From contig OY821740.1 in NCBI GenBank assembly GCA_963682055.1, positions 17,322,814-17,386,813 of the forward strand: DNA of 64,000 bases. The letters are read 5' to 3'. Shown here one piece after another: positions 1 to 64,000 of this stretch; position 1 is the first letter of the stretch, and each line of letters starts with the position of its first letter. The stretch is from Primula veris (lineage: Eukaryota > Streptophyta > Magnoliopsida > Ericales > Primulaceae). Made by a program: the position numbers and the translations under genes. Below the pieces are notes generated by a model that saw only the letters and a list, made by a program, of their open reading frames with translations, was not told where the DNA came from and did not search any database.

Positions 1-433
1 TCAGAAAGTTTGTTATGTAATTTTCATATAGACTTTTATTGTGAGGTGTTATGGTCCTTGTGTCTGCTTACAATTGTTATCTAGATTATATATAGACTTT
101 TATCTCCAACAATGCTTGCATTTTCGTAGGATGCATGAAATGAGAGGATGGAATCTTGAATCCACAGCTCGCATAATTTAAATAATATGCTACACATTCA
201 CCCAATAAAGATTTTGATTTGGTTTAGGCAAATCATATCTCTGCAAAAATGGGACTATCATTAATTACTTAATATTAGAAACGTTTACTCCAAAAATGTA
301 TTGACCCATGGCGCGAAAACAATTGCTCTTTACTTTCAGGTCAGATAAGTATATAACAGATAAGAATTGTAAAGAAATGAAAATAATGACACGATAGTGT
401 CAGCAAATAAACATGGAAAAGTCATATACAACT
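1..433. other. AT-rich flank downstream of the aminopeptidase gene, no gene seen
   Basis: No coding signal or RNA gene is recognisable here. It presumably holds the 3' UTR and downstream flank of the minus-strand aminopeptidase gene that ends at 561. Confidence 0.4.
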
Positions 434-625
434 TTCAGGAATGCCACTGAGCAAAGTAATCCACACGGCTTTCTGTCAGTGCTTGAAGAACTCGTAGAAA
501 GCCGGTTATCGCCGAGCAAACTAAGCTTCTTTCAGGGGTACCACTAAACAAATCAACAATCTAATCCACGCTCAGTTTTCTGTCGATGCTTGAAAATGTC
601 TCATAGAAAGCCTTGAAATGCTTGT
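434..625 (-). repeat. Partial tandem duplication of the last aminopeptidase exon in its 3' flank
   Basis: Bases 434-515 resemble 530-625, about 98 bp away. Both blocks share the order CTTTCAGG, CCACT, AATCCACxC, TTTTCTGTC or TTTCTGTC, TGCTTGAA and TAGAAAGCC. The right-hand block contains the real 3' end of the last exon (stop 561-563). The left copy has diverged and lies beyond the stop, so it is now 3' UTR or downstream DNA. Confidence 0.65.
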
Positions 626-3600
626 AGGCAATGTCAACATCCTCTTTCCCACAGATTTCTCTTATACTGCAAATAATAAAAATAAATTTGAGTCTCTATG
701 TGATACACATAACATAAATACGCATATAGTGTTGGATATTCTGGAAGAGCTTAGAAAAAAAGGCAAAATCAACCACTACGACGAGTTAATTTCTTTAGGG
801 CTTGCAATAACACAATTAATGGCAACCGAACTTCAAAATTCAAGCCCTGACTGATGAAATTGAACAAGAGCTCGGACTGACTTTATTACATTTTATGTTC
901 TTAATAAAACACAGTTAAGGGTGTATTTGAAAACAGTTCCGGATAAAAAAAATTATTGTTAGCAGAAAAACATGACAAATTGACAACCTAACGAGTTATT
1001 GTCAGACCTATTCCCAGCAGTACCAACAACATAAGGTCTAGGGTCACCTGTGCATGGAAAGTTGAGCTATCCCGCAATCAACAGTGCGAATGCCTACCCC
1101 AGAAGCAAGTATGGGACCAATAGTTGATCCACATCCCATGTCATTTCTCACCACAAATTCCTACAAGAAACACAAACGAAATGAATCTGAATACTAAAGT
1201 TTCCGCTCATATAAAGAATCTAATGACTTCTGTAAGATTGTCCATCTGTTCAATAACACAACAGTATAAGATCCCAATTACCATCCCGAAATTAGCTATT
1301 CAGACTTAAAAAGGCGTACTAGTGTCACTCGACAAACTCACAGTAAAATGGCAGTTATGGAGGTCTATAAAAAAGGATAAATAAAGAACAATGCAACTTA
1401 TCATGAGACAGATAAAGATGGTTCCAAAAGTTTATTGTGTTTGATTCCTAGGGGTGCACATTTGGTCATGTTTCTTACCTCATGTTTTGGTCATATTAGT
1501 GTACTCACAATTATGGAGTGACATTTGTCCCCCCCGTATCTCTCTCTTTAACTATCCTAAGTAATTATTAACCATACCAATTTCTTTCTCCACTATTTTA
1601 TTTACTATTTCAATCATGTAATTATAATAATTATTTTTTATATTTATTTATTTTTGTAATCAAGTTTATTGTGTTTGATTCCTAGAAGTGTGACTCCATA
1701 CATTTAGAGTTAAGTTTCACGGGGATCCAATACACTCTTGGGTACCAGATATGGAGGAAAAATTATAGATTGGGGTAAAAATTAGTTACAAAAAAAAAAA
1801 TGTACACGCTTGATACCATGTTTTCGTTAGGACTTTGTACACTATTTCATACGTTTTTTTTTTCCTACTCTAGTCCCCAGCAGATATATAAAAAATGTAA
1901 GGTTGAGTTACTAACTAATTTCTTGTTAGGCGGTGTACAAAATTCTAGTTGACCCACAGTTATTAAAAAACTTATCATTAATACCATGACGTACTTGCAT
2001 TAATTAAAGGTCTGCTATCAAGATTATAAATACATTGAAAAATGATGAGGATCGAGTAACCGAGTACAAAAGAATATCTCGACAACATAAAAGGAAGCAC
2101 CTGAATCGGCAAGTTGTGAACTTTAGCAACTTCCTTAAAAAGAAAAGTTGTAACCCCGCTGGTGGCATATCGTTGGTTGGCATTATGCTTGATGACGAGC
2201 CCTTTCTGTAATTCAGGACGATGATGTTCTTCATGCTTATCGGCATAATTTGGATGAACTCCATGAGCCATATCAGCAGATACTACATAAAAAAAAACAT
2301 GCAATTATGTCACAAAAATTAAATAAATAAAAGCCAAAAAAGTACGAAGAAAGCATACCGAGAAAGGATTGACGAATAGCACGCTCGTAAGCTCCCTCTC
2401 CAATATAATCATGAGCTAGGCTATTAGCTATACGTTTCATAGCCTGGAACATGGTAGGGGCACCAGCTCCTTGAGCTGAATTTGAACCCACCTGCATAAC
2501 AAGGGACATAACCATGCTAAACGATTTCAACAAAAAAATATTTGCAATCGAGTAGAAATGCAACACACTTATTTAAAAGCAAATAAGTCGTTTAGTCTTC
2601 TAAAAAAATTGAGAAGCAACAAAAAGGTGACATACATGCAAACGATAAAAGCAAAAATGGAACTTTGTAGACACTCGACACCTAACTTTGTTCTCTGAGA
2701 TATTTTAAGTTTTTGAACCCACCTGCATAACAAGGGACATAAAACCATGCTAAACGATTTCAACAAAATTATTTGCAATCGAGTAGAAATGTAACACACT
2801 TATTTAAAAGCAAGTAAGTCGTTTAGTCTTCTAAAAAAATTGAGAAGCAACAAAAAGGTGACATACAGGCATATGATAAAAGCAAAAATGGAACTTTGTA
2901 GACACCCGACACCTAATTTTGTTCTCTGAGATATTTTAAGTTTTTATTTGGTAGGAAAATATTTTAACAAATCTTTTACAGAAATAGGATGTGGTTTACG
3001 TTTGACGAAAACAGATCGGAGTAAGCATGCTAGTCAGACAACAAGTGCAACCATTTAACCACTCCATGAGAGGGACTTGTTGAAATTTCAGAGAGAAGAC
3101 ACAATAAGTCCTCTACTTCTCTCTCCCACGAGTGGCTAAAGAGTTGTATAACTAACTTTACTTTTAACAAATGCAATTTTGCTCCTTTCCTCTACGCTGT
3201 TATGTTCAGTTTTACTTGTACCCAAATCCATTGGACAAAGCTCTCACGTGAAGCAAATAGAATTTAGAGCTTTAGCAGACCACATAACTAAGCTCTATAA
3301 GCTAAACTAAATAATTGAACCAGTTCCCCCTATTTTGACCTCTAACCAACAATATGCAAAATACTGAAATAAAAATACAACACTTGACAAAATAGACAGT
3401 TTTCAGAAGACTTATTTATATAATTACCTCCTCATTGTCAAAGAGAGCAATCATCCGAATTGCTTGCTCATCATTTAAATGACCAGGTGTTTCACACGAA
3501 TCAACAAGAGCTCTTAGTGCGCAATAACTAGAAGCAAGATTATCCAATCTTCCAGAAAAAATGAATTCATTATTCACACCGCCGAGGCAACTAGGTTGTG

Positions 3601-6600
3601 TATCGCAAATATTTAGCTCAATACTTGCTATATCGCCAACACTGCAACTCAGCTCATCAGACAATACCTGAGCATCAAGGGGATGTAATTATCACTGGAC
3701 TGATTGATGTAGATGATTTTTTTAAAAAGAGGATTGAAGGAAATTACTCCTACCCCCATGAGATTTGAAACTACAACCTCCCATTTAAGAGTGTGAGCTT
3801 TGGCAACTCTAGGCTAGCTCTAGTGGCTGATTGATGTAGATGATTAATTTCGTTTTTACTTTTACTAATTACTGTGGCAGTTATGTGTCAAATTAGTGCG
3901 AATAATTGTATAATTTTATTATTAAGATATACAGCCATGTCCTTTAGATTGTCATGACTATAATATTTCTGCAATAAGAAAATCAGTTCCGGGAGTGGAA
4001 AAAATTGAATAGTACGGCACTGCTTGAGTTTTGGTACTCATTAGTTATTACTAAAAGAATTTTTTGGTACACGTTTATTTTTCGATTTTGTCATTTAGAT
4101 AGGTGTTGATTTCATAAATCTGTTTGTACGGGTTTGGTAAGCCTACCTCACTGATTATCTACATGGAACTAAAAATCTACTGTTCATAAGCTGTTAGATT
4201 AATATACTGTCCACTAAGGAACAATTCATCTATATAAGCATATTCCTGTTAGAGTGAACCTAAAAAGTAGAGAGCGCCAATGTGATCCAGCAAAAGCATT
4301 GCAACAGATAAATAAAATATTCAAATTACCAATTTCAGGGCTCCAGGCACAAGGGAAAATTAGAACTATAAAAGCAAAGACACCAAGATCATCCGATAAC
4401 TAAGAGACTAAGTTGTTAACTAAACAGCATGCAAAATTATCGAATTATTTAATCGTAAATCTAACAAATGCAACTAAAGATAATAATAATGTTGTCGTTA
4501 TAAAGTTAAATAAATCTGACTGAAGTTGTCTCACTAGAAAATTCTCTTAACTGCCCCTGGTGCCTTCTTTTATAATACTATCTTATAAAATTATTCTTCA
4601 GTTAAACAACCAATGTAGAAGAGCTAACAGAGTTACCTGCATAAGAAGAGGATGGTGCTCAGTTTTCGCAGTAATACTTCTCTCATTGGAGTCCATAGAC
4701 GCATCTTCAATCTTTGTTGCTAACAAAGGAATAAGGTGTGTCTCCAGATTTGGTTTAAAACCATCTTCGTTTACCGTCCTAACAAAAAAAACAAGAAAAA
4801 TTCAACAACCAACCCAAATCATCAAATAAGTTCAATAATTATCAATAAAAGCATCGGGTTTTTTTTACTGTTAAGTATATTAACCTATCACAAAATTGTA
4901 AATTTTGTACATATAGGCAGCTTACCTTTAACAGAAAATTTTATACTTTTTAAGTTAGTTTTCTACACTAACCTTTGTAACATTTCATGTCTGAACACTA
5001 ACATTGTTGTCAGTTATCACTTTTGTATACGAATCTATATGCTACAATTAACCAGAGTGTAGTAATTGAGCAATAAGGTTTGACCAGTATATTAATTTCA
5101 AAACATTGTAGGTTGCCGTAAAACATGACAGTTTGGTGTACAAATAGTAATAAAAGCCCAAAAATATAGAATAGCGTGATAAAAACACAAGTTGAATGAT
5201 GATCAAGAAAAAGAACTCAACACCTGCTAAGATGAATAGCCAGTGTAGGTACTCGTAATATAGGCCGTTTTATTTTCACAAGTTTATGAGAAAAAGAACC
5301 ATCCTTGGCTTTAAGTATGACCCTTCCAGCCACAGTTAAGTCTCTGTCGAACCATGTATGCCATAAACCACCTCCATAAGTTTGAACATTTACCATTTGA
5401 TATCCGGATTTTGAAGATGCTGATTTTGGTTTCAGTTTTAGACATGGACTATCAGTGTGTGCCGCTATTACATGAAAACCATTGCCAACTTGGTACCTGT
5501 AGAACTGACAGGGAATCTTATAAAGCTAGATAATCGGAGGTTAAGGAGATAGAATTATCAATGTCTTATGTATACGAAAAGCTATGTTGCAAGGATACGG
5601 ATACGAGTATTGGATCCGCCGGTACGTTTATAAAAATAAATCGGATAGGATACGGGTAGGTTACATTAATAATTTTTTATTTATTGATGCTAAAATTTAC
5701 ATAGCATATAAAAATATAAATGCGAAAAGAATGAAGTCAAATTCAAGCATTAGTCCTACGTGTTGAGTCGGAGGTCATGAAATAGACTCTCGGTCGGGTC
5801 TTTTGTGTAGTCGCATTTGACCAATTTCTATTTTATTCTTACCAAAATTTTAACTTTTTAATCACTTATTATATGGTACAAAAGAAGCAAAGTGAATAAT
5901 ACACATGATATGGTACAAAAGAAGCACTTATCATAATGTGAAACATAAATAAAAAGTGTGAAATGGAAGCCTCGTTAAGTTGCAGCTTTTGTTTCATTTT
6001 TTGTTTTGCTTTATTCTTAATAGTAGGACTGCATTTTGTTCACCAGCTTGAACAGTAGGGTTTCCTGGATTTTGACTTAAAAAATGGATGAACCAAGTTC
6101 TTTCCTAGATCTCAAAAAATCAAGCTTGTTTTCTTAAAAGCTGCAGCCAAACAAGGCGTAAGTATCAAGATAAAATTGTCCTGAATTCTAAAGCTCTGTG
6201 GGCCATTAAAGTGCGAAGCTCAAATTTGTCTGTCTTGGTAGAACACTGGATTCTGTTTTGTTATTATCTCATAAGTTGAAAGGTACTAATTCACATTGCA
6301 CTAATTAGTATCTGGAAGAACTAACAGTTGTTGAATTGTATATACAAGAAAGGTAATATAAAAGATTACTATGATTTCACTTACTTCTCACCAACTGCAA
6401 AGGCAACCAAACAAGACATATTCCGTGTGAAAAAGTATCGTCCACCGGGCTTCAAATCCCACTCTTCATTTTCGTTTAGCAAAAGAAAACCAGCACCAAT
6501 TAACTGCCTTTTGGCTTCAGCTGTCAAAATGATAAATTGTCACAGGACTGATTACAAGAGAACAAAATGTAAAAATCCTACTAAAGATACAATCTACTGC

Positions 6601-9600
6601 ACAACCTAATCATCCACATATTCCACAGGCATAACACCATAATATTAAGCAAAGAGCAAACTACAGACATACTAGAGAAGCTTTTCACTACATAATCTAT
6701 GTATCTACACTTATGGATAGGAAACAACATATAAAAACAAAACAACAACTTAGTCTTTCTTTACTCTAGGCTCAAATTCAAAATGGTTAATTTGATACCA
6801 CTTTCCAGTTCAGCTTTAAGGAAAGTATAATTTTTCACCATGTAATTCAGTCCAATAGCTTCAGTTACGGCATGTGTGACCTCCCTTAATAATAAATTAA
6901 ATTCCATAGATGAGTTTCAGCCCTTCCCAAACTCGTCAGCGGTGATTAGCAGGCAAATAAAATTAGCTAAAGTTGTAACCAAACAAAACTTAAGAAAGTA
7001 GACTACCTGTAGCGTGAAAATGAGTCCATGACTCATTGAGATAGTCCAAAAGATCCCCAACTATAGACGGAGAAGAACTCGAAACTGTACCAGAAGATTC
7101 CTGCACTCGAACCCATAATCAAAACATGATTATAGACTCAAAAGAAGGATGCATATACATACACACAGTACATTGGTCCGTTTTTCCTACTTGAAAGAAA
7201 GCTAAGTTGGAAAATCATAATAGTCACCTAATGAATGTGCCTTTTTAAGAACAAGTCAAAATTTTTGTATTAATAAACAATCCGAAAACGCTTGATTAGA
7301 GGAGGGTATTAGAAAAGCATTCATAATATTAAATCAATTATTTAGAGCAAATTAATATATCCCATCCTCTTTTCCTACTCAGAAGAAAATTGGATAAAAT
7401 TACAACAATAACCTAATAATTGTGCATTTCTATCAACAAATTAAACTTATCACAATAATATAATACCATATAACACTCAATTATATGAGAGTATCAGAAG
7501 GGAAAAAAGCATCGATAAACATAACTCCATTATTTTAATCAATGTTTATTAATCCGTGTGAATCAATTGTTGGAAAAAACCATGTTTATGGTGTTTTCCG
7601 AATTGGTCACGAGTCCAAAAGTTTGGTCAAATTCCATGCGAAGAATCTAAAGTTTAGACTCCGTACTCAAATGGTTTGAGTAGCTTGTGTGACGAGCTTC
7701 GAAACGGTATATCGCATGACCTATTCGGTGAATGGGTGTGAATGGAAATTGGCTCCGAAGTTGGACCATGGAGAGACGAAATCTGAAATTTGGGAAGAGG
7801 GAGTGGTTTCACAAAGGGATGGGGAAGCCACCCAAATTTTTATCCCACATCAAAGAGTAAAAACTATTTTGAATAGTTTATATACATATTCATCACTAGA
7901 GAGTGGTAATAATGTGTAGCCTCATAGGTGTGTGTAGGCAAAGGCACCACACACGCGCTCGCTCGGGCTCGGGCACGGGTCTCGGGTCCATACACTCCCG
8001 AGCAAAATGGGGTTGCCGAGCATAAAAATAGAACGCTAAAGGAAATGATGAATGATATGCTAATCAGTTCTGGGTTACCCCAGTACTTGTGGGGGGAAGC
8101 GATACTTTCCGCAAACTATGTTTTAAACAAGTTACCACATAAGAAGAGAGATAAAACTCCATATGAATTATGGAAAGATCATCAACCCAGCTATAAGAAC
8201 CTGCGGGTTTGGGGTTGTCTCGGGTCTCGGGCGCAGCCCCATACACTCCCGAGCAAAATGGGGTTGCCGAGCATAAAAATAAAACGCTAAAGTAAATGAT
8301 GAATGCTATGCTAATCAGTTCTGGGTTACCCCAGAACATGTGGGGGGAAGCGATACTTTCCGCAAACTATGTTTTAAACAAGTTACCATATAAGAAGCGA
8401 GATAAAACTCCATATGAATTATGGAAAGGTCATCAACCCAGTTATAAGAACCTGCGGGTTTGGGGTTGCCTCGCGAAGGTCCTAGTTCCCACTCCTAAAA
8501 GGATGAGAATTGGTCCTAAAACGGTGGACTGTGTGTTCATCGGATATGCACATAATAGTAGTGCATATCGATTTCTCGTACCCAAGTTGGACAATCCCGA
8601 TGTGCACGTAGATACGTATATGGAAAGCCGAGAGGCCTCTTTCTTTGAAGATATCTTTCCCCGTAAATTACCAACATCTGTACCAACTTAAGAGTTGAAC
8701 AGTGAGGGAAATGTGGGGGCAAGTGAACCGACAGAGGAAGAGGAAGAGCCTCGGCGTAGCAAAAGGGCAAGGAAGGAAACTTCTTTTGGACCTGATTTCT
8801 TAACCTTCATGGTTGAAGGCGAACCGGTGACATATAAACAACCTATGTCAACACCGGATTCCCAATATTGGGAAGAAGCTATCCAAAATGAGATTGAATC
8901 AATCATGCAAAACCACACTTGTGAACTAGTGGATCTTCTACAAGGATGTAAGCCCCTAGGTCACAAGTGGATATTCAAGAGGAAGTTAAAGGTTGATGGC
9001 ACGATTGAGAAATACAAGACGAGACTTGTAGTCAAGGGCTTCAGGCAAACTGAAGGTGTTGATTATTTTGACACGTATGCTCCTGTCTCCAGGAAAACGT
9101 CTATTTGAATCGTCATTGCTCTCGCAGCATTGTTTGATATGGAAATACATCAAATGGATGTCAAGACGGTGTTTCTCAATGGAGAACTGGAAGAAGAAAT
9201 TTACATGGAACAACCAGAAGGGTTTGTAGTTCCTGGTAAAGAGCACCAAATGTGCAAACTTGTAAAGTCTCTATATGGACTCAAACAAGCCCCAAAGCAA
9301 TGGCACGAGAAATTTGATAGAATTATGCTATCAAACGGTTTTCGCATTAATGAGTGCGATAAATGTGTCTACAATAAAGGAAGTGGAAGAGACTGTGTGG
9401 TAGTCTGTCTCTATGTGGATGACATGATTATAATTGGGAGTACTGATAGAATCAGCTCCAAAAATGTTGTCACAACACTTCGATATGAAGGACCTGAGTA
9501 TAGCTGATGTAATACTTGGTACGAAGATTACCAAAACATCAGAGGGGTATGCCTTGTCACAAAGTCATTATGTTAAACAAGTACTAGACAATTTTGGCAA

Positions 9601-12600
9601 GGGCAGTAAGGCGATGTCCAGAACGCCAATTGAGTTCAACTGTAAGAAAAAAAAAATCGGTAAGAATGTGAATCAATTGGAGTTCTCTCGGGTCATAGGC
9701 AGTCTCATGTATATAATGAATTGCACTAGACCAGACATAGCAAACTCAGTGAGTAGACTGAGCAGGTACACCAACAATCCGAATGAGAAACACTGCAAGT
9801 CCATTATGAAACTTCTCAAATATATGAGGTTTTCAGCCGATTACGGGCTACACTATACCAGATATCTAGCGGTATTGGAAGGGTACTCGGATGTCAACTG
9901 GATATCAGACTCCAATAGCACAAGGTCCATGAGTGGATGCGTTTATAATGGTAGGAGCTGCCGTGTCTTGGAGATCCTCCAAACAGACATGTATCGCAAG
10001 GTCAACTATGGAATCTGAATTCAAAGCGTTAGACCTAGCAACCGAGGAGGCAGATTGGCTGAGAAGTCTCTTGGAAGGAATTCCAATGTGGCCGAAACAT
10101 GTTCCCGCGATAAGCATGCATTGTGATAGTCAATCAGCTATTGCGCGGGCACAGGATCATATGTATAATGGAAAGTCTTGACATATACGTCGGAAACATA
10201 AATCCGTAAGAGAATTGTTATTTAACGGTGTGGTATCCTTAGATTTTGTGAGATGAAAGGAAAACATAGCGGATCCATTAACAAAAAGCTTGACTCAAGA
10301 AGGAGTCGAAACGTCATCGAACGGAATGTGGTTAAAGCCCATTAAATTGGTGGCCCCCCCATAGGCAACCCAACCTAAACGGAATCTTTCCTGCTAGGTT
10401 CAAAGGGAAACTGTGCTAGGTTCAAAGGGAAACTGGGGCAACCGAACAAAGCACTCGGGAACCAGTAGTTCCCAGCCCATTTCCGCTATGACAGAGTGAT
10501 AGACATGTACTATTGTAAGGGTGAGCTTGAGGCTCTTAATGATCCAAATAACTCGACGGTCGAGTAAGGTGAGTCAGGACATCTTCGACTTGGAACCACC
10601 TATAACGAGTGTGTAAGGCCGGTACCATGTGATGAGCTTGGGTTAAATCACTAGAGCACTCAGTTGAAGTTGTCAAGGCAGTCCAGGTCAAATATGGACA
10701 ACTAAAGGGCCTAGTACGTGGGCAGAAAGGGCACTGTGCGGGTATCATACTGGGATACACAAAGCTAAAGGGTTCAAAGCATCTATGCTATCTAATAGCA
10801 ATATTCTGGATGATATTACGCTACGGCAGTTTCAAGGCGCGCGCTACCTGACCTTAACTTTTGCGGTTCTCTTGATTTGCATTTAGGGCATGGGATTTCG
10901 AGCCAATTGTATTCATGTGGGGGATTGTTGGGAAAATTCATGTTTATGGTGTTTTCTGAATTGGTCACGAGTTCAAAAGTTTGGTCAAATTCCATGCGAA
11001 GAATCTAAAGTTTAGACTCCGTACTCAAATGGTTTGAGTAGCTCGTGTGACGAGCTTCGAAACGGTATATCGCATGACCTATTCGGTGAATGGGTGTGAA
11101 TGGAAATTGGCTCCGAAGTTGGACCATGGAGAGACGAAATATGGAATTTGGGAAGAGAGAGTGGGAAAACAAAGGGATGGGGAAGCCACCCAAATGTTTA
11201 TCCCACATCAAAGAGGAAAAACTATTTTGAATAGATTATATACATACTCACCATTAGAGAGTGGTAATAATGTGTAGCCTCATAGGTGTGTGTAGGCAAG
11301 AGCACCACACACACGCGCGCTCGCTCAGTCTCGGTCTCGGATCTCGGGTCTCAGGACACATGGAAGGTTCCGGTTCCGGTTCTAAGAAAGTCGTAAGAGT
11401 TTTGGATAATAACAAAACAGTCCCCAAAAATTCCAGCAAGCTTGTAACTGATGCAATTAATTGAGAATAATTGCACTATTAATTCAGCAGTTTCGATTGC
11501 TGAATTAAGTGACCATTATGGCTGAAATTTCAGCCCAGCCTATAAGTAGGCAGCTCTCCCCCACTCTCTAAACACGATTTTACATTCTGAAAAACAGCAT
11601 ACATATTTTTTCTCATATCATCCCAGAAAGAGAGAGAACCACCCACCAACGGCTCGACCTTGACTCGTCGTCAGTTTCCGACGAGTCATCCGAGACGTTA
11701 TACCTTGGGATCGAAGCACCAACGCAACCAGAAACTTAAGGTGGTTAGGCGAATATCGGTTAAGTGCAGACTGTTTAACAGTCGCCTCGTCTTTTCATTT
11801 CTGTCTTTTCAATTCCGCAATTACATTCTGTCCATTTTATTTCAGTATTTTAATTTGCTATACTTAGCTGTAATTGTCAATTCTGTTTTTACTTTCTGTA
11901 ATTTCCTTAAAGTACTGTTTCTGTTCTGTAATTTCAATTCTGTAATTAATTTCTGTAATTAGAATAGTTTCTATTCAGTCATGTAATTTAATTTTCAATC
12001 AGAACAGTCCGGCTGTTAAGTTTATACTTTCCAATCCGACAGTTTCTATTTAATACAATTCAGCCCGTCAAATTATTAATTAATAATAATCTGATTAACG
12101 TTTACTTTAATTATTATTCAGTCCATACATGTTGTAATCTGTAATTTCAGTTTCAATTCTGAATTATTACAATTTCAATTCTGAATTATTACAATTTCAA
12201 TTCTGAATTAATAAAGATTACACTTGTTTTGTTTTTGTTTATTATTTTTAGTCCTTTATTATTTGTTAATTGTTATTTCGTACACAGAAAACAACAATTA
12301 AAAATATAAAAAACTCATATACATACACATATATATATATAAAGAGAGAGGGAGTGGGCGAGCTTTGACAAATTACAATGTTTTCTCCATTATGTATATA
12401 TAGATATATATATATATAGAGAGAGAGAGGTGTTACAGAGGGGGGAGACTGGGAGCAGAGTGAGGTGAATTTACGGAGGCGAGGTGGCGGTGATGAGAGA
12501 GAGAGTTTCGATAGTAGAGAGAGATACGGTGGTTTTACGGCGGAGTACGGCGGCCGGAGGAGCTGCACCGCTGCGATGGATCTCTGGCTCTGAAGCATCA

Positions 12601-12601
12601 T
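561..12601 (-). CDS. DAP: Aspartyl aminopeptidase, M18 family, predicted plastid form (10 exons)
   Basis: Removes N-terminal Asp or Glu from peptides; M18 enzymes are dinuclear-metal oligomers. Exons in coding order: 12437-12601, 7007-7100, 6385-6520, 5224-5496, 4637-4778, 3428-3667, 2359-2491, 2101-2282, 1048-1160, 561-666. They sum to 1,584 nt (527 aa plus stop), all introns are GT-AG and the phases agree. The predicted metal ligands of the family are all present: His145 (AAHTD), Asp312 (GRLDNL), Glu349-Glu350 (DNEE), Asp398 (SADMAH) and His492 (LSMHS). The first 55 residues (exon 1) are rich in Ser, Arg, Leu and Pro with almost no acidic residues, which fits an organelle transit peptide. 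Length matches the plant plastid form. Intron 1 is 5.3 kb because it holds an antisense Copia element. No coding damage was seen. The identification is strong; plastid targeting is inferred. Confidence 0.95.
2481..2942 (-). repeat. 231-bp tandem duplication spanning an intron-exon junction
   Basis: Unit one (2481-2711) and unit two (2712-2942) are nearly identical. Each starts with TTTGAACCCACCTGCATAAC, which on the minus strand is the 3' splice acceptor and first bases of exon 7 of the aminopeptidase gene. The second unit therefore places a duplicate acceptor plus about 11 bases of exon 7 inside intron 6, upstream of the true one in transcription order. Confidence 0.85.
7568..7988 (+). repeat. 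Truncated Copia 5' LTR
   Basis: Matches the first 420 bp or so of the 3' LTR that starts at 10926, with scattered substitutions. The match ends abruptly near 7988, in a CGGGTCTCGGGTC stretch, where sequence jumps directly into the integrase coding region. The rest of the LTR is missing. Confidence 0.85.
7989..8490 (+). repeat. 251-bp tandem duplication of the integrase segment
   Basis: The string CATACACTCCCGAGC occurs at 7989 and again at 8240, and the two 251-bp blocks stay aligned through GGTTTGGGGTTG. Both encode the same integrase C-terminal stretch ([10 protein letters not shown], then GLPQ and [16 protein letters not shown]). They differ by a handful of substitutions, including a premature stop early in copy two. 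Confidence 0.9.
7989..10362 (+). pseudogene. Copia pol remnant: integrase C-terminus, reverse transcriptase, RNase H
   Basis: Domains in order: duplicated integrase end (7989-8690); reverse transcriptase with WIFKRK, VKGFRQ and the catalytic YVDD at 9412-9423; connection region ([14 protein letters not shown]); RNase H end ([18 protein letters not shown], then DSQSAI). Breaks include a TGA at 9106-9108, a frame change near 9430-9480, another near 9950 and a TGA at 10179-10181. No functional polyprotein is possible. Confidence 0.9.
10363..10925 (+). other. Noncoding tail of the Copia element with polypurine tract
   Basis: No ORF of note. It contains two adjacent copies of TGCTAGGTTCAAAGGGAAAC at about 10390-10435. 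It ends in the plus-strand priming tract GTGGGGGAT immediately before the 3' LTR. Confidence 0.7.
10926..12296 (+). repeat. Copia 3' LTR, about 1.37 kb
   Basis: Begins TGTTGG directly after the polypurine tract and ends CAACA, giving a 5-bp inverted terminal repeat. A TATA-like CCTATAAGTAGG lies near 11540. A short direct repeat (AATTTCAATTCTGAATTATTAC type) occurs about three times near 12146-12208. The start is firm; the end is inferred from the inverted termini. Confidence 0.75.
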
Positions 12602-13476
12602 AGGAGGGAGTGAGTGAGAGAGTTGTAATTTTATTTATTTATTTTTTCTGAAATGGAGAGAGTTGTAATTTATTGTGTTTCTATTTGTTTCTCTTTAAAC
12701 TTTTTTTTCATTTATATAAAAGGGAAATACTAAAATGGGTATATAACATGGCTGTATTTTTTATATCGATTTGTATAGCCGATCGATTTTCGAACCGAAC
12801 CGAGCAAGTTGGTACCGAAAGTTCGGTATATTGATTTTTCGGTACGGTACAACCAAAACAAACTTTAAAAGTCGGTTGGGTTTCGGTATTCACTTTGGTT
12901 GGGTATATTGATTCATGTTGTGGTATGTGGTGACACATGCCCCTTTATTTTTCACAAATGAAATTACTAAATTAGTCAGGATGACATTCATCCGATATAC
13001 TATATGTATATCACCCAATGTATTATAAATTGTGTTTTAGTCGTTGAAATTGCACTCACTATATCTCATATTTGGGGATATATTTTTAATAAATGTTGAT
13101 AGAATTAAATTTACCATGTGAATGGTAATAGAATATGAGTGCAATTTTATCATTTTGTTTGACGGTATATCCTTAATTGTGACAAATTTTATAATTTGAT
13201 AGATCAATTATTAAAATTGATAGTACAATAGATAAATCGTTAAATGCTGCTAGTAAAACACACTAAACTTATTTTTATCCGTTACAAACGCATAAATAAA
13301 CTAAGATCCAGTTGATTAAAATTAAAATTATACTTTCCTAGAAGAAAAAAAAAAAGCATAAATTAAATTATAGTCTATGTTACCTCAGCTAGCAACTGTA
13401 CAAGCTGACCGACCACATATACATACAGTCATACATACTAGTACCTGAAAACATAACCCTCTCTCTCTCTGGTGGA
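12602..13476. promoter_or_regulatory. Shared intergenic region between divergent DAP and BASS4 genes
   Basis: This 875-bp stretch separates the start codons of the minus-strand aminopeptidase and the plus-strand BASS4 gene, so it must carry both core promoters. It has no ORF of substance. GA-rich tracts lie next to the aminopeptidase start, and a CT-rich tract (CTCTCTCTCTCT) lies just before the BASS4 ATG. Both are common near plant transcription starts. Confidence 0.6.
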
Positions 13477-16400
13477 ATGGCGGGAAGGTTACAAATAAGG
13501 ACAGTGAATCCTTTTTCATCGCCGTCACTACGGCCGATGACTTTTTACCATCGCAGTTACTCTCACACCAACACTTCAATTACTTACCCACTTTTACCTC
13601 GCAAATCTCACCGTCCATTCCCATTTCCCATCATAGCTTCTCACCCGTCCGATCAGGTTTCATTACTTTACTTATTTAATTATTATTTTCAGTTTACCTT
13701 TATTGTTTATACCGTGTGTTAGCTGATTAATAACAAGGCCTAATAATTTAAATTTAGTACTATACTATCAACTGTCCTCATTTTTATTTAGCTGACTATT
13801 TCTCTCTGTCCTGAAATAACTGTTATGCTTCGATAACTGTGATATTTAAGTATTTGAACTAATTTCACTCAAAATTCAACAATAAATTGAAATTTTCAAA
13901 CAAAAACTATTTATTACTTAAAATATGATATTATAATTGTAGATTTGATATGATTTAACTAGTAAAAATAAATATTTCAAAAAATAAAAAGAGAAAATTT
14001 AATATAAAAAGGAAGTGAACATTTATTTTGGTACGTCCCAAAATGGAAAGCAGGACAATTATTTTGGGATGGGAGTATGGAGTATTTCCAAATCGGTGAT
14101 AGTATTTTTGGTAATAAAAAAAAGGGACAATTAACAAAAACATACCCTATCCCTATTATATTACAAAAAGTATACCCTAATAATTTAAATTACCAAAAAC
14201 ATACCTATATATACTTATTATTTCTTAATCTAATATATATCTCTAACTTAACATATATCTCTCTCACCTAACATGTCTCTCTAATCTAACATCTCTCTCT
14301 AACCTAACATATCTCTCCCTAATCGCACCTATCTCTCTAACACACGATAATCGCACCTCTTTCTAACATGTGCTAATCACCCATCTCTCTTTAAAAATGA
14401 TTAGAAACTCACAAAATATGCATATATTAATTATAAAACGTCATACCCTAATTTTAAAATTTCATACCCTAATTTCAAAAACTTCATATCCTAATTTCAA
14501 AACTTCATACCCTAATTTCAAAACTTCATACCCTAATTTTAAAATTTCATACCCTACATATGAATTTCTCTCAAATATTGTACATATGGATTCTTCTCTT
14601 CCAACTTGAAACCCACAATGTTTACAATAGTCTCAAAACTCAATAAATAGAAAACAATCTCACCAATTTCGTATATTTTTCATATATTACGGGATATCAA
14701 ATAGTGTAATATTTGTGTATTACGTATGTATATATCTGTATTTATATGTATATGAATATCTATATAATCTAGATGGTGTTCGGTAGTTAGTGATGAGTTT
14801 TCGTGGTGAAAGAATAGAGAGAGATAGAGTGAGATATTAAAGAAAGATACATAGCAGAATGGAGGAGAGAGAGAGTAAGATCAGAGAGATATAAAGATAA
14901 AAATTGATGAGAGAGAAGAATGTACATAAAAAAATTGGTAATAAAAAATAATGGAGGAGAGAGAGAGTAAGATGATAAAGAGATAAAGAAAGGAATAAAC
15001 ATCATTAAATTTAAATTTATTTGGTATGTTTTTTATAATGAAAAGTTGTAAGGGTATGTTTTTTGTAATTTAGTTTAAAAAGTAGTATGTTTTGTTAATT
15101 TATCCTAAAAAAAAAAGGGTAACTAGGTTTTCGTTACGTGACAAAGCTGTCAAAGCGTAAGAATTATTGGTGTAAAGAGCAGAGTTTTTTAGCTTATGCA
15201 AGCTTTGCAATTTGAATCAAGTTTTTTTAGTTTCGAAGCGAGCTTTTTATGACAGCGAATAAAAATTGACTTCTGCTAAATTACTGGTTCAACTTTAAGG
15301 CAGGATCATAGTCATTTTATTGTTTTAGACTTTTAGTTATACAATCACTCTGGACAATTCTGGTTATGTTCATTAGATGCATAGATTATTAAGTTTCTCA
15401 GTGAAGGGGACAAGGAAGGAACCATGTGGAGACAGTGGGGGGGGGGGGGGGGGCGCGGCCGCCCCCATTTGGATAAAATTTTAAAAAAGTTTTTCTATGT
15501 ATTTTGATCAAAATTTTCAAAAGTTAGCATTTGGCCGCCCATATTATGAAAAAGAACCCATATAGGGTATGAAAAAAAGTATATTAAATACTGTCACCTC
15601 GCATTTAAAATTGCTGGTTCCGTCCCTGGAAGGGGATATTTATATTTTTATAACAATCTTACTGCACACCACAAATACTAATTACCTGCAACATAGATGA
15701 CTTTGCACACCACAAATACTAATTACCTGCAACAAAGATGACTTTAGGGACAGATATTGTGTAATTGAGATTTCGAGCTTATGGTGCTCAGTGATCATTT
15801 TTCTTAGAGTACAACAAATTTTACCTTTGCATCCCTTCTTTTCATAATGTTTTGCACACATATACACGACTGCACAACTTTCACACTTTTCCTTTTAAGG
15901 ATAACGATGAACTATATACACTAACATACCTACCTAAGAATTGGCACAGCTACAATAATCAGTGATGGAAATATAAATACACCTACGAATTGGCATGTTT
16001 TGTTTTGTTCATTTTTATTTCAGTTTGGAGATAACGCGGCCAATTCTAATGAAGCTTCACATTCTGCTTCTTCTCTGAATTGGACGAAACAGTTTTCAAG
16101 TTTCGCTTCAAATAATTTTCTTCCACTAGGTATAAATCACAAGCATCTCCCTAGTCTATCTTTCTTTGATTTTTGTTTTCTTACCGCAACTATTATCATT
16201 TATTCTTGAAAATTTGTTTGTGACACAATGTGCAGCTCTTGTCGGTGGGGTGGTGTTAGGACTAGTGAATCCAAGTCTTGGTTGCCTAGCTGATAAATAT
16301 CACATGTCAAAGTTAAGCACTTTCGGAATATTCCTAATTTCTGGTTAGTTTTAACTAGATTTTAGTACTTATTGTACATGTATATACTGTTTGCTTTGCC

Positions 16401-19400
16401 ATTATTGTGTTTCGATGGTTTCAGGTTTGACTTTGCGTAGTGAAGAAATCGGTGAAGCTGCTGAGGCGTGGCCAGTTGGAATATTTGGGCTAGTATGATC
16501 TCAAATTTGTAATATTCTGCTAACTTTTAGACATGAAGTGCTGCTATCTTGATAGAGTTGTTTTTCTACTATCTTGATAGAGCTTGACGAACTTTAAATT
16601 TAGAAAATTTACCTTCTTCTGTCTCACAAATTGATTTTAAGTATTCTACTGTGAAGTGAGATTTAAAGGTTGCTGATTTGTCCGTGCAGGTTTCTATATT
16701 GTTCTTAACTCCTTTCTTTTCAAGAGTTATCATGCAACTCCAGCTTCAACCTCAAGAATTTGTGACAGGTATAGCTTTTTCTATCGGTTAAATGCATACA
16801 GAGAGGGACAGCGAGTTTTCAATTTCATTTCAGTCTGGTGGGTGTTCAAGGGGACTAACTGTTAGTTCAATTAGGTCCCTTTAGAGGGGAAGTGAAATTC
16901 ACAAACAATAGCTGTGGGGGTCAAGCTAGAAACTTAGGATTTAAGACTATAAACTTACTCCCAGCAATTGAATATTTTGGGCCTTTGGGCAAAGTATACA
17001 AACTCTGGGCCACTTTGCAATTTCAAAAAATTATTCCTAGAATTAGCAGTTTCTAAAGGAGAGACTGAGAAATGATAATGGAATTGCTTGTTTATCTTTT
17101 AAGATTACACTAACAGAAACCTAGCTAGATTTATTACCTTGTACTTTCATATCATTTTATTTATAGGACATTTCATTTCCAGACTTTAATCTGAATTCTG
17201 TTTCTACTTAAATTTTTAGATTTTACATATTTCTGTTTTTTACAGGGCTGGCTGTATTCAGTTGCATGCCAACCACATTGTCCAGCGGAGTTGCACTGAC
17301 TCGGGTATTTTCGTTTTTATTTCTTACTCGGTCACCTTCTTGGAATGATCACAATAAGTTTTGTATCTGATGAAAAGAGTGATACGTTTTTTTAATCATT
17401 ATTATTTTATATGTAGCTTGCTGGTGGGAACACTGCACTTGCCCTCGCTATGACTGTGATATCTAGTCTGTTGGGAATTTTGATTGTAAGTGGCACTTCC
17501 TCGTCAAAACACTTTGAGCTTTACTTCTGATTTTGTCTATGGATTCAGCTTTTTCTTAGTAAGTTATTGTTTCAGTTTTAATCATGGTTCTGATAGTTTT
17601 GGGGTCCTAGAGATATTCAGAGTGTTAATTTGTGGAAAAATGCAATTATAAGCCTTATTAAGGATTGGAAAACACTAGTACATGCATAAGATGAAAAAAA
17701 ATGGTGGCTGTGATTCCTTTTTTGGCTTGAATCGTTGTCTCTAACTGTTTCTTGTTATTTTTCTTTCAATCGTTCATCAATTATAAGATGCATTCCTTGG
17801 TCTTTTAAAGTGGATCTTGTATATCTAAAATAAAGCAAAAACCAGCTTTTCTTTCTTAGGTTGTCTCTTGAGTCTTGAAGTAGCCTTAGATACAAATTTT
17901 TTTGTTTCCCTCTTATCTGTCATGTGCTTAAGCATTGATATGTATATTATGTAATTTCTGATTTCGTCTTCTGAGGCTCAGTTTCATGTATTCTGAAGTA
18001 TTTCTCTAATTTTATTCTTTTGTGGCAATATTTGAAGGTACCATTCACTATTTCGAAGTTCATAGCTGCCGGAGTTGGTGTGACTGTTCCTACCAAGCAG
18101 TTGCTCAGAAGTCTTGTTCTAACCCTTCTCGTTCCTCTTCTTTTGGGGAAGGTACCACGCCTTTCTCTCAAAAACGATATATAGAATAAAGCAGAAAACT
18201 TTCTAATTTACGTCTTTGTGCTTTTGTATACTTCTATGGAATGGAGCTTATCACATTTTTTTTCTGCTTGTGATCTTTCTATACGAGTCTCTATATTTAT
18301 AGATTAATATATTATACCTTTCTTTCTGCCAGGTTCTTCGGGAATCTTTCAAAGGTCAGTGCTCATAATCCTTATAGGACGCTAAAAGTTGTGGGTTCAT
18401 GATACACTTGATGTTAAACAAAGCCACTGTGTTAAGTGCTTACTAAGTTACTGTTAACATTAATTAACACGAGTATTATTGATTTTCCAAAAAAAAAAAA
18501 CTTACACGGTTTGCTCGTAATATTTGTTATAAGGCGACATTTAATGATAAAACTAAAGTGTTTTATGATTTTACTAGTCGTGTAGGGAAATTAAGGAATC
18601 CTTAACATGAAATGACTGGCCAATTTATAGACTTGATTGCAACTTAGTAAAGTTCAGTATTTCTCTGATGCAGGCTTGGCAGACTTTGTTGATAGAAAAC
18701 GCAAGCTTTTATCTATGATTAGTGCCCTTCTTCTCGGTCTGGTATTGGCCAAAACCTTCCCTGCTACCTTTATACATTTATAAAAAGCAACCAGTATTGA
18801 TTTACTGTTCGTATTTTCACAACTGAGGCTCAAGATTATCACACAAAAAAAGGACTCAATCCAAATCTTGTTATTCTTATTGATGGTTTTGCAGGTTCCA
18901 TGGATACAGGTGAGCAGATCAAGCTCACTGTTGTTGCTGGTTCAACCGTCAATCTTCCTTGTTTCCATTGGCATGGGAGCGTATGTTAACTGTTCTTTGA
19001 TCAAACAATTTTTTTATCAAGATATTCATCAGTTCATTACCTTCCAGATTTTAATTAACCAAAACTATGTTTGTTTTTCTTTAATAATTTGCAGACTTCT
19101 GCATATCATGCTCTTGGTTTTCAACATACTTGCAATTCAAGGACTGTCAGCATTGTCAGGTGGTGAGAAATCGGTGTTTGCAAAGAGAGAGAACACCAGT
19201 GCTCTTCTAATAGTTGCAAGCCAAGTCAGATTTGATTTCTCTAAATCTTTATGTTGCTCTAAAATGTACGAGTATTGTCTTATATATCAAAACCTGTTTG
19301 TGCATGTTTTTGTAGAAAACTCTGCCTGTAATGGTAGCAGTTGTGGAACAGCTTGGTGGTGCATTAGGGGAATCTGGCTTACTTGTTCTTCCTTGTGTTG

Positions 19401-19786
19401 CTGCACATTTAAACCAGGTCATATATTTACTTATTTAGGGTGAATCGGATCATCCTTCTACTTTTGCACCTGTGTTTTTTCCGCTGTCAAATTTGTCTTA
19501 AATTAGGGTTATGGGGCATGTTTCTACTTTTGCAATTGTGGTTTTTCCTCATCCAATATGAATTAAAATATGGCTTTTTTGGGAAGAACGGAATAACTAA
19601 TGTACATGTTTTATCACATTTTGAGAAGAAAAAAAAAACATGAGCAAAATGCAGCGGTAGAATCAGCACTTGGTCAATCATTCGTTGCTCATTTTTTTCT
19701 GCCTATAGATCATCATGGACTCGTTTCTTGTGAATTTGCTCGTCCAGAAGGAAGAATCATCACCCAAAAACACCAAAGAAGCTTAA
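13477..19786 (+). CDS. BASS4: Probable plastid sodium/metabolite cotransporter, BASS4 type (14 exons)
   Basis: Member of the bile acid:sodium symporter family of the plastid envelope; the substrate of the BASS4 branch is not established. Exons: 13477-13656, 16024-16129, 16236-16343, 16425-16492, 16690-16768, 17246-17304, 17417-17485, 18038-18151, 18333-18354, 18674-18741, 18895-18980, 19095-19224, 19316-19417, 19709-19786. They total 1,269 nt (422 aa) and all phases agree. Residues 1-60 form a Ser/Arg-rich transit peptide in exon 1. The rest is a run of about nine or ten hydrophobic segments with family motifs LANPSLG-like LVNPSLGCLADKY, SGLTLR, CMPTTLSSGVALT, GGNTALAL, VPWIQVSRS and VAVVEQLGG. 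The short 22-nt exon 18333-18354 is supported by phase. No damage seen. Strong identification as BASS4 rather than BASS1-3, 5 or 6. Confidence 0.94.
14118..15118. mobile_element. MITE-like element with diffuse inverted ends in BASS4 intron 1
   Basis: The left end reads roughly AGGGACAATTAACAAAAACATACC. The right end, on the other strand, carries the related AAATTAACAAAACATAC with the same ACATACCCTA-type words repeated. The interior is rich in CTCTCTAACCTAACAT words on the left and GAGAGAGA on the right. No coding capacity. The boundaries and any target-site duplication are uncertain. Confidence 0.5.
14436..14557 (+). repeat. 20-bp tandem repeat, about six units
   Basis: Units of the form AAACTTCATACCCTAATTTC repeat head to tail with minor variation, inside the MITE-like element in BASS4 intron 1. 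Confidence 0.85.
15437..15620. repeat. G homopolymer and GC-rich transposon scrap in BASS4 intron 1
   Basis: A run of more than 15 G is followed by CGCGGCCGCCCCCATTTGG. About 90 bp later comes TTGGCCGCCCATATT, and then CACCTCGCATTTAAAATTG. The block contrasts with the surrounding AT-rich intron and looks like the degraded end of a transposon. The family was not identified. Confidence 0.4.
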
Positions 19787-20448
19787 AATTCATGCGGGGA
19801 TTTAAAAAATTAATCGAGTTTCATAGATTTATGCGCAAACTTTGGCTCTCTTTCTTTATAATTGAGAGTTGATGTTTGATAAACTGGAATTTCTACAGTC
19901 CACGTGTTCTATATTTGATTTCAGACAATTGTATAAAAGTGTATATGATACTGAACACATTTACTGAAATCCCATTTGAATTTTACTCCAGAAAGGATAT
20001 AAAGTCTTTCAGAACTCTTATTTTGAATTTAAGTGCTCGCAGAATAAGTTTATGTGGTTTAAGTTTGAAGAATAGATGCAAGAAATGAAAGAATGTACAG
20101 TTGAAAATTTGGGAAACAACTTATCCATGAAAACTGAGAAACCAGAAAAAGGTCACGGAAAATAACAAAGAAATAAGAAAACTTCCCTTTAATTGCAAAT
20201 TAAAATTCATATGATACGACTTGAGATTTAATTAATGATAAACCGATCCCCTTTGGAACATTTTATTCCTTGTCCTATTAAAGAGGCAAATACATAACAA
20301 AAGTGAATTGAAGAAAGAAAATAATAAGGAAGTTCAATTACTAGACCAATTTTTTTTTTTTAAATCATACAGAAAAAAGAGGGTAGAAACTCAGCAGTCT
20401 TACAATCACACTAAAGGCGTACATAACCGATGGCAATTTGCTAGTCGC
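19787..20448. terminator. Convergent 3' regions of BASS4 and MVD
   Basis: The stop codons of BASS4 (plus) and MVD (minus) face each other across 662 bp. The interval is AT-rich and has no credible coding region. It must hold both 3' UTRs and polyadenylation regions. Confidence 0.5.
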
Positions 20449-23400
20449 TTACTTGGGTAAACCAGTTTCAGGGTCGAGAAGAGCTAGGCTTTCATCAGTA
20501 ATTATCACCGGACCCTTTCCAGGTTTTGTACAAATAAAATAACTAACGTCACCCTTATATTTCTGCGGGTTTATTTTGCCATCTTTAGTTTCTGGTGGTG
20601 GGGGCAAAGCTTCCACATCTGCCATATCTTTAACCCCGGCATCTTGTAGAATGGATTTATCGCCAACGACAAAGCTGAATATAAAATAAACAAAAATTAA
20701 AATTAAGTGAAAAATTAACATTGTGAAGGACCATATAACATACCACCAAAAGGCCTTAAAATAGAATAGATGGTAACTTTATATAAACCACATGCTTGAT
20801 CAATATAGTCAATGTGGGATGCATAATAAACTCAAACAAGCACACACAAAAAAGAGAATTAATAAACCATAATAATTACCTGCTTAAATCAGCATCGGAT
20901 TGTGGAGGGAAGTAAAAAAGAAGCCTCTGAAGTAATAAGGAAGCAGCTTTTCTGTTACGGGCAATCATGACGGCATTAGGCCCAGCATCAAATGTGTATG
21001 CTACCTGTATAAATTTTATATATTAGTCAATAATAATGATCAACTAAAACTGAAGTTGTAGATTACACGTTAACAAAGTGTTGATTTCGTTTTATTACAT
21101 AAACCTTATTTGGTTGCCGATTTCAAACCCTTTTTTTGCTTGAGAGTCTGACTGCCTCTTGTTGAAGTTAAACGCTGAGCTTTTCTAGGTTGTTTTATCT
21201 TTACCAAAAAAACTAACACCTTTATGATGAATTAACGCAATTTCTTTCTCAACCCTTAAAGATTCCAGTTCTTTTTAGAGATTAGGGTGTCTGGATTAAA
21301 AAAAAATGGCTGAAAGCTGTAACCAAAGAAGCCTACAATTTGTTGGTGAGGGTTTCGTACAAGAGAAGAAACAAACCTGAGGTGATTCTTCTGAACGATT
21401 CCATTTCTCGACGCAGCTTATTATCCTGAAATATTAACCCATTTTATAACTAAAGTGTTCACGTGCTACATAAACTAGAAAATAAGAACGGAAAACTGGT
21501 AGATAAAATGTCGATGTTGTCCATGTAAAGATGAAAGTCCCTTACCTATGGGAGGTGTCATTCATGTAGAAAATAGGTGGGGTTGTATCCAGGCATACAG
21601 CATGAAACTGATTACTATCTGCACAAGCCAAGTTCGCGAAAGATGGAAAATCACGATCTTTAATCGCTTTTTCCATTCCCAGAATCCGCTTTGGTACTAC
21701 TTCCTGTGCCAATACACACATGGGAAATCAATAGTAGGCTCATAATGTAGTATTTCCATAATACTAAAGCTGTGATTACCTAATGGAACACAATTTATCG
21801 GAAAAGAGACAAATATATCGCTCACCATTACTAAATTGTGTAGCTGCACAACTGAAGGGAAAAAAAGACAATTTGGGGTGAAAAAAAAGTACCTTCGCTC
21901 TGTGTTGGATAAGCATGCTTGTTTCAACACTCTCTCGCATCCCAGAAGTGCTACTTGTTTCTTTCTGTCGAGAACTTACCTGGAATTAACAAAAATAAAT
22001 ATTTAGTTAAAATAAGGAAAGAATCTTACGAGAAAATGTTGCTAAAAAACATGAAATAAATGCTTGCTTGGTGAACCATGAGAAGTGAAATTCTTTTCAC
22101 TTTTTAACTGAGAACGTGTTTGGTACACTTATTTATACTGTTGAGATAAAAAAAAGTATTTATTATGTAAGTATATTCATACTCTTCTAAATAAGTAGTA
22201 TATACTTTTCATATATACTTTTTAAATATATAATACTATAATCAATTAATTTCATCACCCTAAAAAAAATCGAATTTTTTATAAAACACACTAATAGTAA
22301 TCAAAAGAATTACTTAAAAGTACGTTTTCCCACCATCGCCAAATAAGCACACTTTTCTACTTACAAAACACCCATATAAGCCCCCACATGAGGCAATAAC
22401 CCTCGAATTTACTCAAATGATTTTGTCGGGATTTTTTTTTTTAAGTTCTTACCACTGCAATGACGATAACTAAATTGTCCCAGTGATTCTCGCCTGCAAG
22501 CTGAACTGCCATGCTGTCACTTCCATCGTCATTCTTGATCAAAGAAAGAAAAAGTCAAATGATTGTCCAGGGCTTTACAAAAAAGGCAATGCACAAGAAG
22601 AAGAAGAAGAAATACCTTTCCCATCACCCATTTAACAAATCCACCATATAGACTGCGACAAGCACTGCCTGACCCTTGCCTGAACAAGTATAAAACAAGT
22701 TACAACATTTCTCAACAATCTTCTTGCTTCATGTATCTATACTCGTAATAAGTGATTACGTTTTCGGCATGAACTCAACGTGAGTGCAGTGACAACAAGA
22801 TATGTCTATAGAATGATATATTTATAAAATATAAATATGCAACTGCAACACTTAGTAATAAGACGGTGATAAATTGCAACTAAAGTAAACATCATTTAGG
22901 ATTAGAGATTACACAAACTATTACCTTGCTATAGCAGAAAGTACTCCTTGATCTTCTTTCACGTTCATTAAATTTGCAAGGGCAAATACTGAAAAGACAG
23001 ATATGGGTATCAGTTGCGTCAGCACAGGGAAGTTTTGATACTGATTGAAAAATGATAGATTCCCATGTGGTGAAATCAACTATATCTCATAATTACAAGA
23101 TAAGAAAACAAGGGAAAAAGGTAGAAAGCACTTTTTCCAGGTCCACCAGTTTTACAGTTGCAAATTGTATTTTCTTCTATAACTTTTTGAGAATTTTTTT
23201 ATCCATTAGCTCTGTTTACAAAGAACTGAAGTTTACCAAATACTTGAAGAAACATAAAAGGACAGGATTTCAAATCCAAAAGGTATAATTTGGTAATACT
23301 GTAGCAGGTTCATACTTCAGTAACTAGTAAGTTTACTCAAACAGGATCTACTGTGATGTGGAACAGTTAGCTGAGAAGTACATTTCTCAGTTAGAAAAGA

Positions 23401-26241
23401 AGCAAGCAAAGAGTCTCAAGAAAACCAAGGGTTTTTAATAAGTTTAAAAAGGGTTTTTTTTAATAAGTTTTAAAAAATTATTAAGTCTAGATTCATAACT
23501 TTAATAAAGAGGAAAATCAAAGGTTGTTCATGAATGTGCGTATTCATGTATGACTAATAAAGATAGACTTTTCATTTTCTAGTTTTGGCCTATATAAAGG
23601 TTACATATCCCATGTAATTTTTCATTCACCAAATATTTGAAAAAAAAATAAAAATTGAGAGTTTCTCTATCTAGAGATTAGCTCCTATTATGGTGGATTC
23701 AAAAGTTTATTTTTCGTCTGTTTGAGCGAAATTCAAACAACACCCGTTCGTGTGTTTACGAACAAGATTTTTCTGTTTTTGTTTAGCTTCCGTTCTGTGT
23801 CATACTGTAAAACATCTAAACAAAACCATACAGATATGCGATATTAAAAATAAATAAAAAGGTCCCTTACCAAGACACGCAAACCCAGCAGCAGAGGAGG
23901 CTAAACCAGCGGCAGTGGGGAAATTGTTATAAGAAGAAATATGCACATGCAGATTCTCCCAATCCGATTTTGCAATTTTGATACCCTTCTTTTTGTCCTC
24001 ATAGTCACTCGCACGGGCCCTAATTTCCTTTAAGCACCTCTGATATCTAACACCAGATAGAGAGAACTCCTATACCAAGCATGCAAAGAAACAAAAATGA
24101 AACTTAGATACGAAGATCTTGTAAATTTCTAAAACGTCAAACAGAATTATAATTTCCCTAAGGAGGTGAGCTCAACACTGAAACCAGATATAGCATATTT
24201 AAGAGCTCCAATAAACCTAAATTCAAGATTCATACTACATTTGTTTCGCATAGCTCGTGCAACAAATGAAAATCGGGAACAATTTATAGGACTTAAACAG
24301 CAAAAACATGAAAGTCAGATTGACAAATGAAAATAGGAAAAGAAAATGGAATAAATATCCGTCATATTTTCCACTGAAGTTATCATTCAAGAGGGAAGGA
24401 GAACAAAGTTAACGGAAAAACAATGGAATACCATTGTCCAGTTTTTCTTCTCGTTTATCCTCAAAGTGATAAAGCTGAAGCATTTATACCATTTTCATTG
24501 TTCAGTTATAACAGGGGAAAGTAAAGCATCTCCCAGGCTCGTAGTATGTTACTTTACAAGATCATTTCAAGTAAGCAATAGCGATATCATAATTATTCTC
24601 AAACTAATCCTTAATTTCCATACTACAATTAAAGAAATTGGAAATGGATCCACCTTTCAATCAATTAATCAGATATGTTGTACAAATTAAAATACTAAAT
24701 ATGCCTGATATATACTAGATGGTTATTGACATCCTAATTCAAACAAATATGTTAAAAAAACAAAAAAAGGAGTATAAACTGTATACTGCATGAGCTTCAT
24801 CATTAAGAGTTTAGGACAATTTCGTTAGAGTCAGGATCTTATCCCTCTTTTATGTCACCTGGTTCCTCTTGGCTTAACTTTTATGACATTATAAAATATG
24901 TCCATAACCTTTTAGAATATATGTTTGATAAATTTTACCAAGTATGGACTTAGTATTGGTCCAAATAATAATTTTCAGATTATATATTGAAATTATACCT
25001 TATTTTGTTATTTCTCTAGCTTAATAAATAATGATACGATTTAAGACGAACAACTATCCAAAAATTCTAAAACTCGGCATAGAAGGACCCACAGAGGATC
25101 CTTGCTCATATATTATTCACTACGGTGGCAACCGAAAGAGCGAGTACCAAAAAGAAATCTTGTTATAACTACATGGATCATATATGTAAATCAACTTTCC
25201 ACTTGACCTTAATGATCAAATCAATTCATCAATGAACTCAAAAATTCAAAAAAAGAATCTAATAAAACTGAGTTCCGATCCTCTGCCCCTAATTTTACCC
25301 CCTTCAGTGTCCCCTAGTTTTCTCGCTCAGACAAATTTATACAGCATATTTAAAAGAATCGCTAAGACATATTTTGTCCAAATATTATGAAATATGTCTA
25401 GATTTAGAATATGTAAAGGATAATAAACGTGTGAAACAAGTTATAAAAATTGAAATTTGACCGGAAAAACCCAAGGGTGCACGGGAAGTGGTAGGAAAAA
25501 AGGGTACATTTGCAGCTGAAAATGTAAGGACCATACTGAAATTTGGTTGAAACAAGAGGGATGAATATGTGCTTAGGTAGAGGTAAGAACCTAGGAGTAA
25601 TATGAAAGCATTACAATTGAGTAAGTTTTCCAAATCATAATTGACTATAATTGTTCCAACTGGAACTAAAGGGTCTGTATTTTTTGATAATCCTTTCAAT
25701 CGGAGCCGATCCTTTGGGGTGCAGGTCAAGTTTGCACGTAGTTTCATAGTGATAAATTCTTTAGGTACACACATAGTATATATTTTGTTGCATATTAATA
25801 CTCCATTAAAATAGCTGTGGTAAACACAATGTCTCTATACAAGGACTAAGGTTTGGTACATGACTTGCTAGTCTACTACACCTTAAAATTATTTTTCCTA
25901 CATTATATATAAATTACGATGCTGCTCCCCGTGGTTTCAGAAATATCACAATCACATCAATTAGTTTCAATCATAACATCAACAGTCGGATTTACTAAAA
26001 AGTAACAATAATGAAGACGGACCTTGCCATTGAGCCACATACGGTCTTGATCAAAATCGGGGCAAACGGAGACGGTAGTGGTGGTGCAGAGATGACGTGG
26101 ATCGAGGGTAACGCTGATGCTGTCGTTGATAGGTAGAATGAGATCTTCGTCTCTTTTTCCCCAGTATTTAATTACCGCTATATTAGTCGGAGTTTGTGCC
26201 GTCACCGTTACTACCCATCTCTTCTTTGTTTCCTCAGCCAT
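20449..26241 (-). CDS. MVD: Diphosphomevalonate decarboxylase (10 exons)
   Basis: Performs the ATP-dependent decarboxylation of mevalonate 5-diphosphate to isopentenyl diphosphate, the last step of the mevalonate pathway. Exons in coding order: 26023-26241, 23871-24069, 22925-22988, 22616-22679, 22453-22533, 21893-21979, 21546-21703, 21377-21425, 20880-21004, 20449-20674. They total 1,272 nt (423 aa) and all phases agree. Family signatures: [12 protein letters not shown] (residues 20-31), the GHMP-kinase-type ATP loop [12 protein letters not shown] (124-135), [12 protein letters not shown] after it, and the catalytic Asp313 in FDAGPNA. The nonapeptide SVTLDPRHL (43-51) sits where plant MVDs are reported to carry a PTS2-like peroxisomal signal; that localisation is family knowledge, not shown here. 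A Mutator-like element begins roughly 100 bp upstream of the ATG. No coding damage. Confidence 0.96.
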
Positions 26242-26330
26242 TCTCTAATTACCTTTTTATTTTATTTTATTTTAAATATGTATGTATCTATAGGTAATGT
26301 GTTATATATATATATATAGAGAGAGAGATG
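26242..26330 (-). promoter_or_regulatory. Short proximal upstream region of MVD
   Basis: Only about 90 bp separate the MVD start codon from the edge of the Mutator-like element. It contains AT-rich sequence and a (TA)n-(GA)n microsatellite at about 26308-26330. Much of the functional promoter must therefore lie in, or beyond, transposon DNA. Confidence 0.5.
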
Positions 26331-26337
26331 GTGGAAC

Positions 26338-26740
26338 GTGAGATCAGATGCAATTGTCTCGCGCTTCGCGTGGGTATCTATCGGGCGATTCTTTTTCCCA
26401 ATCGCAACGTGCAACGTCATAACTTTTCCATTTTATTTATTTATTTATTTTCTATTTTCGTTTTCTTTCTGTCTGCTGTCTGCTGTGTGCGTTTATTTTA
26501 AAAAAAAAAACTTTTCCTACCTTTTACAAATCTTATTAAATTAATATATTTTTTTCTTAAATCAATATCACTCTACCGTTACAATTATTCCCAAATTTTA
26601 CCACAAAAAAAAATCTATCCCAATTTACCAAAAAAAACCCTCTTCCAATAAACTCTAACCATCAACCATCAAACTACTTACTATATCAAATTAAGATCTC
26701 TAACCATAACCACCAAACTACATACTATATCAAATTAATA
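26338..26740 (+). repeat. Left inverted arm of the Mutator-like element
   Basis: AT-rich and built from CAAACTAC, TATATCAAATTAA and CTCTAACCAT words, which reappear inverted at 29655-30205. A 70-bp segment containing CGCGCTTCGCGTG (about 26358-26410) has no counterpart in the right arm, so it is either a later insertion or a deletion from the other arm. Confidence 0.65.
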
Positions 26741-27008
26741 TCATTCGTGTTATTAAGTATGGATAACAATTATAATATTTAGAGAATAGATCTTAATTTA
26801 TCTCATCCGGATAATACTTCCCAAAACACTCAATTTCCGATCGATTCTAATCAAAATACTTTTTTTCCATCTCAAAATATCAATTTTCCGACTGATTCTT
26901 ATGACAATGCTCAGTTTTCTTATGATCCATATTTGAATAATCATCTCAACCCGTATTTTGATAATCAGTTTGTAAGTGGTGACTATAATTATACGAGTCA
27001 CCAAGCTG

Positions 27009-27418
27009 GCGCATCACAAAAAGTTTTTACCGATACCACCCGCTCCTCCACGACCACCACGGTCGGTCGGAGGCTTTGGCCTCAGACGGGTTACTCCCCC
27101 CGATCTTGGCCCTTTTCCCCTCTAGGGGGGACTTCGTCCCCTCCGCCTTCCTCTTCCCGACCTGGGCCTTGCGAGCCAGCCTGGTCTGAGCCGCCAAATC
27201 ATCCAAGGCCTCCAAGTCCTTCGCCGCAGTGTCGACATCAGCTTGAGGCACGACAGCCACCTCCCTCTCTCCTGCCTCAACCGCCTTCTCTACCACCTCC
27301 TCCTCCTCCGTCTCGATGGTCACTGTAGCCGCGACCACTTCATCGACGGCCTCTTCCTCGACCCCTTCTTCTTCGGCACAATCCTCCTCGCCGGCACCTT
27401 CCCCTTCCTCCAAGTCAG
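27009..27418 (-). other. GC-rich foreign insert with a 128-codon acidic ORF
   Basis: Base composition jumps from about one third GC to well over half GC for about 400 bp, then drops back. The minus strand is open at 27027-27413. The predicted product is very rich in Glu, Val and Ala at first and basic later (KRKAEGTKSPLEGKRAK). The plus strand is also open here (26933-27328). It interrupts the transposase reading frame. The origin is unknown: a captured host gene piece or a retrotransposon fragment are both possible. Confidence 0.55.
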
Positions 27419-27685
27419 TTTGTAAAACCTCAGCGAGATCAAGATATAACGAAAATCCTCAACCAGATAATAACGAACATATTTTATTTATTTTCAAAAC
27501 CACTTGGTATACTCCGTTTAATGTTGTAGCTAAAAATTATTATTTACATTTTTTTACAATCGTTTATAGTGTGATTGAATAAATTAGATAAATGAATGTT
27601 ATTTATTAGATAAATATTTCGTTTAATGTTTGTTTTTTATAAGTATGGTATTTATATAAAATGAATTGTTCTTTCCCAAAATTGA

Positions 27686-28265
27686 TGATAAAGCAATAAT
27701 TTTGATCGAGTCGCGTTATGCTTTTCAACAATATTAATGTAAATTAAGGAAAGTAAATATTGGACACGTTGTTCTTTCTTATTGATCGGTAATTATTCTT
27801 GCTCGGATTACAATTTCTTATTACACTTATGCTCGGTCTGATAACTTAATCTTAATCTTGAACTTTATCCTTGATGCTCGGTCTTTTATTTAACTTCTCT
27901 CGGTATGCTTTATAGTGAGATAAGCTCTGACAAATATCTTTTTTGTATATTCTTTTTGTATATTCTTTTCTCTGTGATTTTTCAGGTTTCTTTCCTAGTG
28001 AAGATATTTGGCTATTTATAGGCATTTATGCTTTATATGATGTTGACAAGTGTCTCCATCTCATGCGTAATCTCATATGCTTTTCCATTGTGAAGCTTTA
28101 TTAATTGGGCTAAGATACTTATTGGATAATTACCCTTATCCTTAAGTGGAGAAAATACTGTTATACCCCGGGTCTTATGATAACTGCATTGGATACCCAT
28201 TAATGACGTGTGGATCGATTCGTATTCGAATAGGTATATTCGGGTCTGATCTTTATATTCTATCA
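27686..28265 (-). repeat. Solo LTR of a Tat-type gypsy element
   Basis: Starts TGATAAAGCAATAATTTTGA and ends TATTCTATCA. It aligns along its length with the 5' LTR at 49821-50383 (shared words TTTTCAACAATA, GGCTATTTATAG, GATGTTGACAA, TCGATTCGTA, TATATTCGGGTC-like, TATATTCTATCA). The flanks ATTGA and AGTGA are a five-base target-site duplication with one mismatch. No internal region is present, so it is a recombined solo LTR nested in the Mutator-like element. Its TATA box (GGCTATTTATAG, minus strand) is retained at about 28010-28021. Confidence 0.85.
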
Positions 28266-28805
28266 AGTGACTTAAAAGACTTGTTTTGTTTAAGACTCAT
28301 ATAAATAATTTAATAAAAAAATTATTTATTTGTTCTGGGTTATTTCTTATTTAAGACTTATTTCTACATGTTTTTCCTTCACTCAATGAAGTGAAAGACT
28401 ACTTGTACGGGATATCGACTGTTCTAGGTTTTTTTTGACTACAACGTACTCGAAAAATATCAATACACACTTTGATAGTAAAAGTCGAGTCACTTTGAAG
28501 TGTAAAAAACATGGGGATCTGAAACCGAAAAAGTCATCAAGCAGGGACACGAGTTCTGGTAAATGTTTTTATTTATTTAAAATCGAGTGTTACATTGAGG
28601 AAAACAATTAGAGATTTTACATAGAAAATGGAACGCATAATCATGAAAATGATATTTATCCAGAAGCTCATTCACAAGCGCGCAGACTTAATAAAGATGA
28701 AAATGGTATGTTTAGAACTATGGTAGATAGTCTTGCCAAGGCGGGGACTATTTTTTCTGCAATAAAAAGTAAATTTCCTGGCAATAAGTCTAATAAGTCG
28801 GGGAC

Positions 28806-29281
28806 TATTTTAAATGTAGAACACAACCAACTAAATTTAAGTAAAAGTATGTAACTATACCTAATAAATCAGTTACCAAAGCATGTTTAGCCGTTGTTGT
28901 AAATCCACTTTCATCACAGACAAGAGCATTTCCGTCCACTTTAACCCCACTTAATACCTCTATATCTTGAAGAGTCATTGTTAACTCTCCTATGGGAAAA
29001 TAAAACGTACTAGTCTCGTGTCTCCAGTGCTCGATTAACGCAGTTATCAAATGATTATCAATTTTTTTATATCCCAAACTATACAACCCATAAAAACCAG
29101 CCACATTTATCAAATATAAACTCTATGATCATCCATTACCGGAAACCGATTATAGTTACGAATGTATTTTTTTTCGTCTAACAAAGTTGATTCCCAAATG
29201 ATATTACAAATATGATGTTTCTGCTCATATAAAACGGTATCATCAATGGAACCTGGATTTAACTTTATTTTTTTCTGTCAT
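28806..29281 (-). pseudogene. Plant mobile domain (MAIN-like) gene fragment
   Basis: The minus strand encodes DDTVLYEQKHHICNIIWES followed, after a frame break near 29110, by NVAGFYGLYSLGY, LITALIEHWRHETSTFYFP, IGELTMTLQDIEVLSGVKVD and GNALV. This matches the plant mobile domain, which occurs both in MAIN/MAIL host proteins and in Mutator-like and gypsy elements. The fragment stops near 28806, well short of a full domain. Its place between the inverted arms suggests it was element cargo. Confidence 0.8.
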
Positions 29282-29654
29282 AGGTACCTAAAAAATTGAA
29301 TATATTAACAAATATCACTATCAAATATAAATGATACAATAACATATTTAACATAAATTTAAATATATGAGATAATATGTTTAACTTCCAAAAAATTATA
29401 AGAATCCAACAACTTAATTACTAACCTAAACTCCAAAATAATAAAATGTCTCTAACAAAACAAGTTCAAATTATAGCAACATATAACATTATATAATTAG
29501 AACTCAATATTAGTTGTGATTAAACAAATTTGAAGATAAATATTTAAAGGTCAATAAAAAAAGTTAAAAACTTTTAATTAATAAATGTTATAACTTATTA
29601 ATAATTATATCTATTTACATAAAATTTAAACTCAATAATAAAAAGAAATACTTA

Positions 29655-30205
29655 CTTGATAATTATAGTGGTAGAGTGATGTTGATTTGAGAAAAAAAAA
29701 TGATCTTAATTTGATATAGAAAGTAGTTTGGTGGTTGATGGTTGGAGTTTATTTTTTGTAAAATTGGGGAATGTTTTATTTTGGTAAATTGGGAGAGGTT
29801 TTTTTTTGGTAAAATTGGGGATAAATGTAGTGGTAGAGTGATGTTGATTTGAGAAAAAAATATATATTGATTTGATATACGAAGTAATTTGATGGGTTAT
29901 GGTTATGGTTTTTTTTGGGTAAAATTGAGAAAGTTTTTTTTTTTGGTAAATTGGGAGAGGTTTTTTTTCGATAAAATTGGGGATAATTGTAGTGGTAGAG
30001 TGATGTTGATTTGATAAAAAAATATATTAATTTGATATACGAAAAAGTTTGATGCTTGATAGTTAGAGTTTTTTTGGATAAAATTTGAAAAGTTTTTTGG
30101 GTAAAATAAACTCAGACAGCAGACAAAAGAAGAAAACGAAAACAGAAAATGAAAGAAAAAAATAATAATAAAAAAATGGCAAAGTTGCCACGTGGATCTC
30201 ACATC
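29655..30205 (-). repeat. Right inverted arm, enlarged by three tandem units of about 160 bp
   Basis: The phrase GTAGTGGTAGAGTGATGTTG (or a close variant) followed by ATTTGA occurs at about 29667, 29829 and 29991. Each is followed by AATTTGATATA and GTAAATTGGGAGAGGTTTTTTT words. The right arm has therefore been internally amplified, while the left arm holds fewer copies. Confidence 0.75.
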
Positions 30206-30215
30206 TCTTATATTT

Positions 30216-30814
30216 ATGAGTAAAGTCGGTAATGAAAAAAAAATCCCGCGTATCTATATATGTGTGTATGTATCTCTTTCTTTCTCTCTCTCGTGTGTTT
30301 ATAAACTTTTTATTTTATTTTTCATTTCAAAAAAATATATATAAACTTTATATTTAGACAAGCCAAAACGAGAATCATTTTTCTTGAATTTCCTGCGAAT
30401 TATTCTCATCCTGAATACCTCATGTATTTGGATTAGGACTAATTATTATTAACACAACTATACATTAGTTTCATCTTTTCCATTTTGATGTGTTGTTTTA
30501 ATCTATAGGTCAATTTGTCACCTAATTTACTTATTTGTTCTTCTCGGCATTAGTGAAAAGTTGATGACTTGATCGTCAAAATTTGAAAAGCAGGTGTAAA
30601 AGTCGGTTAACCATAACGATATTGGACCTATAAATCTACGCATATGGACTTATAATTGAGTAGATGTAAATTGTAATACTAATACATTGTTACGCTTTTG
30701 AAGTAGTAAACTGAATATACCTACTGAGCAATGGGGTTAATAAGTGATTTATCTAACCTGTTTGATAATCCAAGGGCTGAAAATATTTGAATTTGGTCAT
30801 AAAATTGAACTAGT
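30216..30814. other. AT-rich intergenic sequence, no gene seen
   Basis: No reading frame, RNA gene or repeat family recognisable. It separates the Mutator-like element from the foldback element. Confidence 0.4.
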
Positions 30815-32498
30815 TACTGGCCTCGTTTGGCAGTAAACAAAAAGTATACTTTTCATGCTTTTACTTTTCATTTTTTCAAAACCGTTTGACAGTCATTTTT
30901 ACTTTTATTTTTATCAAAAGTAAATCATTAAGTATACTTTTGACATATTTTACTTTTACTTATATTTAGTTTGTTTGAACGTCATCTCATAAGTATACTT
31001 TTAGTGAAAAGTAAATGTCTATAAGTAGACTTTTTAAAAGTAAGTTCGATGATACTTTTACTAGTAAGTAAAATACTACTACTGTTTATATATGTTATAT
31101 GATAAACCTATTTCAGTATTGAATCCAACTTGTTGAATCTGAATGAACAAAATCTGTTATATTACTCAAGTTTTCATAACTAGATTAAAATTTAGGTTTT
31201 AATCTGAATGTGATTTTAAAGTACAGTTCAAAACTAGTTCCTATCATCATTATATTTTCCTAATTTTGTATTTTTAATCTTTAAATAATGAAATGTTTTT
31301 TTGCTAGTTAATTATTTTGCTTTATTCTATTAATAGAAATAAACAAGGGGTAATTCCCTATAAATACGTCATAACAACTTATATTACTCCTAGATACCTT
31401 GATAATTTCACATTTCTCATAGGTACCACTTTTTAATTATTTAGTTTATTTACTAAATTGTCATACAAACCAAAATATAATATACATATTTTATCTTTCT
31501 ACAAACCCAAAAAAATAGTTTTAAATTACAAAAAAAAAAAAAAAAACACAAAAAATTTATAAAAATGAAAAAAATCACAAAAAAATATAAAAAAAAACAA
31601 AAAAAACAAAAAATTATAAAAAAAACGAAAAAAATCATAAAAAATTATAAAAATCACAAAAAATCACAAAAAATCACAAAAAAATAAAAAAAATTAAAAA
31701 AAATCATAAAAAAATTATAAAAAATCACAAAAAAAATACAAAAATCACAAAAAAATTATAAAAATTATAAAAAATTTAAAAAATTACAAAAAATGAAAAA
31801 AAATCACAAACTTTTAAAAAAATTTTAAAAAATATATATAATTTTTTTTGTCAATATAACACTTTTTATACCGAAAAATAAAAAAAAATATAAAAAATGA
31901 TAAAATCTTTGTAATTTTTTTAAAATTTTGTGATTTTGTGATTTTTATAATTTTTTATAATTTTTTATAATTTTTTTTTCATTTTTGTGATTTTTTTTCA
32001 TTTTTTTTCATTTTTTTTATTTTTTAAAATATTTTGTGATTTTTGTGATTTTTTATAATTTTTTTAATTTTTTTTGTAATTTTTTTAAAATTTTGTGATT
32101 TTGTGATTTTTTATAATTTTTTTGTGATTTTTATTTTTTATTTTTCATTTTTTGTGATTTTTTGTGATTTTTTTTCATTTATTTTGAGATTTTTTTTATT
32201 TTTCATTCATTTATTAAAAAGTGGTAATTATAGGGAATATGAACTTATAGAGGTAACTAGGAGTAATATAAGTTCAAAAGTGGTACATATTGTGCATTAT
32301 TTGAATAAATAATTCATTTTCACTCAAAAAGTAAAAGTAAACATATTTTACCAAACAACATTAATGAAAAGTATATTTTTACGATATTCACCAAATATCA
32401 TTTACTTACTAAAAAGTAAACATAAAAAGTATATTTTTTAACTCACTTACAAAAAATATACTTTTGAACATAAAAGACGCGACCAAACGAGGCCAGTA
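30815..32498. mobile_element. Foldback transposon with near full-length inverted arms
   Basis: A perfect 16-bp terminal inverted repeat (TACTGGCCTCGTTTGG at 30815-30830 and its complement at 32483-32498) bounds a 1.68-kb palindromic unit. Inner landmarks also mirror: CTTATATTACTCCTAG near 31378 returns inverted as CTAGGAGTAATATAAG near 32262, and GGTACCACTTTTTAA returns as TTAAAAAGTGGTAAT. The left arm centre is dominated by A (AAAAATCACAAAAAAT words) and the right arm by T. The turn lies near 31850. There is no coding capacity. No target-site duplication was recognised. Confidence 0.85.
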
Positions 32499-34415
32499 TG
32501 TTATATAGAACAGTACAAAAAAATTTGTCATCAATTTTATTTTACTTAACCAAATAATGTAAACTAACATTCATGAAAATCCAAAATTTTGAATTACTTG
32601 TTGCCCAAATACATGTTGTTAAAGGTAATTATGAGTTCAAATCTTTTAACCTCATTCTCTATCATCTTCCGTAACCACTTGTTTATTTTATGCAAAAATT
32701 TGTTATAAAAAACTTGAAAAAAATTATACAATTACTATAACACATGTATCAATACATTTCAATAATTATTTTTAAAAGAAAACCCACACGCAATTTATTT
32801 TGAAATAAATGTATAAATTAGTGTAAATTAAACATTAAATCTTAGAAAAATTGTCTAAAATATTATTATGTCAAAATGTTTAAAAATTTGAATACAATAT
32901 AACATAAAAGCTTATAAACTTGCGAAAAAAATTGTGAAAATTTAAAATTTAAGTAAAAATAAGCAAGTTGACACGAAAGAAGATAAAAAATAGAGGTAGA
33001 ATATTTGTACTCGTTAATCACATGAACATATGCTCTTGGAACATAATGTTTATAACTTTCTTAAACCAAACTAAAAAAAAATGTACTGAAAATTCCTAAT
33101 GCAATACTAGGCAAGCATATCCGTCTCAAAGTACCAAAACAAATAACTTTTATGACCATGTTATTCTGTTCTCTATCATACCAACACGGCAACAACCTTG
33201 TATTTTTAGCCAAAACATTCAAATACTTTGTCAATTAGTGGTTCGTTAGATAATGCTGGCCCCAATATGCCCATGATTTTTATTTATAATTTGTCACGGA
33301 CATTAAGATTAGTGGAAAGAGCCGGTGGTATGGAACAAGGGGTAGCAAACAACACAAACAAGAATTGTAGTCAAAACGCGCATACGTTAGCCTGATGGAC
33401 TGCTTCTTAGTTTTGGGTAGGTGCATTTTATACCATTTCATTCCGGTTCTTGAATCGTGGCTTGTCAACGGGTTACATCCATCTGAGCGGCTTCTGGAAA
33501 GGATCAGCCACTCATGGACGTTGTAGTCTCGTGATCAGTTTGAATGTTCGATCTTTTGAATTCTATCATTTATTTTCAATATTCATGTTTTTTACTGGTG
33601 GCCAAGGCTATATAGACTGTGACACTTGGCTTATGCCCATCTTTATTTCATTAATGTTTTGTTCATTAGAAAACAAAATTGTTACGTGAGAATGACTCGA
33701 GACAAGTTTATGGTTATGAACTTATGATTCGATTTTATTTTCGTAAGAATGTAGTTGGTTGCATGGGCGAAGTCAGGATATGTAAATGGGGGTGCCAAAA
33801 TATATGTACAAGTAACATATTTTTATGGGGGTGCCAAATCTACACCTAAAAAGAAATTGTACTAAAAAAAAATTACGTCACTTGGGATTTCTAAAATTAT
33901 GGGGGGTACCGTGGCACCCGATCGTCCCCATTTAGCTTCCCCTGGTTGGTTGGGATTTTCCCTAAACTAGAAAAGAAAAGTGTTAAAAGTTTCAACTTTC
34001 CAACCTATCAAATATTACCACGAAATAAACAAATAAATAAATCTCAAAAAAAAAAAAAAAACAGCGAGTCCAAATATAGCAATGGACCCTTAAAAGTCCA
34101 ACTTTCTTCTACATGCCAAACAAATTGGAACCAAACTTGTAATTAATAAAATACGTCTGTAAAAGTTCTTCTATTATAGGAGTACTTTGCACGACACCAC
34201 ATTGATATGTAAAATTAGTAATCAAATACTACTTCCAGTATGGGTGTATAACTAGTGTTGTCAAAGATTAGACAGTAAGGAGAGTCTAGACGCCAAATTA
34301 AAAAAAGTGATGTTAAACGATTAAACGGTGATTAAACAGAATTAGACGGAACGATACGTTAAGCAACCTATTTCTGCTTAGAATCCGCTTTCGGAACATT
34401 AGGTGCAAAGACAAA
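32499..34415. other. Intergenic region with a small transposon scrap
   Basis: No host gene is supported. Around 33765-33945, GGGGGTGCCAAA occurs twice and GTGGCACCCGATCGTCCCC once, resembling the end of a degraded transposon of unknown family. The remainder is AT-rich without recognisable structure. Confidence 0.4.
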
Positions 34416-34420
34416 CATAT
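34416..34420. repeat. Target-site duplication CATAT, left copy
   Basis: CATAT directly precedes TGATAAAG at 34421 and recurs at 50384-50388 after TATTCTATCA. It is a perfect five-base duplication bounding the gypsy element. Confidence 0.9.
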
Positions 34421-34440
34421 TGATAAAGTCATAACATTAT
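34421..34440 (-). repeat. Stub of the 3' LTR
   Basis: TGATAAAGTCATAAC matches the terminus of the 5' LTR (TGATAAAGCCATAAC at 49821) with one mismatch. After about 16-20 bp, similarity stops and the upstream region of the first antisense ORF begins. The other 540 bp or so of the LTR are absent. Confidence 0.8.
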
Positions 34441-34526
34441 GACTGCTCCCTGGGACCCATTTAATGTCTTAGATTTGCAAACATGCTACCCAACTTCGAT
34501 GCGACCCTTGGTATTCCCCCATTTGC

Positions 34527-34536
34527 CTATAAAATG
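34527..34536 (+). promoter_or_regulatory. TATA box of antisense ORF A1
   Basis: CCTATAAAATGG lies about 55 bp upstream of the A1 start codon at 34586, a normal plant TATA-to-ATG arrangement. Confidence 0.6.
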
Positions 34537-34585
34537 GGATTGCTCCCTCATAAATATTCCATTGCTTATCATTACTAAGAACGTC

Positions 34586-34897
34586 ATGGCCTCTCCCAAT
34601 GGTGCTACTGGTGACAACTCTCCCGAATACATTGCTCATTTAGAAAACGAGGTCAAGAAAGTTCGTGCTGTGAAAAGGAAGCTGGCCGTTACGGCGAAAA
34701 AATTATCTGATATGGATGCGGCTCATCACGTGACGATGGCTGATCGGGATTGGGCCTTTGAGCGTATAAAGAGGCTCGAGGCTTCTCTGGCTAAGCAAAG
34801 GGCAGCAAAAAGGGCCTATAAGCTTGCCTTCAAGGAGCTGCACAGTCGGTCCAGACCGGGGTCGGATGACGTTGAAGCAGGCTCTTCCTCGGAATAA
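34586..34897 (+). CDS. Antisense ORF A1: 103-aa coiled-coil protein of the Tat element
   Basis: I do not recognise a known function. The product starts MASPNGATGDNSPEYIAHLE, is highly charged throughout, and has heptad-like Glu/Lys/Leu/Ala spacing that predicts coiled coil from about residue 15 to 90. It ends in an acidic/serine tail. It is clearly paralogous to A2: both begin MASP, share GDN-PEY, and carry KRAYKLA-KE before an acidic end. The in-frame ATG at 34586 is preferred over the upstream one because it follows the TATA box and aligns with A2. An AATAAAA signal follows at about 34960. Encoded opposite to gag-pol. Confidence 0.7.
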   Translation: MASPNGATGDNSPEYIAHLENEVKKVRAVKRKLAVTAKKLSDMDAAHHVTMADRDWAFERIKRLEASLAKQRAAKRAYKLAFKELHSRSRPGSDDVEAGSSSE

Positions 34898-35127
34898 TTA
34901 GTTTTTGTAATTTCTTTTGTATTGGGTATCATCCCCAGTTGTAACCGAACTTTTGGAATTAATAAAATATTTCCTTATTCTCGTTCTTGTCTGTTTATCT
35001 TCTTGATATCTCATTGGATGACTTTAATTGGACTTGAACTGTTGTTAGTTAAACATAAATGTCCTTGAGAAGTTCAAGAGGGTTGGTATATTTTCGAGAT
35101 GACCTTTGATCTTCCCCATTATTTCTT

Positions 35128-35139
35128 CCTATAAAAGGG
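35128..35139 (+). promoter_or_regulatory. TATA box of antisense ORF A2
   Basis: CCTATAAAAGGGG lies about 55 bp before the A2 start codon at 35187, the same spacing as in A1. Confidence 0.6.
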
Positions 35140-35186
35140 GGCTGTACCTATCTTTTTTGTATAATTTACTCCGTATCAACGTACAA

Positions 35187-35525
35187 ATGGCTTCTCCTCG
35201 TGAAACTAGTGGTGACAACCTTCCTGAGTATGTTGCCCCTCTAGAGGAGGAGGTGAAGAAAGCTCGTATCCTCGAAAGGAGGGTTGCCTCTTTAACCATG
35301 GAGGCTCGTCGAGCTGCCGAGATGGACGAGCGCTTGGAGGCCATGGAGAGTGAATATCAGAGGTCTCTAATCGACAATATTTGGGCTCGTGCTCGGATCA
35401 AAGAGCTCGAGGCCTCTAGAGATAGGCATATTGCTTCCAAGAGGGCTTATAAATTGGCCCTCAAGGAAGTGTATGCTCGGTCTAAAAAGAAGTCTGATGA
35501 TGGAGCTGATCCTTCTGCAAAATAA
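35187..35525 (+). CDS. Antisense ORF A2: 112-aa coiled-coil protein, paralogue of A1
   Basis: Begins MASPRETSGDNLPEYVAPLE and continues as a long charged helix (EEEVKKARILERRVASL, AEMDERLEAMES, ARARIKELEASRD) ending KRAYKLALKEVYARSKKKSD and an acidic tail. Coiled coil is predicted by eye for about residues 17-95. The shared start, core and end with A1, together with a similar promoter, show a tandem gene duplication inside the element. A polyadenylation-like AATGAAG/TTAATCAATGAAG region follows. Function unknown. Confidence 0.7.
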   Translation: MASPRETSGDNLPEYVAPLEEEVKKARILERRVASLTMEARRAAEMDERLEAMESEYQRSLIDNIWARARIKELEASRDRHIASKRAYKLALKEVYARSKKKSDDGADPSAK

Positions 35526-36035
35526 TTCTTTCTTTTTATTTTTGTAATTTCCTTTTGTTGACTAGTATCTTGTAATGAAGTTCCAATTAATCAATGAAGA
35601 TTCTTCTTTCTCTTGTTCTTATCTGGTTTATTCTTCCAATGCACTGTCCTTACTGCGCGCGTGTGGCTTCATTAATGGGTTTTATTGGGCCCTGTGTTTG
35701 ACCTTATCCACTGGGTTTTCTCGAGCCCAGTGCAAAGAATATATATTTTCAATGTTCCTGGAGATTGCTGCACTTCCCTATATTGACACGCGTGTAATTG
35801 CTTTTGCCATGAATATTAAATTAATGGCACAAATCCAAGGGTTTCTTTTGAACAGTCGCGTCTCTTTTAATGCACACGCTTCTCCAAACCCTTTCTGGCT
35901 AACGGTTGCGACTCTTCACCTCAAGCCTTTATCAATTTCTCTATAAATACCCCTTCGAAGCTTGTATCTTTCCATAATCTCTTCATACCAGTTTCTTTCT
36001 ACATATATTTTTATTCTATATATATATATATTGCG
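35526..36035 (+). promoter_or_regulatory. Spacer and promoter of antisense ORF A3
   Basis: Contains the A2 3' region, then CTCTATAAATACCCC (TATA at 35941-35949), and an (AT)n run at about 36015-36030 just before the A3 start codon. A plus-strand ORF at 35575-35946 overlaps this spacer but has no coding features, so I do not call it. Confidence 0.5.
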
Positions 36036-36329
36036 ATGACTTCCCCCTTTTCCAATTCCTCCTTAACCTTGCAAGTGGAAGCTTTCAAGGCCACTTATGG
36101 TAATGCCTTGAAGCTTTTGAGAGATGCGGAGGCGGAGTTAAAAACAATGCGTGGTTACCATAAGGAGATGGTGAGAGAGTTGAATTGGGTCAAGGCCGAG
36201 TTAGATTACTGCAGGCGTGCTAACCAATCCCTGCTTGATGAGAACACCGTTCTAAGGAAGAATCCCTCGCTCCAAGATGCTATGAGCCCAGCAGGGCCCT
36301 CTCATCATTACCGACCATCTTCCTCCTAA
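36036..36329 (+). CDS. Antisense ORF A3: 97-aa coiled-coil protein
   Basis: Starts MTSPFSNSSLTLQVEAFKAT and continues with alternating charged and hydrophobic residues (LLRDAEAELKTMRGYHKEMV, LNWVKAELDYCRRANQSLLD, ENTVLRKN), then a short Pro/Ser-rich tail. This is a Leu/Glu/Arg coiled coil of about 65 residues. It differs from A1 and A2 in sequence but has the same size, composition and unit layout (TATA, leader, ORF, pyrimidine-rich trailer). Unknown function. Confidence 0.6.
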   Translation: MTSPFSNSSLTLQVEAFKATYGNALKLLRDAEAELKTMRGYHKEMVRELNWVKAELDYCRRANQSLLDENTVLRKNPSLQDAMSPAGPSHHYRPSSS

Positions 36330-36660
36330 CAACCTTTTTCTGCCTTTTTCTCTTGCACTCTTCTTCTTTTCCTCTTTTTCTGTTTTTCTCTTTTTTCTCA
36401 CATTTTTTCCTTTTTCTCTTTCTTTTCCAATTTTCTTCATTTCTTCATCTTTTCTTATCTCCCTTTCTTTTTCTTCATCTTCTTTTTACCACTACGATGT
36501 AACAATCAACCCTGAGTTCCTCGGGTTTTTTGTTATTTTCGTTTGTCTCTTCTTTCTTATGTTTCTTTTCTTCGTATTTTTCACTTCTTCTTTATGTTCC
36601 TCTTCATCTTTTTCTTTTATTTTTTTTTACCTCTTTCCTTCATGCTTCCTGTTCGCTTGG
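36330..36660 (+). repeat. Long polypyrimidine tract after A3
   Basis: About 300 bp is almost pure C and T on the plus strand (CTTTTTCTC, TTCTTCATC words). Read on the element's own strand it is a long purine-rich tract. It lies well away from the 3' LTR, so it is not the normal plus-strand primer tract. Confidence 0.7.
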
Positions 36661-37014
36661 CTTGCTGATATAGTCGATCTTCTTTGAATGATCATCTGTA
36701 ATAGATTTTTCTCTGATGTAATAGATTTTCTTTTGATGTCCTCTGATATAATAGTTTTTCCTTTTGATGTTGTCCTCTGATGTAATGAGCAGCGATGTAT
36801 CCCATCTTTATTAATGAAAATTATCTTTGCCCCTTTATCTTGTACTTCTTTTTATGTTGCACTTGTGGTTTGTCGTTTTCCTGGAATGTGGACCTTTGAA
36901 TATTTTGTATCTTTATTTCTTGCCGTACTGTAGCTGTGTGACATCTGAGACATGGCAGGTTGGTCAAAGATGCATGTTTCCAAGCATTGTCAGACAAGGC
37001 CATACTACCTTGGC

Positions 37015-37023
37015 TCTATAAAT
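37015..37023 (+). promoter_or_regulatory. TATA box of antisense ORF A4
   Basis: CTATAAATA sits immediately before the three 64-bp leader repeats. Without the two extra repeat copies, the TATA-to-ATG distance would be close to that of the other units. Confidence 0.6.
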
Positions 37024-37213
37024 ACTCTCATCTTTTCTTTTGCAACTATCTCCTCTTACAAACTTTAATTGTTTTCTTCTCTGTCATACTCTCATCTTTT
37101 CTTTTGCAACTATCTCCTCTTACAAACTTTTATTGTTTTCTTCTCTGTCATACTCTCATCTTTTCTTTTGCAACTATCTCCTCTTACAAACTTTTATTGT
37201 TTTCTTCTCTGTC
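37022..37213 (+). repeat. Three 64-bp tandem repeats in the A4 leader
   Basis: ATACTCTCATCTTTTCTTTT begins copies at 37022, 37086 and 37150, with nearly identical 64-bp units. They fall between the TATA box and the A4 start codon and so would be transcribed as 5' UTR. Confidence 0.95.
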
Positions 37214-37251
37214 ATCCCTCATCTCCTTCTTTATCGTAACAACTTTCCATA

Positions 37252-37710
37252 ATGTCTGAGCCCGTGGTGAGATATCATGCTCAGATGAAGGACTTAGATG
37301 CTGAGGTATCTCGGGTCCGTCATAGAATGGCCAGTCTTGAGAAGGAGTATGGTGTTTTGGCTTTGAGTTTGTGCGACTCTCATCCCGAGGAGACAATGAA
37401 GTGGACCGAGATTTCGGCCTTGAGTCGTCAGCTTGATAATTTGTTGTTGCACATAAATCACCTGGCCAACTCTTGGTACGAGGCCGAGGAGATTTGGGAT
37501 CATGCTCAGGATGAGTTCGATAACTCCCCTCAAGGCTTAGCTGGTATGTCGGTTAGGAATGCTCGGCTTGAGGAGCGTATCAGGGTCCTTACTAGGACGA
37601 ACACCGATCTCTCCAGGGAGAATGAGTCCTACCAAGCTTGGTTAGATTGTTCTGCTCGGGTAGCTTTATCCCGATCTGACAGTTCGGTTTTCCCGCCCCT
37701 TGATCCTTAA
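37252..37710 (+). CDS. Antisense ORF A4: 152-aa coiled-coil protein
   Basis: Starts MSEPVVRYHAQMKDLDAEVS. It has two helical blocks: about residues 8-35 (DAEVSRVRHRMASLEKEYGV) and about 45-130 (ALSRQLDNLLLHINHLANSW, YEAEEIWDHAQDEFD, RNARLEERIRVLTRTNTDLS). A short Ser/Pro tail follows. No catalytic motif or zinc-binding pattern is seen. It is the largest of the single-exon units. Not recognised beyond the coiled-coil character. Confidence 0.6.
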   Translation: MSEPVVRYHAQMKDLDAEVSRVRHRMASLEKEYGVLALSLCDSHPEETMKWTEISALSRQLDNLLLHINHLANSWYEAEEIWDHAQDEFDNSPQGLAGMSVRNARLEERIRVLTRTNTDLSRENESYQAWLDCSARVALSRSDSSVFPPLDP

Positions 37711-37770
37711 TTTGATTGGGCCAGTGTTCTGATGTATTTTCCATTTTGTAATATGTATTTCGTTTTTCTT

Positions 37771-37852
37771 TTTCTGTATCTGGGAAGTTGTACCATTTCG
37801 TATCTTGTGCCTTTCTGTATCTGGGAAGTTGTACCATTTCGTATCTTGTGCC
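37771..37852 (+). repeat. 41-bp tandem duplication just upstream of the A5 TATA box
   Basis: TTTCTGTATCTGGGAAGTTG starts copies at 37771 and 37812, identical over the 41-bp unit. The duplicated segment ends about 10 bp before the TATA box of A5. Confidence 0.9.
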
Positions 37853-37861
37853 CTTTGATTC

Positions 37862-37870
37862 CTTATAAAT
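37862..37870 (+). promoter_or_regulatory. TATA box of antisense ORF A5
   Basis: CTTATAAAT lies about 90 bp before the A5 start codon at 37955, just after a 41-bp tandem duplication that may have doubled upstream elements. Confidence 0.55.
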
Positions 37871-37954
37871 GCTTCCTATTGCTTGTACTTCATTACCAAT
37901 ACTTTCTCTCTCTTATTTTATAATTTTGTTTCTTCTAATTCGCTTTTATCTAAG

Positions 37955-38317
37955 ATGGCTCCCATCACTAGATCTGCTGCTAAAAAGAAGGCCTTGCTTG
38001 AAGAGGAGCCTTTTTTCATGCTACCCCGTCCCCCTGGTTTCGGGGAAGAGGAATTGACCCCTCTTCAGTTGAAAGAAATCGAGATGTCGTGGCTGAAAGT
38101 CGATCTCAAATGTGCTCAGACTGAAGTCAGGAGGTTTGAACAGTATTGGGATGAGGAGGGTACGGCTCGTTTCGAACCCGAGCAAAAGTGCAAGTCTCAG
38201 TCTTACGCCTTGCAACATGCCGAGATGGGCATCTCTCGCTTGATCAAGGAGAGGGATCATCTGAAAGAGCTCTTGGCAAAGAGGGACGCCGACGTGGGGG
38301 GTAGTTCCAAGAAGTAG
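37955..38317 (+). CDS. Antisense ORF A5: 120-aa basic-to-acidic coiled-coil protein
   Basis: Starts MAPITRSAAKKKALLEEEPF with a basic N-terminus that could act as a nuclear signal (inference). A coiled-coil stretch follows (LTPLQLKEIEMSWLKVDLK, AQTEVRRFEQYWDEE, HAEMGISRLIKERDHLKELL) and the end is a Ser/Lys tail. The start codon chosen is the first after the TATA box. An AATAAAA signal follows at about 38388. Function unknown. Confidence 0.62.
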   Translation: MAPITRSAAKKKALLEEEPFFMLPRPPGFGEEELTPLQLKEIEMSWLKVDLKCAQTEVRRFEQYWDEEGTARFEPEQKCKSQSYALQHAEMGISRLIKERDHLKELLAKRDADVGGSSKK

Positions 38318-39060
38318 GATGGGTGTTTTTTCTTGTAAACTTTCCTTTTCCCGTTGTACGTGTTTGTTTGTATCCCCCTTCGTGGATGAATAAAACTTCT
38401 GCTTTTGCAATTTGATTGTCTATTTTTTATTTGCTTTGCCTTCATGTTGAAAACATACGTTGCCTTTCAGTATTGGACACCAAGCAAAGTGCCTCGTGTT
38501 ATCCCCCCCCGGAGAGCGTTGCTAGTTTGGATGCTTAAGAGCCGTCGAGCTAGGAACGGTCTTCGTCTACCTTGTTGGGTGTGTATTGGTAAGAAGCTGT
38601 TTGGTGTCGAGAGACTTTATTGGGGTGCATCCTCGGTGGCAATTATTGTGCCATATTGCTTGTATTAATATTGGTAGCGTATGCTGTAAACTTTTTAGTG
38701 GTGGGGTCCACTAGCCGTTTATATAGGTTCAATGATGTGAACTGCATTGGTTAGTGGGCTATGTTTTTGACGTGGCCAGATCTGGAGCATTGAAATTTAA
38801 AATATCTGGAGGTGTGTTGACTTTTCTGTGGCTGAAAAGAGAGAAACCTCTGTGACACGAAAGGACGGTTAATAGTTTATTCCCTTTATTGCAGCGTCAC
38901 TCCCTTATCTTTCCCTAGTAATTCTTTTTGATCTTACTTTGCTCCCATAATTTCCCCACCTTTTTCTCTCTCTAGGGTTTGTGCTGCTCGCTAGAAAAAA
39001 TATCGCCTGTTATCTAGTCGAAGAAAAAGGATCACCAAGGCCGTACTCCCCCTTCGATAA
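38318..39060 (+). promoter_or_regulatory. A5 trailer and promoter region of spliced antisense gene A6
   Basis: Holds the A5 AATAAAA signal, a TATA-like TTTATATAGG at about 38718, and a leader with a CTAGGGTTT word common near plant gene starts. No coding region is supported. Confidence 0.45.
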
Positions 39061-41553
39061 TGGCTGTAAGTACATTAATGTCTTCGATTTATTTATCCGT
39101 ATGCCCACATAGGTTTGTATTGATTTGTTGTCGGTGGTGGGCTGCGTATTTTGTATTGGCATTTTGCTATTTTGGAGTTTATGATTAGACTATATGTGGT
39201 TGAGTGGAAATTGCTGGTGTATGTGTTGTTTGTGTTTTTTGTATTGAAATTTCGGTTTTGTGTGTGCTGTGTGATGGCTGGTGTGGTGGTTTATTTGTGG
39301 TACGCCTCACCGTAGGTTTGTGTATAAATGGTTGGTTGTGTTGATATTGCAGGATCTTCTCGTCCCCTGCCTGGCCCAACTTGGGAGTTTTAATGAAGCA
39401 AAATTTAAAGAACAAGCAGGAATACCTACGGACGTGCACATTCGTCCTCCCAGGACCTTGGAAGAGGCTCAGGGGCATGTGGCCGCCAACGAGGTAGCCC
39501 TTAGGTCTTCTTCCCTGTTGACCGGTGGGGTGAAACTCCCATTGTCGGACTGGATGGTCTCCTTCTTTGAGGCCTTTCAAATTGCTCCCTGCCAGCTTGC
39601 GCTGAATACGTTCCGTATACTTAATGGTATCAAGAAGCTGTCTGAGTTGGCAGGCGTGTCAATAGAGTTGAAGGATGTCATGGGCATCTATGGGTTCCAG
39701 TTCGAGATGCGGAGCTCTTACTTGAAGTCGGTGCGTCAATTCACCCGACTTGTTATTGATTTGCCCGACACAAACAAGGAACATAACCTTGGTCTCGTGA
39801 TCGTGTCTGGGAATTGGTGTCCTGCGGGTCGCTAGATTCCTGCTCCCGCTGAAGCTGCTCCCGAGCTTCCGAACCTCAGTGCTCCCAATCTGGATGCTCT
39901 AGTAGCTCTTTGGAGTTGGTGGGGACCTGGGTCCACGAAGGAGGCCGAAAGCCGTGCTGCTCCCAAGTTGCTGGGGTATGTGGCCAAGGCTGGGAATAGG
40001 TGCGCTAACGCGCCGGTGATCCCCAAAGAGACGGTGGCTAACTTTATCTCGATTGTTAAGCCCCGTGTCGTGTCACTGAGTAAGAAGTCTGCTCGGCGAC
40101 GATCGGCCGAGCCTCGGGAGGGCCCCCCTAAGAAGGCTAGGGTTGCCGAGTCGACGAGCAGTGATGTGGTACCCAAAAGGGGTCCAAGTTTGGATGTAAC
40201 ACCGGCGGCCGCTGTATCTGACTTCCTCCACATGGATCAGACACCTCAACCTGTGCGGAGCTTGGATGGGGGAGTTCAATATCTCCTTCAGGAGATCCCA
40301 ATCTTGCCTGTCACTACCGGGGACAAGAGCGCTGCCGCCTTGGTAAGTATAATTGTCGATGTCATTTGTAATTTCATTTGCTCTCCTTTATGTGCTATTT
40401 GTTCTTCAGTCGTTGACTTCTCTGTTGGCGACGTTCGCCTTGGCCCGGTCTATGGGTGTTGTTTTGTTTCAGGGGTCGTTCAGTGACTTGTTCGATTATG
40501 TGAACCTGAGCGTGGGCATGGGAGAGAGTATGATGACTCTTCCCAATATCTCATCACCAGAAGAGGTGGTGAAGGATAAGGCCCCTGAGACTAGTGCGGT
40601 GGATGCGGAATTGCCGACTGCTGAGGAGGATGTCGAGGTCGTATGTAAGGAAATGGGTGTGCCCAATGAAGAGGCAGGCGAGGGGAGCGTTGGAAAGGTA
40701 GAGGTGGACCTGGAAGCTATGACCCGTTACATCGATGTATGCAACGGCGATTTGTTGGGGAGCTCCCGAGCATTGAAGATGGGGTGTACGGCCCTTATGC
40801 CCCTGGCGTACCAAAATATGCTGGGTATAGTTGCCCAACCTGCTGTGGCGACCGTTGACCGGGACCATGTCGATGCCCTTCGTGTAAGCTCAGTCTGATC
40901 ATTAATGAGTATGGTTTCCTTTGTTGGTATTTTATTTGACATGCGTGCAGATATGCCTCGCCACCGCTGAGCTGAGAAACCGGTTCACGGCCTTGGAAGC
41001 CGAGAAGGAACAGCTAGCGACCGAGCACAAGCTTATGGAGGAAAATCTTGGGATCGAGAATGAGAAGAGCACGCGTCTGGCGGCGGAAAAAGCTAAGCTG
41101 GCTCAGGAGAATACGCAGCTGGTTGATGAAAATAAGGTGGTTGTCGCTGAGAAGGGGGTCGTGGCCGAAGAGAAGGCAAGGATGGAGGCTGAAAAGAAGG
41201 TGCTGGAGGACCGGGTAGCCACGTTGGAGGCGGGTCGAGCAGATGATTGAGATCAGTTCACTAAGATCGTTAATTTCTATGCCTATAGCTATCATGTACG
41301 GGCTTTGAATGTGGCGAAAGTCCCTTTCTCTCATCCGGCCTGGTCCACCTTTGCGTATCTAGCAAGTCGAGTTGCGCCTCCGTTGCCCAAAGACTGGGCT
41401 AATATCCAGGATGAGGAGGTGCCACATATGCTGGGGCCATCGTCGTCTCCCGCTCCTCGACCGTATTCGGGGTCAAGCTCTTCAACCCCTCGAGCGGTGA
41501 CCCCTCAGGGACCTTCCCTTCCTCAGCCTCCTCCTACTCAGGTTGATCATTGA
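39061..41553 (+). pseudogene. Antisense gene A6: four-exon transposon-type protein with two in-frame stops
   Basis: Exons: 39061-39066 (ATGGCT), 39353-40342, 40410-40883, 40951-41553. All introns are GT-AG and every junction is phase 0, giving 691 codons. Only two stops break it: TAG 39833-39835 and TGA 41248-41250. Exon 2 encodes a globular domain (LPLSDWMVSFFEAFQIAPCQ, ALNTFRILNGIKKLSELAG, IYGFQFEMR) resembling the transposase-like region of antisense ORFs in Tat elements. A basic stretch follows (KKSARRRSAEPREGPPKKAR), then an acidic segment, then a long Glu/Lys/Ala coiled coil (exon 4) and a Pro/Ser-rich end. The first tiny exon is the least certain part. Function unknown. Confidence 0.7.
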
Positions 41554-41759
41554 TCTGGCTCCTTTTGTTAACGTGTTTTAGTCGATGTTGGCATTGTTTT
41601 TGGTAGTTATATGTAGGCTGTTTGTATAAATCACAAATCTTTTGGGAAAATTGATAATATTTTGCTCTGTCGTCATTTGGTTGTTTTTATCGCTTTCGGT
41701 ATCATTCCTTTTCTGGTTAGTAGACTTCGTGTGCTTGAAGGTCGTGACAATCATGTCAG
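41554..41759 (+). promoter_or_regulatory. Spacer upstream of antisense ORF A7
   Basis: Contains TGTATAAATCAC at about 41622, a plausible TATA box for A7, and no coding sequence. Confidence 0.35.
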
Positions 41760-42290
41760 GTGCCGGTTAACCCTCTGGCCATGGTGGTCTGGTCCCGACC
41801 AAGTGGCAGTGCAGGTGACTGGGTAGGTTATTCCGAGGAACCTAGTCCTCGTATGGTAGAATTAAACGCTGCACGTCGTGAGAACGACGAGTTGCAAGTC
41901 CAAATTGGGGACTTATCGACTCGGCTACATAAGTTGGGAGAGAAGTTCAGCAAGAAGACTGCCTATTATACTGACAACAAGGGTAAGGCCAAAGAGCTTC
42001 TTGGTGCGCTTCGGCGCTCCCGGGACGAAGCCTGAGGCCGTGTAACGAGCTTGAACTTGGTGTTGGGGGAAGTTTATGAGGATGCCGACTTGCTGCTATC
42101 TTTTGTCAAGGCATATTGGGCCCGAGGTCGCGCTCTGGAGGTGTTTGAGCATGCGAAAGACAGGTGTGGTGTTGCCCGAGTAGAACGTATGGTTGATGCT
42201 ATGGCTGGGGTAACTGGGACCACGGCAGCCTTGAACCGCTTGGATGCGACTGTGAAGGATCGCTTGGGAACGCAAATAGTTTCTCTGTGA
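41760..42290 (+). pseudogene. Antisense ORF A7: coiled-coil protein with one in-frame stop
   Basis: One reading frame spans 41760-42290, interrupted only by TGA at 42033-42035. The product has helical charged segments (MVELNAARRENDELQVQIGD, LSTRLHKLGEKFSKK, AKELLGALRRSRDEA, then after the stop LEVFEHAKDRCGVARVERMV). An ATG at 41753 in another frame reads MSGAG and stops, which suggests a small frameshift near the original start. Unknown function. Confidence 0.5.
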
Positions 42291-42437
42291 GATATTCATT
42301 TTGCTGACGCTTTAGAGATCTCGTCTTCTGTCGAGGGCTTATCTGACTAAGAGTAGCTTTGTATTGCGTTTCAATTGTAGCTTGATGTAAAAGTAGTCTC
42401 TATTTCGATTTCCTGTCTTTTCTTCATCATTTTTTTT

Positions 42438-43136
42438 TTGTGGACGAATATTCATCTCCTCCCTTTTCCCCTCGTTTTTTTATATATAGATACATGCTAC
42501 TTCGTCACACCAGGCTGGTTCTCCGGGCCTCGTTGGGCCGGTGCATGGTCCTACTGTGCTGCCCGGGGCGAGGCCTCATCTGGTGAGGCTAGTGTAGTGC
42601 GTGCCGATTGGCGGTATACCGACTTAATGGGCAAAAATGACAAACTGTATGGTCGGTGTGCCCGACTTAAGGCAAAGCTGAAGGCCCAGGCAGCGTCTTT
42701 TCGTGAGTACGTTCACCATGCCGAGCATGTGGTTAAAGTTCAGGAGCGTCGGTTAAACCGATATTGGCATGAAAAGGAGAAGTTCCTTGGGAAATTAAAG
42801 TCTCTAGTATCCCGGGCCAATGTTTTGGTGAAATATGCTCGTGCTGCACGCACTCGGTTCGATGCTTCTGCAGCCATGTACCAAGTTTGTGAGCTAGCCT
42901 ATGATGATGTTCGCCGTAGGGACGCGTCTCAAAGTCATGAAATCGCCAAGGGCGCAGAGTTCTCAGCTCGGCTTGAGGTGGTGAGTATTGTCGGCGCCAA
43001 TACGACCAATTTTGATTCTTTTCTTCCCCATGAGCGGTGGGATGGTGAGGACACCCATGAGGACACAGTGACGGATGATGAAGAGGTTATGCTCGGTCAA
43101 TTACCGTCGTGCTCCTCATGTAGTAGCTCTTCCTAG
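42438..43136 (+). CDS. Antisense ORF A8: up to 232-aa coiled-coil protein with acidic/serine tail
   Basis: The open frame is 42438-43136, but the first residues look noncoding. A more likely start is the ATG at 42627 (MGKNDKLYGRCARLKAKLKA). The following sequence is helical and basic (VKVQERRLNRYWHEKEKFL), then mixed (CELAYDDVRRRDASQSHEIA), then acidic and serine-rich (TVTDDEEVMLG and a Ser/Cys run). TATATATAGATA precedes it at about 42480. It is the antisense ORF closest to pol, whose end lies 725 bp away on the other strand. Confidence 0.55.
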   Translation: MWTNIHLLPFPLVFLYIDTCYFVTPGWFSGPRWAGAWSYCAARGEASSGEASVVRADWRYTDLMGKNDKLYGRCARLKAKLKAQAASFREYVHHAEHVVKVQERRLNRYWHEKEKFLGKLKSLVSRANVLVKYARAARTRFDASAAMYQVCELAYDDVRRRDASQSHEIAKGAEFSARLEVVSIVGANTTNFDSFLPHERWDGEDTHEDTVTDDEEVMLGQLPSCSSCSSSS

Positions 43137-43375
43137 TCTCTTTTCTTATTTATTCGTCGTACAATATTGCCTCCGTAACGCGGGCGTGGACTATTTGCTT
43201 CATTCCTTTATTCATGTACTGGATCTTTTTACTGTCTTGTTGATATTTTCTTGATTGGATTGTTTTTCCTTTGTTTTCTTTGCTTGGTAATTGATCGCCT
43301 CCGTAATGCGGGCTTGAATTATTGGTACCTGTATATTGCCTTTTTATTTGGCTTTCCTTCGCTTGATTTTTGATT

Positions 43376-43500
43376 ATTGGCACCTACACACTTGCCTCTT
43401 TGTTTGGCTTTTCTTTGCTTGATTTCTGATAATTGGTGCCCGCACACTTGCCTCTTTGTTTGGCTTTTCTTTGCTTGATTTCTGATAATTGGTACCTGCA
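43376..43500 (+). repeat. Tandem repeat of about 57 bp, two full units plus partials
   Basis: GCACACTTGCCTCTTTGTTT and TTCTTTGCTTGATTTCTGAT recur with a spacing of about 56-57 bp, with a diverged partial unit upstream from about 43320. Lies between A8 and the end of pol. Confidence 0.85.
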
Positions 43501-43563
43501 CATGTGCCTCCGGTTTATTGGAGGACTTTGAGTATCCCTAGGCATTCTTTTAGACATGCCATG

Positions 43564-43760
43564 TTGGGAATTTCATAGTATTCCTGGGCACTTAGCCGTT
43601 TGGGAATTTCATAGTATTCCTGGGCACTTATGCCGTTTGGGAATTTCATAGTATTCCTAGGCACGTCTGCCATTTGGGAATTTCATAGTATTCCTAGGCA
43701 CTTGGCCGTTTGGGAATTTCATAGTATTTCTAAGCACTTGGCCGTTTGGGAATTTCATAT
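43564..43760 (+). repeat. 36-37-bp tandem repeat, six units
   Basis: TTGGGAATTTCATAGTATTC starts at 43564, 43600, 43637, 43674 and 43710, with a truncated copy at 43746. Units share GGCACTT and GCCGTT linkers. This is the hypervariable region between pol and the 3' end, known in Tat elements as a source of satellite repeats. Confidence 0.95.
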
Positions 43761-43860
43761 CTGCACTTGTTAGACAGTAGGGCAAACTATGTTTATATGT
43801 TCAAGAGATAATATCATTAAGAAGCATAGGTAAGGTGGTACTTGTACTGGTAGGCTAGCT

Positions 43861-46800
43861 TTACACATAGTACTTCTTTAGGTTAGCCACATTCCAAGAA
43901 TTTTTCTCTCCTCTGCTATTTTCGAACAAAACGCTTTTGATTTTGTAGGAAACTAGGCTTGTCCTTTTGACGATCTCGTATGGTCCTTCCCAGGTGGGGC
44001 TTAGTTTGCCATGTATTTCATTGCAGGTATAGACCGTTACTTTTCGCAGCACCAGTTCTCCCACCATGAATTCTTTGGATCCTTTTACTCTCTTGTCATA
44101 AGTTTGCTTAACGCTTTGTTGGTATTTTGCTAGGGTAAGGGCTGCTATCTCTCGTTTCTCGTCTAGCATATCGAGTTCCTCTCTCATTCTTTGTTCATTG
44201 TTTCCCTGCTCGACTAAGGTTGTTCGGAGTGTGGGTAGTCCGATTTCTGTTGGAATGATGGCCTCGACGCCATATGCTAAGCTGAACGGGGTTTCCTTGG
44301 TTTCCGTCTTCGGGGTGGTTTGGCACGACCAAGGGTTGTCTTGATGCCATCTAGTATTGTTCGGTTTGACACTTCATCTTGTCCGTTGCCCTGTGGCTAC
44401 GTCGGTGTCGAATAAAACTTTCGGATACCTAGTTCTTCATACCACAACTGTAGATTGGCGTCCTTGAACTGGGTTCCGTTGTCGGCGACAATAGCGTATG
44501 GTATACCGAACCTGGTGATGATGTACTCCCAAATGAATTGTTTAACGTTGCTGGCTTTGATTTCTCGGAGGGGTTTAGCTTCGACCCATTTGGTGAAATA
44601 ATCCGTCGCGACGATCAGATATTCCATGCTGCCAGGTGCTCTTGGAAGTTTGCCGACCAAGTCAATTGCCCATTGTGCAAAAGGCCACGGAGCCGACACT
44701 GGGGTTATCATGGACGATGGGAGCCGAGGTATCTTGGCGATTCGTTGGCACTTGTCGTATCTTTGGACGTAGACGTCGGCGTCTCGCTTGATATAGGGCC
44801 ACCAATAACCTTGTGTGATGGCCTTGTTGGCAGGGACCTCCCTTTGATGTGTGCTCCGCAGGATCCTTCATGGATCTCCTCCAAGACTGGCTGTTGCAGC
44901 TCGGGCCGGATGCACAGAAGGTTGGGTCCTCGGTAACTGGATTTGTACAGTTTGTCGTCCTCCGATAGCCAGAACCGAGGGGTCTTTCTTGTGATTTTCA
45001 ACGCTTTTATCTTGTCTACCGGGAGCGTCCCGTTTCGCAGATAGTGAATCATGTCGTCCATCCACCCTAGTTCGTATTGTATTGACGTTATTCAGTCTAT
45101 TCTTCTGTTTATGCTCGGGGCTTCCAGAAGTTCCACTGTGATTGACCGAGTGTTGGCTAATGTTAATGTCGAGGCTAGGGTTGCTAATGCGTCGACGTGT
45201 GCGTTTTCGGTGCGATTAATTCTGATTAATTCGCAATGCTCGAACGTGGCCATTAAGCTCTGGACTTTCTCTTGGTATAGGATCATCCGGTCGTCCTTTG
45301 CCTGGTATTCACCGATGGCCTGGTTGACGATTAGCATGGAGTCGGAATTAGCAATTAAGTGGGAGCATCCGAGGGACCGTGCAATGAGCATGCCGTTTAT
45401 CATGGCTTCGTACTCTGCCTCATTGTTAGTAGCGCGGAAGCCCAGCTTGATGTTTTTTCTCGATGATGGCTCCGTCGCTGGACTTAAGGACGATGCCTGC
45501 TCCAGATCCGTCTTTGGTGGCGGATCCATCGACATGTATTTGCCAGTGAGAATGGGGGGATATGGCCAACGGCTCGTCATATCCTTCGGTGAACTCGGCG
45601 ATGAAATCGGCCAAGACTTGTCCCTTTATGGCATGTCGGGGTGCGAATCCTATATGAAATTGGGATAGCTCGACCCCCCAGGCCGCAACTCTGCCGCTTA
45701 TGTCCGTCCGTCGAAGAGATTCCTTGATGTGGAATTTTGTGTAGACTTGGACCTGGTGAGCTATGAAGTAGTGCGGCAGCTTTCTGGTCGCAACGACCAG
45801 TGCCAGGCATAGCTTTTCCAATGGTAGGTAGCGTATTTCGGCTTCGACCAGAGTTTTGCTGACGAAGTAGATCGGGAATTGTTCTCGACCTTCTTCTCTT
45901 AGGATGACTGCGCTCACTGCTGTAGTGGAAACTGCTAGGTAGCATGCCAGAATATCTCCTTTGTTTGGCCTTACTAGAAGTGGCAGCGTCCTTAAGTACT
46001 CTTTGAGGTTGTTGAATGAAGTCTCACAATCTGGGTCCCATACGAATTTTCTATCCTTCTTGAGCGATTCAAAAAATGGTCGTCCCTTGTCCGCGGATCG
46101 ACTGATGAACCTGCTAAGGGCGGCCATCATTCCCGTGAGCTCTTGTACCTGATTCTTATTCTTGGGTGCCGCTAGATTCCGTAGAGCTGTGATCTGGTCG
46201 AGATTAGCCTCTATTCCTCTTCGACTAACCATATGTCCCAAAAATTTTCCTTTGCTGATACCGAACGCGCATTTGCTCGCGTTGAGCTTCAGTTTGTGCT
46301 CGCACAGTGTTTGGAAGACGTCCTTAATGTCTTGGAGGTGGGACGCGACCCTTTTGATTTTGACGACCATGTCGTCGATGTATACCTCCATCGTGTTCCC
46401 CATATGCTTTTGGCAAACATTCGTTATCATCCTTTGATATGTTGCCCCCGCATTGCGTAGGCCGAACGACATTACCGTGTAGCAATAGTTTCCCAAAGGT
46501 GATATAAACGATGTCTTCTCTTGGTCTTCACGGGCGAGGGGGATTTGATGGTACCCCGAGTATGCGTCGAGGAAGGTCATCCTTTCTGCTCCCGCCGTTG
46601 CATCCACCAGTTGATCAATCCTGGGGAGGGGGAATGGATCCCTTGGGCAAGCCTTGTTCAGATTGGTGAAATCTATGCACTCTTTCCTTCCCGTTCTTCT
46701 TAGGGACGACGACCGGATTGGATAACCATTTTGGGTAGAACACCTCCCTTATAGCCCCGGCTTCTAACAGCTTTCGGACTTCGGCGATTATAGCCGCTCT

Positions 46801-47330
46801 GTGCTGGATGGATACTTTCCTGCTCCTTTGAGTTATCGGTTTATACTCGGCGTTAACATTTAGGTGGTGACATGCTGTTTTAGGGTCTAGGTCCGGCATG
46901 TCTTTGGGGCTCCATGCGAATTTTTCGATGTTATCGAAGAGGAACATTTCTAGCTCCTCGGATTCCCCTTTTGGGAGGCTATCACCAATGAGGAAGTAGT
47001 GTTCCTCGTCCATATCAGGGATGCTCACCTTCCGGAGCGCCTCTCCCACTTGTTCATCAACAACCCTCTCAGTTCGGGCTATTTGGTTGAGGAGCTTCTT
47101 CGTGCTCGTCGGTTGTTTGACAACTACCAGCTGTCTTTTCAGAGCTGCGGTGAATGGTGATGTCTTCACAGCATCGTGAATCCTCTTGACATCCTCGGGC
47201 GGTCTCTACCTCCCCTCTAGCGTTGGGGTATTTCACCTTCTGGTGGTATGTCGATGGTATGACCCGCATGGCATGAAGCCACGGTTGGCCCAAGATCGCA
47301 TTATGGCCTGAATTGTCATTGACCACTAAG
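43861..47330 (-). pseudogene. Tat pol remnant: reverse transcriptase, two RNase H domains, integrase
   Basis: In order on the minus strand: connector and reverse transcriptase N-terminus (46615-47169; SNPVVVPKKNGK); reverse transcriptase core (46607 downwards; MTFLDAYSGYHQIPLA, catalytic YIDD in EVYIDDMVVK); first RNase H (LACYLAVSTTAVSAVIL, FYFVSKTL-type region); second RNase H start (HVDGSATKDGSGAGIVLKSS), continuing in another frame (NNEAEYEAMINGML, ANSDSMLIVNQAIGEY); integrase with WAIDLVGKLP, IVATDYFTKWVEA, IVADNGTQFKD and NGQDEVSNRTI (the DDE residues are recognisable); integrase C-terminus ending at 43861. At least six frame changes or stops separate these pieces. Confidence 0.9.
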
Positions 47331-47334
47331 AATT

Positions 47335-49740
47335 CTACAGGGACTGATACGGAGTCGTAACAGTTAGGACGATCTTTCCCAATGGTTTAGTCGTTTCGGA
47401 AATGAACCCGATTAGTGTAACGTCGGTAGGCTGCAGGTCCTGCATCTTGAGTTCCATCTTGTCAAAGAGCTCTTTGTACATGATATCACAAAAGGCTGCT
47501 TGGTCGACAAGTACTCTGCTGACCGTATCGATACCAATCTGGACGCGAAGGTTAATGGCGTCCCCGTGGGGGTATATCACCCCTTCTTCATCGAGATCCG
47601 AGAAAGAAATGGGTGGGTGCCGCTGCGACATGCACTGCCGCTTAGAAGTTGAGGCCTGTGACGCCTTGGCTACCTGCCCAAAGTGCGTCAGTTGCCGCCG
47701 TTGTGATCTTTCCCCTTCAGTGGTCTTGGGTCTTGACAGATGCACGACGTTAATTGTCTTGCCTTGTCGGTTGTCGGATCCATCGATGGCTAGCTGTTTG
47801 CCTTTGTTCCCGGCGCCCTTGATGAACTTGTTGAGGTATCCTGCGTCACCCCACGTGTTCATCTTCCACTTCAGATTACGGCAGTGCTCGGTGAGATGGC
47901 CGTGATCCTCATGATAGGCGCAGAAGAGCTTGGAGTCTCTTTGATTGGGGGGAGTAGAGAACGGTTGTGGTCGGGAATACTAGCTTTCCCTGCATATATC
48001 CTTGAGGATATCTTCAGCAGACAGGTTGAAAGTGTATCGCAACTCGACCGGTTCGAAGGTTTTTCGGCGTTCCCTCTCTTGGAACCGACCTTGTTGAAGT
48101 GGTTTGGGGGGCGTCGGGTAGGCGATCCGGAGTGGTTTAGGCTCGCTGATCGGCATTGGATATGTGAGCTGGAGTGGTTTATGTTCGGGTTCTCGGGGTT
48201 GCTCTACCCTGTCATGGACCTCGGGACCTTTGTCCCTTCTGGTCGGTCTAACGGCTTCCCCCTGATTGTTCTTGGCAGAGTTCGGTTAAGGAGTCGCATT
48301 TCCTCGTTCTTATCGGTGATGTGGGTACAATAGGCTAGCAGTGCGTCGGTGGTCAGGAAACTTTTGCCTATGAACTTCCATCTCGCCCAATAGCCGCTAG
48401 GGATGGAGTTGATGAAGTTTTGGATGGCTATGTTATTGGCGTACTGCGGAATCTGGTTTGCCACGTCGATAAAACGTATGCAATAATCATTGAGTCGTTC
48501 ATTCGGCTGCATTGCCATTTTCAGAAGGGTGTCGATGTTGACCTTCTTCTTCCGATGAGCAGCATATCGTGTGGAGTACGCACGGAGAAGCTCCGTCCAG
48601 CTTTCTATGGATCCCCGGGGCAGGTTGTGATACCACGACGAAGCCTCTTGGCCCAAGCTGTTTTTGAAAAACTTGCACATCAGTGCAGAGTCATCACTCC
48701 ACAGTTCCATCCTAGTTTTGTAGTGGCGCAGATGATCAATTGGACAGCTCTTTCCATCATATAGCCTGAATTCGGGGATGATGAACCCCAAAGGATTGCA
48801 GTGCCGAGTGATATGCTCGGTGCATGGAGTTTCTTGGCATACGTCCCAAGACTGTTGGAACGCCTCATCCGGAGCTTGGTAGGTAGGGTGTTCCCCATAC
48901 TGAGGTGGTGGGTAATATCCTACAATGACCCTGTACTCTGGATATCTACCGTCGTTCGGGCTTCTGTTGGGGATAGGTCCCCTAGGGGCGTCTTGGCGAT
49001 CGACAACCGTTGGGGTCGTCTTTATGACATGTTCCCCTTGTCGGGGTATCCTGGTATCATGTGTTCGGCCTGCCACTTCCATAGCTGCTCGGTAAGCGGA
49101 ATCTTCCACTTCGCGTCGGGGGTCTGTATGCGGATTGGTCGGTAGGACGGGCGGTACTATGACGCCGGCTGCTGCCATAGTCGACATGCATGTAGCTGGG
49201 TATTGCGATTTTCAGCGGCCCGTGCCAGTGCGGCCGTAGTCCTATCTTGGTGAATAGGGGTTTGTACTTCCACCGTATACGGTGGAATTATCCGCGGTGG
49301 GAGGGTTGGATATGGGACTATTTGTTCTAGTATGGGGTCGTCGGGCATGCCATACTGGTGGGCTTCATTCGTTTGAAAATGAACCCGTTGGGGACTGGAG
49401 TTGACCGAGGGTGCTGGCAGATGGGCCATTAAGCTTGGACCCGCGTTGTTGAGGCGGCGGTTATTTGTCAAGGGTGTCCTGGTGTGCCTAGTCGCGGACG
49501 GCGCTCGTTCTGCCTCGGTGTCTGTAGGGTTTTCGTCGATATGACCGTCGACTTGTGGGGGCTGATCGGTTTGTTGTTCTGTTTTGACGTTAGAGATGGT
49601 TGGTCGAGATCCGACCTGAAGTGCTTCATAGTGGTCTCTGATGTTGAGGAGATGCGCTAACACGTCTTTGTGGACTGGGATTTCCTGATTGGTCGATGTG
49701 CCTACTTCTCTGGACGGGTTTCTTCGTTGGTGTTTGCCAT
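47335..49740 (-). pseudogene. Tat gag and protease remnant
   Basis: A gag start is possible at 49740 (MANTNEETRPEK then stop). Proline-rich N-terminal gag lies at 49157-49663, and the capsid-like gag domain at 48204-49187 (IDHLRHYKTRMELWSDDSAL, NSLGQEASSWYHNLP, RAYSTRYAAHRKKK). A zinc-knuckle-like FCAYHEDHGHLTEHC lies at about 47885-47930. The protease region is 47335-47862. Its expected catalytic Asp-Ser/Thr-Gly is replaced: it reads RVLVDQAAFCDIMY. Several frame changes separate the parts. Confidence 0.88.
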
Positions 49741-49800
49741 TTGTTGCTCGTCTGGTAGTGTGTTAGTGTTCGGTTTCGAAGCTAGTTGCGAACTAGATCG

Positions 49801-49818
49801 TTCCCGGAGACGGCGCCA
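49801..49818 (-). other. Primer binding site, tRNA-Asp type
   Basis: On the minus strand TGGCGCCGTCTCCGGGAA lies two bases inside the 5' LTR end. It complements the 3' end of plant tRNA-Asp(GTC) at nearly all positions; the comparison is from memory of that tRNA. Confidence 0.8.
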
Positions 49819-49820
49819 TT

Positions 49821-50383
49821 TGATAAAGCCATAACTTTGATCGGTTGCGTTAGATTTTTCAACAATAATATAATATATAGAATAAATAATGAACCCTTCT
49901 TTAATCTTTATTAAGCTCGGTGATATAATTGCTCGAAATACAGTTTCCTATTTGTATCTATGCTCGACATTACAACTTGCTATGATAATCTTGATCTTTC
50001 TTCGATCTCGGTGTTCGGTCTTATATCTTGCTCGGTCTACCTTTTTGTGTGGTGGGTTCTGACAAATTTTTCTATTTTCTCTCATTCTCTCTATATTTTT
50101 TAGATAGATTTTCTGATCCTTCTTTTAGGGGGGGTAGTTGGCTATTTATAGACAATTATGCCTCATGTGATGTTGACAAATGTCGTTATCTCAAGAGCCA
50201 CCTCATGGGCTTTTTCGTTATGGATCTTTATTATTCGGCTGGACCCTTATAGATAATGGCCTGTTAGAAAAGCTCTATTTAGACCATGGGTTTTTGAATT
50301 TTAGCCTTGGATACCCTCAAATAATGGATGGGTCGATTCGTACCCGAATAGATATATTTGGGTCCAATTTTTATATTCTATCA
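49821..50383 (-). repeat. 5' LTR of the Tat element, 563 bp
   Basis: On the minus strand it starts TGATAGAATATAAAAATTGG and ends GGCTTTATCA, next to the primer site. A TATA box (CTATAAATAGCC on the minus strand) lies at 50140-50151. It is homologous to the solo LTR at 27686-28265. Confidence 0.92.
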
Positions 50384-50388
50384 CATAT
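50384..50388. repeat. Target-site duplication CATAT, right copy
   Basis: Perfect match to 34416-34420. Confidence 0.9.
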
Positions 50389-51463
50389 AACTACGATATT
50401 TTTATAGAGTAAATATATTTTCACCACTGTTACACCTCTCGTTACGAGAGGAGTGAGAATAAAATTACAGTTTGTATTTACATGTTAATGGCCAAATAAT
50501 ATTTACATCAATGTCAGTCATTTATTGTATTGACCAAGCTCACAGCGGAAGTATAAAGAGTCACATGTCCCATGCTTCAAAAGCTAATTGGCTTGGGTGC
50601 GTGGAAAATGAGGACTTCATTAAACTATTGAGATTACCAACTTTGCAAAAATATTCTGCTAGTTGTTCAGCTTTTGCTTGCATTTTTACACTATTTCAGT
50701 ATTTTGTAGCCGGCCATTTTATACTTGTTACCAAAACACTCATCATTGAACACCAGTCGCATTCCAAGGCCTACAGATTACTATTGGCCATGAGAATTGA
50801 AAAACAAAAACACCTATATATAAACTGACTATTACTGGCCGATATAAAGGTCGGCTTTGTTTGGTGGCAGCTTTTTCCATAAGTTGCAAAATATTGGGTT
50901 GATCAACTTAAAAAAAAACGAGCTGTTGGTTTCTGGTCTGAATAAGCTAGAAATTAAGCTGGCCGAATACAATTTTCTATTTTCTTCTTTTAGCCTCAAA
51001 AAAGCCCGCTTAGTTGCCTGAATCGACCAAACACGGAGCTGTGTACTTAATACCTGCAATAGTTAACAGTATAAATATTTTCTGCTTGAATAAATAGCCT
51101 CTATATACTACAGAATTTGGCAAGCTCTATAAAGCACTAGAATTTGGCAGCTATTATGCACAAATAGGATAAAGGTCAGCTATACCCTACAACCTGGCCT
51201 CACATTAATCAAGGGATTCATAAGTCAGGACACTGTAAGCTTAAACAAAGCATTGGATATTATTCAAATTGTATCCTCCTCACAATGAGTAATTCAACAG
51301 AATCATCTAGTTCTCCATGAGATCGAATTTATATCTGATTATACAAAACATTTGCAAGTCTCAAATATCAACTCACCATTCAAATATTTTTGATTTTTAA
51401 GCTTAGAGAATGAAAAGATCTCGGTATTTTACAATGGTAGTACAGACAAACAGAAGTCTTATC
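50389..51463. other. Intergenic region, no gene seen
   Basis: AT-rich sequence between the Tat element and the 3' end of the ACT-domain gene. Short ORFs here lack codon or domain support. The right part must contain the 3' UTR of the ACT-domain gene. Confidence 0.4.
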
Positions 51464-54400
51464 CTAGTAACTATCATCGTCGGTATCTGGCCTTCGAAGG
51501 TAGTACCGAAGGCAGTTCACCAACACCTGCATAGACGGACAAAAGCTTAGGCGAGCAGTTGAATAATGTCGCATTTGAGACAAGATACTGAAATACACAA
51601 AAATGAGGAGGATAATCTTAAGGTCGATACACTTCAATATACGCCAAGTAACATTCTAAAGATAACCAACCATACATGGAAAAATTCTGACATATAACTG
51701 CAAATCAATTCTACTGAAGTTTAGTAGCAAAACCATCATACAGATGTGAAGTAAGTATTTATTAATCACATCTTCTATTTACTATTTCGCAGAAGGAGGC
51801 TAGCTCTCTATGAACATACTAATTACTGGCACATTAAAGACAATAACGGCCTCCTGAAACATCATCTTTATCATTGAGATGAAGTATAATAGTCCAAAAG
51901 GAAATAAAGGAACTAATCTCTGAGAATAAAATGATTTAAGTACCAGGATAAATAACACTCAATGACCTGAGTACCAAGAGATGGAAGTTTTTGTTAAAGT
52001 ATCTTCAAGTTGTAATTGTAAATGGGAAGAACATAATTACCTGAGACAACGAACTGGTCAAAGCTCTCCCACCATAGCTGACATGAAACTTATCTTTCGC
52101 CACCAAACCCTATACAAGAAAAGAATCAATGGATAGAGAATGGTGAGAGAATTTGCGAGAGATAAATAGAGAGAGACAGATGACGAACCTCAGTTTCAAT
52201 TTCTGCAGATTCCACAACAATGTTGACATCAGCTATAATTTTGATAACCTCTAACAACAATCCAGGTCGGTCAGCTGTCTCTATGCGGAGCAAGCTGAAA
52301 ATGCAACAAGAAAAGAATAGAAGATTATGTTGATGACATATCAGTGGAAGAGTAACACATCATTTGACATGGTCTCTGTTCTTCTATGAAAACAAATGGG
52401 AAAACAAAAGGAATGACTGGTAAATAAACCTTATTACCCTTTATAGTAAAGTTTGCTAAGTAGCTTACCTCCTATTAGGTCCATCCTCCTTGACATGTAT
52501 ATGAGTTGCTATATCCCCAACACGCTGTCATCAACAACAAAAAGTTGGGATCAGAGAACTTATATGCTATCGATACACCTGGAGAAAAACTAATGAAGGG
52601 TCAAGACAAGGATCAACACTTTGATACTTCCTAAGGAAGCCTTGAAACTAATAACTAGGGATGATGTGCCAACTTTAACGAAATTTCGCATCCATCTATC
52701 AGGTATGATAACCACCATAAAGAAAGTCGGGGCGTAAAAAGTGAGTAGTGTACAGGAAAAGGCACATGATGAACATTTGAGGTTCACTGACAAAATTTTG
52801 TAGAAGAAAAGAAGAATAAACATGTACAATCTGCCAGGAATACGCTGAAATAAAGTACTATAAAATTGTTGAATCTCTGAAAGGAAATGATCCTTGGAAC
52901 CATTAAGTTCATATAAATAAAATGCCATGTTTTTGGTTGAAATTTAAGAATATAAGAAACAAGGTTTAGCTGAAAGTGGGAGTTGAAAGAGAGGAGACTA
53001 TAAAAATAATAACACATAAACTACATTAATCTACCCCAACGCAAATTTAGTAAATGGAAATTCTCACTTTTGACCACTAATAATTAATGAGACCCTGAGA
53101 ATAAACACAAGCTCAGCTTTTTGAAAGTTAAAAGGCTCAGCTTTTTGAAAGTTAAAAGGCTCAGCTTTTTGAAAGTTAAAAGGCATAAATTATAACCATG
53201 AATTTCACATTTGTCTTTCTAATATGTTTATTTATAGCAACCTACTCAGAAACATTAGCATGTTTATTAGCTTATGGTCATGGGTTAATAAGGTTATAAC
53301 TAAGCTCTTATAGTACGTAATAACATCACTGAAATCTATGAATCTTATGGTTTCTACTTTCTACAATGATATTTAGACGGGATTAAAAGCCAGAGTAGAA
53401 CATATAAAATTTCACCTTTTTTGCAGGAGCCTTTATCCCAAAAGCCTCGCCCATTGCAAGTTGCTCACTAGACTCCTGAGGTGCACAGCAATGTTTGATC
53501 AAAAGAATTCAGTGTTTGTAAATTTAGAAACAGAAGAAACCTTCTTTGAAGGAGAGAGAAGAAATAAAAAATTAAGGTTACACATCAATGAACTAACACA
53601 TCATTGCAGAAAACATACTGGATGGTACTTCAAAAGGTTGTTGATGATTGTTAATCGAATTTGTTCCAAAACATCTGGGTCTTTAACTTTACGCCCAGAG
53701 TGGCTGTCATAAACCGAAGAGTATTAAAATTAATGAGACGTGAAGATTAATGAATCATTATCCAACTGCATGATTGGTAAAAAAAAACTGCCTCAAAACG
53801 ACTTTCCAAGATTAATAAGTAATATAATTATCAATCCAATTACAGAACTATTTAAAAATGTCAAATGGTTATTCAATGCAATTCAGGCTACTGCTAGCTT
53901 TCACCGGTGCTTTAACTTCTTTTTCGAATAAAACAATCCACTCCCTTCCTTTTGTGTCCCGAGGCTCATGGAAATTAAAGGTGACTAAGAAAGTGAAATC
54001 TCTCAACTTCCTTCTAACTATTTTCAAGCAAACGAAATAATCAGCCAAAAGAGTCATCCTCTGGTAATAAAATACGTTCATGACATCTAAAAAACGATGT
54101 GGCATAAAAAGATAGACTTAACTACTTACAACCTTGTAATGAAAAACTTTGTTTGCTTTGTTGATCCCTCTGTAGTAACAGTTCCCTTTGCCACATCCAA
54201 GCCTAGATCTTTCAATGCCTTCATCTGCACAAGACAAGGTGACTAAGGTAAGTCTTATATAAAAGCACTCCCAGGAGAGAGAGCAAGATCAATTGAAGCA
54301 AAAAGCAAGGCAACTAAGTGACTAGCCTTATCTGAGAGTTAAAAGACTCCCAGAAGATAAAATAGCAAATCAAAACTCAATCCCCACAACGTAGAGTTTT

Positions 54401-56899
54401 AGAAGAAAGTGAGGCTACTAGTCTTATCTGAAAGTTAAAACACTCCCAGGAGATAAAACAGCAAATTGAAAGTCAAGCACCAAAACAAAGAGTGCTTAAG
54501 CTTAAACTCGGCCAACCTACATATTTTTTCAAGTCGCTGTTTGAGAAACATGAGTTTGACAAAGCCAATGCCTAAGTTCTCGGCATAAACAAGAAATAAG
54601 AACACAGATAAAATCATGGAAGAAGGATCAAAACAGATGCATTATGATCAAAGTAATAATTGTGTGATGCATTTGCATTTGCTTTCCCCTCAAGCGTACC
54701 TAGTTCTTATAAGTAAATGTTATTCACCAAAAAAAATGAAGAGAACATTTTCTCTTGGTTCTCTTCCAATGTGAGTATGTATGTGGCTGCCCAAAACCAG
54801 TACCAACAATGTTCACCAAGTATCAGATTATCAAGACAACTAAAAGAGCACATCAAACTGGAAATATGTTTTCAAATTGAAGATTCACCGTATCAATAAG
54901 AGCTCCAAGGCGATCTCCGAAGCTAACTTGCACGGTTGTTGCACCAGAATCTGAATCTTGGTCGATCAAAACAATAGGCCTTGGAACAAAATCATCATCT
55001 TCATCTTCCTGAAATATAGATTCGTAATAAATGTTTAACGCCAAGCAAGTCAATATATATACATTCTCAATCATTAAATGTTTCATCCATCCGAAAATAT
55101 CATTTCAATGGTGTTGGGATAGTATAGGTCGGTATCTCTATGGGCATAAATATCTGTATGTATTTGCATCTTTACGAAGCATTTCCAAAAAAATTAGGAA
55201 AATAATAGCAGTGTGCTTGCTAACTAAATTGTATAGGACTAATCTGCATAGCTAGCACCAGTCCAACCGTATATGCTGAAATACCAATAAATCATATAAC
55301 CAAAAGGAAGGCTGGCGAATCTAAATAAACGGGGTTCCATCTCCAAAACGAGTATCAGAACTTACCAATGGCGCTAGGCCTATCGAATTCACACCATCAA
55401 TAGAAGCTTGTAAACTGGACCTACATAAAAGATAAAAATGATTTATCACCAGAAAAAAAAACTGATCATCAGATACAATCTGTTAGTCAGAAATAGTAAA
55501 GTCTCAAAAAAGAAACCACATGATGGTTAATCATCACATACTTTTTTTTAACCAATAATCGTAACTTTCCACAGAAAAAGTTACACCAAGTATTTATCAT
55601 CATAAATACCTTGACAAATTATTTACCAAGAAAAACAACCTTTCACAATAAAAAAATAATAATAACCAAAGGTTGACTATAACAGTATAATGTAAAATGA
55701 GCTTACGAAAAACTATAAATTTCCACAATAAAGTTACAACAAAGGGTTAGTCATCATTAAGGAAACTGTTTATCAGTTGTAAGTTAAACAACTTGTAACT
55801 ATCCACACACAAATGAAAATCGCAGTACATGATTGTTCATCACAAGTAAAATCTTCACACAAAAAACAAGCATCACAAAAACTATATTCTAAACCAAGAA
55901 TGGTAATTATCAATAAGGCATACAAATTTGTTTATGAAGAATGATTAACCTTCACAACTATAATCAAATCATATAATCAATTACTACAGTCATAGACTTA
56001 TAACTTAAAGTTGACAGTGAAAATGGAACGCGTGTGAAATAGAAAAATTACTAAATTCATTACTTATGAGTTATAAACTATATATAGTGAGAGCGAATAC
56101 GTATGAAATAGAAAAATTACTAAATTCATTACTTATGACTTATAAACTATATATAGTGAGAGAGAATACGTATGAAATAGAAAAATTACTAAATTCATTA
56201 CTTATAACTTATAAACTATATATAGTGAGAGAGAATCACTTAGCAAAAATATTGTAAATATAACAAGGCATTTACCGAATTACTATAAGAAAGCATTAAT
56301 AATTAGTTCCAATATATACATAAAATGATTTCTTTACTTCAGACAAACGACAAATTCATTTATCATAATAACTACCAATATTAACCAAAAACTGCACCAA
56401 GTTACTAATCGTTACCTAGAAATCCAGTAGCTAAGAAACACAAACAGAGAGATATTATTACTTCACACAATAACAAAATCAATTAGCTTCTTAAAAACCC
56501 TAACAACCACAAATTGCAAAATAAAATAAAATCAGTCAACACCTATAAATGATGTCATCGAGTACAACATATTACTATATCCATTCTCCTATCAGTTCGT
56601 TTTATAAAAATATAATTTCTAGAACAAATATTGAATCAATGGATTTAAGCGCATTCACAGTCAAACAAAACAATTTCTTCAAGTACATACATAACAATAC
56701 GCACAAAAATCCTAACAACAGCAAATTGTAAAAAACTCAGTCAACACCTATAAATGTTGTAAACCGGTACAAGATACAAATCTACAATATCCATTCTCCT
56801 ATCAATTCGTTTGTACTAAGCAATAATTTCTAGAACAAATACTGAATTAGTGGATTTAAGATCATTCATAGTCAAACGGAACAATATTATCAAATGCAT

Positions 56900-56971
<72 letters not shown>

Positions 56972-57256
56972 TTACTTTATGGGGTAAATAACATCACTTC
57001 GTTACTTCACACAATAACAAAATTAATTAGCATAATAACTGTAACAACCACAAATTGCAAAAAAAGAAAAGAAAAAGTAATCCTCAGTCAACACCTATAA
57101 ACACTATAATCGAGTACAAGATACTATATCCATTCTCCTATCAATTCGTTTTACTAGAATATAATTTCTAGAGCAAATGGACTTAAGCTCATTCACAGTC
57201 AAACGGAACAGTTTGATCAAATACATACATAAATACACACACACATATAGTATATA

Positions 57257-57287
<31 letters not shown>

Positions 57288-57443
57288 TTACTTAAGGGGG
57301 TAAGAGGCGTGTGAAAGTGAGGGTAAAATAGTGCGTATAGTACTGAAGAAAGAGAAACGACGATCTAAGAGGGAGAGTGAATCGGTGAATCTGGATCGTC
57401 GGATTGTCATCGGATTAGTAGAGAACGATCCGGAAACGGCCAT
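51464..57443 (-). CDS. ACR12: ACT domain-containing protein, ACR12 type, predicted plastid (10 exons)
   Basis: Two ACT domains; such domains bind amino acids and regulate enzymes, and plant ACR11/ACR12 are plastid proteins without a catalytic domain. Exons in coding order: 57292-57443, 55366-55420, 54889-55008, 54130-54224, 53619-53703, 53416-53475, 52469-52524, 52189-52294, 52041-52109, 51464-51526. Total 861 nt (286 aa) with all phases agreeing. Residues 1-51 are Ser/Arg-rich (transit peptide). ACT 1 spans about 90-165 ([33 protein letters not shown]), ACT 2 about 205-280 ([50 protein letters not shown] end). The C-terminus fits ACR12 better than ACR11. Donor choice in exon 1 (57292) rests on phase. 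No damage. Confidence 0.93.
53111..53182 (-). repeat. Perfect 24-bp tandem repeat, three units, in an ACR12 intron
   Basis: GCTCAGCTTTTTGAAAGTTA starts identical units at 53111, 53135 and 53159. Lies between exons 6 and 7. Confidence 0.95.
56031..56236 (-). repeat. 69-bp tandem repeat, three units, in ACR12 intron 1
   Basis: AGAAAAATTACTAAATTCAT begins at 56041, 56110 and 56179. Units are nearly identical and contain ACTATATATAGT. Confidence 0.95.
56533..57240 (-). repeat. Three dispersed copies of a block of about 160 bp in ACR12 intron 1
   Basis: CAGTCAACACCTATAAA starts copies at about 56533, 56738 and 57085. Each is followed by TATCCATTCTCCTATCA, TAATTTCTAGA and GGATTTAAG/GGACTTAAG then CACAGTCAAAC-type words. 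Microsatellites separate copies two and three. Confidence 0.85.
56899..56972 (+). repeat. Compound microsatellite (CA)n(TA)n(GATA)n
   Basis: About 12 CA units, then TA units, then about eight GATA units in ACR12 intron 1. Confidence 0.95.
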
Positions 57444-59236
57444 GATTTAACTCTCTTACTATTACTATAATATATGTATAGGGGTATATATATTATGATA
57501 GAGAGAGAGAGAGAGAGAGTTGAAGAGTGTGCTTCCGAAAATGGTATGCTGAATTGACGTCTATTTTCATTTATTAAAATGGTCAATTATTAAGTTAATT
57601 AACCTGTCACGAGTTGATGACACGTTCATTTGTCACTTTATCAACTAGTAACCCTTGGTCAATTATCGAAATGGGTAGTAATCGATTTGTAAATAAAATT
57701 GAAAAATATATGTTGGGGAAATCAATCACATATAGAAGTATTGTTATTTTTTTATTTTTCCAGCTTTCAGTAGTAGTATTAAATAGTAACCGAGGAGTGA
57801 CGTCTATTATTAACTTAAGTAACTGTGGCTCACGATTTGATGTTGATGGCACGGCACGTTCATTAGTTACTATGGTCAATTATTAACTGAAAACCGTGGT
57901 CAATTATCGAAATGGGTAGTAAACGATTTGTAAGTAAATATTAAAAATGTACGTGTGAAAATTAAACATATGAAAGGCATTGTTCTTTTATTTTTTCCAG
58001 TTTTAATACTATTTAAAAGAAATTAACAATGAAGGCATAAGAGTGATTTAAAAGGAAACAAAATTGGCTTTTTTTGAAAAATGGTGCCAAATTTTGACGG
58101 CCTCCTGAGTAATCCTCAATTCTTTTTTTTTTGGCAAGTAATAATAGTGGTACATTAACCGATTATACAATGAATCACCTAAAAAACAATATAGAGCAAC
58201 AAGCCTGCTCGGACAAAAGAAAACAAACCAAGGTATCAAACCTGATAAACTAGGTCCTAGCTAAACCTAAACATACAGCAAATTACTAATCTCGGACTAT
58301 AAACTCTAAAATAGATACAACAAACTCACTAATCATATTTCCTCCCTTCCTATTTAATTATTCGCTACGAAACTACGTGCAATTTTTACAGGCAAATAAC
58401 TTATATCAAAACTGTCGGAATAAAAATTTTCAAAAGTTAATCATATAGTTCAAATGTTAAATTTTATGATTAGATTTTAAAAAAAAATTATTTCGACAAT
58501 TTTGATACAAGTTATAAGCCGATCAAAATTGCACGTAGTTTCGTAATGGATTGTTAAATGAGAACAGATGGAGTAGTAAACTCGCATTATAATTAAATAA
58601 AGATAGGTAACCGGTCTCGTCAATGAAAGTGAATTTTCTCAAACTCTCTAAAGCAGGAACAATCAGACTAGGTATATGACCAACCATCAGGCTCATGAAA
58701 AATCAGGCCTTAACCTCTGTAGCATAACCCTAATCAGTCACAACTCATAGTGACAGAACTCAGTCCGCGCTAAACAGAGTTCGTAATCAGCTCCAACTCA
58801 CTAAACTTGGAACCAACCAACAGAGTAGTAGAAAGTAAACCAACCTTTAGGCGACATGAAAAGTCCCAAACCTCAACCTCTGTAGCATAACCCGAATTGG
58901 TATTAGCTCAATATTGAACCCACCATGTTAGACCAAGTCCTTGCTAAACAAAGCCTACAAATCAGCCCCATCTCTCTAACCGGGCCTATCCAACAAGAGT
59001 ATAGCTAGACAATCGTAATGAGCTACTAGGTCAACATACAATCGCATGAAGAACCGAGCCTCGACCTCTACAGCAAGACTGAAAAGTGGCCTAACAACCC
59101 ATCATATCTGGCCAAACACCATCAGGATAAAACATGTGTATGCTAACCAACCCTACAAAGTGATCGGGCCTCTTTCCCTGTATATAAGATCGTATAAATG
59201 TCCATAACTAAACATGATCGCTATACAGGTTCATCA
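57444..59236. other. Upstream region of ACR12 and repeat-rich intergenic DNA
   Basis: The ACR12 promoter lies at the left edge, with a (GA)n run at about 57500-57520. A block of about 120 bp starting GGTCAATTATCGAAATGGGT is duplicated at 57657 and 57898. Between about 58660 and 59180 a degenerate unit recurs about three times (ACCTCTGTAGCATAACCC at about 58714 and 58881, ACCTCTACAGCAAGAC at about 59075). No host gene is supported. Confidence 0.55.
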
Positions 59237-59344
59237 ACTATAAAATCCTAATCAAGCAAAAGACAATCCTCGCACCCATATCCAAATGACTATGACACCG
59301 AGAGAACAAATGTACGGCTATTTCGTGAACGATTTCCCGCTCTC

Positions 59345-60430
59345 ATGTTAGATTTAAGCTTTTACAAACTCGATACTATCCTCACTCTTAAAGAGCCCTT
59401 TTACAAAGAAAATGTCTATGAATTTTATCATCACCTAGTTCTCGATAGGGATAATGATGACGCACTCCGCTTGCGTTCATCGTTTAACGGACAACCTTTC
59501 GTTTACGGTATAGACCGTCTACGAACCCTTTTACGCCTAGATAGCGATGGTATCTATGAGTCTAGTGAAGAACTATGTGAGACTCTCGAGATTGATAACT
59601 TTAACGATCTCAAGGATGAAAATTTTCATCCCAACCACCAAAATCGCTCCAACAAAGCCCATGGCCTTCTCTTTAAAAACAAACTAGCCTACCACATCCT
59701 CTCTCACATAATCCTCCCACATACCTCCAATTTCACGGATGTTACCAATGAGTACATCTTTCTTTTGGGATGCATCCATCGCCGAGTCCGACTTGACTTT
59801 GCATCCCTCATTTTCTTTAAGATGGATTCTCTTAAAACAAAATCCAAGAATGGGTTACCTTACAGTGCCCTAATTTCGGCCATTCTAAAGGACCTAAATC
59901 TCGTTCCCGGTGGAACATTGTTCAAAAATAAGGATAAGCACATTTGGGACACTTCCTATCTCTCCCAAATGTCCATAAAATTCCACAATACCGACAAGTC
60001 CATAACTTGGTCCGGTAAGCGGGTATCCGGCCCCAACTACACCCCTCTTTCCCCCGAAGAGGAAGAATACGTCGGCCCTAAGCCGACACCACAAGCCGCT
60101 CATGAGGAATTCTCCTCCGAGTCTCTCCCCCCCACCGATATCCCTACCTCCTCCCGTCCCTCTCGAGGTCGCGGAAAAGCTCAAGTAGGATCTTCGACTC
60201 TTCCTCCGCGCACCGAACAATTTTACAACGATCTCTATATTGATCAATATCGGAATGCGCAACTTCAACGTCGCATGTTTCGCTCCATGCATCCTAATCA
60301 ATAAGATATGGACGAAATCGATAGGTTAAGCAACGAGCAACGGGCGAGGTTCCATGGTTATTTTCCCGACTTTGCCGGTAATAACAATGACGAAGACGAA
60401 GAGGATGATGCGACTTCCCACCGCGACTAG
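59345..60430 (+). pseudogene. Late (env-position) retrotransposon ORF of the 'putative plant transposon protein' type
   Basis: The frame is open from upstream of 59345 (PNDYDTERTNVRLFRERFPA precedes the first Met) to TAA at 60302-60304 (319 codons from the Met). It then continues in the same frame for 41 more codons with an acidic end (NNNDEDEEDDATSHRD) to TAG at 60428-60430. A conserved-looking domain (GQPFVYGIDRLRTLLRLDSD, ILPHTSNFTDVTNEYIFLLG, GCIHRRVRLDFASLIFFKMD) matches my recollection of the plant transposon protein family found between pol and the 3' LTR. A Pro/Ser/Gly-Arg-rich region follows. The true start is missing or upstream. Function unknown; no transmembrane segment seen. Confidence 0.65.
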
Positions 60431-60984
60431 GCGGATCTATCTTTTTCATGTTTTTGATGATGTCAAAGGGGGAGAAATACCTCTCTTTTTTTGTCTTTGC
60501 GTTGTATTTCTATTATTTCCTTTTTAGTTGAACAAGTTGTTTTTTTTTTTGATGTAATAAGTACGAAACGGTTTTACTTGGTTATTATGATGCGTTTCTT
60601 CTTATATTGCTCTTGTGTATATGGCATTGTGTGATTGTAATTTTAAATATGCGTTTGTATCTTATTTGATATTATTGCATTTGGTGCGCATAGATTGCTA
60701 GTTGATTGGGTTATATATATTGTTTTTCTTTTGTGGCGATTGACCATTTTTAGGCAAAACTATGGCCAAATTTTCGCTTGCATATAGATTTTCGTAATCC
60801 CTATTCGTTTAGCATTGTTTTAACGTCGTTTTAAAATCGGATGTTATGACATTTACTTGCTTTTTCTCTAAAAACTTTTATCCAAGTAAAGCGTCATCTA
60901 TACATTTCGGTTATACTTGTTTAAACAAAAAGAGCTTATAGTATGTTGAAGTCAATATTTTGTCATCATCAAAAAGGGAGAGAT
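60431..60984 (+). other. 3' noncoding tail of the left Copia copy with polypurine tract
   Basis: Contains AAAGGGGGAGAAA near 60466 and ends with AAAAAGGGAGAGAT directly before the LTR. The second is the plus-strand priming tract; the first is a similar extra copy about 510 bp upstream. Confidence 0.7.
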
Positions 60985-62176
60985 TGTTGAACGATGTTCT
61001 TCAAATCGATTATTTTAATGATAACAAAAATTGTAAAACATGATAAAAGCTCGTTTTGTGTACTAATCATTTATCGAGTGTATTAAAGATTCAAAATGAT
61101 AAATTGCGTAATTACGAAGCCAATGGTTCAAGCGGAACCTAAATCGGATTTGAAACGAGTTAGTTACGGGGTTTCGAAGTTTGTTGAGAAAACCGAAACA
61201 ATTGCGAGAACAAAGAAAACGACTGATCTTGATATAGAAACGATCGATCAATTCAGTGGTATTTTCTTCCAGTGAGCTCAACATAAAAACGACCGATCGC
61301 CAGGCTTAAAACGACCGATCTTTTTTAGTGTGATTTCTTCCAGTGAGCACAGATGAAAAACGACCGATCGTTTTTCAGAAACGACCGATCGTTTCTGTAG
61401 AATTTCAAATTCCAGCTTTTAAGTCTTTCCTGAAAATTGGGCGAACTGCTGAATAACCAGCATTCAATTCAGCCAACAACCAGCAACGGTCTGAAATTAA
61501 TTGCTGAACCTTTTCACTCTACAAATAGCCCCAAAGTCCATTGGAGAGATCATCCAAGCATACACAACATTTAAGCAAATCCTACTAAGAAATTCTTCAA
61601 GCTTATACTTCCAAATTCTCACTTATTATTCATAAATTATTCTCGATTATATTCTCATTGTAATCTTATAAACATCGAGATAATATTTGTTAGTGAGTGA
61701 TTTATTCAAATCAAACTTGTAAAAGAGTGTATTATAAACTCATTAGTGAGCGATTGATCGGGTAGAAGCTTTTCAAGCAAGTGTAGCTTAAAAGTTCTAG
61801 GCTTTTCTTTCGGGATACTCATTAAGTGAGGGGGAGCTTAATCGGTTGATTAAGCTCGTTAGGTTGTAACCTTGGAACGAGATTCTAGTGAAACACTCGG
61901 TAGTGAAAATACCGAGGAGAGGACGTAGGCGCATTTTTGCCGAACCTCTATAAATCTTGCGTTATTTCTTTCCCTTAACTTTTACGTTTCGTATTTATCT
62001 ATCGCTTATATTCATTGCTTGCTTAGATTAATTTAGCGATTATTTGTTAACGAAAGAGTTTAGGTCATAAAAACCACTTATTAACTTAGTTAATAAGCCT
62101 TAGATTTCTTTCCGCGAAAAACGTACGAAAACCTTATTCACCCCCCCTCTAAGGTTTAGACACCTACGGACCAACA
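60985..62176 (+). repeat. Copia LTR, 1,192 bp
   Basis: Starts TGTTGAACGATG and ends CCAACA, with TGTTG/CAACA inverted ends. It is preceded by a polypurine tract and followed by a tRNA-Met primer site. Between about 61225 and 61400 it carries several ACGACCGATCG-type palindromic words, some within a duplicated block that also contains TTTCTTCCAGTGAGC. Confidence 0.88.
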
Positions 62177-62178
62177 AT

Positions 62179-62190
62179 TGGTATCAGAGC
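62179..62190 (+). other. Primer binding site, initiator tRNA-Met type
   Basis: TGGTATCAGAGC lies two bases after the LTR end and complements the 3' end of plant initiator tRNA-Met, the usual primer of Copia elements. Confidence 0.9.
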
Positions 62191-62241
62191 CTAGCTCTTC
62201 TATTTTGTAAAATCTAACGATTTGTAGTTTAAAGATCCGAC

Positions 62242-63933
62242 ATGTCTTCGTACGCCGACTCTAAATCCATAACTAGGCCCCCGTTCTTTGACGGCACTAA
62301 CTATCCCTATTGGAGAGACCTAATGAAAATTTTTCTATGTGGGTATGAAATAGATCAATGGATTAGTATTAGTAAAGGCTATAGAACGCCTAGGAGAAAT
62401 GGCGAAGATAAACTTGTAGAGGAACTAGACACCGATGAACGCCTCGCATTTTCCCTAAATTGTAGGGCTATGACTTCTATCACTTGTGCGCTCTCGCCTA
62501 GTGAATATGATAAGATTTCCGGTTGTGACACCGCTAAGCAAATGTGGGATAAGCTAGCTATTATGCACGAAGGAACTAGTCAAGTTAAGGACTCTAAAAT
62601 TAGCATGCTTATTCATGATTATGAATTATTTAAAGTCGATGATGACGAGTCTATTGCTTCTATGTACACTCGTTTTACTAAGATTACTAATGATCTTAAA
62701 AGACTTGAAAAGGTATACTCTAGCAAGGAGATGGTGACGAAAATCCTTCGAAGTCTTCCAAGGAAGTGGGAATCAAAAGTGACGGCCATACAAGAGGCCA
62801 AGGACATGAACACTCTCTCTCTCGACAACCTCATTGGATCCCTAAGCACTCATGAACTCGACATGACGACTCGAAAGCATGAGGATGACTCGAAAAAGAA
62901 GAAAGGCATTGCCTTCAAATGCACAACAAATGACGATAGCGAAAATGATTCATCTAGTGAGGATGATGAGATGGCTCTCTTCGCCAAACGCTACAACAAA
63001 TTCCTAAGTTGGAAAAAGAAGGGTGGACAACGATTTCGGAAAAAGGAGTATAAGGGAGAGCCTTCCGAAAAATCTAGCAAAAAGGACGAAATCATTTGCT
63101 ACAAATGTCACAAACCCGGCCATATGCAAAACGAATATCCCTTGAAGAAAAAGGACAAGTTCGTAAAGAAAAAGGAAAACAAGAAGGCATTCTTGGCCGC
63201 ATGGGGGAGCGATGATGATAGCTCCGATAGCGACAATGAAGAAGTCGCAAATCTATGTCTCATGGCTAGAGACGATGATACCGAGGATGTAAGTTATCAC
63301 TCCTCTAACTCCTCTATTTCTAGTGATGATTGTCTTGATATTAATGATGTGTTAGAGTCTTTAGAAAAAGCTAGAGGTAAGAACAAATCTTTTAGAAAAT
63401 TGCTAATTACTCTACAAGACAAACTTGAAAATTTAGCTATGAAAAATGACTCACTCACAACTAAAAATGCCGAACTCACCCTAGAAAATGATAAGTTAGT
63501 TAATGACCTTAAGTCATGTAAACTTAAGGCGGATAGCGCCGAACTTACTCTCTCTAAGTTCACTAAAGGTAGTAAAATGCTAAGTACTATATTAGCTTCT
63601 CAACAAGGCGCGTATGATAAAACCGGTGTAGGTTACAACCCACTCTTAACGGCTAAGCATAAAAACCTATTCACCAAACAAACGGCTAAAAATGAAAGTA
63701 GACAACCAAATCACTCTCATAAAAACAACTCGTATAAAAAGAACTTAGTTTATAATCGTTTTGTTAAACCTATATCACATGTTAAATGTATTACTTGCAA
63801 CCGTAGTGATCACTATGAAGATTACATATATTGCCCTAATAGGTATAAGGTTAATAGAAATGATTTGGTTTGGATTCCAAAGGGTCGAGACTCTAACCCT
63901 CAAGGACCCAAAAATGGATTAGGGTACCAATGA
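62242..63933 (+). CDS. Copia gag polyprotein (563 aa), SIRE-like
   Basis: Starts 51 bp after the primer site, MSSYADSKSITRPPFFDGTN. The gag domain covers about residues 15-215 (YPYWRDLMKIFLCGYEIDQW, AKQMWDKLAIMHEGTSQVKD, KILRSLPRKWESKVTAIQEA). A Lys/Asp/Ser-rich linker precedes the zinc knuckle CYKCHKPGHMQNEYP, in which the last Cys of CCHC is Tyr. Then follow an acidic stretch, a coiled coil (about 385-450), and a second C-x2-C-x4-H-x7-C pattern (CITCNRSDHYEDYIYC). It ends at TGA 63931-63933; the same frame then stays open to the window edge (SFCLVGMHEL), so this stop may separate gag from protease/pol or be a mutation. Confidence 0.88.
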   Translation: MSSYADSKSITRPPFFDGTNYPYWRDLMKIFLCGYEIDQWISISKGYRTPRRNGEDKLVEELDTDERLAFSLNCRAMTSITCALSPSEYDKISGCDTAKQMWDKLAIMHEGTSQVKDSKISMLIHDYELFKVDDDESIASMYTRFTKITNDLKRLEKVYSSKEMVTKILRSLPRKWESKVTAIQEAKDMNTLSLDNLIGSLSTHELDMTTRKHEDDSKKKKGIAFKCTTNDDSENDSSSEDDEMALFAKRYNKFLSWKKKGGQRFRKKEYKGEPSEKSSKKDEIICYKCHKPGHMQNEYPLKKKDKFVKKKENKKAFLAAWGSDDDSSDSDNEEVANLCLMARDDDTEDVSYHSSNSSISSDDCLDINDVLESLEKARGKNKSFRKLLITLQDKLENLAMKNDSLTTKNAELTLENDKLVNDLKSCKLKADSAELTLSKFTKGSKMLSTILASQQGAYDKTGVGYNPLLTAKHKNLFTKQTAKNESRQPNHSHKNNSYKKNLVYNRFVKPISHVKCITCNRSDHYEDYIYCPNRYKVNRNDLVWIPKGRDSNPQGPKNGLGYQ

Positions 63934-64000
63934 TCGTTTTGTCTTGTAGGTATGCACGAACTGAAAAGCCTCCTCGAAGACGGAGATGCAACCGCCGCGC
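63934..64000 (+). other. Start of the pol frame, cut by the window end
   Basis: The reading frame of gag stays open past its TGA through SFCLVGMHELKSLLEDGDAT to the last base. It is too short to assign a domain; by position it should lead into the protease. Confidence 0.35.

Follow-up and report, generated by a model that had tools for sequence, protein, structure and literature searches.

An antisense accessory-gene cassette in a Retand-like retrotransposon of Primula veris

Introduction

What does a plant retrotransposon carry between pol and its 3′ long terminal repeat (LTR), and does the strand opposite gag-pol encode protein there? A locus in the genome of Primula veris raises this question. 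In the window, by which we mean the whole 64,000-nucleotide stretch analyzed, eight plus-strand open reading frames (ORFs A1–A8) face a minus-strand gypsy element. An earlier note read them as a tandem array of small coiled-coil genes, a multigene antisense cassette in which each gene apparently has its own promoter. Elements of this kind are known with one or a few antisense genes (PMC11963269 and PMC7264820, in their available parts). We found no report of a multigene antisense set of short ORFs in the literature within reach of our search, which lay largely outside the subscription journals.

Results

Identity of the host element

The element in the window belongs to the Tat type (Retand-like) of Ty3/gypsy and lies on the minus strand. 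Its 3′ LTR is absent, and it is truncated at 34437, where homology with other copies stops. Its 563-bp 5′ LTR (49821..50383, minus strand) has TGATA...TATCA ends and, aligned piecewise with the 5′ LTRs of four other copies, shows 72.9–88.4% identity. Adjoining it, we read from the sequence a primer binding site (49800..49818, minus strand), presumably of tRNA-Asp type; nearly the same stretch lies beside the 5′ LTR in all four copies. The minus strand then carries a gag piece (48207..49211; PF03732, E 3.9e-10), reverse transcriptase and RNase H (45429..46748; RT PF00078, E 1.3e-24; RNase H matching PF17917/PF17919), a second RNase H (aRH) between RNase H and integrase (45095..45625; PF13456, E 4.4e-15), and integrase in two pieces (43864..44867; PF00665) whose frame is broken in this copy. 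Coordinates and Pfam domains thus bear out the placement of the ORFs opposite a Tat-type element. Beside pol lie tandem repeats of 56-bp and 36-bp units (43321..43759, unstranded); arrays with units longer than 20 bp occupy the pol-side spacer in 19/19 copies examined, with units that vary among copies.

Four other copies are bounded by two LTRs, which are 94.9–98.4% identical within each pair. All four are flanked by a 5-bp target site duplication, read by eye and in one case of low complexity (TATAT). Duplications of this length are usual for plant LTR retrotransposons. This duplication, the Ty3/gypsy-type gag, reverse transcriptase, RNase H and integrase, and the second RNase H all agree with the Retand lineage. 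The plant mobile domain PF10536 is placed before gag in Ogre elements. Four minus-strand frames of at least 60 codons separate the gag piece from the 5′ LTR here; two of them were scanned, and neither contains it. Some Ogre elements lack this domain, which is reported for 57% of them in the part of PMC6317226 available, where a second RNase H between RNase H and integrase is given as an Ogre/Retand feature.

An LTR-like stretch at 27686-28265 was considered as the 3′ LTR of the window element and rejected. It is no more than 69% identical to the right LTR and lies ∼6 kb beyond the homology limit at 34437. Because of this identity, this distance and its near-matching 5-bp flanks (TCACT/TCAAT), it looks like the solo LTR of a relative.

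The five small genes

A1 to A5 are short plus-strand genes: A1 (34586-34897; 103 codons, or 152 from an in-frame ATG further upstream at 34439), A2 (35187-35525; 112 codons), A3 (36036-36329; 97 codons), A4 (37252-37710; 152 codons) and A5 (37955-38317; 120 codons). Each has an ATG, a stop where the conserved stretch ends, and, upstream, a TATA box that is conserved. These boxes, all on the plus strand, lie at 34528..34533 for A1 (4/5 aligned rows), 35130..35135 for A2 (5/5 rows), 35942..35947 for A3 (18/19 rows; rank 3 of 295 hexamers) and 37864..37869 for A5 (21/21 rows; rank 1 of 295). For A4, a box near −108 is conserved in 18/21 rows and is missing from the window copy; the TATA at 37017, 235 bp before the ATG, which the earlier note probably had in mind, is conserved in just 1 of 21. 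In the copy alignments, TATAAA is within the four best-kept hexamers upstream of A3, A4 and A5. Within the window cassette, AATAAA follows A1 (34961..34966; 5/5 rows) and A5 (38389..38394; retention 0.95 of 21 rows, rank 3 of 295) and no other gene, both times on the plus strand.

A shared layout does not make these genes copies of one another. Only A1 and A2 share ancestry (46% identity, E 1e-26; profile comparison 99.6%); every other pair of small ORFs scores below 6% in profile comparison. Common ancestry of the whole set is rejected, and a tandem array in the strict sense finds no support. A heptad test, which also picked out one integrase control piece, upholds coiled-coil character for A1–A4 and A6 but not for A5, A7 and A8, so this part of the original proposal survives for some of the proteins only.

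None of A1–A8 matches a Pfam family at its cut-off. Searches for A2, A5 and the TRP28 domain in viral contigs, and for the A1 region in plasmids, returned no relatives. It is very unlikely that the ORFs are host genes captured by the element: the missing Pfam matches speak against this origin, and so does the fact that many copies retain them, which sets them apart from transduced fragments as presented in the available part of a 2020 review (PMC7264820).

A four-exon TRP28-like gene and the pol-proximal genes

The largest antisense gene of the cassette had been overlooked. It is a TRP28-like gene of four plus-strand exons (39060-41553), joined across predicted GT-AG introns, with every exon length a multiple of three. 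Exon 1 (39060..39065) consists of two codons followed by GTAAGT, a type shared by 15 of the 17 copies that have the TRP28 exon start. Exon 2 (39353..40342) encodes a PF04195-like domain and a basic stretch, exon 3 spans 40410..40883, and exon 4 (40951..41553) begins Lys/Glu-rich; in the window copy, exons 2 and 4 contain one internal stop each. A TATA box 340 bp upstream of exon 1 (38720..38725, plus strand) recurs at about the same distance in 8/18 rows.

The assignment to TRP28 is tentative. PF04195 scores 17.7, 16.8 and 16.2 bits in this element family, below the cut-off of 26.2, at the expected place and on the expected strand. One locus in the genome exceeds the cut-off with 29.2 bits (150 of 990 candidates scored), against a maximum of 21.9 bits among 50 shuffles of it, and the window domain matches that locus over 114 aa (32%, E 6e-12). 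A fold predicted for the domain from the single window sequence had a pLDDT of 38 and was discarded.

Nor are A1–A8 eight separate genes. A6 (41781-42035) and the frame that follows it (42036-42287) are covered to at least 90% by a single open frame in 14 of 20 other copies; we therefore count A6/7 (41781..42287, plus strand) as a single gene that a stop interrupts in the window copy. A8 (42627-43136, plus strand) has 169 codons. Its TATA box, at −202 to −233 in 14/19 rows, is absent from the window copy. Indels are frequent in both genes and are mostly not multiples of three (69/75 in A6, 64/73 in A8), and an open frame spans 90% of A8 in just 8/20 copies. Judged by these sequences, A6 and A8 are decayed in many copies.

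The earlier note suggested a promoter for every gene; a conserved TATA box supports this for A1–A5 but not for A6/7 (3/19 rows). This bears on whether the ORFs, though real, might belong to just one or two long antisense mRNAs, spliced and centered on TRP28. TRP28 is itself predicted to be spliced, A6/7 has no conserved TATA, and the frame upstream of A8 stays open and is preceded by AG in several copies, all of which would fit such transcripts. Set against them are the complete A1–A5 units, each with its ATG, terminal stop and conserved TATA, and the AATAAA signals after A1 and A5. On balance, we regard long spliced mRNAs as unlikely.

Recurrence across copies

The element family has ∼2,700–2,800 candidate places in the genome (150 scored per search), and near-identical copies are present. 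With A2 as query, all 150 places scored, from 2713 candidates, were 86–100% identical, and 138 were free of stops. Twenty copies fetched through A2, and hence a biased sample, contained A3 in 19, A4 in 20, A5 in 20, the TRP28 domain in 18, and A6, A7 and A8 in 19 each. Their gene order is constant, pol lies on the opposite strand wherever it was reached, and single genes are absent in a few of them. Sampling through integrase gave A5 and TRP28 in 7/8 copies; A1 and A2 fall outside these stretches, which cover A3 in one copy only. One of the eight integrase-sampled copies has no cassette gene within its 2.2 kb. Among LTR-bounded copies, the region from pol to the 3′ LTR measures ∼8.8, 9.5, 9.9 and 10.1 kb.

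Selection on the encoded proteins

Of the outcomes by which the earlier note would have been refuted, neither related copies without the ORFs nor dN/dS near 1 was the rule. The ORFs recur in related copies, and dN/dS, pooled over copy pairs in which 60% or more of the codons could be aligned, is far below 1 in all 12 antisense pieces tested (0.11–0.47). It is 0.28–0.29 for A1 (four copies plus the window), 0.22 for A3 (19 copies), 0.24–0.25 for A4 (18), 0.17 for A5 (19), 0.35 for A6 (19), 0.19 for A7 (19) and 0.22 for A8 (18). For A2 it is 0.11 (20 copies), a value biased downward because these copies were chosen by A2 score. Within the TRP28-like gene it is 0.14 for the domain (16 copies), 0.33 for the remainder of exon 2 (13), 0.47 for exon 3 (15) and 0.25 for the end of exon 4 (18); the first part of exon 4 (3/20 copies) is too diverged for this test. 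Two integrase pieces gave 0.09 and 0.10 (15 and 12 copies).

Stop counts and codon phase agree. Antisense pieces show 0–9 stops, against means of 11–86 under random substitution, with A1 (1 observed, 3.5 at random) the exception to that range. In a nucleotide-only alignment, third positions are the most divergent in A2–A8 and the TRP28 exons, and spacers are nearly flat. The two shifted plus frames give dN/dS of 0.65–2.3. The cassette ORFs are under purifying selection at the protein level.

Two further explanations meet this evidence. If the plus-strand ORFs were shadows of an env-like gene on the sense strand, reverse frames should carry the signal, and reverse frame 1 indeed has lowered dN/dS (0.22–0.58 in the antisense pieces), as expected because third positions overlap. 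The forward frame is nevertheless lower in every piece, and each reverse frame, for each antisense piece, contains on average 1.2–7.9 stops per copy; we give the shadow explanation practically no credence. Alternatively, antisense transcription itself might matter, through double-stranded RNA or interference with genomic RNA, and the proteins be secondary. Such an effect is discussed for antisense ORFs in PMC7264820, in the part available, but protein-level purifying selection in the 12 pieces makes it a disfavored and quite improbable account.

Discussion

The cassette comprises A1, A2, A3, A4, A5, the TRP28-like gene, A6/7 and A8, between pol and the 3′ LTR and antisense to gag-pol. Because its order recurs, its dN/dS values are low, its TATA boxes are conserved and the region from pol to the 3′ LTR is long, we take it to be a real multigene accessory cassette, and in this the original proposal was right. 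Fairly probably, it forms the block of accessory genes in an LTR retrotransposon of Retand-like (Tat) type that has reached high copy number and was recently active, and its products are perhaps nuclear.

Most cassette genes are likely to produce their own antisense mRNA. With the genes in opposite orientation, the element could accommodate promoters, poly(A) signals and introns, and its genomic RNA would be neither cut nor spliced at them. More tentatively, the products may act jointly in the nucleus on the element's own DNA, regulating it or protecting it from silencing. TRP28 would make the contact with DNA, and the small proteins, mostly basic and helical, would be its partners; the effect could be comparable to that of the anti-silencing VANC proteins of VANDAL transposons.

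The main alternative for the products is particle assembly or nuclear import, with the proteins serving the virus-like particle or the pre-integration complex as structural or import factors, and not as regulators of the element's chromatin. A1, A2, A3 and A6 are basic, and a nuclear protein from the Grande antisense gene is reported in the available part of PMC7264820; both would suit this role. Separate promoters, however, would presumably decouple the proteins from gag-pol dosage, and no observation here places them in particles. We see a particle or import role as possible but doubtful.

A broader reading has about an even chance of being right: an LTR retroelement with at least seven accessory genes, all antisense and mostly with one Pol II promoter each, a number comparable to that of complex retroviruses, in which a strongly diverged TRP28 is exchanged between subfamilies and the accessory genome evolves in conflict with host silencing. 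Newly seen here is that the shorter antisense ORFs are coding, selected and mostly preceded by a conserved TATA. The question of what makes the pol–3′ LTR region so long in some retroelements thus becomes directly testable, and at least seven transposable-element proteins are offered for tests of action on silencing. The known Retand elements deserve re-reading without an ORF length limit.

It is useful to set the cassette beside known systems. The closest is the Retand lineage as surveyed by Vicient in 2025 (PMC11963269, in its available part), which likewise has a Ty3/gypsy gag-pol, LTRs of 315–1,194 bp (∼0.56 kb here), repeats beside pol and an antisense TRP28-type gene between pol and the 3′ LTR. 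In that survey, however, the pol–3′LTR region spans 2,933–6,566 bp, compared with ∼8.8–10.1 kb in our four copies. The survey counted 104 antisense ORFs of at least 600 bp for 63 clusters, their role unknown; A1–A5 fall under this limit because they are 294–459 bp long. Antisense ORFs are also known from Grande (gene 23, maize), RIRE2, Silene Retand and PvRetro13, for which the available part of PMC7264820 does not describe successive short genes that each have a TATA. VANC of VANDAL (PMC5735166, in part) may be alike in working, as an accessory protein of a transposable element whose relatives have diverged and whose element carries tandem repeats. VANDAL is a DNA transposon, and the likeness proposed here is one of working. 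A tight VANC-like match of protein and target might predict that repeat units beside pol pair with TRP28 types; no clear pairing appeared here, in a comparison that took in three copies of the window's type, which counts against it. Finally, HBZ of HTLV is also an antisense accessory gene of a retroelement (PMC11963269, PMC7264820, in their available parts). HBZ is a single retroviral gene with its promoter in the 3′ LTR, whereas the Primula element has internal TATA boxes before A1–A5.

Results

The window, located at C1:17322814-17386813 of a 436.5-Mb genome assembly whose TE types suggest a flowering plant, carries a Ty3/gypsy element on its minus strand, with a 5′ LTR (49821-50383), an adjoining primer binding site, gag (48207-49211), RT/RNase H (45429-46748), a second RNase H (45095-45625) and integrase (43864-44867). 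Several gag-pol frames are broken in this copy. Past pol lie two tandem arrays (43321-43510 and 43564-43759), to the left of which the plus strand carries the small ORFs A1–A5, a TRP28-like gene, A6/7 and A8. The repeat unit at 43564-43759 holds a GGAAT...ATTCC dyad, whose core occurs a variable number of times next to pol in 16 of the 19 copies compared. In all four other copies for which 5-kb upstream flanks were examined, a 3′ LTR was found, ending ∼110–116 bp before window homology starts at 34437. A1–A8 thus lie inside the element, which in the window copy is missing its original 3′ LTR. With 5′ LTRs fetched for the same four copies, the LTR pairs are 97.5, 94.9, 97.7 and 98.4% identical, and the 5-bp target duplications are AAAAC, TATAT, GAAGT and ATTTT. 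Their coordinates give elements of ∼17.1, 17.2, 15.4 and 16.7 kb, with pol–3′ LTR regions of ∼9.9, 10.1, 8.8 and 9.5 kb; A3 was not seen by tblastn in the shortest. One copy (L030, reverse complement, 3788-4093) holds an additional A1-like stretch next to A1, so the count of A1-like genes may vary.

Three further features lie elsewhere in the window. An LTR at 27686-28265, 69% identical to that of the element and with nearly matching 5-bp flanks (TCACT/TCAAT), probably represents a solo LTR from a related family. A long, imperfect, very AT-rich inverted repeat with units of ∼10 bp occupies 31351-32299. Direct repeats of ∼427 bp at 7566-7988 and 10924-11350, 93% identical and spaced 3.36 kb, may be the two LTRs of a non-autonomous element of short length.

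The antisense cassette is general in the retrotransposon family. A genome search with A2 (150 of 2713 candidate places scored) returned sequences that were all 86–100% identical, 138 of the 150 being stop-free. In 10-kb stretches fetched for 20 of the 149 scored places outside the window, tblastn (E 1e-6) found A4 and A5 in all 20, A3, A6, A7 and A8 in 19 each, and the TRP28 domain in 18; two integrase pieces were found in 16 and 14, counts limited by stretch length. Gene order was constant in all 20, and pol lay on the opposite strand wherever it was reached. Because these copies had been chosen through A2, a second sample was drawn with integrase as the query. Of 2814 candidates 150 were scored; 149 of these are stop-free, and 43 share the same 1989-residue open frame. 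Among eight of these places fetched, in stretches that exclude A1 and A2, A5 and TRP28 were present in seven and A4 in six, one more stretch beginning past A4; A3 was covered in one only, and found there. The 2.2-kb stretch L040 showed no cassette gene. Over 2200 bp, two of the integrase-sampled copies share 99.95% identity, indicating that the family moved recently.

Pooled pairwise dN/dS was computed from codon alignments to the window ORFs, restricted to copies that retain 60% or more of the codons. Values were 0.28 for A1 (based on few sequences), 0.11 for A2 (biased down by its use as selection marker), 0.22 for A3, 0.24 for A4, 0.17 for A5, 0.35 for A6, 0.19 for A7 and 0.22 for A8, compared with 0.09 and 0.10 for the integrase pieces. 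TRP28 gave 0.14 for the domain, 0.33 for the remainder of exon 2, 0.47 for exon 3 and 0.25 for the end of exon 4, whose first part was omitted, being matched in just 3 of 20 copies. The two shifted plus frames gave 0.65–2.3; the reverse frame sharing third positions gave 0.20–0.58, in every case higher than the forward frame, and all reverse frames contain stops. Antisense pieces showed 0–9 stops against means of 11–86 under random placement, A1 being the exception (1 against 3.5). In nucleotide-only alignments, divergence peaked at third positions in A2–A8 and the TRP28 exons, versus nearly flat phases in spacers. Relative to spacers, indels per aligned site were far rarer in A2, A5 and A7 and fewer in A3, A4 and A8; in A6 their frequency equalled that of the quietest spacers, and those in A3, A6 and A8 are mostly not multiples of three. 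Partial decay affects many copies: among 20, a single frame spans 90% or more of the ORF in 20 (A2), 17 (A3), 14 (A4), 13 (A5), 14 (A6/7) and 8 (A8).

The TRP28 gene has four plus-strand exons (39060-39065, 39353-40342, 40410-40883 and 40951-41553), each a multiple of three in length, and introns that begin with GTAAGT or GTAAGC and end with AG; a full comparison of the splice signals covered the window and one other copy, L013. A short exon 1 of the same form occurs in 15 of 17 copies. The retention of introns in a retroelement supports antisense expression, and would most simply be explained by transcription from the strand other than that of the genomic RNA. The window gene has one stop in exon 2 and one in exon 4; relatives with open frames exist. 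Its domain scores 16–18 bits against PF04195, below the cut-off of 26.2 bits, and matches the sole genomic place over that cut-off among 150 scored of 990 candidates (L037, C2:22213000-22222999). The 10 kb around that place held no A1–A5 relative at E < 0.5.

This gene has, to judge from sequence distances, been exchanged between subfamilies. The window domain shares 95% identity with that of L013 and, for the portion present there, with that of a further copy, L014, versus only 49–68% for the other 16 of 18 copies, many of which are nevertheless close to the window in A2–A4 and integrase. Pairwise distances in TRP28 correlate with those in the end of exon 4 at 0.86 and with those in A6 at 0.76; the correlation is weaker for A7 (0.49) and A8 (0.51), and there is hardly any with A2 (0.13), A3 (0.13), A4 (−0.03) or integrase (0.09). 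Intermediate values across block limits (end of exon 4 with A2, 0.48; A7 with A3, 0.57) argue against a single clean break.

Upstream, TATAAA or TATATA recurs at a matching place in 4/5 aligned rows for A1, 5/5 for A2, 18/19 for A3, 18/21 for A4 (the window copy lacks it) and 21/21 for A5. Among 295 hexamers in the 300 bp upstream (reference L013), TATA ranks third in retention for A3, fourth for A4 and first for A5, against median retention in 0.42, 0.29 and 0.38 of rows. For A8, 14 of 19 rows show a TATA between −202 and −233; one lies upstream of TRP28 exon 1 in 8 of 18 rows and upstream of A6/7 in only 3 of 19. AATAAA is kept downstream of A1 in 5/5 rows and of A5 in 0.95 of 21; the window cassette holds no other. 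Upstream of A8, the frame at 42380-42626 is open and alike in several copies downstream of a conserved AG; the A8 gene may therefore include a further exon on that side.

The earlier note had described the small products as coiled-coil proteins. A heptad test against shuffles agreed for A1–A4 and A6 and failed for A5, A7 and A8; its positive result for one integrase piece makes this weak evidence. Predicted pI is 8.8–9.6 for A1, A2, A3, A6 and the basic part of TRP28 exon 2, 8.3 for A8, 6.8 for A7, 6.2 for A5 and 5.0 for A4. No small ORF reached the cut-off of any Pfam family, and the A1/A2 pair alone showed detectable kinship.

Discussion

With promoters of their own and an antisense orientation, the cassette genes would amount to a second gene set, independent of the first. 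Our best guess is that their products work together in the nucleus as a complex on the DNA of the element itself, possibly counteracting silencing in the manner of VANC (PMC5735166). Repeat unit and TRP28 type showed no clear pairing across the copies compared, which argues mildly against a strict VANC-like pairing.

It is useful to set the cassette beside published elements. Within our limited literature coverage, we came across no report of short antisense genes occurring as a set. The accessible part of one review lists several families with antisense genes, leaving their function open, and ascribes to the Grande gene a nuclear product and its own promoter (PMC7264820). A second RNase H before integrase is tied to Ogre/Retand in the available sections of Neumann 2019 (PMC6317226). 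The Retand survey, as far as its text was available, reports antisense TRP28 in all clusters but two and counts ORFs from 600 bp; its pol–3′ LTR regions span 2,933–6,566 bp, whereas those of our four copies reach ∼8.8–10.1 kb (PMC11963269).
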